DNA of 64,000 bases from Agarophyton chilense (taxonomy: Eukaryota; Rhodophyta; Florideophyceae; Gracilariales; Gracilariaceae), in contig JARGXX010000117.1 of assembly GCA_030374765.1 (NCBI GenBank), forward strand, positions 620,001 to 684,000, written 5' to 3'. Numbering within the stretch: the stretch's first letter is position 1; every line of letters begins with the position of its first letter. The notes under the pieces were generated by a model. That model saw only the letters and a list, made by a program, of their open reading frames with translations. It did no database searches and was not told the origin of the DNA. Positions 1 to 64,000 of this stretch are shown piece after piece. The translations under genes were made by a program, and so were the position numbers.

Positions 1-1817
1 CACCTAGAAGGATGTTGGGACTTACCTGAAGAAGATGCTTTGCAGAACACCGACATGGCAACGCAGATACTAACCCTAGAGAAAACGAACGTCATGCCCG
101 TAACCTGAGAGGAATTTCTACGAGGACAGGCCCAGGATGCGTAATGCAGAACCCTGGCTGACCAAATTGGTTTCAAAAGATAACCGTTCGATGTGGACCA
201 CAATGGGTATATCGTGAGAAGGTCAACCTTGGATGGTAGCCTTCAAAAGGTGGTTCTGAAGGCACTGCGCCCGACAGTCTTGTATCTCGGGCACTACCCG
301 CGACTATCGGGACACCCCGGTGCCACCAGGATGTATTACACCTTGAGGCAACAGTTCTACTGGCCTCATATGGCCCATGATGTCTATACCTTTGTAGGTC
401 AGTGCCAATCCTGTGTTCGTACCCGCGATGGTATTCGAAAGCATCAAAAATACCTCAAGCTGTTTCCAGCAGCGGATCCGCTGGAGTTTGTTGCGAAAGA
501 CCTTCTAGGACAACTTCCCAAGACCAAGAACGTGTATCAGCACATTCTGGGGATAATTGACAGGTTCCCGAAGCTCACGAGAGCGATACCTTTAAAGGGT
601 ACGAAGTCAACAACGCTGGCGATCGCGTTCCTCAACAATTGGGTCCACCCGTATGGCTCACCACTGTACCTACTCACCGATAATGGATCAAACCTGGCAT
701 CGAGTTCTTCGAAGCAGTCTGTAACCTCTTGGGTATCAAGCACTATTTTACGACTGCTTACCACCCGCAGACAAACGGACAGGTCGAGCGCTTTAACCAC
801 AAATTGGTATCAAGGCTACGACACTATACAGAAGAGCACCAAACTGGGTAGGATGAGCTGGTGCAACCGCTCACCTACTCCTATAACCTTCAGGTACACC
901 GGTCAACGCAGACCACTCCCTTTGATTTGGTTCTTTCGCGACACCCCCCAGGTATTGTAGTGCAGGGAGATCATACCACCAGCACTGCAGCTGGCGCACT
1001 GACGCCTGCCCAGGTCAAGCGAAATACGCTTGTGAGGTTGAGGAGGGCTCTCAAACATGCAGAGCGCCACCTCATTGCAGCCCAGAAGCGGTACAAGGCC
1101 GACGGCGACCGTAGGGTAACCGAAGTGGTCTCTGTATCTTCGGGAAAATATGTCTACATAGACAATCCATCCTCAAGTAAACGACCACGACCGGGTGATG
1201 AAGCGGACGATGAAGCTATTAATAGAGATATCAATTCGAAGCTTCTACCCAAATCAGTGGGACCTTATAAGGTATTGAACGCATCAGACCACACCGTTAC
1301 GGTTAAACAAGATGGAATACCGAATACGGTATCAATTGACCGTATTACGGTAGCACCTGAAACCGTTCAACATGGCATTGAGTCAGGCACCTTAGCCCGA
1401 GAGCCCAGAGCGGTAGCTCTGCGAACTCGACCCTCGGAGGACCCCACCCCAATTGAGGTAAACGATGACCTTCAACGGGATGATCCGGATTACAACCCTC
1501 TAACAGGGACGGAAATTGAACCTCAAACGGTAAAAGCGGGAGCTCCCGACCCGGCTCCCACACAGGAAGCTCCCAACTCGGAACCTATGAACCCTCGAGG
1601 TAGCGTTCCCCCGAAAGATCAGGACCAAACCTCAGAGAAATTTTCGGTTGACCGTCTGGTGGGCCACACGCGAACCTACAATGGTCTGAAGTACACCGTA
1701 AGGTGGTACAGCTGGGGGCCAGATGAGGACACCCTCAAACCCCCAGCCGCAATACCCCCACACTTCCGTATCAGGTATTGGCGCCGTCGCAAGGAGCAGA
1801 TGCCTGCAGACGGCTAA
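1..1817 (+). pseudogene. Integrase and chromodomain region of outer retroelement (fossil)
   Basis: An H-x-H...C-x2-C zinc-binding module (histidines in a YPRLSGHPG context, cysteines in QCQSC) is followed by the integrase core, with VAKDLLG and LLTDNGS carrying the first two catalytic acidic positions. It ends in a chromodomain (VDRLVGH, YTVRWY, GPDED). The order matches Ty3/gypsy chromoviruses and the inner element's integrase is clearly related. The region is degenerate and is annotated as a fossil, not a host gene. Confidence 0.85.
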
Positions 1818-2170
1818 CCTTAGACCTTAGTGGTGCTCAGGCCTAAGGAACGGGGAGAAAAGACGTCGTTCTCCACAGAAGGTGGACGCATATGCGTGTC
1901 AGATTACCTACAAGGGAGGACACGAAAGAACAACCGAATGTAACAGTAGAAGAGACAAGAAGAGACAACAATTTACTTGAAGAAGGAAACACTAAGGAAG
2001 TCAAGTGAAAAACGGCCGCCACAAGAACCTCAAAGGTGAAGCGACAGAAAGTCTAGCACCCGAATCCGGGAGTAGAAGGCCCTGTCCGTTTAGGAGCAGT
2101 GGGATCGGGAGGACCCGTGTTATTGACTACCCACGAAGGAAAACTGGCAGAAACGCTAGGATCCATCGAC
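1818..2170. other. Tail-to-tail spacer in outer retroelement
   Basis: This stretch separates the converging ends of the pol and antisense reading frames of the outer element. I see no coding signal of its own and no strong secondary structure. Confidence 0.5.
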
Positions 2171-3997
2171 CTAGGAGGTAGCGAAGGAGCGGTAGCCCCT
2201 CCACTGGGGAGAGGAGTCGAAACCAACAGAGGTTGAACGGGAGGAACCGCCGGAGTTGGTTGCAAAAACCGCAGGGTTCAAGGTAGCACCTAGAAGGGGA
2301 TCCGTCAAAGGATCAGAGGGCGCTGTAGCAGAGACGCTCGCCAGATTGGCAACCTGACGGGTGGCCAGTTGGTATATGTCCAACTTGAACTGATTCTGGA
2401 ACTCACCAAGCTGGTTCAGCGCCTTTATGTATTGCGCATGGAGCGGCAGCAAACCTTCAAGGAGCGTTAATGAAGCAACCACGGAGGTAGACCCAGCCTT
2501 CTGAAAGTTGGTGACGCAAGCCTGGTAAATTCGAGCCAGCAAACCGACCACGGCCGGAGAATCCATCATAGGTTGAGGCGGAGGACGAGCAATACCCGCC
2601 AACAGAGGTCGACCCGGACCAGCAACCCGCGAGGAGCTCGGTTGAGTAGGAGTCACACCCGTAGGGGTAGGCGACTTACGACCTTGAGGTAACGGCTCTG
2701 ACAGGAAGGGACCAGCATCACGACCAACCGGTGTCTCCGCAGTACCTTGATAAGGTTCGGGGCTCGCGGGAGCTCCATAAACAGGAGGCTCTCCGGGATA
2801 ATATTGGGCATGGTGAGGCAAAATCTTCCATGGTGCGGGATCGAAAGCCTCCCAACTTTGATGGGAATTCCAATGGTAATTCTTGCTCTGCTCGAAATGC
2901 GAGTCCAAACTCTTCACGGTATAATCGGTCCCCTGAACGATGTTCTCGTAACCAAATCGGAAAATATCCTGGATAACCCTCGGAGGTATGAAGAAGATGC
3001 GACCTACAGGTTGAACACTATCTGTGTATATATCCGAGTCGGGATTACGACAATCCCAATCGATACCGTAACGGGCGGCCTCGAGAGCCAGGATGGCAAC
3101 CAACACGGTCCACTCCGAGAGGGTATTCGACCAAATGAGGTAATATCGCTCTAGGTTCCGGGAGATCTGACTCCCGAAGTACGTCAAAACCGGCGGAGTG
3201 GGCACGCTCGGCGACAACGGAACCTCATAGGACTCCCACCAATCTTGTCGCAGCACGTACCGATCGCCTCTACCCTTCGTAGGTTGTGAGAAGTACTCGA
3301 CGTTATGAAACATATGCATAAAGCAAGTGTAAGAGTTGCGAGTGCGAACGCGACTCTCCGTCGCTGCACCCTCGCCCCACCTACTATGGTCAGCCCAATT
3401 GATTGTGGTGAAGGACCGACTCAGGGAAACCAATTCAGGTGAAACCGGAAGGTAAGTTTCCGGAATAAACGGGTACTGGCACACTCGCACCACCAATCGA
3501 CGGTAATAATCCAGATCCGGTTCGATATGCACATACGAGAAGTCGCTCGGATAGATCGGTGGGATGTAATAACTCAAAGGTGTATGACGCTGCCGGCTCT
3601 GGTAACATTCCATTCAACCCTAACGAGCTTGAGACTCTTGGTTCCTTTTCTTCAAGAGCAACGGGACGGAGCGGAAGCGCTCGCAGTCCCAACGGAACAA
3701 ACCCAAGTAGGTATCCAATTGCGGTCTAGTGAGAGCTGCTGGCAATGACGAATTCCCCACCGCCACAGGCCAATCGTGCTTCAACAGGTCACTGTGAGTC
3801 ACCTGGTCGAAGGCAATACCAAAAGGTTCATACTGATTCGTCGTCCGATTCGCCACATTAAACGCGGAATTGTGAGCCCAATTGGTTTGTGTTGTCGGAG
3901 GAAGTCCACCACTGTGTTGGTATGGGTCAGCCGGAGTCCCAGGGGAGAACTTTGTCGCAGGGAAAGGCACGCTGCGAAAACCAATATTGGTAAGCGT
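2171..3997 (-). pseudogene. Antisense ORF of outer retroelement, downstream part (fossil)
   Basis: A long reading frame runs opposite to pol between the chromodomain and the 3' end of the outer element. No known domain was recognised. It resembles the antisense ORF of the inner element (4937-6892): both contain RYVL, then WW, then PPV(L/I)TY(F/Y)GS, followed by a similar EW-rich helix-like block. The last third is rich in Pro, Gly and Ser. The inner element is inserted at 3997, and the part nearer this ORF's start resumes at 16027. It ends about 350 bp from the pol end, tail-to-tail. It is retroelement-borne and broken; its function is unknown. Confidence 0.75.
3993..3997. repeat. Target-site duplication AGCGT, left copy
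   Basis: AGCGT lies immediately left of the inner element's LTR and recurs immediately right of the other LTR at 16027-16031. Five bases is the usual duplication length for Ty3/gypsy integration. It shows that the inner element entered as one unit and that its two LTRs have not recombined with another copy. Confidence 0.93.
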
Positions 3998-4919
3998 TGT
4001 AGTGCAACGCCAAGGGCGGCGGAAACACACGAAGATGTCCGAGTCTTCCTCGAAGGAGGGTAGCACGGCGACGGAGCCTCTCCGGAGTGAACACGACTAA
4101 GTCGGGGTGTAAGGCCGAGGTTCACCGGCACGCCAAGCGGGGAGAGTGCGGGATGCTAGAAGGGAGCAGACCAGGTATGAGCTGTATTCCACGGGAGTAA
4201 GCAAGTCTCGAGATCGAGTAATGCACCCACAGGAGTGGCGGCAAACCCGGTAAGCCGGCGCGCGGCACACGCGCGAGCGGCACGAATACCCAACCACAAA
4301 GCAAAAGGGGGAGCTACCACGAGAGTGGGTAAGCGATAAAGGGGGGACCACCCAGTGGAGGCGATCGGGGGCATGGGCCACGAGAGCCAAAAGAAATATG
4401 TAGCAAACCCAATACTGGGGCGAGAACACGGCAGTGGTATGAAAGATATACACGCTAACAGCGGTGAGTCTCCTGTTAACGCAGGGTGGATAAGTCTACC
4501 GTTAGTAAAGCGGCTTCTCTTCCGTAAAGTGTGGAAGACTCGCGAAAGCAGAAAAAGACTTAGAGCCAAGAACCCTGGTTGGGAAGGTTTACTGAGTGTC
4601 AGGGCGAGATCGCCCTGGCACTATATAGTGTAGAATACTGTAAAGAGCTCCCTAACCTACTGTAATAAAGCTAAATAAATAGAGAAATATCCAGATATGC
4701 TGTGCCAACCTGTCCCGGGCCACCCGTGGTACACGTGGGTAAGTCACACCCGAATCGGGGCCACGGCGCACGGCCGCCGGTGCACTTCGCGTACAACGCG
4801 GATACACCTGGCTACGCCAGCCTGCTAGTAGCGGTATTACTCATAGATCTCACAAGTATCGCCCGAGGCGGAAAAACAACCAAGTCCTGGAAAACGGCCC
4901 TCACGAGGTTTTCACTTCA
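3998..4919 (-). repeat. LTR of inner element (3' LTR relative to pol)
   Basis: A 922-bp direct repeat of 15105-16026, starting TGTAGTGC and ending ACTTCA on the plus strand. It contains a perfect 12-bp palindrome CACTATATAGTG at 4619-4630 that can act as a TATA-like element on either strand, and AATAAA-like sequence just to its right. The left boundary is fixed by the AGCGT duplication, the right by the end of LTR identity and the polypurine tract. Confidence 0.95.
4619..4630. promoter_or_regulatory. Palindromic TATA-like element in LTR
   Basis: CACTATATAGTG is a perfect palindrome containing TATATA, inside the LTR. On the minus strand it could serve the gag-pol transcript when in the 5' LTR. 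On the plus strand it lies about 300 bp upstream of the antisense ORF. The copy in the other LTR is almost identical. Promoter function is inferred only. Confidence 0.4.
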
Positions 4920-4933
4920 TATCCCCCTCCTGA
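4920..4933 (-). other. Polypurine tract of inner element
   Basis: Read on the minus strand, this is an AGGAGGGGGATA-type purine run directly abutting the 3' LTR. That is the expected place and composition of the plus-strand priming site of LTR retroelements, and it confirms the element's orientation. Confidence 0.75.
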
Positions 4934-4936
4934 GGC

Positions 4937-6892
4937 GTGAATACGACATCCGCGATGGTGGGCGACGCGCCGAGACGAAGGCATAAGAGTGCAACCAGCT
5001 CGCTGGGATCCATTTCATCCGATGCCAACAAACGCAGTGCGGCAAAACTCCAGTCTCGTGGCAACAATCGTTCTCAACGTTCCATCTCAACCGAATCCGC
5101 ATCCTTGCGTGCCAGTCCTTCGATTCCTCGGCATCGTCTTTCGCTTCGCCGGTCTCCTCTTCCGGTCATCCGGCCTCTTCGCTCACCGATGAGCAACTAA
5201 AACAATCAACCCAACCGTCTCCCTGCGGGGTACTTCTCCGGCTTCCGGTCCGCTCCGCTTCCGCAAAACGCGTCATCGGCTGCGCCGCAGATTCCTATCG
5301 CGAACGCGGCTGCTGCTCCGTACGGAATGCTCCCCCCGAGAGGGTGGCCGCCATACGACATGCTTGTCGGGCGCCATCCTGGGCATCATGCGTCCGTTCT
5401 CCGGCTTGCGCCGTGGTTCCACCCGATTGCGGTGTTAAACGAAGCGCTCATAGCGATGTACACCGATGGAAACGGGATGCTTCCGGGCGATATTCCGGCC
5501 GTGGCGACAACTTTGTTGGATTGGCGACGCCGCGTAGAGGTTCCGGTCCATGCTGTGGCGCGCCGGGGTAGTGAAACCTCGGCTTCCGCTCATGCGGCCT
5601 TCGTCCTTCTTGGCCATCAACGGCTTCGCCGGGCTCCTTTCGAATATCCCATCCCCGATGGTCTCGGCATTGACATTCGGCATTACCGCACTCAAGGTGA
5701 GATTGGTTACGTCGACCGCCTGGTGGGTTTGGAAACACTCTCGTGGAGGGGCATCCCGATAGCACGGCAAGAGGCCATGTGCTGGACGCGACCGATTATC
5801 CGGGCAGAATTCCGCTACATGCGTCGACTTGCGCGGGCCAACTTCCTCGCCCTGATCCGCTTCGAGCGTTGAGCACGATCCCGATTCGGGTATTTGGTCC
5901 CGTATCAGAACGTGGAGATCGAACGCCTTCGCGTGGCCGACCGACGGGGTCGCTATGTCCTCATTCCACCGTGGTGGCCGAACCTCGAGGCCTGCCGGGG
6001 CTGTTACATCGAGCTGCCACCAGTCATCACGTATTATGGTTCGTACCTCATCGAGGATCCCGAGTCCGGACTGTAGTCCGTGGTGATTACCGAATGGGCA
6101 GTCCGCGCGGCGGTGTTCATCCTCTGGGAGGTGTATGACCAGTACAGACTGTGGTTCCTCCAGTTCCCGTTGAGGTCCGCGATTCGCAGCCTGGACCTGA
6201 GCATCTCACTTGGTGCAGTAACCAACGCCGAAGAAGTGGCGGGTCTTCTCGATTACATCGACCAGTTGGACTGGACCACCGTTCCGATTGAACAAAGCGG
6301 GCGCACCGTGGGTAGCCGGGGTGAGGACCTGTCACCAGGAAGGCGTACTCCCTTGGGAGGTGATTTCGTATACTTTGACCCTTGGGAAGGGCACGAAATC
6401 ACCGCGGAGGAAGCGAACGAACTCTGGTTTGCACCACGCCATATCCCCGAGGGGCATCCGATCGGTTCCGTGGACGCGGATGAATATTACCACGTCTACG
6501 ACGGCGACGATCCAATGGTGGACAACGAACCCGACGACGGGGAAGCGTACGCCGAGGCGGAGGTCGAGGGATCCGAAGCGGAAGGTCCCTATAACGCGGG
6601 GACGCCAGCCACGCCTTACGTGGATTTGGATAACCCCGCGGGGGCTGGGTCAGAGTACGCGGTAGCTGGACCACCTCCGGTTCCACCGGTGAATCTCCCA
6701 AGTGGTGAGGCGTCCGCCCCAGGCGATGCGAGCTCCGCTCCGGCGGGTCAAGCGGCCGTGATCTCCCAGTTCCTGCGACAGGTGGGGCTGGGGACCAACG
6801 CAGCGAGTGGCGATGTTGCCGCGATGCGCGAGGCCTTGATCACCCGCCTCCAGGGAGGTAACCAACCCGGGGGCGGTGAGCCGAACCCGTGA
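4937..6892 (+). pseudogene. Antisense ORF of inner retroelement (fossil)
   Basis: Coding-like sequence opposite to pol, beginning next to the 3' LTR and ending tail-to-tail with the chromodomain end. Its first part is basic and Ser-rich. The middle holds RYVL, PPWW and PPVITYYGS blocks shared with the antisense ORF of the outer element (2171-3997 and 16027-16625). The end is acidic then Pro/Ala/Gly-rich. No known domain was recognised. AATAAA at 6976-6981 follows its end. The copy has a few interruptions. Antisense extra ORFs downstream of pol are known in some plant Ty3/gypsy elements; whether this one is homologous to them cannot be told by eye. Confidence 0.72.
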
Positions 6893-6975
6893 CGGGGCAC
6901 GCGATCCTGATGGGGAGTTTTCCCTCGTGACTTAGAGTAGTATCCCGAGTGCGCGGTATTCCATCGATAGCTTCG

Positions 6976-6981
6976 AATAAA
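6976..6981 (+). terminator. Possible poly(A) signal after antisense ORF
   Basis: AATAAA about 85 bp after the end of the antisense ORF and before the pol end on the other strand. The position would suit 3' processing of a separate antisense transcript. The motif is short, so this is a weak call. Confidence 0.35.
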
Positions 6982-7071
6982 AACCAAGGGACTTGTGTAA
7001 CCCAAAACCTTCCTTCACTAGCCTGTTCTCAAGCAAACCTACTTCTCTTTTCTCTTCCACCGAGGTGGGTG

Positions 7072-10000
7072 TTATCTCACCTGGGCTTTAACAACCGATG
7101 CCGGGATTCCCGTCGGCGTTCTGCGGTGATATGACACCACCTTCGAACGTGGGAGATGTTCCATCGGCTCATCCGAATCCCATTCGGGCCCTAAACCGTA
7201 CCAACGGACGAGGTATTGAATATAACCATCCGGATGGTATGAGTGCTCCACTATGTGGTCGACCACGAACTACTTCTCGTAGACTTCCCGCCCTTGCGGT
7301 GTACGCGTCACCGGGCCAAACCGGTGTACGTCCGCAGGTGCGTGTGGGCTACTGTGCCCTTCCCCCGAGGAATCAATGGGTTGGCGTTGCCTTTCCATGC
7401 CCTGGGTAGGGGAACGAACCGGGTTCCGGGTTGCCTTGGCCGCTTGGCGGGTTGCTTCCGCCAAGGCGTCATGACGAAGAGCGTCAGTTCGACGGCTTCG
7501 GCCGGAGGCCTTCCCGTGGGGCAATTCAACCAGTTTTTGGGTCGGAATGCTTTCCGAGAATTCTCGTGCAGAGGCCACCCTTCGAGGGAACGCGGAATCA
7601 TCCCAAGGCTGGGTTTCGCGGTCGCGTTCCGCGAGTCGTCGGGGTGAAATCCGTCGCGACTGTGCTGGACTTGACGCGGGAGGCGGTTTCATCACGGGGC
7701 GTTGTGCCTTGCCGAGTGAGCCGCCTTGGGCGTTGATTGGCGTATCTCCTGAGCCGGGTGTCGTCTGGTCACGTGACACGTCCGGCTGATGGCTGGGAGT
7801 ACTCCGCGCCGTGCTGCGTTCCGCCTCCTCACGTGAGGGCGTGTGCAACGGCGCTGCCGGTATGTCTGCTCGCTTGGGCGACGAAGTACCGCGACGGGCG
7901 TGCAACTCCGTGTCAACTGTGCCTTCCTCACCAACGGGCGGCGAAGTGCGCGGCGAGGAACCCCTGCGGGGAGCGAGTTCGTCCTCAACTATCCCTTTCG
8001 AGGGTTCAACTTCACTCGGCGACGAGGTGCTTCCGTCCTTGACGGGCACATTCTCCGGGGTGACCGGTGGGCCTTCGACAACGCTTTCGGGGTCAACCGA
8101 GACACTCGGAGCGCGTCCGCCACTGCGCGCGGGTTCTGAACCAGCATCAAGCGTGCTGGGTGTGAATCTCCCGTCTGCTACGGTGTGCTTGCCCGGCTTA
8201 GCCGGTGTGTCCTGCCGTACAGTACGAGGGACCACTTCCGATCGATTCGGCCTAGAGGGGCCTGCGAGGGCGTGCTCTAAGTTTTCCAGCGTAGCTGGTG
8301 TCGACGAACCGTGACCCACGGGCTGCGGGTCAACGCTCGACGGCATAGCCGGTCCAGTATCGCGAGGGCGAACAGCATCCTGCGACGATTTTGATTTCGC
8401 TTCGGCGAGAGGGTTTCCACTACGTGGTGCGTCCTGTAGAGTAGAGTCCCCGTGTGGAATGCAATCAGACGCAGATGCGGTGGCGCTTCCCATAGAGGGT
8501 TCAGCAACGGCTGTAGCGCGCAAATGCGGAGATGGCACATCGGTAGACGGGACGTCCGGATCACCGTTGTTCTTGCTGGTGTGTCCAGGAGTTAGTGCAC
8601 CACGGTTGTCATGACGTGACGAAGCGGTTTCCGTCTCTCGACGAGAGTTATGAGCCTCCTCCCCCTCCTGAGACGGAGCGGCATGGGGAGTGGTTGAAAC
8701 GCCCAACAGGCGGGGGTAGACATCGGGCCGTGGCGTGAGAGAAGAAAGGCCATTCTAGCCTTGGTCCGATGAGATCGGCAAGTCAGAGAGTCCCCGGGTA
8801 GGGTGTGGTAACGCAGAAGGTCTGGAAACCACGGCAGTGGGCTGAGCCACTGTTGTGTGCCGAGCACCATCATCCTCAGAGAGGGATTGTTGACCCATTT
8901 CGGTTACTTCCAACGTCGGTGGCGGGGCGAGTACAACGCGGTCGCGGGAGATCCGCTCATGAGCGTCGACAATTTCCACCACGATGATGTCGTCTTTCAC
9001 CGAAATGACCTTGTAAGGACCGTCCGCGACGGAAGAAAGCTTGTGCTTCTTTTCCTTTTCAGGGTTCCATTACTCCTTACGGACGAAGACGAAGTCACCG
9101 GCTTTGATTGGCGGGGCCTTACTGCGTACGCGAGAGTCGAAATCACGCTTGTAAGTGGCTTGGGCACGAGCCATCGAGCTTCGGGCGACCGGGATCAGCT
9201 TCGTAAGCCACTCTTTCCACCTGTGGCGATAATCCTTCACGGAAGGGAACGCATCCAGCGTGGGCTGGGGTTCTAACGCGACAGCGGGCGGAGGGCGGGA
9301 CAAGACCAGTTCGAATGGAGTCAAGCCCGTAGTACGGTGTACCTGCGTATTGTACGCGAACGTCAAGGCGTCGGTATATAAATCCCATGTCTTTGGGTGG
9401 TCGGCCCCGTAAGAACGGAGAGACGCTAATAGCGTTCGGTTAAACTGCTCCACTTGCCCATTACACTGGGGGTGATAGGTCGTTGTGAACAGGTTCTTGA
9501 TGTCAAGAATCCTGCACACGTCCTCGAAAAATCGCGATGCGAACTGTTTTCCGTTATGGGATAGAAGATTAACCGGCGGGCCGTAGACGAATACCCAATG
9601 TGTTACAAATGCTTGTGCAACCGTGAAAGCGGATATCTTCCGTAGAGGTACGGTCCGAACCAGTTTTGAGAAACGATCCGTGATAACGAGTAAAAACTTA
9701 TGTCCACGTCGTGTGGTGAGGAGCTTACCGAGGATGTCAATGGCGACAAACTCGAGAGGAGCCCGTGCCGGGAATAGTTTCAACTTCGTTGAGTACTTGC
9801 GAAGTTTCACCCGATTCTTAGCACATTCGGTACAAAACCGCACCGTTGCGTAGCAATCCACCGCCATGGCGGGCCAGTAGAAATTCCTTCGCAAAGTGAG
9901 GTAGAGCTTCCGTCCACCGGCGTGTCCACCAAGTTTCGCATAGTGCGATAGATGCAAAACTCTAGACTGTAGAGTATGCGGCACCACGACTTGTGGGGAT

Positions 10001-10376
10001 GACTGAACCGTCCTGACGAGGTATCCAAGATCGTTCAACTCGAAAGGGAGTTGTGCACCGCCATTAAGCCAGGCGCGAATCTTCGTACAGAAGGGGTCAC
10101 CCTGCTGTTCTCTGACCATCTCCTCCGGGGGTATCGGCACAAAATACCCGGCGGGGGTTTCTCTGAATCGTCCGAGACGAGCAATGCGTCAATATCATCA
10201 TCTGATTCCGGGCTTTCGTTCCATTTATCGTGTAACCAATCCGGGTCCCCCGGTGTTCCATCGTCTACGACGAAGCAAGGTATATCCTCGTCATCGACGG
10301 CTAGAGCTTCCCCATTCGTGGGTAAACGCGAGAGGGCGTCCGCTTGCGCGTTCTGAGTGCCCTTCTTGTAGATCAC
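7072..10376 (-). pseudogene. Integrase, linker and chromodomain region of inner element (fossil)
   Basis: The integrase has an N-terminal H-H-C-C module (histidines in a SHYAKLGGHAG context, cysteines in FCTEC) and a core with VAIDILG and a D-N-G-K stretch, then TTYHPQCNGQVEQFNR containing the catalytic glutamate. A hydrophilic linker of roughly 500 residues, rich in Pro, Ser, Thr, Glu and Arg, separates it from a chromodomain (VDHIVEH, YLVRWYG, GPEWD, EPMEHLP). The long linker is unusual for the family. The region is interrupted in several places and is a fossil. Confidence 0.85.
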
Positions 10377-10406
10377 TTCAAAGTCATATTCCGCGAGGCG
10401 GAGTCT

Positions 10407-12776
10407 CTAACGCATTAAGTGGCCTGACGGCTCCAAGATGGCCATAAGCCATCGTAGGGACGATTGATCCGTGTAAACGGTAAAGTGCACACCCATGAGG
10501 TAGGGGCGGAGTGTAGAGAGGGCCCACACAACTGCGAGGCACTCCTTCTCCGACACGGAGTAGTTCCGCTCGTGGACATTGAGCGAGCGTGACCAGTACC
10601 CAATGGGTTTGCGTTCTCCTTCGGGAGTAGTTTGAAAGAGCGCACAGTCTACCTGGTAGTCGCTAGAGTCCGTGTCCACGGAAAACGGTAGTCCGGGTTT
10701 CGGTAACGATAGAATCGGTGCTGATGTGACAGCCTCCCTAAGGGAGTTAAAAGCATCCGTCTGGGCGGACGTAAAGGGGTCCAGTTTAGGTGGTTGACCT
10801 TTTCGCAGAAGCGCGTTCAAGGGGGCCGCGATGTCAGCGAAGTTAGGGATAAACCGTCAGTAGACGTTTACCAATCCTAGAAAGGAGCGAAGTTTCGTCT
10901 GGGTAGCGGGTTCTTTCGCCTTGCGAAGGGACCTCACTCGAGCTTCCTCGATCATTACACGTCCCGGACGGATAATGTGCCCGAGATACTTCACAGTATC
11001 GGTAAAGAACTCACATTTCCTCAGTTTGAGGGTTATTCCAGCATCACGTAGCGTGGTCATTATGTCCCTGACATGGGTGAGATGGTCATCCAGATTGTCT
11101 AAGAATACAATGATATCGTCCAAATAGACGAGGCAAGTACGCCACTTAAAGCGGGCCAACGAAATGTCGATAGCACGCTGAAAGGTAGCGGGAGCATTGG
11201 TTAGACCAAAAGGAATCCGTTTGAAACGGTAGAGTCCCGAGTGACAGACAAATGCAGTCTTATCTTGGTCCTCCTCCCTAACGGGAACCTGCCAATATCC
11301 CCAGTTGGCGTCCAAAGCCGTGAACACGGTAGCAGTGCCGAGAGAGTCGATGTACTCATCCATTCGTGGGATCGGATACACGTCCTTGACGGTAACATCA
11401 TTCAAGCGACGGTAGTCGATGCAAAAGCGCCAGGACCCATCAGGTTTCGGAGCCAGTACCACTGGGGATGCCCACGGCGACTGAGCCGGTTCGATCACTC
11501 CAGCTCGGAGCATTTTTTCCACTTGGAACTGTTCATCTTCTCGAGCCTTGGGGCCTGCCCTGTAAGGGTGTTGAGCCACCGGTCGGGTGTTCGGCAATAA
11601 ATCTATCCGGTGTTCCGTTGTATTTATCTCACCAAGAGAGCCATCCGAAATTGTGGTAAACTCCCGTAACATCTCACGCAGACTTTCACGGTGTGACTCC
11701 GGTACATGACCGAGGTCGAGTTCCTCGAGTTCTTTCACGGGGTCTACCCGGTCGTAACTCGTCGGAACGGGCTTCTTTTCTGTTTCGGCAGGTTGCGATT
11801 CCGAATCATTCGGTGATTGGACGGCAGCTTCCTCCCCCTCCTTAGAGTGAACGAGACCGAGGACTTTGGCAGCGGTCAGCCTAGTGGGGACCATCGGGGT
11901 GGGGTGAGGCATTACCGATCCAATAACTTGGGTTTTCACCAGTGACTGGGGGGTGGAGCCCAGATTGGCAACGAGCACGGTGAACGGCTTGTCTGGGACA
12001 ATCTGCGCGACTCCATTCGCCACGGCGAGTTGATATCCATCGTACAGAGATGAGAGAGGCTGAATGACTCGTAAACCGTGTTGACGGGAAGTGACACGCA
12101 CCCATACTTGGGACTCTGGCGGGATTCGGACAGACGCAGCCACGCGGAGCTTGGTAGACTCCCGAGAAGCGGGTGGAGGTTTCTGCGCAGCAGGGAGCGG
12201 TACGTGCTTCTTGGAGGCACGCCGCAGCGGACGACGGACAATCGGGACCGACGAGCCGTCTTCCATCTCAACACGCTTTAAGCGGGGCCTTATGGCGTCA
12301 ACGAATCTGTCACAGAAGTCACATCCCAAGATGATGGGGGCAGCCAATTTCCGGCGTACAATAAAGTCGAGTTTCACCACGAAGGAGCCCAAGCGAACGA
12401 CGAGAGCGACGGTTCCAACCGTTGACAACGGGTTGTTATTCGCGTCCGCGATGTCGGGCGCCACGCCAAGGCGGATCTGAGACCGCAAGGGTGGGGGCAG
12501 CAGCGACTCCACGATGAAATTCGGACCAGCACCTGTGTCCAAAACAGTAAGGACTCGAACCATAAACTGGGTAGAAAGGCCAAGGTCGGCATTCACCTTG
12601 TAATTGCGCTTGGCCATTACTAAGACTCTATCCGGGAACCGGCGGTTAAGAACACGTGTCCACGGTCGACATAGAACACCAAAGTGTTCAGAGTCCACGT
12701 CTGAGACGGCCTGTTTCCTCGTGAGGATTGTGACCGGGGAGCGAGGCGGAGACGCCTCGGGCGTCGTCAACCTCAC
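10407..12776 (-). pseudogene. Protease, reverse transcriptase and RNase H region of inner element (fossil)
   Basis: In order: an aspartic protease with VLDTGAGPNF; a reverse transcriptase with FCIDYRRLN, FTALDANWGYWQV, FGLTNAPATFQ and the catalytic YLDDIIVF; an RNase H with VDTDSSDY, NYSVSEKECLA and YTDQSSLRWL. All are textbook Ty3/gypsy pol motifs in the usual order. The region is slightly interrupted. Confidence 0.93.
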
Positions 12777-12814
12777 TGTTGGGGACGCCTCTCCCGAAGG
12801 GGAGACTCCCGAAA

Positions 12815-15007
12815 TCAGTTTTCCTTAGTCCCATCCGCCTGGGGCGGGGCCTCAGAATCCTGAACCACTAGCAATGGGGCGCCAGCGGCGGGGTTTGAAG
12901 GAACGGGGCGGTGGTCGGGAGCCTGCTCGGCAGGGTAAAGCAACGCATTGCGCAGTTTCGCCTCCGGAATACTCCGTGGAAAATCGATCTTCGCTCGAAG
13001 ATACGACGTCATCGGAACAATCCGCTTTTCCACTGGGGTCAACGCCTCATAATTACCGATTACTCGGGCTACTTCCCTCATGGTGAGGATACAGTCCGGT
13101 GAAATGTGACCGTGTTCGTAGCATATGTGGCATATGAGTCCCGGGCGTGAGGGTTGCAAACCGGAGCGAGCATCCGTGAACTTCACCGCTTGGCGGGTAT
13201 CCTTCCATCCAGGGCGACTCTGTCGGAGCGCACCGTTTGAATACGGGATGCGAGGTCCGTGAACACGGGGAGAGTCTGCGTACAGCAGGGGTCCATCCTG
13301 GGCCATGCCATATGAGTCGTCCGTCGTAGACGGTAGTTCGGTTGTCGGGACCGAATGGATGTCGCTTCGGGCGAAGTGTACGTTGTCGTACTACTGTTGG
13401 TGGCGCTCAATCGCAACCAGCGATAGGGATGGCGACTTCGTTTCCATCACCAACGCCTTGGCGGTTCGCGACCTGTGTCCGGGGGCACGAGCTCTTAAAG
13501 CGTCACCTTCCGCTTGCGCGTGTTGGACCAACTCCAGATACGTGGTCTTCCTTCGGTGTTCCCGGTAATGAGCCACGAGTGTTCGGATAGCGGGGTCCAG
13601 TCCATCGATGAACATGGTGCAGCGCTCTCCGGCGGAGTGTACGTTCCCACTACGGTGGAAAGCCTTGTTCAGGCGCACCGAGAATTCGGTTTCCGTTTCT
13701 CCAGACTTCCGGCGCGTATCGCGAAGAGCGAGAATGGCCGACTGAATCGCGTGATTAGTGGCGTAGGACCTCAAGAGGTATTGTACTGCTTCTGGCCAGC
13801 AGGTTGCCCCTCCTTCGGAGGCTTTAGACGAACCTCTTACAGAGTTCTATTGATCCTCGGCGAGGCCTTTCATAAAGTACGGGAGTGCAAAAAACGCCTG
13901 TCCTTCGGTCATACCGAGAATATCCGCTTCGGCGACGAACCTCGCAAGGAAATCCAACACCAAAATGGGGTCTTCTCCAGAAAAGCTCTGGTTCCTGAGA
14001 GACAGTTGCATACGCTTTATGCAATCCTTCATTCTACCCGTGCCACGGGGCGTGCGATCCAAAGAGGAGTTCTCTAGCCGATAGTATCGGTAAGAAACCA
14101 ACTTCTTGTACAGGGGGTTGGTGCATTTCAGCTCCTTCAACCCGGAGTGTTTCCTTCCCTTCTCGCGGGCGCGGATCACACCTTGGGTGTCAGACGACCG
14201 TTTAGAACGGGATGAACGCCTGCGATGGCCATCGTCAGAAGACGAATCTGACGAGTCCGACCCATTTGAATGGTGAGAGCCACGCGACGACCGTGAGGAG
14301 TTCGACGAGTCCGAGTCATCGCTGTCACGCTTTCCACGCCGACGGCGGGTATCGTCCCTTTTCCTCTCGTTTTTTGCTTGGTGCGACACAGCAACCGGCT
14401 TCTCCGGGACGTCTTCCATCAAGATGGTTTGCTCTAACGTCTGGAGACGGGCGCTAACACGATTGAATCGGGTCTCGACACCTTCCACGTAAGCGGCGGG
14501 ACCACCAAAACATTCCAACAGGGTGTTGACGTCCGCCCGCAACAAGCGGAGGTCGTCAACCACTTCCTTCATAGAAGAGCCATCACACCTGGAACGCCGG
14601 GCTTCGAACTCTTCCACGAAGGCATTGTGCGCTTCCGGCATTACGCAGATCTGCTGCCTCACATTTGAGTTGGTGTCGATGTGGAACTCGTTTTTCTGGG
14701 CCTTTTCGTCGGCAGGAGCCGGGTCATCCACGGCAGGGGCCGGTTCAGCACCAGAATTGGGTCCATTCTTCGACGCCTTAGGCGGTAGCTTGTTGTTCTT
14801 GGAGGAGTTCGACCCCTTACTCTTGCCTTTCGGAGCGGCTTGAGGTAGCGGCGGGGGAACCCTTCCAGGGTCTGCAGGCACCACGTCATTGACGGAACGG
14901 TTCCGCGTGATCGCGGGTTCCGCTTCCGACGGTAGTCGTGACATGGTTGTAGCGTTGACCACTAAGAATAGGACAACAAAAGCTTCCACCAAGTGGGTCC
15001 AAACCAA
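12815..15007 (-). pseudogene. Gag region of inner element (fossil)
   Basis: The Gag-like region opens with a Pro/Ala/Lys-rich segment, then a helical block, an Arg/Asp/Ser-rich stretch, a retrotransposon-gag core (ALRDTRRKSGETE, TMFIDGLDP) and a CCHC knuckle (CHICYEHGHISPDC) near its end, just before the protease. The knuckle and position identify it. It is broken. Confidence 0.85.
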
Positions 15008-15084
15008 GAAATTGGAAAGCAGATCTCGACGAGAGAAGACAGCACAGCAATGTGAAAAACAACCAAACCAGGTCCCCCTAGCCT

Positions 15085-15101
15085 TCTAAGTCGGGAGACC
15101 A
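15085..15101 (-). other. Primer-binding site of inner element
   Basis: On the minus strand, three bases after the 5' LTR, the sequence reads TGGTCTCCCGACTTAGA. A TGG start just inside the LTR is the mark of a tRNA 3'-CCA primer site. I could not assign the tRNA isotype by eye. Confidence 0.65.
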
Positions 15102-15104
15102 GTT

Positions 15105-16026
15105 TGTAGTGCAACGCCAAGGGCGGCGGAAACACACGAAGATGTCCGAGTCTTCCTCCAAGGAGGGTAGCACGGCGACGGAGCCTCTCCGGAGTGAACA
15201 CGACTAAGTCGGGGTGTAAGGCCGAGGTTCACCGGCACGCCAAGCGGGGAGAGTGCGGGATGCTAGAAGGGAGCAGACCAGGTATGAGCTGTATTCCACG
15301 GGAGTAAGCAAGTCTCGAGATCGAGTAATGCACCCACAGGAGTGGCGGTAAACCCGGTAAGCCGGCGCGCGGCACACGCGCGAGCGGCACGAATAACCAA
15401 CCACAAAGCAAAAGGGGGAGCTACCACGAGAGTGGGTAAGCGATAAAGGGGGGACCACCCAGTGGGGGCGATCGGGGGCATGGGCCACGAGAGCCAAAAG
15501 AAATATGTAGCAAACCCAATACTGGGGCGAGAACACGGCAGTGGTATGAAAGATATACACGCTAACAGCGGTGAGTCTCCTGTTGACGCAGGGTGGATAA
15601 GTCTACCGTTATTAACGCGGCTTCTCCTCCGTAGAGTGTGGAAGACTCGCGAAAGCAGAAAAAGACTTAGAGCCAAGAACCATGGTTGGGGAGGTTTACT
15701 GAGTGTCAGGGCGAGATCGCCCTGGCTCTATATAGTGTAGAATACTGTAAAGAGCTCCCTAACCTACTGTAATAAAGCTAAATAAATAGAGAAATATCCA
15801 GATATGCTGTGCCAACCTGTCCCGGGCCACCCGTGGTACACGTGTGTAAGTCACACCCGAATCGGGGCCACGACGCACGGCCGCCGGTGCACTTCGCGTA
15901 CAACGCGGATACACCTGGCTACGCCAGCCCGCTAGTAGCGGTATTACTCATAGATCTCACAAGTATCGCCCGAGGCGGAAAAACAACCAAGTCCTGGAAA
16001 ACGGCCCTCACGAGGGTTGCACTTCA
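15105..16026 (-). repeat. LTR of inner element (5' LTR relative to pol)
   Basis: A 922-bp direct repeat of 3998-4919 with the same TG and CA ends and about 17 mismatches. Followed immediately on the right by the AGCGT target duplication. Confidence 0.95.
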
Positions 16027-16031
16027 AGCGT
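16027..16031. repeat. Target-site duplication AGCGT, right copy
   Basis: AGCGT directly after the inner element, matching 3993-3997. It marks where the outer element resumes. Confidence 0.93.
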
Positions 16032-16625
16032 TCGAGAAGCAGAGCGAGTCACCCTCTTTGTAATACCACCGCGTCCATGGCCACGCGATGGGACGCTACC
16101 TGACATGGTTTGGAAGGCAGTAGCTCCAACCGATGAACGAGGTAATGACTCGACCTCCACCGCCGCGTGGAACACCAGCGGGTATTCATCCTTCTTCAGT
16201 GACGCCTCCTCGGTCCGTTCCGAGGAGACGGCAAACGTATCCAACCTTTCCAGTAGTACCGACACCGACCTTTCAGGTGCAACAGTTTCCATCCTACGAG
16301 GGCGAGCGGGTCCAGACCTTTGAGGTATCGTGGAGCGGGACCAATCCGAACTTAAAGGCATAACTTCAGGGGTATCAATCCCCTCGGAATCGCCGACTTC
16401 TTCAACCTCAATGGTAACCGGCACCTCAAGTCTCTCGAGCACTTGTGCCGCCTGTGGGAACGACCCACCCCTTCGAGGCATCGGTGGCGAATCCACGATG
16501 CGGCGCAAGGTGCGTCGACGAGGCACCGAATGGGTTCGAAAGCGCGCGTGGAGGTGTCGTGATCCTGTCATAGCCTTGAAGGTAAACCAGAGTGTAAAAA
16601 TGGGAAAAGGTCGCGCAATTACCAA
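16027..16625 (-). pseudogene. Antisense ORF of outer retroelement, upstream part (fossil)
   Basis: The reading frame on the minus strand belongs to the outer element and is cut off from its other part (2171-3997) by the inner insertion. It begins with a short basic, Arg-rich stretch followed by a Ser/Glu/Pro-rich segment, similar in character and position to the start of the inner element's antisense ORF. No known domain was recognised. Fossil. Confidence 0.65.
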
Positions 16626-17822
16626 CGGGGCGACTCAACACCAATAAGGTCTCACAACCGGAAGCTTCCACCACGGACCCAGGCCAACACTTCAATGGTT
16701 GTATCGACTCAGGCTCAGGCCCAACAGGCGCCACGAATCAATCCTTAAAAGGTAGAAGAAACGTGAAAGGTCGAGAAGCCAGGAAAACTTCAAGGAAAGC
16801 CGGACAGTACGATTACGGTCGCGACGCCGCCAATTAAGGGCAGCAATACCTGAACGGTTGTCAAACAGTGGGATCGACCAGATGGGACGGCGCGCACAGG
16901 GACCTAGGAGAAAAATGAAGTTTGAGCAACCGAGAAAGAAGCGATACCGAAAAGGTGTCCGCGAGCGCGCTATTGACACTGCATCGTTCTCATGATAGTC
17001 CCTATCTGAATGGTTGTCTCTCAATTCGTGCGCCGCCGTCGCCGCTCGCACTCCCCAACCGACACTGGCACCGAGTCCTGAACTTCAATGGATCACGCGT
17101 CGCGCACCGTGAACAACCGCCGGCGGACACCACTCCGATGCCCGCGCCGCTTTCGCTCGCTATACCTTTATGGTTTGATGGAAGGAGAAACGGGGCGTCT
17201 CTCACGAGTAGAAAGAGGCTCTGTCGTATAGTGGCAAAAGGTCTGACCTTTGAGGTTGTCGATATACTACACTGACCTTGTAGGTGATAGACGCGAGGGA
17301 TCATCGGCCATGCAGCTCCGGGCGAACTACCGTCTAGGTGTTGACAGCCACGTGTAGTGTTCACATGTACCTTCTGGTTGAGTAATTGTAATTGTAATTA
17401 TATTTATTCTAGTACAGTAGTGGAGTGGCCACCTGGCACTGTAGCCAGTGCTGGCCAGGTCTCTGACACTAGGTTAGAGACCGTGCTTTGCTGGCACCTC
17501 CCGGGTGATCTGGAGAGTGCAATCCACTGCATATAGGAAACTGCACCTTCTCCACCCTATTCTGATAAATACAGGCACAACTTGGGTCACAACTATACCT
17601 TTTGATTCATTGTTTCTCAACTACCACATAGGTTTTACCGCGCGTCGACGCCTACTATCGTTCACCTACACGGTATAGGCTAGATGTCCCGCCATTTGCT
17701 CTTGCGGGTTTTAACGGTGCCCTGTTACCATCGAAGTTTATCACGTCTACCTTCTAAGGTTGAGCGTCACCACGCTCCCTAGACAAGACAGTAGCATACC
17801 CCAGAGGTGATTGTACGACACA
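16626..17822 (+). mobile_element. Right end of outer retroelement, probably including its 3' LTR
   Basis: By analogy with the inner element, the 3' LTR of the outer element should start close to the start of its antisense ORF, near 16.63 kb. The stretch ends near 17.82 kb, where composition changes abruptly to AT-rich. It contains an AT-rich TATA-like patch near 17380-17410 and two small inverted repeats (about 17427-17460 and 17457-17481, the latter with a GGTCTCT/AGAGACC stem). No second LTR copy is in the window, so the exact ends are unresolved. Confidence 0.5.
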
Positions 17823-18745
17823 TAAAGGCAAACTTGCGTTGTGTTCTTCAAAAAAGCTCATTAAAAAATAGTACGAAAAAAGATTTTTTTTATACAAAAA
17901 ATGAATAAAGACGGACTATATTTTTATAATTTTTTTTAACACGATAATTGCAAAACAAATTGAGTTTTGTAACAAATGTTTTGGGTTAAACATCTGAGAG
18001 TGTTTTTGATGGCAAAACTTAAGAAACGCTAACAAAACTAGAGTTTTGTAAAGCTATAGTGACTTACAAACGTTATGATAAAATAATAAAGAGTTATGTG
18101 CTGCTTTTTTTCTACTTTATGTATGAATTAAATAAGTATTTTTTAGCAAAATATTGCGCTTGTAAAAGAGTCAAATGTTTAGAAACAGTACGTGATATGT
18201 TTAAATATGACTGATATGGATCACCCATGACAAATTTCCGATATACACTTTATTGAAAACACGTATGAAGTGCTAGATATTATGTTTAATGGGCAAATTA
18301 GGCATTTCAGTACAGTTTTTTATTCGATCATTTGTATCAAAAATTACTGTGACAACATTATCTCCAATTTAATTCATTGTTTTATTTAATAAATGATAAT
18401 ACGCTCTATAAGTGTCATTCGGGTTAAAAAAGCGAAAAAAAACTACTGAAAGCGCGCTATAGAGAATATGACGAATGAAAGGATATGTTTTTGAAAGAGT
18501 GTTTTGACGTGATATTTTTCATGTGTTGTTTTTATTGATTGTACTGTAGTCGAAAAGGCAATTTACGAAATTTTTGTGCAAGGGATATGTTATTAAAACA
18601 GACTTTATTAAGATGTTGATATAGCATAACATGAATGAAACAGTGTTTGTTGTTCTGTTCTAATTTTTGCCTTTTACAGTAGCCCTTGCTTGTTATCTTG
18701 AAAAATAGGAGCGCTTTTAAAAGATGGAATCAGTTTTTATGCTTG
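17823..18745. other. AT-rich gene-free island
   Basis: A strongly AT-rich stretch, by eye about 30% GC, with many T and A runs. It lacks long reading frames and recognisable motifs. It separates the retroelement block from the gene-rich part. It could be old degraded sequence, organelle-derived DNA or a structural region; nothing in it decides. Confidence 0.6.
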
Positions 18746-19359
18746 TTTAATTGGTTTTATACGCAGGCTACGTTTCATTAAAAACACTGAACAAGAAGTC
18801 AAACGACATAAAGCTGCTAATGGAATCTCCGACGAATTCGCAGGTAAAAACGATGTGGCCGGTTGCAGTTCTTTCGTGTACCGCGGCGCATTGGGGGGTA
18901 CATCGAATTGAGTACCAGCTCGTTTCATTGGCTGTTGATCAGTCTATTGTGTACGTCGCTTACGCCATGTATGTTGCCCTTGGCCCTGCACTCTTTACTT
19001 TCATTCGTTGTGCGTGTTGTACACAACAAAGCCCTGTACACGACGATTGTTTGTTACACGTTGTGTGTGGGGACACGCTGTGCGCTTGTGTCACGTATTC
19101 CACGTTTCCGGTCGCGGGAGCACCCAACGCTGGTGCAGAAAACAACAGTTACGAAGGGTAGTTGACGGCGCTAGCGGCTGACGTGCCGACTGCCACGCAC
19201 GCGCGGCTGCTCATTGGGGCGTGTATTCTATGCACATCGCCCCCGCGCTTTCCGCCCGCCCGCACCGCTCACGAGACTTTCCCCGAAAGACGTCCTACCC
19301 ACCGACACACGCGCACAACAAAGCCCGTTGCGTCCACCCCCCACCCCCCCCCCCCCCCA

Positions 19360-19391
<32 letters not shown>

Positions 19392-19549
19392 CCCGATTTT
19401 GTACCGCTGCAGTCAAACGCACCGCGCCCTCCGCTCCCTTCTGCACTGCCGTTTCGCTCTTGTGAATCTTCGTCGCTTGCCTTGCCGAGCGCGTGTGTTC
19501 GCAGTGTGTGTTCGCAGAGCGCTTTGCGCTTGTCTTATGCTTGCTTTAG
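18746..19549. other. Upstream region of the DUF2009-type gene
   Basis: No convincing gene. Composition returns to moderate GC. The stretch holds an almost pure C tract at 19335-19395 and Pro-coding shadows of it. It is presumably the promoter and 5' leader region of the gene at 19550. Confidence 0.5.
19335..19395 (+). repeat. Poly-C tract
   Basis: About 60 bases of nearly uninterrupted C with a few A and one T, roughly 155 bp upstream of the following start codon. The G-rich complementary strand could form a quadruplex. The length in the assembly may be inexact because such tracts are hard to sequence. Confidence 0.85.
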
Positions 19550-21394
19550 ATGATGGGCGCTGACAGTCGAGCACATCCGGCGGGAGAGTTGGCCGCCGTA
19601 TTGGATGAGTCTCTTGGAGGCACCGATGTTCCGAACGGCGCTCATCCACCCTCAACGCTTGATGATACCCAAATTGAGAAACTCGCCCAGCAGCAAGAAC
19701 TCTCCCGTCGCGCTTTTGACGCCGTCTTGGAGAAGAGCTCGCAACAGTGGCGCGCTGAAACCGATCCCAGGGTGCTTGCTGATGCGCTTGTCACCATTCT
19801 TGATCAAATCAGAGGCCCAGCCCTCTCGCGAGTTGGTCCTCACACTCAGCAACACCAACCGTCGTCTTCGCAGCCCGATGCACACCAAGCGGATGCAAAT
19901 GATCACGATATCAATATGGACCACTATGATGACGCAATCGATACTCCTTTACAAAATGGTCATTCGTCTGATAAAAAACACAGCTCGTCCTCTATTGCCG
20001 CCAGAGCCAAGTATATCCCGTTGCGCTTGTCACAGACCGAACGCAAAATTCTTCGCTTGGTTGAAGCCGCCCTCAATGTCAGTGAGTATACCGATGTCGT
20101 CGATGTGCTGGCTACTTCGCGCATGAAGACCAGACAGAGAGTACACACCCAGATTCGAGATTTGTGCTCCATCCTCACCGGCCTGGCAGTTGCCATGGAT
20201 TATAACAAGGGCCAGAAGCTTGTCAAGGACCGTGACTTTGCTGAAAACCAGCCTTTCTTTCAAACTGCATTTGAGATTGCTCGTCGCCATAAAGTCGCTA
20301 ATCCTGAAAAGAGCCGGGACATTTATGGAAAACTTATTCATATGTTGCAAGACTCAGTCAATGATGAAATTGTGCGACTCTTGGAGTTCTCATGCGTCAA
20401 ACCCCTCATTACGGTCGCTACCTATTTGGAAGAACGTGGGGGTCTTGAGCTTTTGGACGATCCTCTTATTGAAAAAGCCACGGCCGAAATCATTCCTGAT
20501 GGAAAGAATCGGCGCGCTGTACAGCGTGAGATTCAGGCGAAAGAACATGCTGTATCTGTGCTCGCCAAGCGATACAAAAACGGTCGCATTCTCGATGAGG
20601 ACGAAGTGCGCCGTTGCTTGTATTCTATTGGAGACAATAATGCGTACTTGCGCGGTGCTCGCGATCCTTGCGATACTATGATCAAATACCTTCATGCCTA
20701 CTTTAAACCTGAACGACCCGCTGACAAACGTGATAGTATCGCCATCACTGAAGGTGTGGCAGGCGCCCGCCTAACGCATGACCATGTCAGACAATTTCGA
20801 TACGTATTTCAGAGTTTGGCTTTGTGGAGAGAGGTTTGTCATGAAATGTACAGACTGTGGTATCTCAGTGAAAAGGACTTGCTTGATGCCAAGAATCCTT
20901 ATCACCTGCGAAATACTGGTCAGGGTCTCAACAGAGTACAGGCAGCCCCTAACGTTTCACGTGCCATGTATGAAATTTTAAATACAGTGCAAAGACGGGT
21001 CGGAAAATGGGTAGGCTCATCCGTTGTGCATTTGGGAGACTATAACGTTCCAAACGCTCTTACCTTTATCGACAAGTATGCTCAAGTTCAAAGAATTTTG
21101 GGGCCCTTGATCACATGCATCCGTCGTATCGGTGAGATCGCTGCCAATGACAAGAGTATTCAAAAGTATATCAATGAAACTTTTGGAGGGGTGGAGCCAG
21201 CTCGAAAACTTATTTTGAGAGACTTCTTTAGACATGCCTTTGATGGCAGCGGTGCAAGCGATTGGTTTAGTGCGGGTTCTTGTATTGATGGGCGACTCAC
21301 TAGCGCGTGGAATTGGTGCAGTGATGTTGAGAGGAAGACATATTGGCCCCTGTTTTTGCTCACCGGGTTTACTGGATTTGACGGTGACTTTTGA
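19550..21394 (+). CDS. DUF2009-family conserved protein
   Basis: A 614-residue intronless protein. After a hydrophilic, Gln/His/Asp-rich N-terminal segment of about 150 residues, it matches from memory the eukaryotic DUF2009 family, found in plants and several protists and without a known biochemical role. Characteristic stretches are VEAALNVSEYTD, the RDFAENQPFFQT region, NPEKSRDIYGKL, CLYSIGDNNAYLR, TGQGLNRVQAAP, VGSSVVHLGDYNVPNAL and the end block AGSCIDGRLTSAWNW...LLTGFTGFDGDF. The conserved domain reaches the very C-terminus, so the 3' end is complete. No signal peptide or membrane segment is seen. The start at 19550 is the first ATG of the frame; a short overlapping frame upstream is not supported. 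It is convergent with the KEOPS subunit gene, about 100 bp away. Family assignment is confident, function unknown. Confidence 0.85.
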   Translation: MMGADSRAHPAGELAAVLDESLGGTDVPNGAHPPSTLDDTQIEKLAQQQELSRRAFDAVLEKSSQQWRAETDPRVLADALVTILDQIRGPALSRVGPHTQQHQPSSSQPDAHQADANDHDINMDHYDDAIDTPLQNGHSSDKKHSSSSIAARAKYIPLRLSQTERKILRLVEAALNVSEYTDVVDVLATSRMKTRQRVHTQIRDLCSILTGLAVAMDYNKGQKLVKDRDFAENQPFFQTAFEIARRHKVANPEKSRDIYGKLIHMLQDSVNDEIVRLLEFSCVKPLITVATYLEERGGLELLDDPLIEKATAEIIPDGKNRRAVQREIQAKEHAVSVLAKRYKNGRILDEDEVRRCLYSIGDNNAYLRGARDPCDTMIKYLHAYFKPERPADKRDSIAITEGVAGARLTHDHVRQFRYVFQSLALWREVCHEMYRLWYLSEKDLLDAKNPYHLRNTGQGLNRVQAAPNVSRAMYEILNTVQRRVGKWVGSSVVHLGDYNVPNALTFIDKYAQVQRILGPLITCIRRIGEIAANDKSIQKYINETFGGVEPARKLILRDFFRHAFDGSGASDWFSAGSCIDGRLTSAWNWCSDVERKTYWPLFLLTGFTGFDGDF

Positions 21395-21494
21395 GGAAAC
21401 AACGATGATGCATACCGCACTTCTAGTTACAGATCCTCGCACTTAATGATCTCAACCCACTGCTGTCGGGACACTCAAGAGGAACATCGAAACC

Positions 21495-22212
21495 TTATTT
21501 CAGATCTCTGCAAGCCATTCTCGTGACAACTGAGTCAACTAGTGTTCCACACTCTAACTCCTTTTCCGTAATCCCGTATATTCTTTTCACTGCTCTTTCT
21601 TCCGCGATGTGCTCCAAGCAATTTTCATTGAAGGACATTTCTTCAGCCTTGATATAATGGCGGATCTTTTCTGTAGTTTCATTTTGAGGATGCGGGACAA
21701 CCACTAAAATATCCGATGTATCTTCTTGGATACCAAACGTTTTGAGCGCCTTACTGATGTTTTTGCTTCCAGATAGGTTATATATAATTTCAGTGAATAA
21801 ATTTCGCGTACTCATTGAAGAATTTTTGTCTTGTCAAGACGCATGAAACGTTTGAGGGAGAAGTTGGTTACACAACGCAAAGTTCAAAATAGTGGTTTCA
21901 TTCTTACTAAAGACTTACCATCCTGAACAGCTTTTGAGACGGCCACAAGAACCGGAAATATATCCGGAATCTGTGTTTAAAATTCGTTTTCAAAGCGTAA
22001 GAATTGCATACGTCGAAGTAAGCCTCAAGACGGCATTCGTCTTGATTTGAAATTTCGATGAGAATGAATTACCATACCAATCTTGCTTGGAGAAATGCTG
22101 CGGGAATCTCACCGTCACGGACAAGCGATAGAATGCCCTTCGTGTTTGTTGCATTTCGAAACAGTAGAATCTCCACTGAACTGTTGTTTTGGGTTTTGAG
22201 TTGGAAGCGCAT
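21495..22212 (-). CDS. KEOPS/EKC complex subunit Cgi121 (TPRKB-like), three exons
   Basis: This gene is split by two introns. Exon 1 is 22212-22078 (MRFQLKTQ..., LLFRNATNTKG), exon 2 is 21970-21919 (IPDIFPVLVAVSKAV), exon 3 is 21829-21495 (MSTRNLFTEIIYNLS, KNISKALKTFGI, SDILVVV, GTLVDSVVTRM). Introns of 107 and 89 bp have GTATGG...CACAG and GTAAGT...CAAG ends, in phases 0 and 1. The product of about 173 residues equals the usual length of TPRKB (about 175), and conserved blocks align across all three exons. Cgi121 binds the kinase Bud32/PRPK in KEOPS, which makes the N6-threonylcarbamoyl modification of adenosine 37 in ANN-decoding tRNAs, and helps bring tRNA to the complex. It is convergent with the DUF2009 gene. 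The exon boundaries are inferred from sequence, not from transcripts. Confidence 0.85.
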
Positions 22213-22825
22213 GGCGCTGGAAGTGTAGATGGACTTACTGATACCACTCTTCTCAAAAACTACCGAACGTAGCGTGAGTGCGCAAGGCGTTTTTTGAAAG
22301 CTCCCGGTGGCAAGTATTGGTGGGTAAACCAGACAGGACTGCCTTCGCCCTTATAAACTAGCATACCGTTGCCGTTTCGTAGGTGTTGGGTCGCGAAATT
22401 TCCCAGGCAAACTGGATTTTTTCATGCGAAATGCGGCGTATCAGGGATGTAGACTGCCAACACCTTGCCTTCGATTAATTAGCTTGTCTCAATATATTTC
22501 GCATGTTGGTTTCGCACCTGAGAAAAAGGGCGTTCCCTTGAAGGTATCGTCAAATGTATACACCAACCGTACAAGACCGAGCGTGGAAACAAGGCTTTCC
22601 AATCACGGAACAGACTTCCCTGAACACAGGAACCGAAGGACTCGGTGTGACTGACCAGAATGTGGTTTACCTCGTCAGTGTTTATGGGCCAAGAAACCCC
22701 CGCTTTCTGTACCTTTACAATCAGAAGTGCATCTACCGTAAAAATCTCGTGAAGTTTGGCATTCTGAAACAAAAAAAAGGGAGGCTTAGCAGGTGTTTGA
22801 TTTGATTAAGAATCCAACATCTTCC
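22213..22825. other. Intergenic region
   Basis: Lies upstream of the Cgi121 gene and downstream of the NAD(P)-binding protein gene. Short open frames only; nothing recognisable. Confidence 0.4.
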
Positions 22826-23737
22826 TTATCCTTGAGACGATTTTTGTCTTTCAGTTACTTCACAATCTTTCATTTTCTCTTTTAGCTGTTCTTGGCTGAG
22901 AGCCTCTCCTTCTGTGTGCACAAAACACATATCAAGATCTTTCGCAGTATCCCACGTTGTAGCAATAGCAGCGATTTCTGCCGTGGCAAATCTGCTCATA
23001 TCTCCATTTACACAGTCTCCGACTGCAAATTTTACGCTTTGCTTACGCAGGTCGGGTTTCAACTCTAAAGTACCAACATTGGTGTTTGGTCCTCCGACAA
23101 GTCTGCCGGGACGAAGGATAGCATAAGAACAAGAAAGACGGTGTGCCGCTTCAACCACATGCGATTCACCTCGTCGCTTAGCATCGAGTACGCCGAAAGA
23201 ATTTAGGATGAAAAATGGAAAAGAAGATTTACGCCCCACTCCAATAGATGATACGTAGACTATGCGACGTATAGACTGCTTGTCGAGCGCCCCCATCCAA
23301 CGTGAGACAGATATATCATCAATCGCGGTCGGGGTATTTCCATTACGCCATGCTTTCGTTGGGAATGCTGTTGTTCCCACGCAGACAATCATATAAGATA
23401 TGCCACGGAACGCATTTCGTAAGCTTTGAGAATCTTCGGAAGACGGAAGCTTCGTGATGAGAAGCGTGGGGTCATTAGATGGTAAGAATTTGGCAGCCTT
23501 TAGTGGGTCTCGCGCAAACGCGTTCACAGAAGTTACTGGAGATGAAGAGGATCGAATGCCGTCTAACAGGCGTTCCACTATGATTCTGCCCAATCCGCCA
23601 GTAGCGCCTAAAACGCCAGCCTGTGACGCAAGAATTGGTCTTCGAGAGGTGAGCTGCGAACATCTTTTGAAGGAACGCTTCGGAAGGGGATTGGAAAGTG
23701 CGAAGCAGGACAACGACATCTTGAAGTGAGGATTCAA
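22826..23737 (-). CDS. NAD(P)-binding Rossmann protein (atypical SDR, NmrA-like), probably plastid
   Basis: A 303-residue protein with the nucleotide-binding glycine motif GATGGLG at about residues 44-50, after a Ser/Arg-rich, Asp/Glu-poor leader of about 35 residues that resembles a plastid transit peptide. Further SDR features are VYVSSIGVG (strand 5 region), YAILRPGRLVGG and a C-terminal segment typical of atypical SDRs such as plastid NmrA-like proteins. The classical YxxxK catalytic pair is not evident, as is common in this subgroup. The substrate is unknown. Translation may start at the second methionine (23719), which gives a cleaner transit peptide (MSLSCFALS). No partner can be named from its neighbours. 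Confidence 0.75.
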   Translation of the reverse strand: MNPHFKMSLSCFALSNPLPKRSFKRCSQLTSRRPILASQAGVLGATGGLGRIIVERLLDGIRSSSSPVTSVNAFARDPLKAAKFLPSNDPTLLITKLPSSEDSQSLRNAFRGISYMIVCVGTTAFPTKAWRNGNTPTAIDDISVSRWMGALDKQSIRRIVYVSSIGVGRKSSFPFFILNSFGVLDAKRRGESHVVEAAHRLSCSYAILRPGRLVGGPNTNVGTLELKPDLRKQSVKFAVGDCVNGDMSRFATAEIAAIATTWDTAKDLDMCFVHTEGEALSQEQLKEKMKDCEVTERQKSSQG

Positions 23738-24745
23738 CAGTCCTCGTGCGTTTCAAGAAAACTGCTGCACGCATCTCTCTCTTCGCACTCATGTGGACAC
23801 AAATGTCGCCATTCGCCAGGTTGAAAAATGCTCCAGGCAAATTAATATTCAATCGGCTCGCTCTCTGCAGTTTAGCGTTACAGTTCGAAGAGTAGCAAAG
23901 AATTGCTACTACTCTGGACGTGGTCGCCAGATTGTTACTCAAAAGTCGTTTCTTGTGCAGCAATGTTTTCCTACACATCACGAAACGCCAGCTAACATCT
24001 ATCGGAAGCTTTAGATAGAGCATCACTATCGCTTGCATTTCGCCAGCCAACGAAAAGAACGTTGATTTGGTCAAGCCTGGACCTGCGCAACTTTCTTAAA
24101 AGGATTCATATACTTTCATCATGAAAGAGAGTGAGTAATTGATTCCACTTTTTTGTATGGTGTTCCCCAGGTCCAAGGATTCACACCGCCCTTTACGCTC
24201 GCTACTTAAGGTACATTAAAAGCCCCATGTGTGTGTGTCTTGAATTTCCATCGCCCTGACGGGCTTCTCGGTCATCGAGGATGTCATCGGATTCAACTTT
24301 CGTTTATCTATAACCACCGCTAGGTTGACTTGCAGTCCTCTGCTGTTTCGACCGTATTCAGGGGGAAGCAACGCAAAAACTTAGATACTGTTCAACGGAT
24401 GTGAACTATTTACTTTGTGATATAGATGCTTGTAGTGTGCCACAAGCGCATTTGGTCGACTCCTTGTTCACGCACGGCTCCCTACACGGCATGACTTCAA
24501 CAAGTTCTACAGCTGTCAGGTTTGACATGGTCGGTATTCTACACGCCAAAAGGTAATGTATTTGTTTGGCAACAGGTATGAATAATTAAGTTCAAGTTCG
24601 GAATGATTACACAGAGAGACCACAGTGCTAATGAGGGAGAAATTTGGCGTGAAGCACAAAAAAAGGCGCTGAATAGGAAATGTGTGTGAAGAGTACAATG
24701 ACGAGTCTCCGCAGAACAATTTAGGCAAGCATGCGAGGCGGTGAC
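23738..24745. other. Intergenic region, about 1 kb
   Basis: No convincing coding sequence on either strand. A GTGAGT donor-like sequence overlaps the stop region of the neighbouring [2Fe-2S] gene at about 24745-24751, so an extra downstream exon is conceivable but none could be recognised. Confidence 0.4.
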
Positions 24746-25375
24746 TCACCCAGAATTGTTAGTAACTTGGCTACGAAGTAGTTCCAATACGCAGTCAGAT
24801 TGACTTGGAGAGGTGGACAAGCGCTGTGGCGGATTTTCCAGACTGTTTCCAGCTTGAACGGCATCCTTCACCGCCTTCTTCATGTCAACCTTCACGACGG
24901 CTCCTGCCATTTTAACAGAAGGTCCCACACCGCCACACATCTTCATACATGGTGCGCGAAGTGTCTTGCTACCAAGCAGCATGGCAACTGCATCAGCTCC
25001 CATTCTGCAGCAAGCTTTACCGTCGCAAACAGCTACCGCATCGACTCGGGCGGGATCCGCGATGAGTAAAGGCTTGGGTTTCTGCTCGACACGTTGCTTT
25101 TGCTCCACTTGAAGCTGCTCCTTGAGCGCCTTATACTCGGCCTTGCGGGCCTTGTATTCGGCCTTGGCAGCTTTGTAAACGCTCTTGGCAGCATTCAATG
25201 CGGCTTGTTTGTCGAGGGAGATGCAGGCACGGGGCGGACTGCAGCAGTGCGTGCCGAAGAGAGCCGGACGTCTTTCGGATGTGAGCGGCACGGAGGAGCG
25301 CGATCGGGATGAGGACGACAGCGGGCGAGGCCGGGCGAAGGCCGGGTCAGCTCCCTGAGCTGAGGGACGTGACAT
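24746..25375 (-). CDS. Thioredoxin-like [2Fe-2S] ferredoxin-domain protein
   Basis: A 209-residue protein. Residues 1-50 are Ser/Arg/Pro-rich and could be an organelle transit peptide. Residues 55-100 form a Lys/Ala/Glu-rich helix with repeated EYKA units. Residues 112-176 resemble the thioredoxin-like [2Fe-2S] ferredoxin fold, with cysteines C117-x4-C122 (C123 adjacent) and C143-x3-C147 followed by GGVGPSVKM. Such domains carry electrons or act in complex-I-like assemblies; here the partner is unknown. The last 30 residues are Ser-rich. It is divergent from the gene at 25825 with about 450 bp between. The GTGAGT at the stop leaves open a further 3' exon. Confidence 0.7.
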   Translation of the reverse strand: MSRPSAQGADPAFARPRPLSSSSRSRSSVPLTSERRPALFGTHCCSPPRACISLDKQAALNAAKSVYKAAKAEYKARKAEYKALKEQLQVEQKQRVEQKPKPLLIADPARVDAVAVCDGKACCRMGADAVAMLLGSKTLRAPCMKMCGGVGPSVKMAGAVVKVDMKKAVKDAVQAGNSLENPPQRLSTSPSQSDCVLELLRSQVTNNSG

Positions 25376-25824
25376 ATGGTAAGGGGGATAGAGTTCGGCA
25401 GAACAGGGTTAACCGTTATGGTTACAGCAGCCAGCAAGGGCGAAAGGGTAAGCAACGCGTGGTAGGTACCTTTGGTAGCAATACCTTACCGCTGTCTGTA
25501 CTTTGGAAGCAAAAAGGGATTCACTTGTTTCCTTTACCAACGGTGTGCCACTTTTCGTTACATTTTTGATGCGCAACGCTTGCAACGGGAAACGCGCAGT
25601 GATCCCAAAGCGGGCTGTCGCGAGCGACAGAACGTGGCGTCCAAGGGAGGCGGGGGTTCACATGTAAAAGTGCGCTACGCCCGCCGTTCCATTAGACGAC
25701 GATAGAGCCATCCCAATCAGCCGCTCGCTGCCATTGCCACTCTCGTCATTGCCTCCCTCCCCCGTCTAATCCTTTCGCTTCCATTTCCCACCGTCACCGC
25801 CCGCGTCTGTGCTACCGCCGACCC
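25376..25824. other. Divergent promoter region
   Basis: Lies between the start codons of the [2Fe-2S] gene and the 391-residue gene, so it holds both promoters. No TATA box or known operator is evident; the part near 25700-25824 is C-rich. Confidence 0.5.
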
Positions 25825-27000
25825 ATGCTTCTACTAGACGGCCTCTTCGACTCCGAGCTGGACGCCCAGCTGCATAGTCTCTCTCAATACTCCTCAAAGA
25901 CTCAGGTGCTCACTCAGTCGGCCGCTCTTCGCCCCAAGGCGTGTCACCCCTCCTCCCACCTTCTACCCTACACGCGATACACGCTCTTCGTTCCCCATCT
26001 CAAGTGCGGCTGGGCTGCCGTGCTGGTCGACGCACTCTGGCGCCTACTCCGTCTGCGTCTTGAACCGCTCCACGCTGACGTCACTCTCGCCGAGGCTCCC
26101 GCTTTCTATCCCCCTCTCCCCGCCTACGTTTCGCATCCGAACGAGGACACGCTTGAAGCCATCAGAGACAGTTCTGGCAGTATCCTGCCGCGCATCGCGT
26201 GCTATGTCAAATTGTGCTACGTCAACATGCTGTGTCGTTCGCTCCGCGATGAACAAGAAGCTCTTCAGCGATGGTTGTCATCTGTCGAAATGCCGGATCC
26301 TCCGAAACTCCAGTTGCCAGTTCCCCCACCGCGTCGTTCGCGTCATGTAATAGTAGATGCCCATGTAGTGCGTGCGTCAAGTGGTTGCGTATACGCTTAT
26401 TTACTTGGCGGCGTCTTGGTGCGCACGTCTCTCTATCCTCACGTCGTTGAAATCTTGAAATCGTACAACATTCTAGTACGCGGCCCATCAGAATCTATTC
26501 CAGTGGCTGCCTCGCTCTGTTCTCTGTCCAATTCCGCTTCTCATCGCGTTTTGGAGAAGAGCATCCCTCGCGCTCGAGGCCCATCACATGGATTTGTAGC
26601 CCTGCAGACCTACGTCAAGGAGCGTCTTGCTACTTCGTGGACCTTCTTATGCAGGCGGGTATTACAACATGCCACTTACTTGTCTGCAGAGCGAGAGGAG
26701 AAGCGCCGTTCAGCTGCCATCTCCCGTTTAACAGCCGTCTTACGTGAAGCATCTGCCGTCCGTGAACAGCTCGTGCAACAGGCTTTGCGTTTTGAAATGA
26801 TAGGTAAGCCCTTGACTGATATTGCAGCATTTGCTGTTGCCTTGTATCGCGATAACGAGTGGGAGCGAATATTTGAAGGGGTCTCAGAAGAGCATAGTAG
26901 GGACCTCGTGAACGCAAGATGTAAGGTCAAACAAATTACATCTCTGGAAACTTGTGATGTATCTACCCTGGTCCAAATGCACAAAGACGTTGGGGGATGA
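25825..27000 (+). CDS. Uncharacterised 391-residue protein
   Basis: A clear single-exon reading frame. I do not recognise the family. The N-terminal 160 residues are Leu/His/Pro-rich without a signal peptide. The middle contains a short strand-rich block (RSRHVIVDAHVVRASSG, CVYAYLLGGVLVRTSLYP). The C-terminal third is charged and helical (SAEREEKRRSAAISRL, then VREQLVQQALRFEMIG). No transmembrane segment is obvious. It is divergent from the [2Fe-2S] protein gene and convergent with the CxxCYCYVCD gene. Length, composition and absence of overlapping alternatives support coding. Confidence 0.7.
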   Translation: MLLLDGLFDSELDAQLHSLSQYSSKTQVLTQSAALRPKACHPSSHLLPYTRYTLFVPHLKCGWAAVLVDALWRLLRLRLEPLHADVTLAEAPAFYPPLPAYVSHPNEDTLEAIRDSSGSILPRIACYVKLCYVNMLCRSLRDEQEALQRWLSSVEMPDPPKLQLPVPPPRRSRHVIVDAHVVRASSGCVYAYLLGGVLVRTSLYPHVVEILKSYNILVRGPSESIPVAASLCSLSNSASHRVLEKSIPRARGPSHGFVALQTYVKERLATSWTFLCRRVLQHATYLSAEREEKRRSAAISRLTAVLREASAVREQLVQQALRFEMIGKPLTDIAAFAVALYRDNEWERIFEGVSEEHSRDLVNARCKVKQITSLETCDVSTLVQMHKDVGG

Positions 27001-27273
27001 TTCGTATATGTTATCTACATGCATATTTTATTTGCACATAGGGTATTCGGACGAACATTTTCCGTTAGTAGCACTCTTGTCCTTCCATACCTCTACGTGT
27101 TCCCTTTCATAGGCATCTCATGATCCGATTCTAACTATCACGACCGAAACAGAAGGAAGTTTTGCAAGCGAAGAGGCCGAACGGCCTGGAAAGGAGAGAG
27201 TCTGTAAAGACTTGATGTTGCGCAGCACGTCTAGGGCCGAATATCTCCGTTCTTGTGAGGGGCGGTTTGATGG

Positions 27274-28032
27274 TCATTCAAAATTTCCCGTCTTGTCACT
27301 TTCCAGCTCTATCTTCACCTTGCTGAGGCTATGAAGCAACAAGTCGTCGACACCTGCTGCTGCATCGTCAATTTCTGTGCCGGCGTACAAGTCTCCACCG
27401 CTGTTTTCGCCTTCGAAGTCTAGCTTTTTCGCGACCTTTTCAGTCACAAAATCTTTGTCTTCAGGACTAATCGATGTGGGCGATCGAACTTCAAAAGAGG
27501 CACGAGTGTTTTGCTTTATGCATAACTGGCTTTCGTCGACGGAGAACGAAACTAGTAAATCCACGAGATCTGGAATATCCAACCAAGTCTGCGCCAGTGC
27601 GCGGCGACGGCGTTTTGTCTGTGCCCAATCCGGGGTCCTCCCGTCCGCTGCAGCGTGCAATGAGATATCATCACATCTTCCTACGGGCACATCACACACG
27701 TAGCAGTAACACTGATCACAGGGATTCGAAGAACCATTCCAAAGGGACGGGCAATCGGGTCGAGAATGTGGCCATTGTTGGATCTTAATGTGTTCCGACT
27801 GAAGGACGACGCCCGTTGTCTCCATTTTTGGAAAGCAAGAAAAACAGTCACACTTCTGCACCGCGAAAAAGTCGTGCGAGTTTTCAGATTTCTTGGTTGG
27901 GCTGTGAGTCTGTTTAGAATGATTCGGAAGGACCAACAACGCACTGGCTCTGTGCGATTTCAGTAACGTAAAAAGAGGTCGTGCAGGACGGCAGTTGATT
28001 AGATACCTATATGTTACAATTTCGGAGGGCAA
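27274..28032 (-). CDS. CxxCYCYVCD-motif protein (RPM1-interacting protein 13-like)
   Basis: Up to 252 residues. The core, about residues 85-145, reads H-S-R-P-D-C-P followed by C105-DQ-C108-YCYVCD114 and a W-x4-K-R-R-R-R end. The CxxCYCYVCD motif with flanking His/Cys residues is typical, from memory, of a plant family that includes RPM1-interacting protein 13; it may bind zinc, and the biochemical role is unclear. The basic tetrad right after it could be a nuclear localisation signal. The C-terminal 80 residues are acidic. The first 65 residues look less constrained, so the true start may be the methionine at about residue 70 (METTGVV). Confidence 0.65.
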   Translation of the reverse strand: MPSEIVTYRYLINCRPARPLFTLLKSHRASALLVLPNHSKQTHSPTKKSENSHDFFAVQKCDCFSCFPKMETTGVVLQSEHIKIQQWPHSRPDCPSLWNGSSNPCDQCYCYVCDVPVGRCDDISLHAAADGRTPDWAQTKRRRRALAQTWLDIPDLVDLLVSFSVDESQLCIKQNTRASFEVRSPTSISPEDKDFVTEKVAKKLDFEGENSGGDLYAGTEIDDAAAGVDDLLLHSLSKVKIELESDKTGNFE

Positions 28033-30660
28033 TGTGTTCGATTTCCGATGAGAAGGTGATATCTTCGAGGTAACTACTTTATTTTCGCGCCTACAAATGC
28101 CGCAGTATCGAGACCTCTAATACTGGGAACTATGCCGTCTGCACCTGCGGAATAACAAATGCGGCTGGCCAATTCTCGAATACGCGCTGCCTCCCCTTCG
28201 AGACGGTCACCATTGAACGGTGGAACCCATTGAATGGTGGAAAAACAAGCGGAAGTAACAAACAGACCGGTGCTTCCCTTGCTGCGCGTTTTCAAAGATG
28301 AAAACCACGTGTCTCAATTAAAACTCTCAGGACCGTAGAATGTACAGCAAATGGCCATCGAACGTTGTTAAAGTGGGGAAACTAGAATATGAGCTGTGGC
28401 GAAAGAGCACTGTCGCCCAAGAAAACTATCAGCGATACTCGGTTGTTTCTGGTTGATAACCATTCGTACAACCTCCACCTGTATGCGTACTGTGTTCTAC
28501 ACCATCTGATTAAGTGGATTGTTATGCCATTCTGCGGTCGGAAAGATGGACATTTTGTCAACACTGTGAATCCAGTTCTGAAGAGTGGTACCCCACAAAG
28601 CCTTTACCCTGCCTAGCTGGGAGGACGGTCTTATTACCACAAAAAGCAGTATGAAAGGTACCCTTTGTCATTCAATAACCTTCATTGATGTGGTCTTCGC
28701 GGAACTCGTTTGAGACAGCTCAGCATCTATCGTTGGTCGGCAGAAGAACGCGGTATGATTTCCTTCTTATCTATAACGTGCATGCACTGCAGGTGCTCAC
28801 AACCGCCAGGCGAACCCTGCACTCAAGCAAGTCCATCGCGTTGTTTGAGAGTGAACTAATCACATTCGTGAACACTCCCCTTGACATCGAAATTACGAGA
28901 GTGCATCCGGATTGTAGTGGTGGATTATACCCTTCGTAGTACTGCACGTTTCCGTCCGTGGTTCTATCCAATGAGCTCGTACTTAAATATCTCGTACTAC
29001 AGCGCATGGGGTCTGCGGAGTAAAGCGGTATCATGATCCAAGCCTCATTTCATCGGCAACAGTGAATGAGAAGAGCTAGACGCTTCACTCCTTTCTCCGA
29101 TCCCCGATGATCGGCTCAGAGCCTGCTGTTCTATGCAGTTATCTTTGGGCCATTTCGCGTCGAACCCTGTCCATACCACCAGGCCCGTGATTAAACAAGC
29201 TGACAAACCTTTAGGCCGAGTTGAAGGACTTCCCGAGTCCGGAGAGGCAACCGGTGCATGCGAGTTCAGTGTGTCCCAAGTCTTCAGAGACCGGCAGCAT
29301 GCCCACCGTCTTGACAAGTGAAACGACTTTTTGGACCCTTCCGGGATTAGGTGGTGCAACGCAGAATTAGAGAAAGCTCTGCGATAGGCACCCGTCGGTA
29401 CAGCACGTAGCAATTCCACTTAAACCCTTCGATATCTCGATGGGCCCTCGATGGACAGACACAGATTAGCCTGCTATTCTTGAAAAGAAGCCTGTATGAT
29501 TCTCAGTAGCCTCACCTTCCAGGTTCTTGTATCTTCACTCTCACGACAAAGAAAACAGTTTGCCGTTATGTCGACAACCGTTCAACAAGCCTCAAAGAAT
29601 CTTGTCGAGACAAGTTGAAAATGGCAACAGTCTCCCCTTCTATCCGACAACAAGGATGAGTTTTCATCGATGGAATGCCAATTATTTGCAATCCATAACA
29701 TTGCAATCAAGGATTGATCGTCATCACTGATATTGCAATGTGATGCCTTTTTGAGTCATCAAGAATCACTTACCGCCCATAACAGGCATCTTTACCATAA
29801 AACTGTTTTAGTTCTATCTTTAACGTTCCTGATTTGTATGTTGTCGCTACTGTGTTTTGAGAGCTGCAAACTGCTCAGCAAACGTTAACTTCTAAGATGA
29901 TGTTGTAGAAGTAGTTCTGACAGAAACGGTACTGCAAATAATTGCGTCTCCGACTGCTGTGTTGGAAAATATCGGTTTCCAGCTTAGATAGTTTAGAAAG
30001 AGAGATGGTTGAGTTATGGAGTCATACGGTAAAACAAATATTGCAATCTGATTGTGGTTTGAACCATGCATTGCAATTCGTCGCAAAACGCTGTGCAGTT
30101 TCAACACGGAGAGAATGCGGTGAAAAAAAGCTATCCAATCCACATCAAATGGACCTCGTCTCTACAGACAATCTTCTGTCCAATATTGAGGTCTTAATAG
30201 GTGAATTCTGTTAAAATTATTAGAAGGCCATCTCGTAGATGCAGCCTTCCGTCGCGTTCCTTCGAGGGAAGCGTTCTGCGCTACACTAAGAAAAAGAAGG
30301 AGAGTGACCCTTTCTCCTGAGCTGGTTGCAATAAAGCTCTTTTAGTGCCGAAATCCACTATCCGTAGTGGTAAAGATCTAGATTTTAGGCTGTTTTGAGC
30401 GGATAGCTTTTTAGGACTAGGGTGTAATAACCAACCTTCACCGAAACTAAAGATCATCTCAAGAGAGTATCTGTTTCTAGTTTTCTGCACCTATCTAGAA
30501 AACCTCCAACCTAGTAGCCACATAATATGTGGCACTCCATCTCCGCCATGAATGTTGGAACACATACAACAGTTCGTTTTTCAGGGAAAGCGTGCATATC
30601 AAGAAGATGCTTTTATCTTCATGAACAGTGTGTCTAAAGTAGATGCTTTCAAATGCATCC
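28033..30660. other. Long intergenic region, 2.6 kb
   Basis: No supported gene. A short minus-strand frame at 28074-28295 has a protein-like tail (RIRELASRICYSAGADG) and could be the last exon of a spliced gene, but I recognise neither it nor any upstream exon. The 29.4-30.2 kb part is AT-rich with several scattered ATTGCAAT motifs near 29.68-29.74 kb. No tRNA-like structure was spotted. Confidence 0.4.
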
Positions 30661-32400
30661 CTACTTACTGCCGCTTGAAAATATAGATCTAGGGGAGGTA
30701 AGTTGATCAAAATCTATTGATGTAATCCTAGAAAACAAACCCCCGCTTCTTTGCTTCACTAATAGCTCCGAGTGTTCGTTCATGTGTGACTTGTCTTGTT
30801 GCACGTACTCAAACCCAATCATAAAACCTCTGGGGTCTCGTTGGTGAGGCGGGGGAATGTGAGGTGAATTATCGTCGATTTGTCCATTCAAATAATCCCC
30901 AACACTTACCCCCTCAAGCTTACTGAGATCAAAGTTTTCTAAGACGTCTGACAGTTTTCCATCAGTGCAAACATTTGACACGATTGGGGAGCATCTTTTG
31001 CTGAATATAGCATCCCAGTCAATGTGTTGGAAGAAGGAATGGCGTTTGGCATTCTCGGCCGTCAGTCTTTCCTGAGGATCCTTTTGCAACAAACCTCGAA
31101 GGAGGTCCCGGGCTTCCCGTGAAATCCATGTTGGAACGTGTAAATCTTCGTTTCTAATGCGTTGAAATACGTCTTTGGTTCGATGCGCATCAAACGGAAA
31201 TGAGCCTGTTATAATTCTGTATAGCATCACCCCAAAACTCCACATGTCTGCTTCAAATGAGTATGGTTTGCCTATCAGCATTTCCGGTGACAAGTAGTTT
31301 CTCGTTCCGCATATGCTGGCGGTTCTGAAGGTTTGAGTTTTGCTTCCGTCTTCGATTAACTGCTTAGCTAACCCGTAGTCCCCAATTTTCAAGTGACCAG
31401 TCTCATCTATGAAGATGTTTTCAGGCTTTAGATCTCGATAGACTATCCCCCGTGAATGCAGATGCTCCAAGCCAAGAATAATTTCGCACGCAATTTGCCT
31501 TGCTTGCTCCTCGGTTAGTCTGGGATACTGCTTTAGATGGCTGGAGTGTGCGGCTAGAACATAATCTCTGTCGTCAAATGGTATACCCCTGATCCCTTTT
31601 TGTTTGATGTACGAAGCCAAATCCCCCCCTGGGCAGAACGGTGAGGCGATGAATAAGAAGGCATCGGATTGAAAAGCGAATTCGACATGAAGGAGAAATG
31701 GGTGATTCCCGGCCTTTTCCATGATTAGCCTCTCTGAAGAAACGTGTCGAAAGCCCTTGGCAGTCTTGAAGGTTTGGATTTTGTCAATAACCTTTAAAGC
31801 GTATAACTTGGTATCCTGTGAAGATTGTACCATGAATACTTTTCCACCACCACCCCGTCCAATAATAGATTCAATTCTAAGGTCTGATAGATTTGGCAGT
31901 GGGTATCGTATGACTTTTATCAATCCTTGTCGCCAGGCTTCTAGTTCTTCTTCATTTCGTTTTATGCGAACATGCATTACCTCGTCATCGACTGCTTTGT
32001 TTCTCCCTAAACACACTCGAGAGCTACCATCGTCCCTCTGTTCTATGCAAACATGGTACTGGTGGAGTGGAAAAACGGACATGACGTCAGTAATAGAGAA
32101 CTTCCGAGATTGACCGTCATTCTCCCCCCGAAAGACAACGATCGTCGACCCTCGGAACTCGGCATGGTGTCTCTTTGTGCGCTGAAACCTGGCTGTCTTA
32201 AAATAGGCTTCTCCAGAGGCTATTAAAGCTTGTCCCATAAACAATTTAAGATGTTCATCAGAATTGGCCAGTCCTTTTTTGTTTGGAAGCGAGGCAAAGT
32301 GGGCTGCCAAAGACTCTGGTTTGCGTCTTTTGGATACCATCATTTCTATGGCCCCCGACCTCGTCTCGTATCGATTTCTTAGAAGAGTCCATTCCGGCAT
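30661..32400 (-). CDS. AGC-family protein kinase with N-terminal PH-like domain (copy A)
   Basis: A 579-residue protein. Residues about 65-165 look like a PH domain (YFKTARFQRTKRHHAEFRG..., ending in the W156 helix). The kinase domain follows: glycine loop GRGGGGKV at 181, VAIK-type lysine K203, YRDLKPEN at 321, DYG in place of DFG at 341, activation segment SICGTRNYLSPE at 362. An extra loop of about 35 residues sits after LASYI. The AGC C-tail ends in a hydrophobic motif MIGFEYV (527-533), where Glu replaces the usual phosphorylated Ser/Thr, as in atypical PKC. A further C-terminal block (SGGLFSRITSIDFD) is shared with the neighbouring copy B. The PH-AGC layout is that of Akt-like kinases. 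DYG and SPE are variants; catalytic Lys and Asp are present, so it is probably active. Substrate unknown. Confidence 0.85.
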   Translation of the reverse strand: MPEWTLLRNRYETRSGAIEMMVSKRRKPESLAAHFASLPNKKGLANSDEHLKLFMGQALIASGEAYFKTARFQRTKRHHAEFRGSTIVVFRGENDGQSRKFSITDVMSVFPLHQYHVCIEQRDDGSSRVCLGRNKAVDDEVMHVRIKRNEEELEAWRQGLIKVIRYPLPNLSDLRIESIIGRGGGGKVFMVQSSQDTKLYALKVIDKIQTFKTAKGFRHVSSERLIMEKAGNHPFLLHVEFAFQSDAFLFIASPFCPGGDLASYIKQKGIRGIPFDDRDYVLAAHSSHLKQYPRLTEEQARQIACEIILGLEHLHSRGIVYRDLKPENIFIDETGHLKIGDYGLAKQLIEDGSKTQTFRTASICGTRNYLSPEMLIGKPYSFEADMWSFGVMLYRIITGSFPFDAHRTKDVFQRIRNEDLHVPTWISREARDLLRGLLQKDPQERLTAENAKRHSFFQHIDWDAIFSKRCSPIVSNVCTDGKLSDVLENFDLSKLEGVSVGDYLNGQIDDNSPHIPPPHQRDPRGFMIGFEYVQQDKSHMNEHSELLVKQRSGGLFSRITSIDFDQLTSPRSIFSSGSK

Positions 32401-33612
32401 TTCCGGCGCCTAGCGTGAGTGTTGCAGATGTAAAGTCTGTACAGAGCTTGGGTGGGTTGTTGGCAGTAACCCTACTAGTTCGAATCAAGCGAAGCTAAGT
32501 ACTCTTCACTTTTGAGCCCTCTTGAAAGGTTTTGTTGGCCACAAGGGTGTCGAGTTTGTAGCTTCCTTAGTATCAATTTAGAATGTCAGATGAAATCGGA
32601 CGCATTATGGCCGCACTGAAAGTCAAGAAATGATACATTGCTCATCATGTTTCCAACCTTGGCCTGGATTCAGCTCACAAAAATTCGCCATGGCATTGAA
32701 TATCATCAGGCTATCAACGGCAAACCATGGGTGGATTCAGAGTCAAAAACATATTCACACCCGCTCATGAATTGAACTTCCTAGGGGTTGTGATGGTCGT
32801 GACGGTTGTGACGGATCATGAACATGAGGTACTCTCTAGATTCCAAAATAACCTAGACCTAGCACAAGAACCAATACACTATAGAGGTCTCAAAAGGGAT
32901 ACACGACGTGCTGGACTATCTCAAGAGGTCGTCGCTGTTACGCGGTTGCAACGATATCTCTTGCATTTTCATGTTCCTATCCATTTGTTTCAACATACGG
33001 TGAACCCCTGCAAGCGGTGTGTAAGGGCTCTGTCACCACCGCTTAGTTGTGCCCAATGAATGTTGGCAAAGAGCTGACTCTTTCAGAGACCCTATGGACT
33101 GCAGAGCTTCAGTAGCATATTCCTTTCTGAGCAGGGTAGGAAAGACGAGGTGGGAATTGAACAGACCAGGCGCGCCCTTAGCGTGCGTATTTGAATAATG
33201 GACATGTACTATCCTTGAAACTCACCCGATTCGCGGTCCTTGTATTGGAGCATCAGACACCCTAAGTGCTCTTGTGTCGGGTAATAAACTACGAAACCTT
33301 CCAGGTGAAGAATAAAAAGTACGGGGGGCGTCACAAATATATTGTCAGAAGGGAAACAAAACTCTCGACTACGTTAGGAGTTGTTCTTTCACAGTAACAT
33401 AGGATTTTCTCTCTCTGATATAATACACCTTTTAACAACGAGGAGGCAAAGAAAACGATTAATTCCAACGCGAAGGTTTTACTTCACTCTTTAGCAGTAC
33501 TTATTAGTAGTTAGCCGACATTCCAAGTTCAAGTTTCACTGCAGATGCGGATGCTTTGTAACAAAACACGGCGAAACTTCTCAATCTGGCCTCATATCAC
33601 CCAAACTAGAGC
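32401..33612. other. Intergenic region between the two kinase genes
   Basis: About 1.2 kb without a supported gene; it contains the promoter of copy A and the 3' end of copy B. Short frames here show no recognisable protein. Confidence 0.45.
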
Positions 33613-35337
33613 TTATAACAGGGAGATCCTACTCTGTTTTCGATTCAGGCCCGGAATTGTTTGACTCGGATCAACATCGATGGATGCAATTTTTGAAAAC
33701 AAACTTCCTGACTTTGAAGATATGGAAAGGGGAGAGGCGACATTTTCGAACGGGGTACTCACGTATTCGAAGCCAATCAAAACATTCTCCAGAGCTACAA
33801 ATTGAGTTACATTCTGCGCAATCACCTTGTTAGCCTCAGGTGTGAATTCCCCAACAGTTTCGTCTTCGACATGTCGAAGATCAAAATTGTGCAACGCATC
33901 TAAAGGGGTCGCGCCGGTATGTATATCAGGAATACAAGCTTCGTAGTGGAGATTCAGAACATCATTCCAATTTATATCCCGAAAGAACGCATGTTTCTTC
34001 ACGGTATTCACAGAAAGTCTTTCAGATGGATTTTTGTTCAAGAGACCGGCCAAAAGATGTTGAGCTTCAGGCGACAACCACGGTGGTATGTGCACCTTGT
34101 CATACTTGATCCTTTCAAATAGATCTTTTGCCCTTGATGCTTTGTAAGGGTACTCGCCAGTCATAATCCTGTATAACAATATCCCGAGGCACCATAAATC
34201 AATTTCAAAGGAGTACGATTTCCCCATCAACATCTCCGGAGCCACATAAGTGCGAGTCCCGCAAATGGTATTTGTTCTCAAACTTCCATCAGGAGATTCT
34301 TTATGATCAAGGTATTTTGCCAAACCTAAATCTCCAATGCGAATATGTCCAGATCTGTCGATGAACACGTTCTCCAACTTAAGATCTCTGTACACAATAT
34401 CAAACATGTGAAGATGTTCAAGGCCTAATATGACTTCAGCGGCGATTAAACGAGCTTGCCATTCTGGAAGATGGGATGGGGATATATGGAACGTTTCAGT
34501 ACCAATAATGATCCTTGACGGTTGACAGGATTGGTCAAACTTAGCTCGCATGTATGATGCCAAGTCGCCCCCTGCACAAAATGGGGTGGCCATGTACAGG
34601 CAGGTATTGGTTTGAAAGGCAAAGCACAGCGGTATTACAAAAGGATGGGGCGCGACTGACGACATAATCTGACGTTCGGCGGCGACATGAGTGAACGCAG
34701 AAACCGATTTCATTATTTCTGACTTCTGAATGACCTTGAGTGCATAAAACTCTTCATCATGCGAAGATTGAACCATGAGAACCTTCGAACTAAACCCGGA
34801 ACCGATAATTGCCTGCACACTAAGGCTTGGAATCGTTGGTAGAGGATGCAAATTGATAACGGCGAGTGCTTGCGTCCATGTTTTCGCCTGGTCTTCAGAA
34901 AGCAATGTAATATACAATAAACACTTCTGCATTGAAGCAGGCTGTCGAGGCATGATGTATATTCGAGAACAGTAATCCACCTTGCGCGTCAAGTGAAACT
35001 TATATTTGTGAACAGGAAGAACAGCAATAATATCATCTAGTCCCGCGTCTTGAGCTTTTGCACGGGCTACACCCCGATAGACTACAATCGTGAAGCTTCT
35101 CAATTCGGCATGGTAGACTCTTGAGCGATGAAGAGTAGAGGGCTTGTAAAACAGCTGGCCTTCAGCGCGGAGTGGCAGCTTTTTAAATAGATACAGATGA
35201 TTGAGGTGTGGATTAATTCTGAATGGTGTTGTGTTCGTGCTCGGGACGGGCGCACTCGGTTCGAACGGAAGTGGTGCGTTTCGTTGGAGTGGGTTTCGGA
35301 GGAACATGCGCCCACGCATTGCACAGGCGTCTGCCAA
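33613..35337 (-). CDS. AGC-family protein kinase with N-terminal PH-like domain (copy B)
   Basis: A 574-residue tandem paralogue of the kinase at 30661, same strand and same layout: PH-like domain about 55-160 (QLFYKPSTLHRSRVYHAELR), kinase domain about 170-455, AGC C-tail. Glycine loop GSGFSSKV, lysine K201, YRDLKLEN at 316, DLG at 336 (as in GRK-type AGC kinases), activation segment TICGTRTYVAPE. The hydrophobic motif LIGFEYV (520-526) again has Glu at the phosphosite, and the tail SGSLFSKIASIDVD matches copy A. A long insertion follows ASYMRA in the same place as in copy A. The pair is clearly diverged throughout, so the duplication is not recent. Likely active; upstream signal (lipid or protein) unknown. 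Confidence 0.85.
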   Translation of the reverse strand: MADACAMRGRMFLRNPLQRNAPLPFEPSAPVPSTNTTPFRINPHLNHLYLFKKLPLRAEGQLFYKPSTLHRSRVYHAELRSFTIVVYRGVARAKAQDAGLDDIIAVLPVHKYKFHLTRKVDYCSRIYIMPRQPASMQKCLLYITLLSEDQAKTWTQALAVINLHPLPTIPSLSVQAIIGSGFSSKVLMVQSSHDEEFYALKVIQKSEIMKSVSAFTHVAAERQIMSSVAPHPFVIPLCFAFQTNTCLYMATPFCAGGDLASYMRAKFDQSCQPSRIIIGTETFHISPSHLPEWQARLIAAEVILGLEHLHMFDIVYRDLKLENVFIDRSGHIRIGDLGLAKYLDHKESPDGSLRTNTICGTRTYVAPEMLMGKSYSFEIDLWCLGILLYRIMTGEYPYKASRAKDLFERIKYDKVHIPPWLSPEAQHLLAGLLNKNPSERLSVNTVKKHAFFRDINWNDVLNLHYEACIPDIHTGATPLDALHNFDLRHVEDETVGEFTPEANKVIAQNVTQFVALENVLIGFEYVSTPFENVASPLSISSKSGSLFSKIASIDVDPSQTIPGLNRKQSRISLL

Positions 35338-36138
35338 ATCGCAGTGTGAACGTGGGAATCTGAGGTGGGATGTATATGTATGTTGGAGGCGAACGAGATG
35401 ACATGAACAGGCAATGTTGGCTGGAAATTGAAACGAGAGGTGCGTTTAAGTAGCTGCTCAAAGAAACAGGCAGTTGATTCTGTGTGACATAAGCAGTGTC
35501 AAAAAAGGTTTTCTCTATGTAACCGCCGTGATGTTGGTCATAAGTGTCTGACGGAGAATTGACGGATTCTGTACAGGAAATGTTGATTCCCGTTCGGGGC
35601 GCTCGGAAGGCAGATTCAACTTGTTGATCGTGACGGCACGAGCGTCCATCATGACGTCAGTCTGAGGAAGAGCTCGTGGAATTTCGGTCACGGAAGGATG
35701 TCAACTATGTGGGTGTCGAACGAGAATTGCTGAATCTGCCTTGCCCACAAGTATCTCGCAGTGATAGCATTGTGGTGGTGGACTTGGACGCGTTCGAGTG
35801 ATGCTGGTGCTGCCCACTCAAAATTTTGTAAGTTGTTACATTTTAGAGTCCAAATACCCCGTGGAATTTATCTCCTGGTTCAGTATTCCTGGTCTTGTAT
35901 GAAGGGTAGATACATGGGAACCGTAGGTGCATACCATTAGATTCGGTACGAAGAGAAGGATATAGACGTCTTGTGTCACTTGATCCGCAACCTCTCTCTC
36001 GTCACATTGTTCATGAGGTACGTAGGTTACGTAGATAAAAGCTCCAACTGTGTCCTTGCAAACTAACGGGTGAGATTAGTACGCACACCCGTATCGCTTC
36101 CGTTTGCTATACATTTGCGGATCAAGTCGCGAAACGCA
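35338..36138. other. Divergent promoter region, kinase B and nucleoporin
   Basis: Lies between the start of kinase B and the preferred start of the nucleoporin. No coding evidence and no strong motif seen. Confidence 0.5.
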
Positions 36139-38307
36139 ATGGCTTTCTCGTCCACTGGCGGTGGATTTGGTTTCGGCTCTAGTACATCTAGTGGGTTCGG
36201 ATTCTCTCAATCAAACCTATTCGGGTCTTCCTCAAACGCTTCATCTGGGGGATTGTTCGGGGCTTCAGCATCTTCTCCATCTCTATTTGGATCGGGTGCA
36301 GCGCCGCCTACTTTTGGAACGCCCGGTTCATCTTCATTATTCAGTTCTGGAGCAGCTGCGCCCATGTTTGGAACTCCGACCAACGCAACACAGGGAAATC
36401 CATCTACGACGTCCTTGTTTGGCTCCGCTGTTTCTACGCCGTTCTTAGCTTCCGCGAGTACTGCATCGGCCTTCGGCACCCCTTCTACTGCCGCGCAATC
36501 ATCGGCTGCGTCGTTGTTTGCAGGTGGCGCCGCCCCCGGGTTCTCTTCGTTCGGCAGCGCATCTACTTCAACCTTCGCTCAATCATCTGCCTCTATATTT
36601 GACACATCTACAACACCTTCGCAATCCCTTTTCTCTACGCCAGCTTCATCGGGGTCACTGTTTGGAGCGTCTTCTACACCTGCGTCCGCATCAGCCCAAG
36701 AGCCTAGCTCAGGCTTTCCGTCATCTATTGGTTCTAACTCAGCGGCATCGTTTGCATTCCAAGCCCCAAGTTCAAATATATTTTCAACACCAACTGCCGA
36801 AACACAAAGTACACCGGCCCAAAATGCTACAACCTCAACATTTCTATTTGCTACAGCTTCACAACCAAGTGCACAACAACAACAACATCAACAACATCAA
36901 CAACATCAACAACAACCGTTGTCTACGGGATTAAACCTTTCGTCAACTGCCCCGGCATCCGCTGCCCAACCTTCTGGGTTCAGCTTTTCGGTTCCCGACA
37001 GTAAGGCAAACCTTACAACGTTTCCAACAGCAGCACCGCAACTGACATCGACGGCAGCTTCCACCGCCGCTCAGGTTGCATCCTTTGGCTTTCCAAGCAC
37101 CGCAACGCCATCTACCACCCAGGCCGCATCCTCTGGCTTTGCATTTGGGGCGGCCCATTCTGCCGCTTCCCCTCCATCTTTATTTTCTACCCCGGCTTCC
37201 TCAGCCGCCGTATCCGCGACAGGAGCGACACCCTCGTTGCCTTCAAGTGCTAGTAGTGCTCCTTCTGCAGGAGTCAGCTTTTCAACTGCATCTGCCGGCG
37301 TTTCTGCAACTGCGTCTGATACGGCGGCATCTGCCAAGGCCGGCGGCTTTTCCCTTGTTGCAAGCGCCGCGTCGTCGTCGGCAGGAAGAACAGGTGCAAC
37401 CCCTGCAACCTCATCTAGTATCTTTGACAAGCCAAGCACAGCGCCATCACTATTCTCTGCATCTGCGGCAGGACTTTCTTCTTCTAGTGCACAAGCTTCA
37501 GCGTCAACAGCTATAGGAGCCTCATCTCAGGCCCACGGTACATCGTCATCTGCAGGTATTCTTACTTTGACTACGAAATCTACTGGAGCGCCTTTTGGAC
37601 AATCCTCGCAAGCCATAGCCACTTCACAAAAGAGTGAGCCCCTAAGTGTACCATCAGACATCAAGGAACTCAGCTTAGACGAGGTTGTGAACAAATGGAC
37701 AGAAGAGGTCGCTGATCTTTCAGAGCAGTTCCAACGTGGGGCCGCATTGGTTTCCAAATGGGATAGAACTATAGTAGCAAATGAAGACAAAATCGTGTCG
37801 CTTCACAAAGATGCCCAATCGCTGCAAATAGCCCACAAGGAGTTGTCAAACAATCTTGACGTAATTCTGTCTCAACAAACAGAACTGCACTCTTTACTAG
37901 ATGCTCTTGAGTCAGACGTAGAACGCAAGATTGGTAACACAACTTTGAAGACAGAATCTAGATCTTCTTATTCTACCACACCGAGGCTTTATGGAGACGT
38001 TGAGCGAGAATCCATGCACCGTCTTTCGCTTGAGATCATGGAAGAATTGGATGCTATGGCCTTAACGTTGAGAGATCTGGTATTAGAGCTGAACAAGGGT
38101 CGCAGTCCAGCCCGTGGAGATGGAGTAGCTGGTGATACAGTTTCTCAGATTGTATCTGTCCTTAACGCACATCTTGACTCTTTGCAGTACCTGGATGAGA
38201 GCTCCAGCTCTTTACAAAAGCGTTTGGCGGACGTTTCCCGAGCTTGTGAAGTTGTTTCTCGAGAATCAGATCGGATGTACGTAAGAAGACCAAGGGCAAT
38301 GCAGTAG
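36139..38307 (+). CDS. FG-nucleoporin of the Nup62/Nsp1 family
   Basis: About 722 residues from the preferred start MAFSSTGGGFGFGSS; the frame extends 23 residues further upstream to 36070 but that part is unlike a nucleoporin. The first 500 residues are a Ser/Ala/Thr/Pro-rich FG region with repeated LFG, FGF, FGS and SLF units, the unfolded part that forms the permeability barrier of the nuclear pore. It contains a QQQQHQQHQQHQQQ stretch from a trinucleotide-like repeat near 36880-36920. From about residue 515 (LSLDEVVNKWTEEV) the protein is a heptad-rich coiled coil typical of the Nsp1_C domain, which assembles with Nup54/Nup58-type partners in the central channel and also with Nup82/88. 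Single exon, complete. Confidence 0.92.
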   Translation: MAFSSTGGGFGFGSSTSSGFGFSQSNLFGSSSNASSGGLFGASASSPSLFGSGAAPPTFGTPGSSSLFSSGAAAPMFGTPTNATQGNPSTTSLFGSAVSTPFLASASTASAFGTPSTAAQSSAASLFAGGAAPGFSSFGSASTSTFAQSSASIFDTSTTPSQSLFSTPASSGSLFGASSTPASASAQEPSSGFPSSIGSNSAASFAFQAPSSNIFSTPTAETQSTPAQNATTSTFLFATASQPSAQQQQHQQHQQHQQQPLSTGLNLSSTAPASAAQPSGFSFSVPDSKANLTTFPTAAPQLTSTAASTAAQVASFGFPSTATPSTTQAASSGFAFGAAHSAASPPSLFSTPASSAAVSATGATPSLPSSASSAPSAGVSFSTASAGVSATASDTAASAKAGGFSLVASAASSSAGRTGATPATSSSIFDKPSTAPSLFSASAAGLSSSSAQASASTAIGASSQAHGTSSSAGILTLTTKSTGAPFGQSSQAIATSQKSEPLSVPSDIKELSLDEVVNKWTEEVADLSEQFQRGAALVSKWDRTIVANEDKIVSLHKDAQSLQIAHKELSNNLDVILSQQTELHSLLDALESDVERKIGNTTLKTESRSSYSTTPRLYGDVERESMHRLSLEIMEELDAMALTLRDLVLELNKGRSPARGDGVAGDTVSQIVSVLNAHLDSLQYLDESSSSLQKRLADVSRACEVVSRESDRMYVRRPRAMQ

Positions 38308-38365
38308 GTTTAGGCCAAAGCAACCAAGAAAAATGTGCTCGAACATTTCCGTTTTGATTTAACTT

Positions 38366-39259
38366 TTAAGTGAGATCATCTTCATCAGCCTTGATGTTGT
38401 TCTTGATTTTCAACAGGATTGTGGTTTTCCACTCATCCAATTTGCTCATCGAGTCGTACTCGTACACGGTGTTGGTAAACAATTCGACGTCCCCCTCGTC
38501 AACAGCTTTAACTATAGAATCCAGGAGCTTACCTTCTCGCGATGTTGTGAAACTAGGGTCCATGGAGTCGTATTTCTCAAGAGATCTTTGAGCTCCAATA
38601 ACGTCAGCCAAACAAAGACGACACAAACCAGCTCTCAAGAGATGTTCCCTGGCTCCATACTTCAATAGGTTGCTACTGAGAGCGTTTTCAGCAATAGATT
38701 CATATAAATCGGCAGCGTCAGCAAACTTTCCTTCGAGAGCATTCAAGCTTGCGACTTTGACCCTCATGGAATTGGCGTTCGACTTGGCGTCGTCCATGTC
38801 ATAGAAGTCTGCCGCAGCGTTGTAAGCATCAAGTGCACCAGCGTTGTTGCTTTCTGCTTCAAGGATCTCAGCAACTTCTTTCTTCAATCGTGCACACTGC
38901 TGAAACCGCGCTGCGTCTGAATATAGGATGATGGCATTTTCGTAAGCAGCAATTGCCTTTCTCATGTCTGAATTCTTGTAGGCCTTCCCAGCATCTGAAT
39001 ACTTTGAAGCTGCTTCGTATTCCATGTCGGATATTTTGGCATAGGATTCTGCTGCCTTTTCCAGTGCATTGCCTGCTTTTGACCATGCCTTGGCAAGTTT
39101 GAAGCAGTTCGCTGCTTTCACGAATGTTTCAGCTGCCTCTTCTTTGTTTGCAGACGACATACCCATCAGAGACTTGAAGAAACCACCCCGTGTAGCCATT
39201 TTTTTCTCTGCTTCAACCAACAGATTCTCGCCTTCATCTTCCTTTCTTGATGCATTCAT
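38366..39259 (-). CDS. Alpha-SNAP (Sec17-type SNARE disassembly adaptor)
   Basis: A 297-residue protein, the usual length for alpha-SNAP. It is all-helical TPR-like, with conserved blocks GFFKSLMG, ETFVKAANCFKLAKAW, AGNALEKAAESY, AIAAYENAIILYSDAARFQQCAR, EVAEILE and LCRLCLADVIGAQRSLEKY, and an acidic C-terminal end that in the family stimulates NSF ATPase. It binds SNARE bundles and recruits NSF so that the complexes are taken apart after membrane fusion; cytosolic, peripheral on membranes. It is convergent with the nucleoporin gene with only about 60 bp between stop codons, and divergent from topoisomerase III. Start at 39259 gives the canonical N-terminus. Confidence 0.95.
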   Translation of the reverse strand: MNASRKEDEGENLLVEAEKKMATRGGFFKSLMGMSSANKEEAAETFVKAANCFKLAKAWSKAGNALEKAAESYAKISDMEYEAASKYSDAGKAYKNSDMRKAIAAYENAIILYSDAARFQQCARLKKEVAEILEAESNNAGALDAYNAAADFYDMDDAKSNANSMRVKVASLNALEGKFADAADLYESIAENALSSNLLKYGAREHLLRAGLCRLCLADVIGAQRSLEKYDSMDPSFTTSREGKLLDSIVKAVDEGDVELFTNTVYEYDSMSKLDEWKTTILLKIKNNIKADEDDLT

Positions 39260-39925
39260 TGGGTTCTATGGAAGGAGGGAACAAATTTTTCGTTTTTCGA
39301 GTGGTGTCGAGCGGGACTGTCTGTTAATGTTTATGATTCCACGTCCAGAGAACCCTTCCAACTTAAAGATTGTAAAGGCTCGGGCCGAGCGCTGCTGACT
39401 TGAGTTGAGAACACTCGAGAAATCACCGTCTGCAAGAGATGCGAAGTGGGGATTGAAATAATAGCACCGTTCTTTTGCTAAGCGACCACAGTCTTGCGCT
39501 ACGATACTCTAGCTAGCTGGGGTAGGTAATTTCGCAGTCGGAAGAATGGGGCTGGTGTTGATAGAAACCGATTCGTTGGCACAGCCACACCAATGCACAG
39601 CAATGCCAAGGGCTGTTCACGTGCAGCCATGCCGTATAATAAGTTCATTTCTTTAGAAGAGGGGTAGTGTATTGACAAATCTGACCCAAGAATACAGTTT
39701 TCAATTGCTTTCAATTGTTTGCAATTGCTAGCAATTTCTAGCAATCCCATTCCCTGCCAGACTGGCATGCCGAGCTTTCTACTAAGTACTCTCCTCGCTC
39801 TGTGTTGCTTTGGCTCGCGACCTCGCCAGTGAACTCCTTGATAAAAGCATCAAGCGCTCCTTGTCAACGACGACAACTACTTTCTGCATCCGGAAACATG
39901 TGTTCCTTATGCAAAACGAACATTA
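39260..39925. other. Divergent promoter region, alpha-SNAP and topoisomerase III
   Basis: No gene. Contains a 10-bp-period tandem repeat at 39702-39745, described separately. Confidence 0.5.
39702..39745. repeat. 10-bp tandem repeat in divergent promoter
   Basis: Four and a half imperfect units: CAATTGCTTT, CAATTGTTTG, CAATTGCTAG, CAATTTCTAG, CAAT. The period equals one DNA helical turn, so a protein bound to each unit would face the same side. It lies about 180 bp upstream of the topoisomerase III start. Confidence 0.75.
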
Positions 39926-42685
39926 ATGACGCTCCGAATTCTCAATGTTGCCGAGAAACCTTCTGCCGCCAAGGAAATTATGCATGTCCTTAAAGGAAAT
40001 CAGTCAGCCAGCAGTCGTCATGGGCAATCACGATATAATCCTATATATGAATTTAATATGTCAATGGAAGGTCATTTATCATTAATGATTTTTACGTCAG
40101 TTACTGGCCACATCAAGAACACCGATTTCGAAGATAGATATCGCAAATGGGGATCATGCGACCCCTCTCAGCTGTTGAACCCGAATCAAACCAGAGTCGA
40201 ATGGTTCGTCTCCGAAGAAAGACGTCCCCTTGCGAAAACCTTGCAAGTCGAGGCTCGTAGGGCCGACTGGCTCATACTATGGCTTGATTGCGATTCTGAA
40301 GGCGAACGTATCGCAGTTGATGTGGCAGACATATGCAAGGAAGCAAAACAATCTATAGTTGTGAAGCGCGCTAGATTTTCGGCCATGACAAGAGGTGACC
40401 TTTTTCGCGCAGTGAATCATCTTGACGTCCCCAACGAACGCGTGGCACAAATGGTGGCAACCAGACAAGAGATAGATCTTCGAGCTGGATCAGCGTATAC
40501 TCGATACTTGACAAAGCAGCTAGAGAAATATGCGTTGACTGATATGGATAGGCAAGTCATAAGCTATGGTCCTTGCCAGTTTCCGACTCTTGGCTTGGTT
40601 GTTGACCGCTGGTTGAGAATACAGAACTTCGTGAGTCGGCCATTCTGGATCTTTGAATTGGTCTTGAATGACTGCCCAGTACCTTTAGAATGGTTTCGGA
40701 AACAACTCTTCGATGAGTACAGTGCCATGGCATTGTACGAACTATGTGCAGAGGAAGCCCAAGCTGATGGCCACGTAGCGACAGTTAAGCGGGTTGATAA
40801 GAGAATAAAGACGCGCTGGCGACCACTCCCCTTGTCAACGGTTGAACTACAGAAGGTATCAGCGCGCACACTTCGCATTAATTCTCATCGAACTATGGAA
40901 ATTGCGGAGGCGCTATACAACAAAGGCCTTATAAGCTATCCAAGAACAGAAACCAATCGTTTCTCCAGAACCTATGATCTCAAGGGACTAGTACAGAAGC
41001 AAGCAAATCATCCCGTGTGGGGCTCGTTTGCTACACGCCTGTTGTCGCCAGCCACTGACCAAGATCATGTGACCTTCACCTGGCCGCGCGCGGGACCCCA
41101 AGACGATGGTGCTCACCCTCCCATTCATCCAACACAGGAATCCCCACCTTCATTTGACTCCCCTGATCATGGAAGACTTTACGAGTATATCACAAAGCGT
41201 TTTTTAGCAACCTGTTCCATTGATGCAATAGGATCAGAAACTCGAACCGATGTTCTTGTTGGAAGCGCCGAGTATTTCACAGCAAAAGGCCTCATAGTGG
41301 AGCGCAAGGGCTACTTAGAAGTCATGAACCCTTTCGAGCGATGGACTGACAAAGATATGCCTCTTTCCCTCCTGGAAATGGACGCTCGCATTTCGATTGA
41401 CTCGTTTACTTTCCGTCGTAGTCAGACGCAACCTCCACCTCTCCTTCAAGAGGCAGACCTCATAGCTCTAATGGATCATCACGGCATTGGTACGGATGCC
41501 ACTATTGCTGAGCATATCCAAAAGGTTGTAGATCGGAGATATGTTGAAAAGGCTTTGCAAGGACGTTTTTCGCCCACCGAGATAGGGAAAGCGCTTGTAA
41601 TAGCGCATGAACAATGTCAGATACTTCTTGCACGCCCACATATGAGAGCGAAACAGGAACATGAACTGAAACGCATACTGAGCGGGGAAGTGGAGGCGTC
41701 TCAAGTGTTGCAAAGTGCATTGGAAGAATACAGCGCGAAGTTCAATCATCTCAAGAATAGGAGAGTTGTGCTGCACACGGTATTCTCTCAGTACTTTTCC
41801 GAAGCTGTCGCATCACCTGCGATGACAATCTCAACGAATTTCTCTCGTTGTGCCTGCGGTCGGACTATGTCTTTAATGGGCCGTAGGCGCATGAACAACG
41901 TACCCCCGGGAAGCCTGTCTCGCGGGAGAGGACAAGGAGGCTCCCGTGGTAGGCGCACTAGAGGTCGGTACGAAACCAGCGGAAGTGGCGAATGGAATGA
42001 GAGGTCAGCTCTATGTCAAATATGTGACCGAACGCTTAAACTACCGCGGAATGGTGCCTTGGAACCTATTGACAGAGTATGTCCAATATGCAACTACCAA
42101 GTTGTTGAGGTCACTCTGGCCCCGAACTCAAGAAAACACACCGTTTGCCCTTTTTGCATGAATGAGCCTCCGAGCGATTTGTCAGTTAATCCTGAGCGCA
42201 AAGATAGTGAGTTTCGTTGCTTCCACTGCACCAACCGCAATTGTATGCTCGCAAAGGGAACCCCTGCGAGCCTGAATCACGTTGCCCTATGTCCGAAATG
42301 CAACAGCCCTTGTGCCGTTCGTGTTGGTCGTGACCCGGGAACTAAATTTATCAAGTGTACCACATCGCAAAACTGCGATTTTGTTTATTGGTTTCCAAAT
42401 GGACTCATAGAAGAAATTGAGGGCGTCGAAGAGACATGTTCGTCATGTCGGTCAAAACTTCTCAGAATAACGTGGAAACCCAGAGCGGTACCTCCTGGGG
42501 TGGCAAACTTTTTCGGATGCGTATGGTGTAGCCCAAGTTGGCCAAGCTTGATGAGCGCTGTCGGAGAGGATCGTTGTATTCCGCGACCTCCACACCCGGG
42601 AAATCGTCAGGCCTATGGTTCGTCGGGAAGACAAAGACGTGGAAGCAGTTTCCGTCGACAATATCGTGGGCGTTCTCTGCGTTAA
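39926..42685 (+). CDS. DNA topoisomerase III alpha (type IA)
   Basis: A 919-residue single-exon protein. TOPRIM domain at 1-150 with VAEKPSAAKEI and the metal-binding DCDSEGE (D121, D123). Catalytic tyrosine Y338 in GLISYPRTETNRF. The rest of the type IA core follows to about 640 (HPPIHPT, LIALMDHHGIGTDATIAEHI). The C-terminal part has an Arg/Gly-rich stretch (about 655-685) and several four-cysteine zinc ribbons (CACGRTM, CQICDRT, CPFCMNE, CPKCNSP, CSSCRSK), ending in another Arg-rich tail, as in eukaryotic TOP3A. The enzyme passes single strands through a transient break and, with a RecQ helicase and RMI1, dissolves double Holliday junctions in the nucleus; animal TOP3A also acts in mitochondria. 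No clear organelle targeting peptide is seen here. Confidence 0.95.
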   Translation: MTLRILNVAEKPSAAKEIMHVLKGNQSASSRHGQSRYNPIYEFNMSMEGHLSLMIFTSVTGHIKNTDFEDRYRKWGSCDPSQLLNPNQTRVEWFVSEERRPLAKTLQVEARRADWLILWLDCDSEGERIAVDVADICKEAKQSIVVKRARFSAMTRGDLFRAVNHLDVPNERVAQMVATRQEIDLRAGSAYTRYLTKQLEKYALTDMDRQVISYGPCQFPTLGLVVDRWLRIQNFVSRPFWIFELVLNDCPVPLEWFRKQLFDEYSAMALYELCAEEAQADGHVATVKRVDKRIKTRWRPLPLSTVELQKVSARTLRINSHRTMEIAEALYNKGLISYPRTETNRFSRTYDLKGLVQKQANHPVWGSFATRLLSPATDQDHVTFTWPRAGPQDDGAHPPIHPTQESPPSFDSPDHGRLYEYITKRFLATCSIDAIGSETRTDVLVGSAEYFTAKGLIVERKGYLEVMNPFERWTDKDMPLSLLEMDARISIDSFTFRRSQTQPPPLLQEADLIALMDHHGIGTDATIAEHIQKVVDRRYVEKALQGRFSPTEIGKALVIAHEQCQILLARPHMRAKQEHELKRILSGEVEASQVLQSALEEYSAKFNHLKNRRVVLHTVFSQYFSEAVASPAMTISTNFSRCACGRTMSLMGRRRMNNVPPGSLSRGRGQGGSRGRRTRGRYETSGSGEWNERSALCQICDRTLKLPRNGALEPIDRVCPICNYQVVEVTLAPNSRKHTVCPFCMNEPPSDLSVNPERKDSEFRCFHCTNRNCMLAKGTPASLNHVALCPKCNSPCAVRVGRDPGTKFIKCTTSQNCDFVYWFPNGLIEEIEGVEETCSSCRSKLLRITWKPRAVPPGVANFFGCVWCSPSWPSLMSAVGEDRCIPRPPHPGNRQAYGSSGRQRRGSSFRRQYRGRSLR

Positions 42686-43505
42686 AAATAGCTGGCATTC
42701 AACCAAGTTGGAAATGAATAAACCAAATGCCTCCATCCCTGAGAGGATCGAGACTAAATACACTCATATTTCCGGGTGTCTTGTTCCAAAGAACATTCAA
42801 CAATGAAATGGTTTTTTTGTCTCATCAAAGAGGCTTTGTATCCGACTGAAAGAATCAGCGCACCAAGCCATCTTTCCGTGCTTGTGTACATGGAATCCAT
42901 GTTAAGTGTTCTTCCACTCCATATATTTGCCTCGGACTTCCTTTTCTTTTCATCACGTGCATTTGCATACGAGGCAAGGGAGCCTTTGGAAAACACTTGA
43001 ACTCAAATGCTACACTAGCTCTTGCCGACAGATTTCGAAGAAAGCCAACAAACCGTACTCGACCTCAAAGCTCAGCAAAGCTCTTCATCCTGCTTCGATT
43101 ATTATTATGCAGACTTTAAGTTTTAGTCTTAATAAGAGTAGATTTTCCGATTACTTTTGAGGAAGTGATTTGATTCTAGGAACAATCATTCTCGGAAGAG
43201 AAAGAGAGGTGTAATTGCGGAAAATGTGGAGAGCATCTACCCTTCAATTCCACAGTGTAAGTGACATGAAATGTCCATACAAAACATGTCTAGTCAAACG
43301 TGTCTTTGCCACCCAATATGAGCTATTTCGCAAGAGCGAGCATATGAGGACTTCAACTAAATGCGAAGTTAGGTTAGTGCTTCATGTTTATACAGAATTG
43401 TGTATCCTTACAAAATATAATTTGCTTTCTTTGTTCAACGGTGTCCCCTCTTGCAGAGAGCCACCAGCCACAGCTTTCTCTTCCAAAGAAGAGCTGAATG
43501 TATAA
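42686..43505. other. Intergenic region
   Basis: About 0.8 kb between topoisomerase III and the subtilase, same strand. No supported gene; presumably terminator of the first and promoter of the second. Confidence 0.45.
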
Positions 43506-46046
43506 ATGTACATTCCGGCCATCTTCATTTCAACCTTGTTCTTTTTTTTCGTACCTCTTCCCGGGTTCGTCAATTGTATTCCAACCCTGTACCCCGGTTC
43601 TGTAATTGAAGATTCCACAGCTGGATTGCCAAGAATAGTCGAAGTCGACAGAGTCACAAAGGGGGGCCAATTTTTGTTCAAAGTAGATGTACATCAATTA
43701 AGTGATCTTCAGAGCGATGATAAGCGGAATTCTATATTGGTATCGACTTGTTCTGAAAAATATCACCTGGATACCATTTTGTTGGCCTTTAAAGAAGACC
43801 CGCTCGTCGCGGAAAAGTCGAGTGAGCTCGAAGTAATAGATGTGAATGATAATGACTGTGGACTTCAGTCCACTCTAGAACTTTTCATCTCTTCTCTTCC
43901 CGTCTATATTCTTTTGACTGGTTACAGAGGTGGAGAAGGGCCATTTGAATTGAAAGTCCAGGAAGTGGAGCACTCTCATCTCGGTTCAATTCCATGGGGG
44001 TTGGATCGAATAGACCAACGAGGTCTTCCCTTGGATGGAAAGTTTTCGGTGCTTAAGGGTGGATACAACGTTTTTGTTTACATTCTCGACTCAGGTATAC
44101 GAACGTCGCACAGTGAGTTCCTGGCTGAAAATGGACCTTCACGGGTTATCCAAGGAGTAGACCTCGTCGATCGGAAGAATGTATTTTCCGATGAAACTGG
44201 CCACGGTACTCATGTTGCCGCGATCGTTGGCGGTCGATCATTCGGTGTGGCTAAGAATGCCACACTAGTATCTGTTCGCGTAATTGATCGAAATGGACGT
44301 GGATACACGAGCCGTCTTATCGAGGGGCTTCAGTGGACAATGGATGACATTCGGACTAACAATCGGACTCCTGCTCTGGTCGTGATGTCACTAAGTACGA
44401 AGTATTCAGCAACTCTGAATGACGTGGTTGAGAAGACCAGCGAATCAGGTATTGCGGTAATTACGGCCGCTGGTAACTCAGGAAATGATAGTTGCTTATT
44501 TTCACCAGCTTCTAGCAAGTTTTCTATATCTGTTGGTGCAACAAACAAGGAGGATAAGCGGCCTGAATATTCGAACTATGGTCAGTGCCTTGACATCTAT
44601 GCACCTGGAGAGTCGATTGCTTCTGCATGGCACACAGGTGACAAAGCAGAAAAGACTCTCTCAGGGACTTCAGCGGCATGTCCGCATGTTGCAGGAACCG
44701 TCGCAATCCTGCTTGCAGAGAATCCAACAATGACTCCAACTGAAATACAATCAGTATTGTACTCTACAGCTACGTTTTCTGTTGTGGGAAATCTTAGTAC
44801 TGCAGATAAAGCGAACGCCACGAATAATCAGTGGGGTTTCACAAAAAGCAATAGATTGATATATGTGAGAGCTATTCCCTCTCTAACAACAGATGGAGAT
44901 CCAGAAGAAGGAACAATGTTCTTATACGTCATCTATGCATTAGCCTCCTCGACGTTTCTTAAGGATACTTGCGATTTTTCTCAAGGCAAGTGGTCTTCTA
45001 TATCTAAACTTTTCGAGTCTCATGGACTAGCATCGTCAATTAGTACAACGGTAACCATCAAAACATGCTGTCCGTCAGTTTCTGGTCGTCGCGAAGGTTG
45101 TGCAGCCGAAAAGCCTTGGAATGTGACACGGATGATTGTTCGTCTGCACACGGGGGATATCCTTGCCGGTGCCGTGTTTGACTTCCTTTCTGATTTTACC
45201 AGATCTCAAGACAAAATGCTGATGTTGGAGACGTTGCTGGAATCCAAGGTCTCATTGCTCGTGGAACCATGGGTTGTAGATGCGAGGGGTCTGAAATATT
45301 GGACGGCTCCAACGATAATGCAACCCATGCAGACCAAGCTCCCAACCTCAGTTATCATCTCAATTTCGGTAGCTGTAAGTGTGTCAGTTTTTTTGGGTTT
45401 GATGGCCCTTGCGTATTTGTACTACAGGAGAAAGGAAGCCGAAGAGATTGCAGAGCAAAAAGCGTTTCAGAGCATGGCGGTGGAATTTGAATTAATGGAC
45501 GGAAAGCAGAGCAATTTAGCAAATATTGAAACCGGAGTTGGTATCGAGTACCAGAAAGAAGGTATAAAACGAACAAACACTGAGATCAATGAAAACATGC
45601 TCAGATACGCAAACCCAGATTTGGCGCTACCAACTCCAAGAGAACAAACCGCTTTCTCACCGATAGAGGCTCAAAGCGTACGGTCAACTCGGAAACAAAG
45701 AAGTGCTCTATCCAGCTTTTTTAAAGAATGGGGCCAGCAGGGCCTGAACACAAACAGAGATAGAGGGACGGGTTCCTTTTCGTTGCGACGCCTATCCTTT
45801 GGTCCGACAAGGCTCCCGTCGTTTATTACGAAGCTATCCACACCTCGAAATACAAGGTCAAACATACAAACTCCAGCAGCGAGAGGAAGCACAAGAGACA
45901 CCAAGAATAATACAACGCCAACTCTGGAATACTCTAGCTTGGATAACGCCCTAAGTCAGGGTGGAGTTGAAAACAAATCAAAAACTAGCGACGCATCAGA
46001 ACTTCCGCAAAAAGAAGAGGTCTTGCGAAAGGATGGAGGGCAGTAA
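43506..46046 (+). CDS. Subtilisin-like serine protease, type I membrane protein
   Basis: An 846-residue protein. Residues 1-24 form a signal peptide (FISTLFFFFVPLPG). A prodomain-like region extends to about 160. The S8 catalytic domain spans about 160-450, with D195 (ILDSG), H233 (GHGTHVAA), oxyanion N324 (AAGNSGND) and S389 (SGTSAACPHVAG), all intact and proteinase-K-like. A lumenal or extracellular C-terminal module with several cysteines follows. One transmembrane helix lies at about 615-640, then a Lys/Glu-rich stop-transfer and a cytoplasmic tail of about 200 residues rich in Ser, Thr, Arg and Gln. Expected site: secretory pathway, plasma membrane or vacuole. The long cytoplasmic tail is unusual for the proteinase K subfamily. 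Substrate unknown. Confidence 0.9.
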   Translation: MYIPAIFISTLFFFFVPLPGFVNCIPTLYPGSVIEDSTAGLPRIVEVDRVTKGGQFLFKVDVHQLSDLQSDDKRNSILVSTCSEKYHLDTILLAFKEDPLVAEKSSELEVIDVNDNDCGLQSTLELFISSLPVYILLTGYRGGEGPFELKVQEVEHSHLGSIPWGLDRIDQRGLPLDGKFSVLKGGYNVFVYILDSGIRTSHSEFLAENGPSRVIQGVDLVDRKNVFSDETGHGTHVAAIVGGRSFGVAKNATLVSVRVIDRNGRGYTSRLIEGLQWTMDDIRTNNRTPALVVMSLSTKYSATLNDVVEKTSESGIAVITAAGNSGNDSCLFSPASSKFSISVGATNKEDKRPEYSNYGQCLDIYAPGESIASAWHTGDKAEKTLSGTSAACPHVAGTVAILLAENPTMTPTEIQSVLYSTATFSVVGNLSTADKANATNNQWGFTKSNRLIYVRAIPSLTTDGDPEEGTMFLYVIYALASSTFLKDTCDFSQGKWSSISKLFESHGLASSISTTVTIKTCCPSVSGRREGCAAEKPWNVTRMIVRLHTGDILAGAVFDFLSDFTRSQDKMLMLETLLESKVSLLVEPWVVDARGLKYWTAPTIMQPMQTKLPTSVIISISVAVSVSVFLGLMALAYLYYRRKEAEEIAEQKAFQSMAVEFELMDGKQSNLANIETGVGIEYQKEGIKRTNTEINENMLRYANPDLALPTPREQTAFSPIEAQSVRSTRKQRSALSSFFKEWGQQGLNTNRDRGTGSFSLRRLSFGPTRLPSFITKLSTPRNTRSNIQTPAARGSTRDTKNNTTPTLEYSSLDNALSQGGVENKSKTSDASELPQKEEVLRKDGGQ

Positions 46047-46183
46047 GGGCTGTTGTGGACGCCTTCACGAGCATGCAAAGGATCTATAAACACTTAAGTT
46101 AACTTTATATTGGAAAAATATCAAGCTGTTCACTCAAATCAACGGCCATGATCAAATTTCGACTGCGCACAACTTCTGCCCTC

Positions 46184-47107
46184 TCACATCATTGCTCTCA
46201 AACCGGACATGTAGTAAGTCCCTCCAGTCTGTTCACCTTCCCATCGCCCATAGTTTGCCTCTGGACCGCCACAAAAATCTGCCGCTATAGGAATAAACCC
46301 AATCTCCTGAAGAAAACTCTCGGGATCTGGGATACAACTGCGGAAAGCAGGTCCCCTTCTGTTTCTTGGCGGTCGTTTTAGCACAGAAGCACAACATACA
46401 CTCCCTGGCGCACTGAGCGCATGTATTCTGCCAAATAATTCCTTGACCTGGTCATCTGTGAAGTAGTAGACAATCCCCTCCATTATCCAAATGGTTCGTA
46501 CTTCTTCCTTGTCAAATCCAGCCTGAAGCAGTTTTTCGACCCAGGTATTAGAGCATAGGCTGGTTCCGATCCTATTTATCGAGGCAGCTCGTAAACGAGG
46601 GGCTGGCTGTATTTTTGCGATCCGTCTCTTCTTTAGATCGATGACCTCTTCGATATCAATTTCATAACACGATACTAACGGTGTTACGCATTCTAGGCGG
46701 TAAGGTCGCATGTCCATACCTGCTCCAAGAGATACGAGCTGAGTCGGGCCAAGGTTATTGAGATTCTTTTGCACAAAGTCGTCGAAATACCTTGTCCGAA
46801 TAGCAATTCTAGCGCTGGGGTTTCTTTCACGAGCACGTGTCATGGCGCTTTCCCCTGCTAGAGATTCTGCATATATATCCCGAAAGAGAGGACACGGATG
46901 TTCCGTTTCCAAAGCTCTTAGTGATGCGCATTGTTCGGCTGAAACAATAATTTGCCCTTCGCCGAACCATCTTGCCACATTCTTAAATGGCAATAAGCGA
47001 CACCAGTTCGCAATAAGGGGACCAGTGAGACGTATGATTCCCGTTATTAAGAGACTGTGGCACCTACCAGCACTAACGGGTAGCAATAACCCTTCTTGGC
47101 CATTCAT
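46184..47107 (-). CDS. SAM-dependent O-methyltransferase, leucine carboxyl methyltransferase-like family
   Basis: A 307-residue protein. Features of the LCMT/TIGR00027-type class I methyltransferases: IRTRYFDDFV, SAM-binding motif LVSLGAGMDMRPYRL at about 142-156, acidic CYEIDIEEVIDLKK, and WIMEGIVYYFTDDQV. A hydrophobic N-terminal stretch (SLLITGIIRLTGPLIA) may be a membrane or transit segment. The family includes methyltransferases of varied or unknown substrates; it is not the MenG/UbiE type, so the nearness of menaquinone-pathway genes does not assign a quinone methylation role. Convergent with the subtilase gene. Confidence 0.8.
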   Translation of the reverse strand: MNGQEGLLLPVSAGRCHSLLITGIIRLTGPLIANWCRLLPFKNVARWFGEGQIIVSAEQCASLRALETEHPCPLFRDIYAESLAGESAMTRARERNPSARIAIRTRYFDDFVQKNLNNLGPTQLVSLGAGMDMRPYRLECVTPLVSCYEIDIEEVIDLKKRRIAKIQPAPRLRAASINRIGTSLCSNTWVEKLLQAGFDKEEVRTIWIMEGIVYYFTDDQVKELFGRIHALSAPGSVCCASVLKRPPRNRRGPAFRSCIPDPESFLQEIGFIPIAADFCGGPEANYGRWEGEQTGGTYYMSGLRAMM

Positions 47108-47471
47108 GGTTTAGGCTCTCCGATTTAGGTGCAAGACAAAAAACCCTTGCTCACTTTGATGGGTTGACCTAATCCCCAAAGGCTGCGGCCCCGTGTAGCC
47201 TGCACGTGGTTTTTTTTTACTGAGATCATTCATGTACTGTATCCATAGCATGATGCATGATAGTAAGACAAAAATCCATAGGCCTCAGTGATAATGAGGC
47301 CATTACGAGACGCGCTTGGTACACACAACCGCACTAGCTAACTAGCTTGGGTGGTTTTGCACAGTGATACATAGCTACTGATGTAGAGTGTCCTCAATGC
47401 CAGAGATGAATCGCCATGACAGTTCGCAGAGTAACGATCAGGTTTGCCAGGAACTCTATGTGAAATGCACA
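47108..47471. other. Intergenic region
   Basis: Between the methyltransferase start and the 3' end of the MenF-MenD gene, both on the minus strand. No gene seen. Confidence 0.45.
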
Positions 47472-50400
47472 TCAAGAAAATGTTTCATACAATTCTGAAT
47501 TCATCCTCTCGGCAACGAGTTTCACGATTCTCTTATGGACGGTCACATTCAGACCGTGATCCTTTGGTACAATGGCTTCTATCAGGCGATGTCTTGCTGG
47601 GGCCCGACTTATCGCACTCTGTAAATCGGAAATAGTTTTGACCGGAATGTAGTCAATTCCAAACATACAGCACGCACTTCCGAAACTTATGCCGTGGGCA
47701 GTGTCGAACACAGGCGAGAACACATCCTGATGCTTAGCAATTGGTAACATTGAGAAAATTCCCCCGCCTCCGTTGTTGATAACCACAACAGTTACAATCA
47801 CTGGTATTTCGTTATCCTTATCCTTGTTACGTAGAAGATGAAGAGCGTTCAAGTCATGAATCATGGACATGTCACCGACAACAACCACCACGTCCGTGTT
47901 AAGACCAATTCCAAATCCAATACCAGAACAAAGCAGTCCGTCGATTCCGCTTGCACCCCGATTTGCTGCCACTCGGAATCTATACCCGAGTCTCCTTGTC
48001 CCGGCAAAGCAATCAAAGTCTCGGATTGGCATGGAGTTCCCGATGAAAAGCGAACAAGATTTAGGAAGGCTTTTAGTGATTACTCGAGCACAACATGGCT
48101 CCGTCAACATACCGTTGTCTGGGGAACTTAGCAACTCACTTAAGAGTACATCCACGGAGTCGGATAAATGCTTCAACTCCTCCATTTTTTTAGACACTGG
48201 CTCTTGAGAGGTTTGAGATTCGTTCACGTCAATTCGTGTCGACGAAACAGGTCTTAGATTCCTAAATCTCATGGATAGTGTCTCTTCAAAAGTTGCTAAG
48301 AACACAGGAATATGACCTTCTATTCTGTGAGTTACAGTTAGTGATGGATCCGAAGGCCTTAAGGTAGGCGATACTATCACATGAACAAAATCCTTGTAAG
48401 TACGACTGCAATCCTGAATGAGATTTAGAAGCCTCTTCGATGTTATTCTTTCTCCAAATTGTAAAAAAGAACGGAAGGTCATTCGGCTCTTTGACAGACT
48501 AGAACAAAGCAACAGGTCTGCATAATGTATGAGATTCGGAAACTCTCTCCAAAGGCGAACACCGCCACAAACGTCAGAAATCACCGGCCAGTTAAGAAAG
48601 CTTGCAATCTCCAGAACAGACACAGCTTCGTCGTCCGTTCGGACAGAACCGGAACCCCCTGCGATGACGATAATACCATCCGGTTGGTTCTTCAGATCTT
48701 GTAATAGTGTTGAGGAATCTTGAGGAAGGGAGTGGAGACTTTGCCGCGCACTTTTAGTAGCTACCAGAGCTGCGAAGTGATGAATACCGTAAATAGTGGC
48801 AGGATTCAAAGAGTTGAACCAATGTCTGTCAACGGCAGTAATATACTGTCGATCCCAGTCTTGATGGTCTGGAGCAAGATTTTCTCGAAACATCATATTC
48901 ATATGAACCGGGCCCCTCAAGAAAGTTGCTTGACCAAGCTCTCTTGTACGGGTGCTGCTGCCGCTCATTCTAACAGCTAGATCAACGTTCTTTACTAAGT
49001 ACCTTAAAGGTATATCTTCGGTTGGACACGGAACATCTGTAGACCATACCACGTAGGCCCCAAAAATTCCAACTTGGTTGATAGCTTGGTTGGCCCCAAC
49101 GTCTCGGAGTTCAGGAGGTCTATCTGCTGTTAAGAAAATCAAAGGAAGAGAATCAGTACTTGCCTCTACAGCTGCTGGTAAAAGATTTGCCACAGCTGTT
49201 CCAGAACTAGTGATGACAGCGGCAGCTCGGCTGTTTGCTCTTGCAAAACCTACAGCGAGAAATCCCGCGCCACGTTCATCGTGGCCAACAAAATATCTGG
49301 CGTGCCGAGATGTAACAGCTGCTACTGCAAGCGGGGCAGAACGGGAACCAGGGGCAATGAAGAAGGTATCTACGCCGTTTCGACATAGTTCTTCTACACA
49401 ACACGATGCCCACAATGCATTTAGATTCGGGTGCAAATGCAATGCCGAAGCGTCCAGACATTTTCGTCGCAAAAGCATGGTAGTTTCCGAGTCACGAATA
49501 ACACCGGAAGGGTTTGACCTGTCATTCTGGTATGAGAGAGAGCTTTTCGATAGATGAATATTTCGTGGGCAAGCGTTTTTGCATTTTGGACGAATGTCCG
49601 TACTGGTGGAATTCTGGTTGACGCAACTTACCTTTTCTTGAGAGCTTTCCAAGTCTTCTTTAAAACGACTGTGATGGTACAGTTCTTTCCTGCGCGCAAC
49701 ATATGATAGGGCTTGCACGCAGTTTACTGAAAAAAGATCTGTTAATGCAGACATCTTCAACTCTGTTTCGTCCCACTCCGACTTTGTCTCAGAACCGGCT
49801 ACAATCCCACTCCCAGCAAAGGCGATGAGCTCATTGTCGTGTAGAACGGCAGATCTGATTGCGACACAAAATTCGGCTGCCTCAGTAGAAAACCAACCAA
49901 GAGGGCCAGCAAATAATCCTCGATCAAAACCTTCTAGCTTTCGGATTTCGGATTGAGTTTTCTCCCGTGGTTGACCACAAACAGCTGGGGTAGGGTGCAT
50001 ACGATCCAAGACTTCGTACGCTTTATCGGACACATCGCCAGAACAATTGGGAAATCGGCCGTCAATTTTCGTCACGAGGTGCATAAGACGGGCAAGCTTT
50101 TTGACATAGGGTCCGCTAGTCTTGATATCAACTTTGCAATCGGTCAGTATATCCTTGACATGACCAACAACATATCCATGCTCGTCCATATTCTTCTTAT
50201 TCAACAACTGCTCCAGTTCTACTGCTTCCTTCTCGTCTGGTCCTCTTCGAACAGTTCCTGCTAGGGCCTCCGTTTTTATCTCACGGTCTTGAAGACGAAA
50301 GAGCATTTCTGGTGTGTAACTAATAAAGGCTTTTCCATGTCCAATTTGAAGGCAGAAAAGATAGCTTCTTTGGACGTCGCAGGACTCCTCAGAAATATCC

Positions 50401-51296
50401 ACATTATCTTCAGAGTTTTTGAATGGCCCTACATCACGAATGTTATGCGCTCCATTCGAGTGTTTCAGAGTAGAACGTGAATCATTCAAGGTACATGCGG
50501 AAGGGACATGTCTCTTCTTATTGGTTTCGTCGAGGGCAGCGAGTATGTGTACGGGATCAAGAATGGAATTATGTTGAAAAACAAACTTTTTTCTGTGTGC
50601 AAGAACAATCTTTTGGTATTCGCCATTCTGCAGATCGCCCAATATACGATTCATTGCGGTATCCCATGATTCAAAACCTGGTGCATCAAAAACTGCACTA
50701 GCCCTAGGAATCAAAGACGAATGGCGGGCGTTTAGCAGAGAGCATGGAAGAGGTTGCAACATTGCAAGTGTTTCAAATGTTTTTGCTGCTCCAACTGGAG
50801 GGTAATAGTTCGCTGCGAGACAACACTTCCCTTCGCAATCGCGGTAAATCTCTACAGCAGGTAAAACAAAAGTGAATCCTGAATATGGCTCCCATTCGGG
50901 GTCAGTCTCGCTCTCTATTGAAGAATCAAAACGGGAGGCACCATAAAACTTCATCAGCGGATACTCTGGATCAAGAATAGATGCCAAATCGAGAAAGGCT
51001 TCTTTTGAAAAGTGGCGCCCTGATGAAACGTGAGCAAACCCAATGGCCGCAGTCTCGAAAGAATCATCACGGCTTCGAAAGTAAAGTTTCTGCGCGTGAG
51101 GCTGTGCTCTTAGCCAAGCAAGAGATACACCCTGACCGGGTTGGATCCGAACCTGGGAGCGCAGCGCTCTTGTTGAACGACAGTTGGCATTGCATGGCTT
51201 TCCCGTGCTTTCATGTACAGGAACTTGAACTGTTTGAAGCCACTCCCATAATTGATAAACAGCAGATTGTAGTGATACGGTTTCGGAAGTTGTCAT
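47472..51296 (-). CDS. MenF-MenD fusion: isochorismate synthase plus SEPHCHC synthase
   Basis: A 1274-residue bifunctional protein. Residues about 1-525 are isochorismate synthase: K229 in YQKIVLAH (catalytic lysine position), SYTPEMLFRL, TEALAGT, HPTPAVCGQPR, GFDRGLFAGPLGW and SGIVAGSETKSEWDETELKM. A Ser/Asn/Lys-rich linker covers about 526-618. Residues about 620-1274 are MenD, the thiamine-diphosphate enzyme that adds 2-oxoglutarate to isochorismate: FIAPGSRSAPL, HDERGAGF (E674), ITSSGTAVANL, and the ThDP-binding stretch GDMSMIHDLNAL...NNGGGGIFSML. All key motifs are intact. In plants and green algae the PHYLLO protein fuses MenF, MenD, MenC and MenH; here the protein stops after MenD. No obvious transit peptide at the annotated start. 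Divergent from MenB, 940 bp away. Confidence 0.95.
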   Translation of the reverse strand: MTTSETVSLQSAVYQLWEWLQTVQVPVHESTGKPCNANCRSTRALRSQVRIQPGQGVSLAWLRAQPHAQKLYFRSRDDSFETAAIGFAHVSSGRHFSKEAFLDLASILDPEYPLMKFYGASRFDSSIESETDPEWEPYSGFTFVLPAVEIYRDCEGKCCLAANYYPPVGAAKTFETLAMLQPLPCSLLNARHSSLIPRASAVFDAPGFESWDTAMNRILGDLQNGEYQKIVLAHRKKFVFQHNSILDPVHILAALDETNKKRHVPSACTLNDSRSTLKHSNGAHNIRDVGPFKNSEDNVDISEESCDVQRSYLFCLQIGHGKAFISYTPEMLFRLQDREIKTEALAGTVRRGPDEKEAVELEQLLNKKNMDEHGYVVGHVKDILTDCKVDIKTSGPYVKKLARLMHLVTKIDGRFPNCSGDVSDKAYEVLDRMHPTPAVCGQPREKTQSEIRKLEGFDRGLFAGPLGWFSTEAAEFCVAIRSAVLHDNELIAFAGSGIVAGSETKSEWDETELKMSALTDLFSVNCVQALSYVARRKELYHHSRFKEDLESSQEKVSCVNQNSTSTDIRPKCKNACPRNIHLSKSSLSYQNDRSNPSGVIRDSETTMLLRRKCLDASALHLHPNLNALWASCCVEELCRNGVDTFFIAPGSRSAPLAVAAVTSRHARYFVGHDERGAGFLAVGFARANSRAAAVITSSGTAVANLLPAAVEASTDSLPLIFLTADRPPELRDVGANQAINQVGIFGAYVVWSTDVPCPTEDIPLRYLVKNVDLAVRMSGSSTRTRELGQATFLRGPVHMNMMFRENLAPDHQDWDRQYITAVDRHWFNSLNPATIYGIHHFAALVATKSARQSLHSLPQDSSTLLQDLKNQPDGIIVIAGGSGSVRTDDEAVSVLEIASFLNWPVISDVCGGVRLWREFPNLIHYADLLLCSSLSKSRMTFRSFLQFGERITSKRLLNLIQDCSRTYKDFVHVIVSPTLRPSDPSLTVTHRIEGHIPVFLATFEETLSMRFRNLRPVSSTRIDVNESQTSQEPVSKKMEELKHLSDSVDVLLSELLSSPDNGMLTEPCCARVITKSLPKSCSLFIGNSMPIRDFDCFAGTRRLGYRFRVAANRGASGIDGLLCSGIGFGIGLNTDVVVVVGDMSMIHDLNALHLLRNKDKDNEIPVIVTVVVINNGGGGIFSMLPIAKHQDVFSPVFDTAHGISFGSACCMFGIDYIPVKTISDLQSAISRAPARHRLIEAIVPKDHGLNVTVHKRIVKLVAERMNSELYETFS

Positions 51297-52234
51297 TTTA
51301 GACTTTGGCTCTGAGAAGACTCCTTGCTTCTATCTGCACACGGCAGTCCTTTTCCAGAGTTGACGCCTAACCTTCTTGGCTGTTGTGCTCTAAGAACAAG
51401 ATAGTGATGCTGCAGCAAACCAAAGAGTATGCCTAGAATCAAAAGAATTGTTTACAAGACAGGGTCGTAGGGACAATACTGTTTGATTTTCCACCAAAAA
51501 CGGCTAGCTTTAGCTCGTCACCGAGTCTTGCACAAATTCATCCATGAAGGGTGGCCAGTGGATGATGGACAGAAACAGTGCTTTTTGCTTAGAAAATGAA
51601 GGACCGAGCGCTGCCGTTGTTCTTGGAATACTCTGCGTGACTAGCGAGAGATAGAGACGAAGCCACACGTTGTAGATGCACCTCGTAGAGATTTAACTGT
51701 ATCAACGAAAGTGTAAGATGCCATTGGACGATACGAAATGCTGGGAGACTTCAAATATGCATAAAAATTTGAGCTTTTCACTACTCTATGATCTCCCTGC
51801 AGCTCGTTGCAGGATCAACCTTTCTTCTTCTTTGAGAGTGTGCCCAGACACCGCAAGGACGTGGACAGCAATACCCACCTGAGCTCACAAACTCTAAAAT
51901 CGGCCTTTGCACGCCACTGAACAGAAAGTTTTCAGCTTTTGACCGCGATGTTTGGTTTTCATGCTCGCCACATCACAAGAGACCCATGCTCTTTCTTTTG
52001 TCAGAAGAGATGAATCTGAGTCCTTACGAATTACCGAGAGCACTTTGAGCAAAATCCTTGGATCTGTCCTCATTTCGTTCAACACCATTGCTTTATATAT
52101 ATATATATATATAGTCATATACTTATACTGCAGGACCGCTCTTCTTCTTGTGAGGCTGAAGGAGTCGGTAAAAGAGTTGATCTGGTTTTTATGAAGACGA
52201 AAGAACAAGCCTTCATCGGACAAAAACGCAAGAA
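51297..52234. other. Divergent promoter region of MenF-MenD and MenB genes
   Basis: The shared upstream region of two genes of one pathway. It contains a TA dinucleotide run at about 52093-52114. No separate gene is supported; a minus-strand frame overlapping the MenB start is a shadow. Confidence 0.55.
52093..52114. repeat. TA microsatellite
   Basis: About eleven TA units in the divergent region, about 120 bp upstream of the MenB start codon. Confidence 0.85.
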
Positions 52235-53197
52235 ATGCCGTCCACACGACATGTGCAAGTCGAACCATCTGCAATTCTGAAGCAATCAACCCCTTATATT
52301 CGACCAGGTTGTCAATGGCAAACCGTACAAATCGATTCATTCCCCCAATTCCAAGACATACGATTTGAAAAGTCCAGTGATGGCATCGCGAAAATAACAA
52401 TTTCACGACCCGCAGTACATAATGCCTTCCGCCCGCTCACATTGCTCGAGATGGAGCACGCCTTCCGATATGTTAGAGACACGCCTGCAATTCGTGCGGT
52501 GATACTTACAGGTGAGGGACATCGTGCATTCTGTTCCGGTGGGGATCAGTCTGCCCGAGGCCATGGGGGATATGTAGGGTCCGACGGTATTCCTCGCTTA
52601 GCTGTGCTTGACCTACATATTATGATGCGTCGTCTACCAAAAGTAGTGATTGCTATGGTGGCTGGGTATGCAATAGGCGGCGGACATATTCTGCACATGA
52701 TATGTGACTTGACAATAGCGGCTGAGAACGCCTGTTTCGGACAGACCGGACCAAAAGTCGGGAGTTTCGACGGTGGGTACGGCAGTTCGTACATGGCACG
52801 CATCGTCGGCCAAAAGAAAGCTCGCGAGATATGGTTTTTGTGTCGACAGTACAATGCAAACGAAGCGTTACAGATGGGGTTGGTCAACGCTGTTGTTTCA
52901 TTAAAAGACTTGGAGATAGAATCGGTCAAGTGGTGTCGGGAGATTTTGGAAAAGAGTCCAACAGCAATTTCATGTTTAAAGGCAGCTTTGAATGCTGACG
53001 GGGACGGACATGCTGGATTGAGCCAGCTCGCAGGTGAAGCAACTCGTCTTTTTTATCAAAGCGATGAGGGTAAGGAGGGAAAGAATGCCTTTTTGGAGAA
53101 GCGTAAGCCCCGTTTTTTTGAAAAGTTCCCCGATGAAGAAGAGCCCAAAAGTGGAGAATGTTTGAAGGAAACTGAAAAACGCCGCGCACGTCTGTGA
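52235..53197 (+). CDS. menB: MenB: 1,4-dihydroxy-2-naphthoyl-CoA synthase
   Basis: A 320-residue crotonase-fold enzyme that closes the second ring of naphthoquinones, turning o-succinylbenzoyl-CoA into 1,4-dihydroxy-2-naphthoyl-CoA. It is extremely similar, from memory, to bacterial Men[72 protein letters not shown], the [16 protein letters not shown] stretch, [12 protein letters not shown]. The active-site loop and the Asp and Tyr-rich C-terminal region are intact. About 35 extra residues precede the conserved core. The last residues are KRRARL: the final ARL fits the peroxisomal PTS1 consensus and is preceded by basic residues. Higher-plant MenB is peroxisomal (by PTS2), so peroxisomal location is plausible here; a plastid location is not excluded. 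Confidence 0.96.
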
Positions 53198-53856
53198 TCC
53201 ATGCTGTACCCAAAGAACCAGAAACGGAATCATCTCTATCACACCCTTGGATGGGCGGGTCTCAGTCCGGATTTGAAACATATTGCAAAACTGTTAATCA
53301 CAGCAGATGGATCTAAACCCCGCTGATTCGCTCTTGTGACTCTCCACTCTCCCGGCTCCAATGCGTTTTTAGCGTCGTGCAAGCCTTGGCGGTCAAGAGG
53401 CAGGTCGAGCAGATCACTGTCGCTTAGACGAACGGGGGCGCAAAAGAGTGCACGAAAAAGCACTCGTCAATCCGCATTTGTTCCGACAGCTTGTCTCAAC
53501 CGTCGCGGAAGTTGATCGCTTCCGCCAGGCGAAGGAAACCACTACGTTTAGGCTCTTATAAATGTTATTTAAAGGCGCATTCGCAAAAGCGCTATCTTTT
53601 TACAATATCTGCCTCTCGCGAAAAAGAAGCAAACATAAAAGTTGCTGAAGGGCACAGCTCAAGTACAAGTCATTACATTGAGAATATACGAAATGAATGC
53701 CGTTCAAGGTCGACGCTCTTTTGAAACTCTTCAATAGAAAGAAAAGAAAAATAGATGAAGAAACAAGAGGACGACAGTAATAAGTGTTGCGCAAGGGAGG
53801 AAAAAAGGTAAGTTGGGGAAAGCTGCAGCACAAAAAAGAAGTGAAAGAATGAGTTT
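53198..53856. other. Intergenic region
   Basis: Between the converging MenB and ANL-C-domain genes. A 74-codon minus-strand frame at 53239-53463 has a mitochondrial-looking N-terminus (MLFRALFCAPVRL) but no family I recognise; it is left uncalled. Confidence 0.4.
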
Positions 53857-54873
53857 CTACTGTTCAATAGCAGCGAGCCCAGAGAGTTTGGTGCTATCGC
53901 CTTGCATCTGCGCTTCAGCCAACGCTTTTCTGGTGATGCCCGACGGGAGCTCCTGAAGGAAAAAGAAGCGCTTGGGAACCATTGCCGTAGCCAGATACTT
54001 TTGAGCGTGAATTAAGAGCATACGTTCGGAAACACGAACATTCTTCTTTGGAACGACGGCACAATAAACTTCATTTCCATACTTTGCATCTGGCCGCCCA
54101 AAAGCACGACATACACTGATAAGAGGAGAAATACTGATGGCGCGTTCGACGTCATCAAGATTGACAGTGACTTTCTTGATGATGTACTCGCCATCTGCGC
54201 CGTAGCCGACATCACCTTCTCTGGTTGCTTCGCGGATGGATTGTGGGATTCCGCCAGCTGCCAAACGAGCGTCCTCGGCAACCTTTCTAGCCTCCTCCAA
54301 CGCGCTGGCCGACTCTTGCTCAGCGAGCGACGCGGCCTGCACGGCGGCCTCCACCTCGGTCATGTTAATTGCCATGATGAGCGGCTGGGCGACGACCTTT
54401 TGCTCGGCCTCTTGGCGCTTGGATTGGGCGTGGTGCAGCTTCTGACGAAGCTGGGCCATTTCGAGCTCGTGTTCGGACTTGAGCTGGTTCATCATCTGAT
54501 TTTGCGACTGCTCCAGACGCGCAAGACGATCCAAAATTGCCTGTGCACTGGAGCTGGGGGTGGTTTCAACGGTACTATCGGTGTCGATGGTATGGTGCTC
54601 CAGTTCGTTGGTAAGATCACTTGCGGTACTTGCGGTATCTTCGAAGGTTTCATGAGCAACGTCGACGACGTCGACGACGTCGGAGACGTGCGACGGCGCG
54701 GAAACGTGCTCCGCCGTGGAGACGGCCATTAGCAGTAGCAGCAGCGCAGCTGGCACGAAGCAAACGCGAAGGCAGAAGGCGGGCGCAAGTCGAAAACGGG
54801 GAACGAGCGAGGGAAGGCGACACGAAACGGCAAGCAACAGCGGCACGCAGCGCGATGAGCGGCGGCAGCACAC
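53857..54873 (-). CDS. Coiled-coil protein with orphan ANL (acyl-CoA synthetase) C-terminal domain
   Basis: Up to 338 residues; the methionine at 54729 (MAVSTAEHV) gives a 290-residue version. If the longer start is used, the first 55 residues have a basic part and a strong hydrophobic run, like a signal or bipartite targeting sequence. Residues about 110-205 are a long coiled coil (LDRLARLEQSQNQM, HELEMAQLRQKLHHA). From about 215 the sequence matches the end of ANL-superfamily ligases: a GDVGY relic of motif A7, then VNLDDVERAI, AFGRPDAKYGNEVYCAVVP, and the final lysine-bearing motif LPSGITRKAL. It looks most like oxalyl-CoA synthetase (AAE3/Pcs60). The 400-residue adenylation domain is absent and the A8 hinge (GR-x-K/E) is deleted, so ligase activity alone is not possible. 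Function unknown. Confidence 0.75.
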   Translation of the reverse strand: MCCRRSSRCVPLLLAVSCRLPSLVPRFRLAPAFCLRVCFVPAALLLLLMAVSTAEHVSAPSHVSDVVDVVDVAHETFEDTASTASDLTNELEHHTIDTDSTVETTPSSSAQAILDRLARLEQSQNQMMNQLKSEHELEMAQLRQKLHHAQSKRQEAEQKVVAQPLIMAINMTEVEAAVQAASLAEQESASALEEARKVAEDARLAAGGIPQSIREATREGDVGYGADGEYIIKKVTVNLDDVERAISISPLISVCRAFGRPDAKYGNEVYCAVVPKKNVRVSERMLLIHAQKYLATAMVPKRFFFLQELPSGITRKALAEAQMQGDSTKLSGLAAIEQ

Positions 54874-55101
54874 AGTAACTTACGTACTGTACGTTGGCTA
54901 CACTGTCGTTCCCGATTGGCATGCGCCCAACTGGCGCGTTTCTTTGTGCCCGTATGTACACCCTTCGTATCTCCCTTTCTAACTCACCTTCGGTAGCTAC
55001 TTCCGAACGTTGCGCTGCTTACAGTCCTGTACCCCTCGAAACGGCGATGTTCTTTTGAGTTGAATTTGTTTTTGGTGTACGCAATTCGCAATTGCCTGTG
55101 C

Positions 55102-55136
<35 letters not shown>

Positions 55137-55208
55137 GTCGTCATCATCGTCGTCATCATCTTCATCATCGGCATCAAAGCGCTTCGCGTGCGCCGCTGCG
55201 AGGTGTCG
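54874..55208. other. Divergent promoter region, ANL-C protein and IF-3
   Basis: Short shared upstream region; the IF-3 side contains a CAT/ATC microsatellite at 55102-55170. Confidence 0.5.
55102..55170. repeat. ATC/CAT trinucleotide microsatellite
   Basis: About 20 imperfect TCA/TCG units just upstream of the IF-3 start. Reading through it gives poly-isoleucine, which is why the longer upstream start of that gene was rejected. Confidence 0.9.
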
Positions 55209-55952
55209 ATGGCGGTGCGTGCGGCTGCGCAGCTGTGGCGCTTCCGCGTCGTCGCGCTGAGCGCGCACCCACGGTCCCGCGCCGTTGCGAGTCGCGCCGA
55301 CCAACCGCAGCTCAACGAGGCGCTCCTCAAGCATGCCTCCGTGCGGCTCGTCTCCGAGTCCGGTGCGGACCGTGGCTTGATGTCACCGCAACAAGCGCTG
55401 CGCGAGGCGCGCATGCAGCACAAGGATCTCATGCAGATCACCACCGCGAAGCCCATTGCGGTCGGCACCGCGCCGCTGCCCGTTGTGCGCATCTTGGACT
55501 ACGCCTCGTTTGAGGAGCACCGGCAGAAGAAGAGGTACAAACAACACAAGGCCGTCAAACAACAGCAGATGCAACAGCGCAAGCATTCTGTTTTGAAACA
55601 GATCCGCTTTTCGCCGCTTACGGATCGCAATGACATGCGCATTAAGCTCAAACATGCCGCGCAGTTTCTTATCGATGGGTATCGTGTAAAGATCTACATG
55701 CAGTTTAGGAGAGGCCAGCGAAAATATGAAGCTACTGCCAAACAATCCCTTACCAACGCCGCACTCGCGTTAGCCCCGTTCGGAACTTGCCAAGCGCTAC
55801 CTACGCGCGCATCTATACAACAGCTGTTCGCCCCTCAGGACGAGCAGCAACCTGATGCACAGCGCCCAAACAAACCTCTGGAGGTCGTGTTTCAGCCTTT
55901 GCCTAAAGCTCAAAGAGAGAAGCTCACCATAGATGCATTAACAACCCCATAG
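55209..55952 (+). CDS. Translation initiation factor IF-3, organellar
   Basis: About 247 residues from the preferred start MAVRAAAQLWRF. The Arg/Ala-rich N-terminus (RFRVVALSAHPRSRAVASRA) is a targeting peptide, mitochondrial or plastid. The IF-3 N-domain follows (LNEALLKHASVRLVSESG, MSPQQALREA, LPVVRILDYASFEEHRQKK), then a basic, Gln-rich linker and the C-domain (IRFSPLTDRNDMRIKLKHAAQFLIDGYRVKIYMQFRGRQ-like). IF-3 binds the small ribosomal subunit and checks initiator tRNA. An ATG further upstream (55092) only adds a microsatellite-encoded poly-Ile run. Single exon; its C-terminus is hydrophilic and Pro/Gln-rich. Confidence 0.9.
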   Translation: MAVRAAAQLWRFRVVALSAHPRSRAVASRADQPQLNEALLKHASVRLVSESGADRGLMSPQQALREARMQHKDLMQITTAKPIAVGTAPLPVVRILDYASFEEHRQKKRYKQHKAVKQQQMQQRKHSVLKQIRFSPLTDRNDMRIKLKHAAQFLIDGYRVKIYMQFRRGQRKYEATAKQSLTNAALALAPFGTCQALPTRASIQQLFAPQDEQQPDAQRPNKPLEVVFQPLPKAQREKLTIDALTTP

Positions 55953-55994
55953 AAAAACTACATAAAATCAACATTGTCCCTCACAGAAGCGCTC

Positions 55995-56693
55995 TTACAC
56001 AAGCTTTTTGGCCGTGAACAGCTTTTTGTAGTGCAGAAACTGCACCAACGACACCGCAACCAATACAGTGAGCGATACAGCAGTAAATGTGCCCACACTC
56101 CGCGCAGTGGCTTTCGTGCGCCGGACCAGACGTCTTTCGCGAAGTTGCAACTCTGCCAAATCCATCAGAAGTGACTTGAGTGTCTTGTGCATCCCACGGA
56201 GAGCATTCGTCATCCGACTCATGCCTTGCGTAGTGGCGCGTCCGCTCGATGACTTTACAGACTCTCTGTAATCAACGTTTATCCAAAACGTCACGGCACG
56301 CTCTCCATGTGTGGTATGCATCGTGTCGTCGAGTGAAAGCATCAAACATGCATCGAACACGGCCATTTGTTCATCCTCTTCGTAGTCGTACTCATCGTAT
56401 TGTTGCGAATTATCGAAGGGCGGTGTGGTAAATGAGAACATTGCATCCTTCGGATCTCCGCTGTGTGACTCGTAAACCAGCTCACCACCAGACGCTCTCT
56501 TGACTTCTAAAGAGAGCTGAGCCTTTCCTTTTCCGTTGGCAATGGAGCGATGTCCGAGCACTCGTGCTCCATACGGTGCTTCAAAGTGAAAGCATCTTCT
56601 TTCGCGGTCACGAACATAGAATCTCAGCGCATCGCAACAGCCGCTAACAATCAGAACCACAACAAACAACGCTGCGATTGAGAACGAACGCAT
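55995..56693 (-). CDS. p24/TMED-family cargo receptor (GOLD domain)
   Basis: About 232 residues from the preferred start MRSFSIAALFVVVLIVSG, a clear signal peptide; a longer start at 56738 adds 15 residues. A lumenal GOLD domain (ALRFYVRDRERRCFHFEA, FSFTTPP, AVTFWINVDY) is followed by a heptad-rich coiled coil (LKSLLMDLAELQLRERRLV), one transmembrane helix near the end (FTAVSLTVLVAVSLVQF) and a short tail ending AKKLV. KK at -4/-3 is the dilysine COPI-binding signal. p24 proteins cycle between ER and Golgi and help to load COPII/COPI vesicles. An acidic insert (YDEYDYEEDEQ) within GOLD is unusual. Convergent with IF-3. Confidence 0.92.
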   Translation of the reverse strand: MRSFSIAALFVVVLIVSGCCDALRFYVRDRERRCFHFEAPYGARVLGHRSIANGKGKAQLSLEVKRASGGELVYESHSGDPKDAMFSFTTPPFDNSQQYDEYDYEEDEQMAVFDACLMLSLDDTMHTTHGERAVTFWINVDYRESVKSSSGRATTQGMSRMTNALRGMHKTLKSLLMDLAELQLRERRLVRRTKATARSVGTFTAVSLTVLVAVSLVQFLHYKKLFTAKKLV

Positions 56694-56970
56694 GTCGGAA
56701 AAGTGGACCCACGGCTTGCCGCCGAACGCCCGAAACACTGTACGAGGATGAGTGCATGTTTGGTAGAAACAAACGGTGAACTTTCGCCACCATCACTGGC
56801 TGACGCAGAAGCAAACGACCACGGCCCTCTACAAACCTACAACTGATGCCACAACGGCTGCCGTCGCGCCGCGGCACTGATCCAATCGACCCCGTATCGC
56901 AGCGCACACAGCCCCATCGCACTTGACAGCGCCCAAGGAGGCGGCTATCTACTCGCCCTCCCACGCTGTC

Positions 56971-57010
56971 CGCAAATTTGCTCCCATTTGCGCCCATTTG
57001 CGCCCATTTG
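56971..57010. repeat. 10-bp tandem repeat in divergent promoter
   Basis: Four units: CGCAAATTTG, CTCCCATTTG, CGCCCATTTG, CGCCCATTTG, followed by CG. Helical-turn spacing, as in the unrelated repeat at 39702-39745. Confidence 0.8.
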
Positions 57011-57129
57011 CGTGCACGCGCCGCCTGCGCTTGTCACGTGACCATGCGAGCATCCATCCCGCTTTCTAGCTAGGCGCGCGTTGCTTTTCGTTCCGACGAT
57101 CTCACTCGCCACCGCGCTCCGCTTGACAC

Positions 57130-57151
57130 TTCTCTCTCTCTCTCTCTCTCT
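57130..57151 (+). repeat. CT microsatellite
   Basis: About ten TC/CT units upstream of the TamB-like gene; a pyrimidine-rich tract common in promoters and leaders. Confidence 0.85.
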
Positions 57152-57408
57152 TCGTGATAACTTGTTCAGTTTGCACTTTTGACCAAGCAACTCGTGCACA
57201 AAGCGCTCCCAACAACGCCTCTGGGAGGTCGCTCAGGTTTGCGTCGCTGCAGTTTGACACCAATCTGTCTCCTCTTCCCCGCTTGGCGAGCTTGTTGGTT
57301 GTCGTGAAGCCGGGCCTCACTCTGTCTGATACGCGCGTGAAAGAATATGAGCGCTGAGGCGAGTGCATGCGTCGTGGACTCTTCGTTGTATAAAGTGCGT
57401 ACGTCCAA

Positions 57409-60400
57409 ATGGCATGCTCCGTATGTATTGCCTCTTGTGTCGCGACTGCCCGCCTTCGGAGCCGTCCTGTTTTCGTTTCTGCACCGCTTTCAGTGCGTCG
57501 CAATCCATGTCGTGCCCGTGTTGTTCTTCGTGCTTCCAAGTTCTGCGGTTGTAGGACACAGTTGATCCCGAAAAGCCCTGCCGGCCGTGCTGCCGTCACT
57601 TGTGATTTATCATCTCAACAAGAAACTGAGCAATTGACACCTCAACACTGGCAACCCACCCAAGCCCTCGACATCTATCCTGCTTTGTATCAAAGTTGGC
57701 GAAGTCCGAGATGGTTGCATGTTCGCCAAATGCAGTCGCTCGAGCATCAATCAACAGCAATCTCTCGTCCCCCCAAGTCGCACACGCCACTGCTTGTGCA
57801 TTTCCAGTACAAGCTGGTTTACAGGCTGACATGTGCTACAAGTTTACTCTCTATTCTCGGTATTATTTGCGTGTCGTATGTGCGAGTGAATAAATATGCT
57901 ACGCGCAAGGTCGCACAAGTCGCACAACAGGCCCTCAATCGCCAGATTGTGGTTGGCCGCGTTGCACGTTGCAACCCTCTCACTGGCATCACTTTGAAGA
58001 ATGTTCATATCCTTCCTTCCAAAGAGCGCCCCACAGCTCCTGTGGTGTCTGTTTCCTCCGTCCACATCAAGTTGTCTGGACTTGCAAACACCGTGCTCAG
58101 GAGAAAACCGTTAGCACTTGACGTGCATATCAATCGCGCTCATGTTGAGCTGTCCCAGTATGTGGTACCGGGTCCAAAAGGGTTGCCCGTCGCTCAATGG
58201 GACCCCGGGAATTATGATCATCTATTGCGCGCTAGCGAGAAAAGAAACGACCGTGATGTTCCGTCCGCGACTGCCAGCCGTCTGCTTCGATTCGTACAAC
58301 CTGGAAAGCTTTCAATCCAAAACTCGTTTGTACGCTTTGTTCCCGCGGATTTCCTAGAGTATGGACACGGAAGTGAAGTGGTTGAAGTTGCAGATGCGAG
58401 CGCTATCGCTTCTTTTCCAAGAATCATGGCATCGCAAAACCGCACCATGCCGTTCAGCTTGGACGGAGACTTGACGGCAGATGTGAAGGGCACACCAGTT
58501 GAGGGTGGAACTATCACGATGCAGTGCGTAGCCAAGGGAAAGACGTTTCTCACATTGAAACCCGAAGACGTGGCGGTAACGCTTCGAGTGAAGGGCGAAG
58601 ATGTGCGTGTCGCTAGAATAGCGTCTTTTCTGAATCTGCCGTTTCGGGCAGACCAGGGGCGCTGTGCTGCTGATGTCAGCATGGACTTTCTTTACAAGTC
58701 CTCCTCACTCGTTCCGATCATGAACGGACAAGCTTTGCTTGACGATGTTGCTCTGCGCTTCCATCCCGATCCGAAAACGCCAGAATTCCACAAGATCAAC
58801 GGAAAGCTTAGATTTGAGGGCAAGTCTCTGTTCTTTGAAGGACCGGTGGGTGAGTTGGGTTCCCTGCCTATGACAGTTGTCGGTGATATACATTTGGAAA
58901 ATGGATACAACCTGACCGCGCACGCGCACCAAGTTGATGTGAACAACATCATGGACACTTTTGAAGTGGAGAAGTTTGTGCCCGTACAGGGGCATGTAAA
59001 AGGAGAGGCTCAAATGACTGGCATTCTCGAGGAGCCAATAGTACGTGGCTGCGCTGAAAGCGTTGGGGGGCACGCTGCGTTTGACCGTCTCCCTCTTTTA
59101 AATGGGAAGCTTACCTTTGAATGGGACGCCATTGCGGGATTGTTAAACTTTGCAGACATTCGCGCAAGCGTGGTCGGGGGTGGGAGCGTTGCTGGAGAAG
59201 GGGCGCTCTTCTTTGACATGACCAAGCCTTCACCGTACGGCATTAGCAGAGACGAGCACTGTCCGCGAACACCAAAGGCCACATATTGGAACGCCGGTGT
59301 CGATTTAAGTAAGACTGCTCCTCTTGCGCCACTCCCAGAGGATCCGCTGGAGATTGATGAATACGCCCCATTTCGCCCATACGACTCGATGATGTTCAAG
59401 TTTAAGGTATCAGACGTGGATGGGGGCAGCTTGCTCAAGTGGTACGGTGGCAAGTATGGAGGCATGGCCGCAAAGTCTGTGGGACGGGTGAGCGGCGAAG
59501 GAGTGCTCGCTGGGCATGCCAAGGATGCCAACTGCCGAGTGGTATGGAAGTCCACAAGTGCCCCCCCCGAGGTGCTGCTTGTGCCGGAGGAGCCTGGACC
59601 TGTTTCTGATACTCGTACAGCGACGGCCGCTGCTCTGCACGAAGACAGTGAGGAGCAAGACGAGAAAGCCGAAAAGAATGACGGTGTGGCGCCGATGGAC
59701 GATGCGGGTCAAAAGCCTACAATACCGCGGTCAGTCTTGCTTGGAGGCGGAAACTTTCGAGGGCTTGTGTACATGAAACTGGGGGACCCTCCAGAAGCAA
59801 GAAGAGTCAAAATAAGAACAATAGTGGACGGGTTTGATGCTCGGCGCGCGGCTTGGGCAGACGATGGGTTTCAGGACATACTTTGCCACTCGCCGCTTCT
59901 GGAAACTGCGGCTGATACGTACTTTAAGGGCGTCATGTTTCAGAGAGCCATTCTGCCGCCCGGCACGACGAAGATGCCACGGACACCTCAAATGGAACTG
60001 CTCGGTGTTGACGGCGCTCTTGCAGTGCGGAAGCTAAGTTTGAATCAGGTTGTGTTCCCGGAGATAATGAGCGGGTCGTTCTCATTCAGCGTGTCAGACT
60101 TTTCTGTTTCGCTCAAAGAGAGGGACACAAGCAACGGGGGAACCCCATCTGAGAAGAAGAGTGAGAAGCCGCTCAGAAACCAGGCCGAACTGGCGATATC
60201 CGCGTCTCTGAAGGGCAACGCGTTCCTTCGCTTCCGCTTGGGTTCGTGCGAGGCGGACGCGGACTTGTCGAAGAACGAGCGCGGGGATTTGGTTGCGTTT
60301 GTGAGCAGCAAGAACCTAGAGATGCACAATTTTGTGGAAAGCGCGTGCGAGTTTCCGAGCAGTGAGGTGATACGGGGATCGGTGGACCTGAACATGAGCA

Positions 60401-62880
60401 TGAATCTGAAGCGGCGGAGAGGAAAAGGAGCAATTGCGGTTCGAAATGCGACGGTTGGCAAGCTGTCGTTTTCACGTGTGGGGGGAGAGGTGGTGTGGCG
60501 CGACCAGAATGTGTTTTTGCGCAAGGGGACGCTAAAGTTTCGGCGGTCGGAATACAAGATCAACGCTGGGTACGAAATGCCTCTAGAAAAGGGAAGCAAC
60601 TTGAAGTGGAATGTGAATGTCAAAGTTGACGGGGCTCACATCCAGGACATTGCGCAGCTGGTGGTTTGCGGAAACTCGGTGGCGCGCGATTTGCAAACGT
60701 CGGTCAACAATGAGGAGCAGGGGCGTATTGTTCAGCCGCACGGGCCAGTGTGGATGCAGAGGTTGTCGCAGTGGCACGACTCGGACGGCGATGACACGTG
60801 CGTAGAGTCGTGGACGGCTCCTACGGACGTGTCGCTGTCCGAGCACGTGGCGCGCTATCGTGAGATGATGGAAGAATTCGGAGGCGGACCTAAGCAAAAG
60901 GGGCGGAGGGGAAGTCGGGAAGCTGTGCCTACTCTGGGCGACGTGTCGGGGGAGGTGAGTGGGATGATTTGCGTCAAGTACGACTCGCAACTTGGGGAAA
61001 GCGACGCGAGCGCGTCAAGCGCGGGGGCGGCCGTTCTACAGAGCGCGCTGGACCAATTGGCGAGAACGTCATTTTCATTTCGACTGGTTGGGGCCGACTG
61101 GATGTTGGACGAGGTTGCGCTGGATGAGGTGCAGGCGTCGGGGTTTTTCGAGGAAGGAGTGCTGGACCTGGAGAGCTCAGTGTTCCAAAGGGAGGGGCAG
61201 TTTGGGGCTGGGCTGGAGTGTCGAGTGACTGGGGCTGGATCGGTGAAAGCGTCGGCTGTGGTTGACAATGCGCCAGCGGAGCTGGTGACGCGATACGCGC
61301 AAGCGGCGGTGGACGTGGAGGGCAGGTGCAGTGGGCGAGTGGAGGTGGAGGGAAACTTGAGCAACCCGCGAGCGCTCGGGCGGGTGGTTTGGACGAAGGC
61401 TTCGCTGAACGGGGAGCGGGTGCGCGGGGCGAAAACGGACGTGGCGTGCGTGAACGGGCGGTGCCTGTTGAACGTGAGCGCGAGAATCGGGGGGGGTGGG
61501 CGCAGCGGGGAGGAGCAGAGCGATGCGGAGAGCGACGCGGAGAGGGTGAAGAGCCTGCGTTGGAGCGACAGCGTGGTGACAGCGCTGCAGGACCTGGCGA
61601 AGCGCAGCGGGTCAAGGCGCGAGGCGGAGTGGGCGACAGGAGGGGGCGCGGATGGGAAGGATGATGATGAGCAAGAGGTCGGGGTGCGTGTGAGCGCGCC
61701 GGTGCGGGTGTACATGCGGCGGTACGTGGAGCGAAGGACGCCAAGCGGGTGGCGGGGGGTGGCGGAGGCGGTTGTCGGGGGCGCGTACCCCATTGACGAC
61801 GAGTGGATTGCGGCGGAGGTGCAGGTGAAGAAGCACGGGTTGCTGGTGCTGAACACGGTGGTGCCGGAGGTGGGGTGGGAGGGCGGCGAGTGTGACATTT
61901 GGCTGCGCGTGTCCGGGACGGTGGCCAAGCCGGTTGTGGAGGGTCGGGTGGGGGTGCGCAACGGGGCGCTGTGGCCGCGGGGTGTATCCGAGCGCATCGA
62001 GGGGGTGGGCGGGGAGGTGGTGTTTGCGGAGAATGGGGTGATGAGCATTAAACGGGTGAAGGGCAGGTGCGCGGGGCGGGAGGTGTATGTGAGCGGTGAC
62101 ATGTTCTTGTCGGAAAGCCAGCGGGAGCAAGTGGAGGCGGAGTTGATACGACTGCAGGAAACGCAATTGACGAAACGTAGTGGGAAGCGGCGGGGCAGGA
62201 GGTCGGGGGGGGCGGTGGCGGGCAAGATCAATTTGGCGAAAAGTTGTCTCAGCAAGGCATCACGTGGGGTGAAGGTGGAGCTGAACGAAGTACCGATTAA
62301 CGTGGAGAGGGCGGTGTGGGGGCGGGTGAGCGGGCGAGTGGAGGTGACGGGGACGTTGGCGGCACCGGTGGTGGGCGGGGCGGTGAGCGTGTCGGGTGGG
62401 GAGCTGTTGCTGAGCAGTGGGGCTTGGCGACGGAGCGCGGGGGCGGGGGCGGGGGCGACGGAGGGGGGAGCGGGGAGGCGGGGCGTGGAGATGCGCGGGC
62501 TGGCGGTGAGTGTGGGGGGGGGGATGAGCGTGGTGGAGCCGCTGGTGCTCAAGGTGGAGGTGTCGGGGACGATGGTTGTGGACGGGAGCCCGGAGGAGGG
62601 GGCGGCGCGGGCGCGGGGGGAGGTACGGCTGGGGGGGGGGACGGTGAACGTGCTGGGGTGGCGCATGCGCGTGCGGCGCGCAGAGCGCAGCTTTGTGCGG
62701 GTGAGGGGGGGGACGGCGGCGGTGCGCGTGGCGCTGGAGGACGAGCGGTATGTTGTGCGCGTGGGCGAGTGCGCGCCGCAGCAGTGGCTGCGGCACTTGA
62801 CGGTGGAGGACAAGCGGCGCGGGGAGGGGGGGCCGGGAGGGAGCGGCGGCGGCGGCGGTGGTGGCGACGAGATGGTGGTG

Positions 62881-62929
<49 letters not shown>

Positions 62930-63399
62930 TGATGACGACGATGACGATGACGGGGGCAGACGCGGAGGCGGCGCGGCGCGTGGGGCGCGCGCTTCTGCGA
63001 CGGTGGGCGCGCGCAGTGGCTCGCGACATGCTGAGCGCTCGCGGGGGCGCCGGCGCGCTGCGCTGGCGACTGTGGCCCGCGGTGGTGGAGGGGCGACGCG
63101 GCGGCGGCGACGCGACGGGGGCGGCGGCGGCGGCGCTTCACGGCGAATTGCGCGCGCGCGCGCGCGCGCTGGCGCTGGTGCTGGAAGCCGAGCGCGACGT
63201 GCGCGGCATTCGCGCGCTGCGCCTGTCGGCGCGCTCTGGCGCTGGCGCTGGCGCTGGCGCTGGCTCTGGCACCGGCACCGGCACTGACACGCGCGCGGGC
63301 GCGGGCGCGCGTGCGCCGCGCGTGCGCGCCGCCGCGCAGCTGCTGCTGGAGCGCGCGCGCGTGCGTCTGCGCGTCGTGCTGGCACTACGCGCGCGCTGA
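57409..63399 (+). CDS. TamB/Tic236-like translocation and assembly protein, plastid
   Basis: A 1996-residue single-exon protein. Residues 1-60 resemble a plastid transit peptide: Ser/Ala/Arg/Cys-rich, few acidic residues (VCIASCVATARLRSRP). One transmembrane helix at about 139-158 (LTCATSLLSILGIICVSYV). Then a very long beta-rich region (AsmA/TamB type: VGRVARCNPLTGITLKNVHI, many repeated G-x-V/L strands), ending in a TamB (DUF490) C-terminal region. TamB in bacteria and Tic236 in chloroplasts span the space between inner and outer envelope and support outer-membrane protein insertion or preprotein import and lipid movement. The DUF490 region contains inserted low-complexity segments: Gly-rich runs, a run of about 15 Asp (GAC repeat) near residue 1825 with Met/Thr repeats after it, and an Ala/Gly/Thr-rich tail. 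Composition of the last 2 kb is very GC-rich, G on the coding strand. Confidence 0.88.
62883..62927 (+). repeat. GAC trinucleotide repeat in coding sequence
   Basis: About 15 GAC units in frame, encoding poly-aspartate in the C-terminal part of the TamB-like protein. Likely length-variable between strains. Confidence 0.9.
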
Positions 63400-63707
63400 C
63401 TCTGCCGCTGCGCCGCTGCCGCGTGTGCGACACGCCGTGCCCTTCAAAAACGCCCGCGCCGCTCCCCCCCCCCCCCTCCCTTTTTCCCCCCCCCCCCTCC
63501 CTTTTTCCCCCCCCCCCCCTCTCTCTCCCCTCTCTCTCCCCTCCCCTCCCCTTTCCCCCCCTCCCCCCCTTCACCTTCATCCGTCTTGTTGTTGTTGCTG
63601 TCGTGACGACAATCTCTTCTTCCACGCACACAACCCCCCCGCCCCCCACCGTGCCCGCCGTGTCGCCCGCTCCCGCCGCGGCGCCATGCTGCGCGAAGCG
63701 CATCGCG
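63400..63707. other. C-rich intergenic region
   Basis: Between the TamB-like stop and the next start. It contains long C runs with T interruptions at 63462-63572, abruptly reversing the strand bias (G-rich coding strand to C-rich). Confidence 0.7.
63462..63572 (+). repeat. Poly-C/CT-rich tract
   Basis: Runs of C separated by CTCCC and TTTTT units, with CTCT repeats. A polypyrimidine tract in the intergenic space. Confidence 0.85.
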
Positions 63708-63914
63708 ATGTCGCGCGACGACCGCTACGACGCCCCGCCGCTGCGCGCCCCGCGCGCGCCCTTCTTGCAGTACGCCATGGACGCCCCCGACGCTTACCCT
63801 AGCGCGCCGCTGCCGTTGCCGTTGCCGTTGCCCGCGCACGACATGCTCGCCGCGCCGCCCGCGCCCACCATGGGTGTCCCCGTTCACCACCACCACCATC
63901 ACCACGCACCACCA

Positions 63915-63945
<31 letters not shown>

Positions 63946-64000
63946 CACCGCCGCCGCTGCCGGCCGCGCCCCCCCCTCCGCCGCCTCCTGGCGCTGCGGC
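63708..64000 (+). CDS. Partial Pro/His-rich protein, 5' end
   Basis: Open reading frame from ATG at 63708 to the window end without a stop (about 97 codons). It begins MSRDDRYDAPPLRAPRAP, followed by Leu-Pro repeats, a run of seven His and then a long run of Pro. No domain is visible. Low-complexity N-termini like this occur in transcription factors and RNA-binding or actin-related proteins. The frame differs from a shorter overlapping one starting at 63686, which ends within 120 bases. Other frames here are also biased by composition, so the call is modest. Confidence 0.4.

Follow-up and report, generated by a model that had tools for sequence, protein, structure and literature searches.

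An antisense gene shared by families of chromodomain Ty3/gypsy retrotransposons in the red alga Agarophyton chilense

What is the gene that lies opposite pol at the 3' end of Ty3/gypsy elements in Agarophyton chilense? An antisense open reading frame (aORF) occupies the same place in at least six families of elements (A to F) in a host genome of about 80 Mb, and in family A it is under protein-level selection as strong as that on pol. The carriers are chromodomain Ty3/gypsy LTR retrotransposons. On balance, we favor reading the aORF as a real accessory gene of this red-algal group, promoted from the LTR and encoding a nucleic-acid-binding regulator.

The window analyzed is a stretch of 64,000 nucleotides (contig JARGXX010000117.1, positions 620,001 to 684,000), in which two chromodomain Ty3/gypsy elements are nested, the outer belonging to family A and the inner to family B. 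The first-pass annotation had placed an ORF opposite pol, between the chromodomain and the 3' LTR and tail-to-tail with pol, in each element, and this arrangement was found for both A and B. The extent it gave, 2171-6892, is too short: the outer frame continues past the nested element, with its 5' part at 16029-16571. The features are as follows.

695..1814, plus strand: 3' part of outer A pol, comprising the integrase end and the chromodomain (1635-1808)
2074..3992, minus strand: 3' part of the outer A aORF, frame broken; longest readable ORF 3613-2171, 480 aa
3998..4919, unstranded: inner B 3' LTR, proposed seat of an antisense promoter reading into the B aORF
4955..6889, plus strand: inner B aORF, frame broken here; 645-aa open copies elsewhere
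7078..7299, minus strand: chromodomain end of inner B pol, tail-to-tail with the B aORF
9070..12776, minus strand: inner B pol, with RT region 10857-12776, RNase H 10407-10820 and integrase 9070-10140
12815..15007, minus strand: inner B gag region, assigned by position
15105..16026, unstranded: inner B 5' LTR, paired with 3998..4919
16029..16571, minus strand: 5' part of the long frame of the outer A aORF, separated from the remainder by nested B
17221..17820, unstranded: outer A 3' LTR, matching the 638-bp LTR of copy L017/L018

The two B LTRs are 922 bp long and 98.2% identical, and the element is flanked by copies of AGCGT (3993-3997 and 16027-16031), a 5-bp target duplication; a second copy of the A LTR was not found within the window. 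Both aORF frames are broken here. That of B is readable in pieces only and is 97.3% identical to an open copy over 1,935 nt; that of A has been divided by the insertion of B and bears other damage as well, and its segment at 16029-16571 shares 86% identity with the first 543 nt of an open A copy. Open-frame copies are present elsewhere in the genome.

The class of the carriers is evident from their domains. Inner B has the order RVT_1, RT_RNaseH_2, Integrase_H2C2 and rve, all over the Pfam cut-offs, which is the gypsy order RT-RH-IN; the region 12815..15007 gave no credible Pfam gag match. The chromodomain of family E scores 33.9 bits and passes the Pfam Chromo cut-off of 25.1, that of A is weak (17.4 bits, below the cut-off), and that of B is homologous to those of E and D, with 53% identity to the family E chromodomain. 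Target duplications of A copies, read by eye, are GGAAA for L017/18, GGCAC for L032/31, and a pair with one mismatch for L019/20.

The A and B products are homologous. The shared blocks RYVL..WW and PPV(L/I)TY(F/Y)GS described from the two frames are present in both, the window A ORF matches an open B copy over about 180 residues (BLASTP E 1e-10), and comparison of the A and B profiles gives a probability of 97.8% over 244 columns (hhalign E 7e-13), which rules out chance similarity. Chance is also excluded because of selection and copy number, with at least 89 A-like and at least 80 B-like (of 150) aORF matches in the genome.

Absence of the antisense ORF from other family members would have spoken against a conserved gene, and this is not what the genome contains. 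An aORF lies downstream on the other strand of 61 of 67 B integrases, at a median of 3,204 bp, and three copies found later raise this to 64 of 67; of the 80 B aORF places, 19 could not be paired with any of the 67 integrases listed. In family F (integrases at 79%) seven of eight integrases have an aORF, paired by eye, and a ninth possible member, the integrase at C21:171225 (78%), has no aORF row at it. These position counts cover B and F, the other four families being represented by individual copies: the position was seen for C in three fetched copies (L059-L061), for D in the one examined (L051), and for E in three of the four copies fetched (L062-L064), with 57 of 98 rows being of the E identity class. 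Of 1,935 chromodomain-family candidates in the genome, 150 rows were scored, and the aORF survey covers families A to F. An apparent lack of integrase in family E proved wrong, since three of four copies have one and L055 is a deletion, and a gag beside the aORF in C copy L034 belongs to a nested B element. One F copy lacks about 85% of its aORF and one E copy its integrase, so copies damaged in this way are able to persist or to spread, perhaps assisted.

Selection on the antisense protein, which had been proposed from the window, holds in family A and between families and is undecided for B alone. In A, internal-branch dN/dS is 0.35 (0.26-0.48), the same as in the 3' part of pol (0.35), and one stop was observed against 13.7 expected, among copies picked for rank or open frames, a choice that biases towards few stops. 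The ratio is 0.35 in the aORF frame and 0.49-1.78 in the five others, the lowest of these (0.49) being the antisense frame that shares the aORF third positions. Values near 1, named beforehand as a sign against selection, occur on the terminal branches of A (0.84), as expected of dead insertions, and on those of B (0.92); internal B branches give 0.82 (0.43-1.57), with too few changes to decide (14 synonymous, 26 nonsynonymous). Within the A gene, nt 466-2463 give an internal ratio of 0.25 on the whole-gene tree and 0.41 on a tree from that part alone, and the first 465 nt (155 codons) give 0.69 (0.41-1.15). Those 155 codons may be largely a non-coding leader, and the start would then be a later methionine. 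Between families B to E, pairs have pN of 0.33-0.43 and pS of 0.70-0.77 (for B versus C, pN 0.34 and pS 0.71; dS is saturated), and third codon positions vary most. In these comparisons L017 and L019 were left out as duplicates of L003 and L005, as were BLAST pieces more than 4 kb away or overlapping and rows covering less than half of the reference; one selection set, and not the other, also excluded pieces below 75% identity, and L006 is absent from the pol control. The earlier suggestion that the antisense gene matters to the life cycle of the element thus gains support from selection in A and from presence across six families, and the element probably needs it.

The aORF product has about 590-670 residues. 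Its conserved core is rich in arginine, and the B to E products also have an acidic tail. In residues 279-333, ten arginines are invariant and one further is nearly so across 10 sequences of B to E and two relatives. We recognize no domain, as had been noted from the window. Nothing credible was found in Pfam for the aORF with five antisense pieces (searched with three pol pieces, E up to 1) or with 18 aORF proteins at E up to 10 (chance rows Caskin1-CID 9.6 and TetR_C_31 0.29), in PHROGs with six aORF proteins, or among PDB sequences with a nine-sequence profile (chance row, an 8t0b chain at 0.47). Two AlphaFold models were poor (mean pLDDT 37.3 and 44.0), and Foldseek with the second returned 2 PDB and 39 viral rows, none with E below 0.001, and was uninformative.

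Relatives outside the survey are few and, together with plastid-type genes read by eye, fit a Gracilaria-type red alga as host. Clear homologues are BWQ96_03215, a hypothetical protein of Gracilariopsis chorda (P0001), and two A. chilense products (P0003 and P0004), with E-values of 3.8e-245, 2.2e-256 and 1.9e-82, respectively; their names (hypothetical or unnamed) give no retrotransposon link. Among the matches listed, from protein searches that scored about 7,990 candidates sharing most words, the outside relatives are from two red algae and one metagenome protein, and it is within this scope that we speak of an orphan family. None of the matches listed is fungal; the Boty element of the fungus Botrytis, which has an antisense ORF, is likened here by description and not by sequence. 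A viral contig scan gave seven pattern matches, none confirmed. Among the titles and abstract openings listed in literature searches, none described this gene in red algae.

What might such a protein do? Identity to B is 72-76% for C, 77% for D, 71% for E and 41% for A in the integrase, and 52%, 51%, 42% and 28%, respectively, in the aORF, so that divergence of the aORF between families follows that of pol. The greater variation of the aORF (B-C 52% versus 72-76%) is what a conflict with the host would produce, and opposed transcription units would be expected to give double-stranded RNA on read-through. The protein might then block host silencing, by small RNA or chromatin, in the manner of viral silencing suppressors. 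We consider this counter-defence role unlikely, though the best placed of the alternatives: gag also diverges strongly (A versus B 32-36% in matched parts), so fast change is not special to the aORF, and the protein matches no described Pfam family. Less likely still is a role in particle structure, whether as an envelope-like or other structural protein or as a minor second protein of the particle. The length of the protein, its conserved core and one 19-residue A stretch with a hydropathy of 2.09 would fit, but with one protein taken per family the 19-residue maximum in B to E is 0.93-1.70, Pfam envelope and gag families gave no match to the aORF proteins, and structural genes are seldom antisense. 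It is very improbable that a separate transposon or host gene landed in the elements by chance, as the narrow range of homologues, red-algal sequences and one metagenome protein among the matches listed, might suggest; the aORF sits inside the LTRs, placed and oriented alike in six families, at a near-fixed distance from the B integrase, and diverges as pol does, which refutes an independent element as the present state. Least probable is the reading in which conservation belongs to an antisense RNA, or to a DNA element close to the LTR, and the ORF is a by-product. In its favor, the upstream frame of B runs into the LTR end and the polypurine-tract motif, a region that may be conserved without coding; it is countered by the near-absence of stops in A, by third positions that differ most between families, and by the frame-specific selection in A that rejects a pure antisense RNA.

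The accessory-gene reading carries a mechanism. In three family B copies the aORF ATG is 35 bp from the LTR end, and in C to F the LTR-to-ATG distance, judged by a shared polypurine-tract motif, is about 35-97 bp. Because the B start codon is so close to the LTR, the layout strongly suggests that the 3' LTR carries an antisense promoter at which an antisense mRNA would start. Its product would bind nucleic acid and regulate element RNA or transcription in the nucleus, a role guessed from charge and from likeness to Grande/Retand, for whose antisense proteins it has been proposed, and to HBZ, for which it is known. The HBZ of HTLV, an antisense-encoded regulator, is a short bZIP protein, whereas the product here is 590-670 aa without a Pfam match, bZIP included (five pieces, E up to 1; 18 proteins, E up to 10), and is likened to HBZ by layout and not by sequence.

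Plant Ty3/gypsy elements, cited from the outset as precedent, do carry such genes: Retand, Grande and RIRE2 of flowering plants have antisense ORFs (aORF-3R), of undetermined role in the accounts cited, and the Grande antisense product is nuclear (PMC7264820, PMC11963269). The precedent extends to the position, and the protein family here differs, with no detected similarity. Retand is described as a non-chromovirus lineage with the TRP28 domain (PF04195) in 97% of clusters (PMC7264820, PMC11963269), whereas the carriers here have a chromodomain and a red-algal host, and a PF04195 scan of 18 aORF proteins, with E up to 10, gave no match; the single match of this domain in the genome is below the cut-off (E 0.05, 20.2 bits) and at no aORF place listed. 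For Grande the promoter has been placed upstream of gene23 (PMC7264820, PMC11963269), whereas in B the ATG lies only 35 bp from the LTR. HTLV-1 HBZ resembles the aORF in layout: in both cases the antisense gene is close to the 3' end, and an antisense promoter within the 3' LTR is stated for HTLV (PMC7264820) and proposed here. Somewhat more tentatively, the aORF could be viewed as an orphan family, driven antisense from the LTR, that is an algal counterpart of HBZ-type regulators with an origin independent of the plant and retroviral genes.

Open copies are numerous and purifying selection is clear in one family; the 35 bp between ATG and LTR in B makes the promoter question directly testable, and the copy number allows exact selection tests. 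A second protein family in the same place, in red-algal elements, suggests that this layout has had repeated origins and answers a general need.

Does the antisense gene that lies between the chromodomain and the 3' LTR, tail-to-tail with pol on the opposite strand (the aORF), encode a protein under selection? Two LTR retrotransposons lie in the window, one nested inside the other, the inner element (family B) having inserted within the antisense frame of the outer (family A), and the frame of both window aORFs is broken.

3998-16026: inner element, family B, minus-strand pol; 98.2% identity between its LTRs, 5-bp duplication AGCGT flanking both sides
17221-17820: 3' LTR of the outer element, family A, pol on the plus strand
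1635-1808: chromodomain end of A pol, facing the A antisense gene
7078-7299: chromodomain end of B pol, facing the B antisense gene
16571-16029 and 3992-2074: A antisense gene, in two parts
4955-6889: B antisense gene

Some of the window's host genes, read by eye, are plastid-related in look. Long single-frame ORFs at 47472-53197 resemble a fused isochorismate synthase/MenD, followed 0.9 kb on by MenB, and by eye are adjacent phylloquinone genes; a 1,996-aa ORF at 57409-63399 resembles TamB/TIC236 by eye; it is GC-rich (74% in 62001-64000), and (GAC)n-type runs lie close to its end.

The gene, first noticed in the two window elements, is present in other members of families A to F across the genome (79.8 Mb, 135 contigs); all copy counts are lower bounds, and the few identical rows may be assembly repeats. 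The window A ORF gave at least 89 matches at 77-100% identity (1,670 candidates), the matched stretch being stop-free in 9 of the 89 listed. A 181-residue piece of B gave at least 150, comprising 80 at 88-100% identity, many with an open frame of 652 codons, and 70 at 56-65%. Further fetched copies included families C and D, 50-54% identical to B over whole proteins; family E is the 42-44% identity class (57 of 98 rows among the matches listed; four copies fetched), and family F has at least seven aORF copies at 94-100%. Four A-type matches with identical scores (C13:7242, C109:948549, C110:15316 and C110:50708), of which three lie no more than about 52 kb from where their contig begins, are possibly duplicated contig ends.

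In family A, selection does act on the aORF protein. A tree of 14 distinct copies of the 89 (eight top-ranked and six picked as stop-free) was used to place the changes, and expectations were drawn from the observed mutation spectrum, allowing for CpG context. Its internal branches carry 90 synonymous and 78 nonsynonymous changes and one stop where 13.7 were expected (dN/dS 0.35, 0.26-0.48), and its terminal branches carry 363, 754 and 23 stops (0.84, 0.74-0.95). The 3' part of pol in 13 of these copies gave 0.35 (0.22-0.54) internally and 0.82 terminally, and because the values match, the aORF was as constrained as pol during the element's life and relaxed after insertion. In the remaining five frames of this region, internal values ranged from 0.49 to 1.78. 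Selection on the antisense protein, as proposed in the first-pass annotation, therefore holds for A but is not visible in B alone: 18 B copies (eight top-ranked and ten picked because their frames are open) show few internal changes (14 synonymous, 26 nonsynonymous; dN/dS 0.82, 0.43-1.57) and the tips stand at 0.92 (0.76-1.12). Over all branches, four copies each of C and D gave 0.71 (0.55-0.92) and 0.63 (0.44-0.91). Pairs among B-E show pN of 0.33-0.43 versus pS of 0.70-0.77, with dS saturated, and differ most at third codon positions.

That the A and B products are related, as shared motifs had suggested, was borne out by a BLASTP match between the window A ORF and an open B copy (E 1e-10) and by profile-profile alignment of A (four sequences) with B-E and two outside relatives (ten sequences), at 97.8% probability and E 7e-13 over 244 columns that take in the WW and PPV..Y.GS blocks. 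Divergence of the aORF between families parallels that of pol: identity to B is 72-76% (C), 77% (D), 71% (E) and 41% (A) for integrase, and 52%, 51%, 42% and 28%, respectively, for the aORF.

The B aORF lies downstream, on the opposite strand, of 61 of 67 B-type integrases (92-100% identity), at 3,203-3,204 bp in 37 of the 61; three of the remaining six, on contig C22, turned out to carry an aORF missed with the shorter query, giving 64 of 67, and 19 of the 80 B aORF places have no partner among these integrases. Integrase is likewise tail-to-tail with the aORF in C (L059-L061, partial in one), D (L051) and E (L062-L064), and in F, paired by eye, the aORF accompanies seven of eight integrases at 79%. 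The E copy L055 (G000:C99:1979000-1986000) lacks integrase through one internal deletion, at about 5712, with its aORF open over 640 codons; its three sisters keep integrase. Three B integrase/aORF pairs at G000:C22 1511174-1532772, 7-10 kb apart in the same orientation with equal integrase scores, are either tandemly arrayed or reflect an assembly repeat. Many of the 150 chromodomain matches listed, some with far higher scores, are in frames with no link here to A-F.

Where would such a gene be transcribed from? Three open B copies have their LTR end at 1093 and their ATG at 1129, so that 35 bp separate the two; counted by eye, the ATG lies about 35 (C), 47 (D), 81 (E) and 97 bp (F) from a boundary of TATCCCCC type, which was checked against the LTR pair in B and assigned by similarity in C-F. 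Since such a distance leaves little promoter room, the antisense mRNA should start in the 3' LTR, where the promoter very probably lies. Family A has a longer leader: coordinates put the long frame's first methionine at about 0.7 kb and a later methionine at about 1.2 kb. Past the later methionine selection is tighter (0.25 vs 0.69 before, p 0.006), and the 0.25 depends on the tree (0.41 on another). One F copy carries, in its LTR area and upstream of the aORF, an ORF (L066 1614-2471, minus strand) that resembles a Harbinger-type transposase by eye.

The protein is about 590-670 aa long (A counted from the later methionine). One protein was examined for each of families A-E; the four from B-E end in an acidic tail and lack any strongly hydrophobic stretch; across the B-E set, ten arginines are invariant within residues 279-333 of B and one more is nearly so. 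Pfam, PHROGs and PDB sequences gave no match; AlphaFold models were poor, and a structure search with one of them gave no fold match. Outside homologues among the matches listed were only Gracilariopsis chorda P0001, A. chilense P0003 and P0004, and the metagenome protein P0002. Taken with the plastid-related look of some host genes of the window, these homologues suggest that the host is a red alga resembling Gracilaria.

In plants (Retand, Grande, RIRE2 and PvRetro13) and fungi (Boty), antisense ORFs are described between pol and the 3' LTR, their roles being reported as undetermined and the Grande product as nuclear; the same paper describes an antisense promoter inside the 3' LTR of HTLV (PMC7264820). 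Unlike Retand, which a passage elsewhere places among non-chromoviruses with the TRP28 domain PF04195 in 97% of clusters (PMC11963269), the families here carry a chromodomain, and PF04195 matched none of 18 aORF proteins and gave a single weak match in the genome, at no listed aORF place. Searches of open-access literature listed no earlier description of the aORF. Given the plant and fungal precedents and no PF04195 at aORFs, the layout is known, and the novelty appears to lie in the protein family and the host lineage. The gene, its position, its divergence alongside pol and the selection in A are established; on our preferred reading its product, very probably made from an antisense promoter within the 3' LTR, would be a nucleic-acid-binding accessory protein that acts on the element's RNA or transcription.

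The eighth F integrase belongs to a copy (L067/L065, G000:C68:2780111-2788000) that matches its sister on each side of a 1,589-bp gap within the aORF, by which about 85% of the gene is lost; the pol frame of this copy stays open for some 1,900 codons. The copy offers a natural comparison for the effect of the antisense gene.
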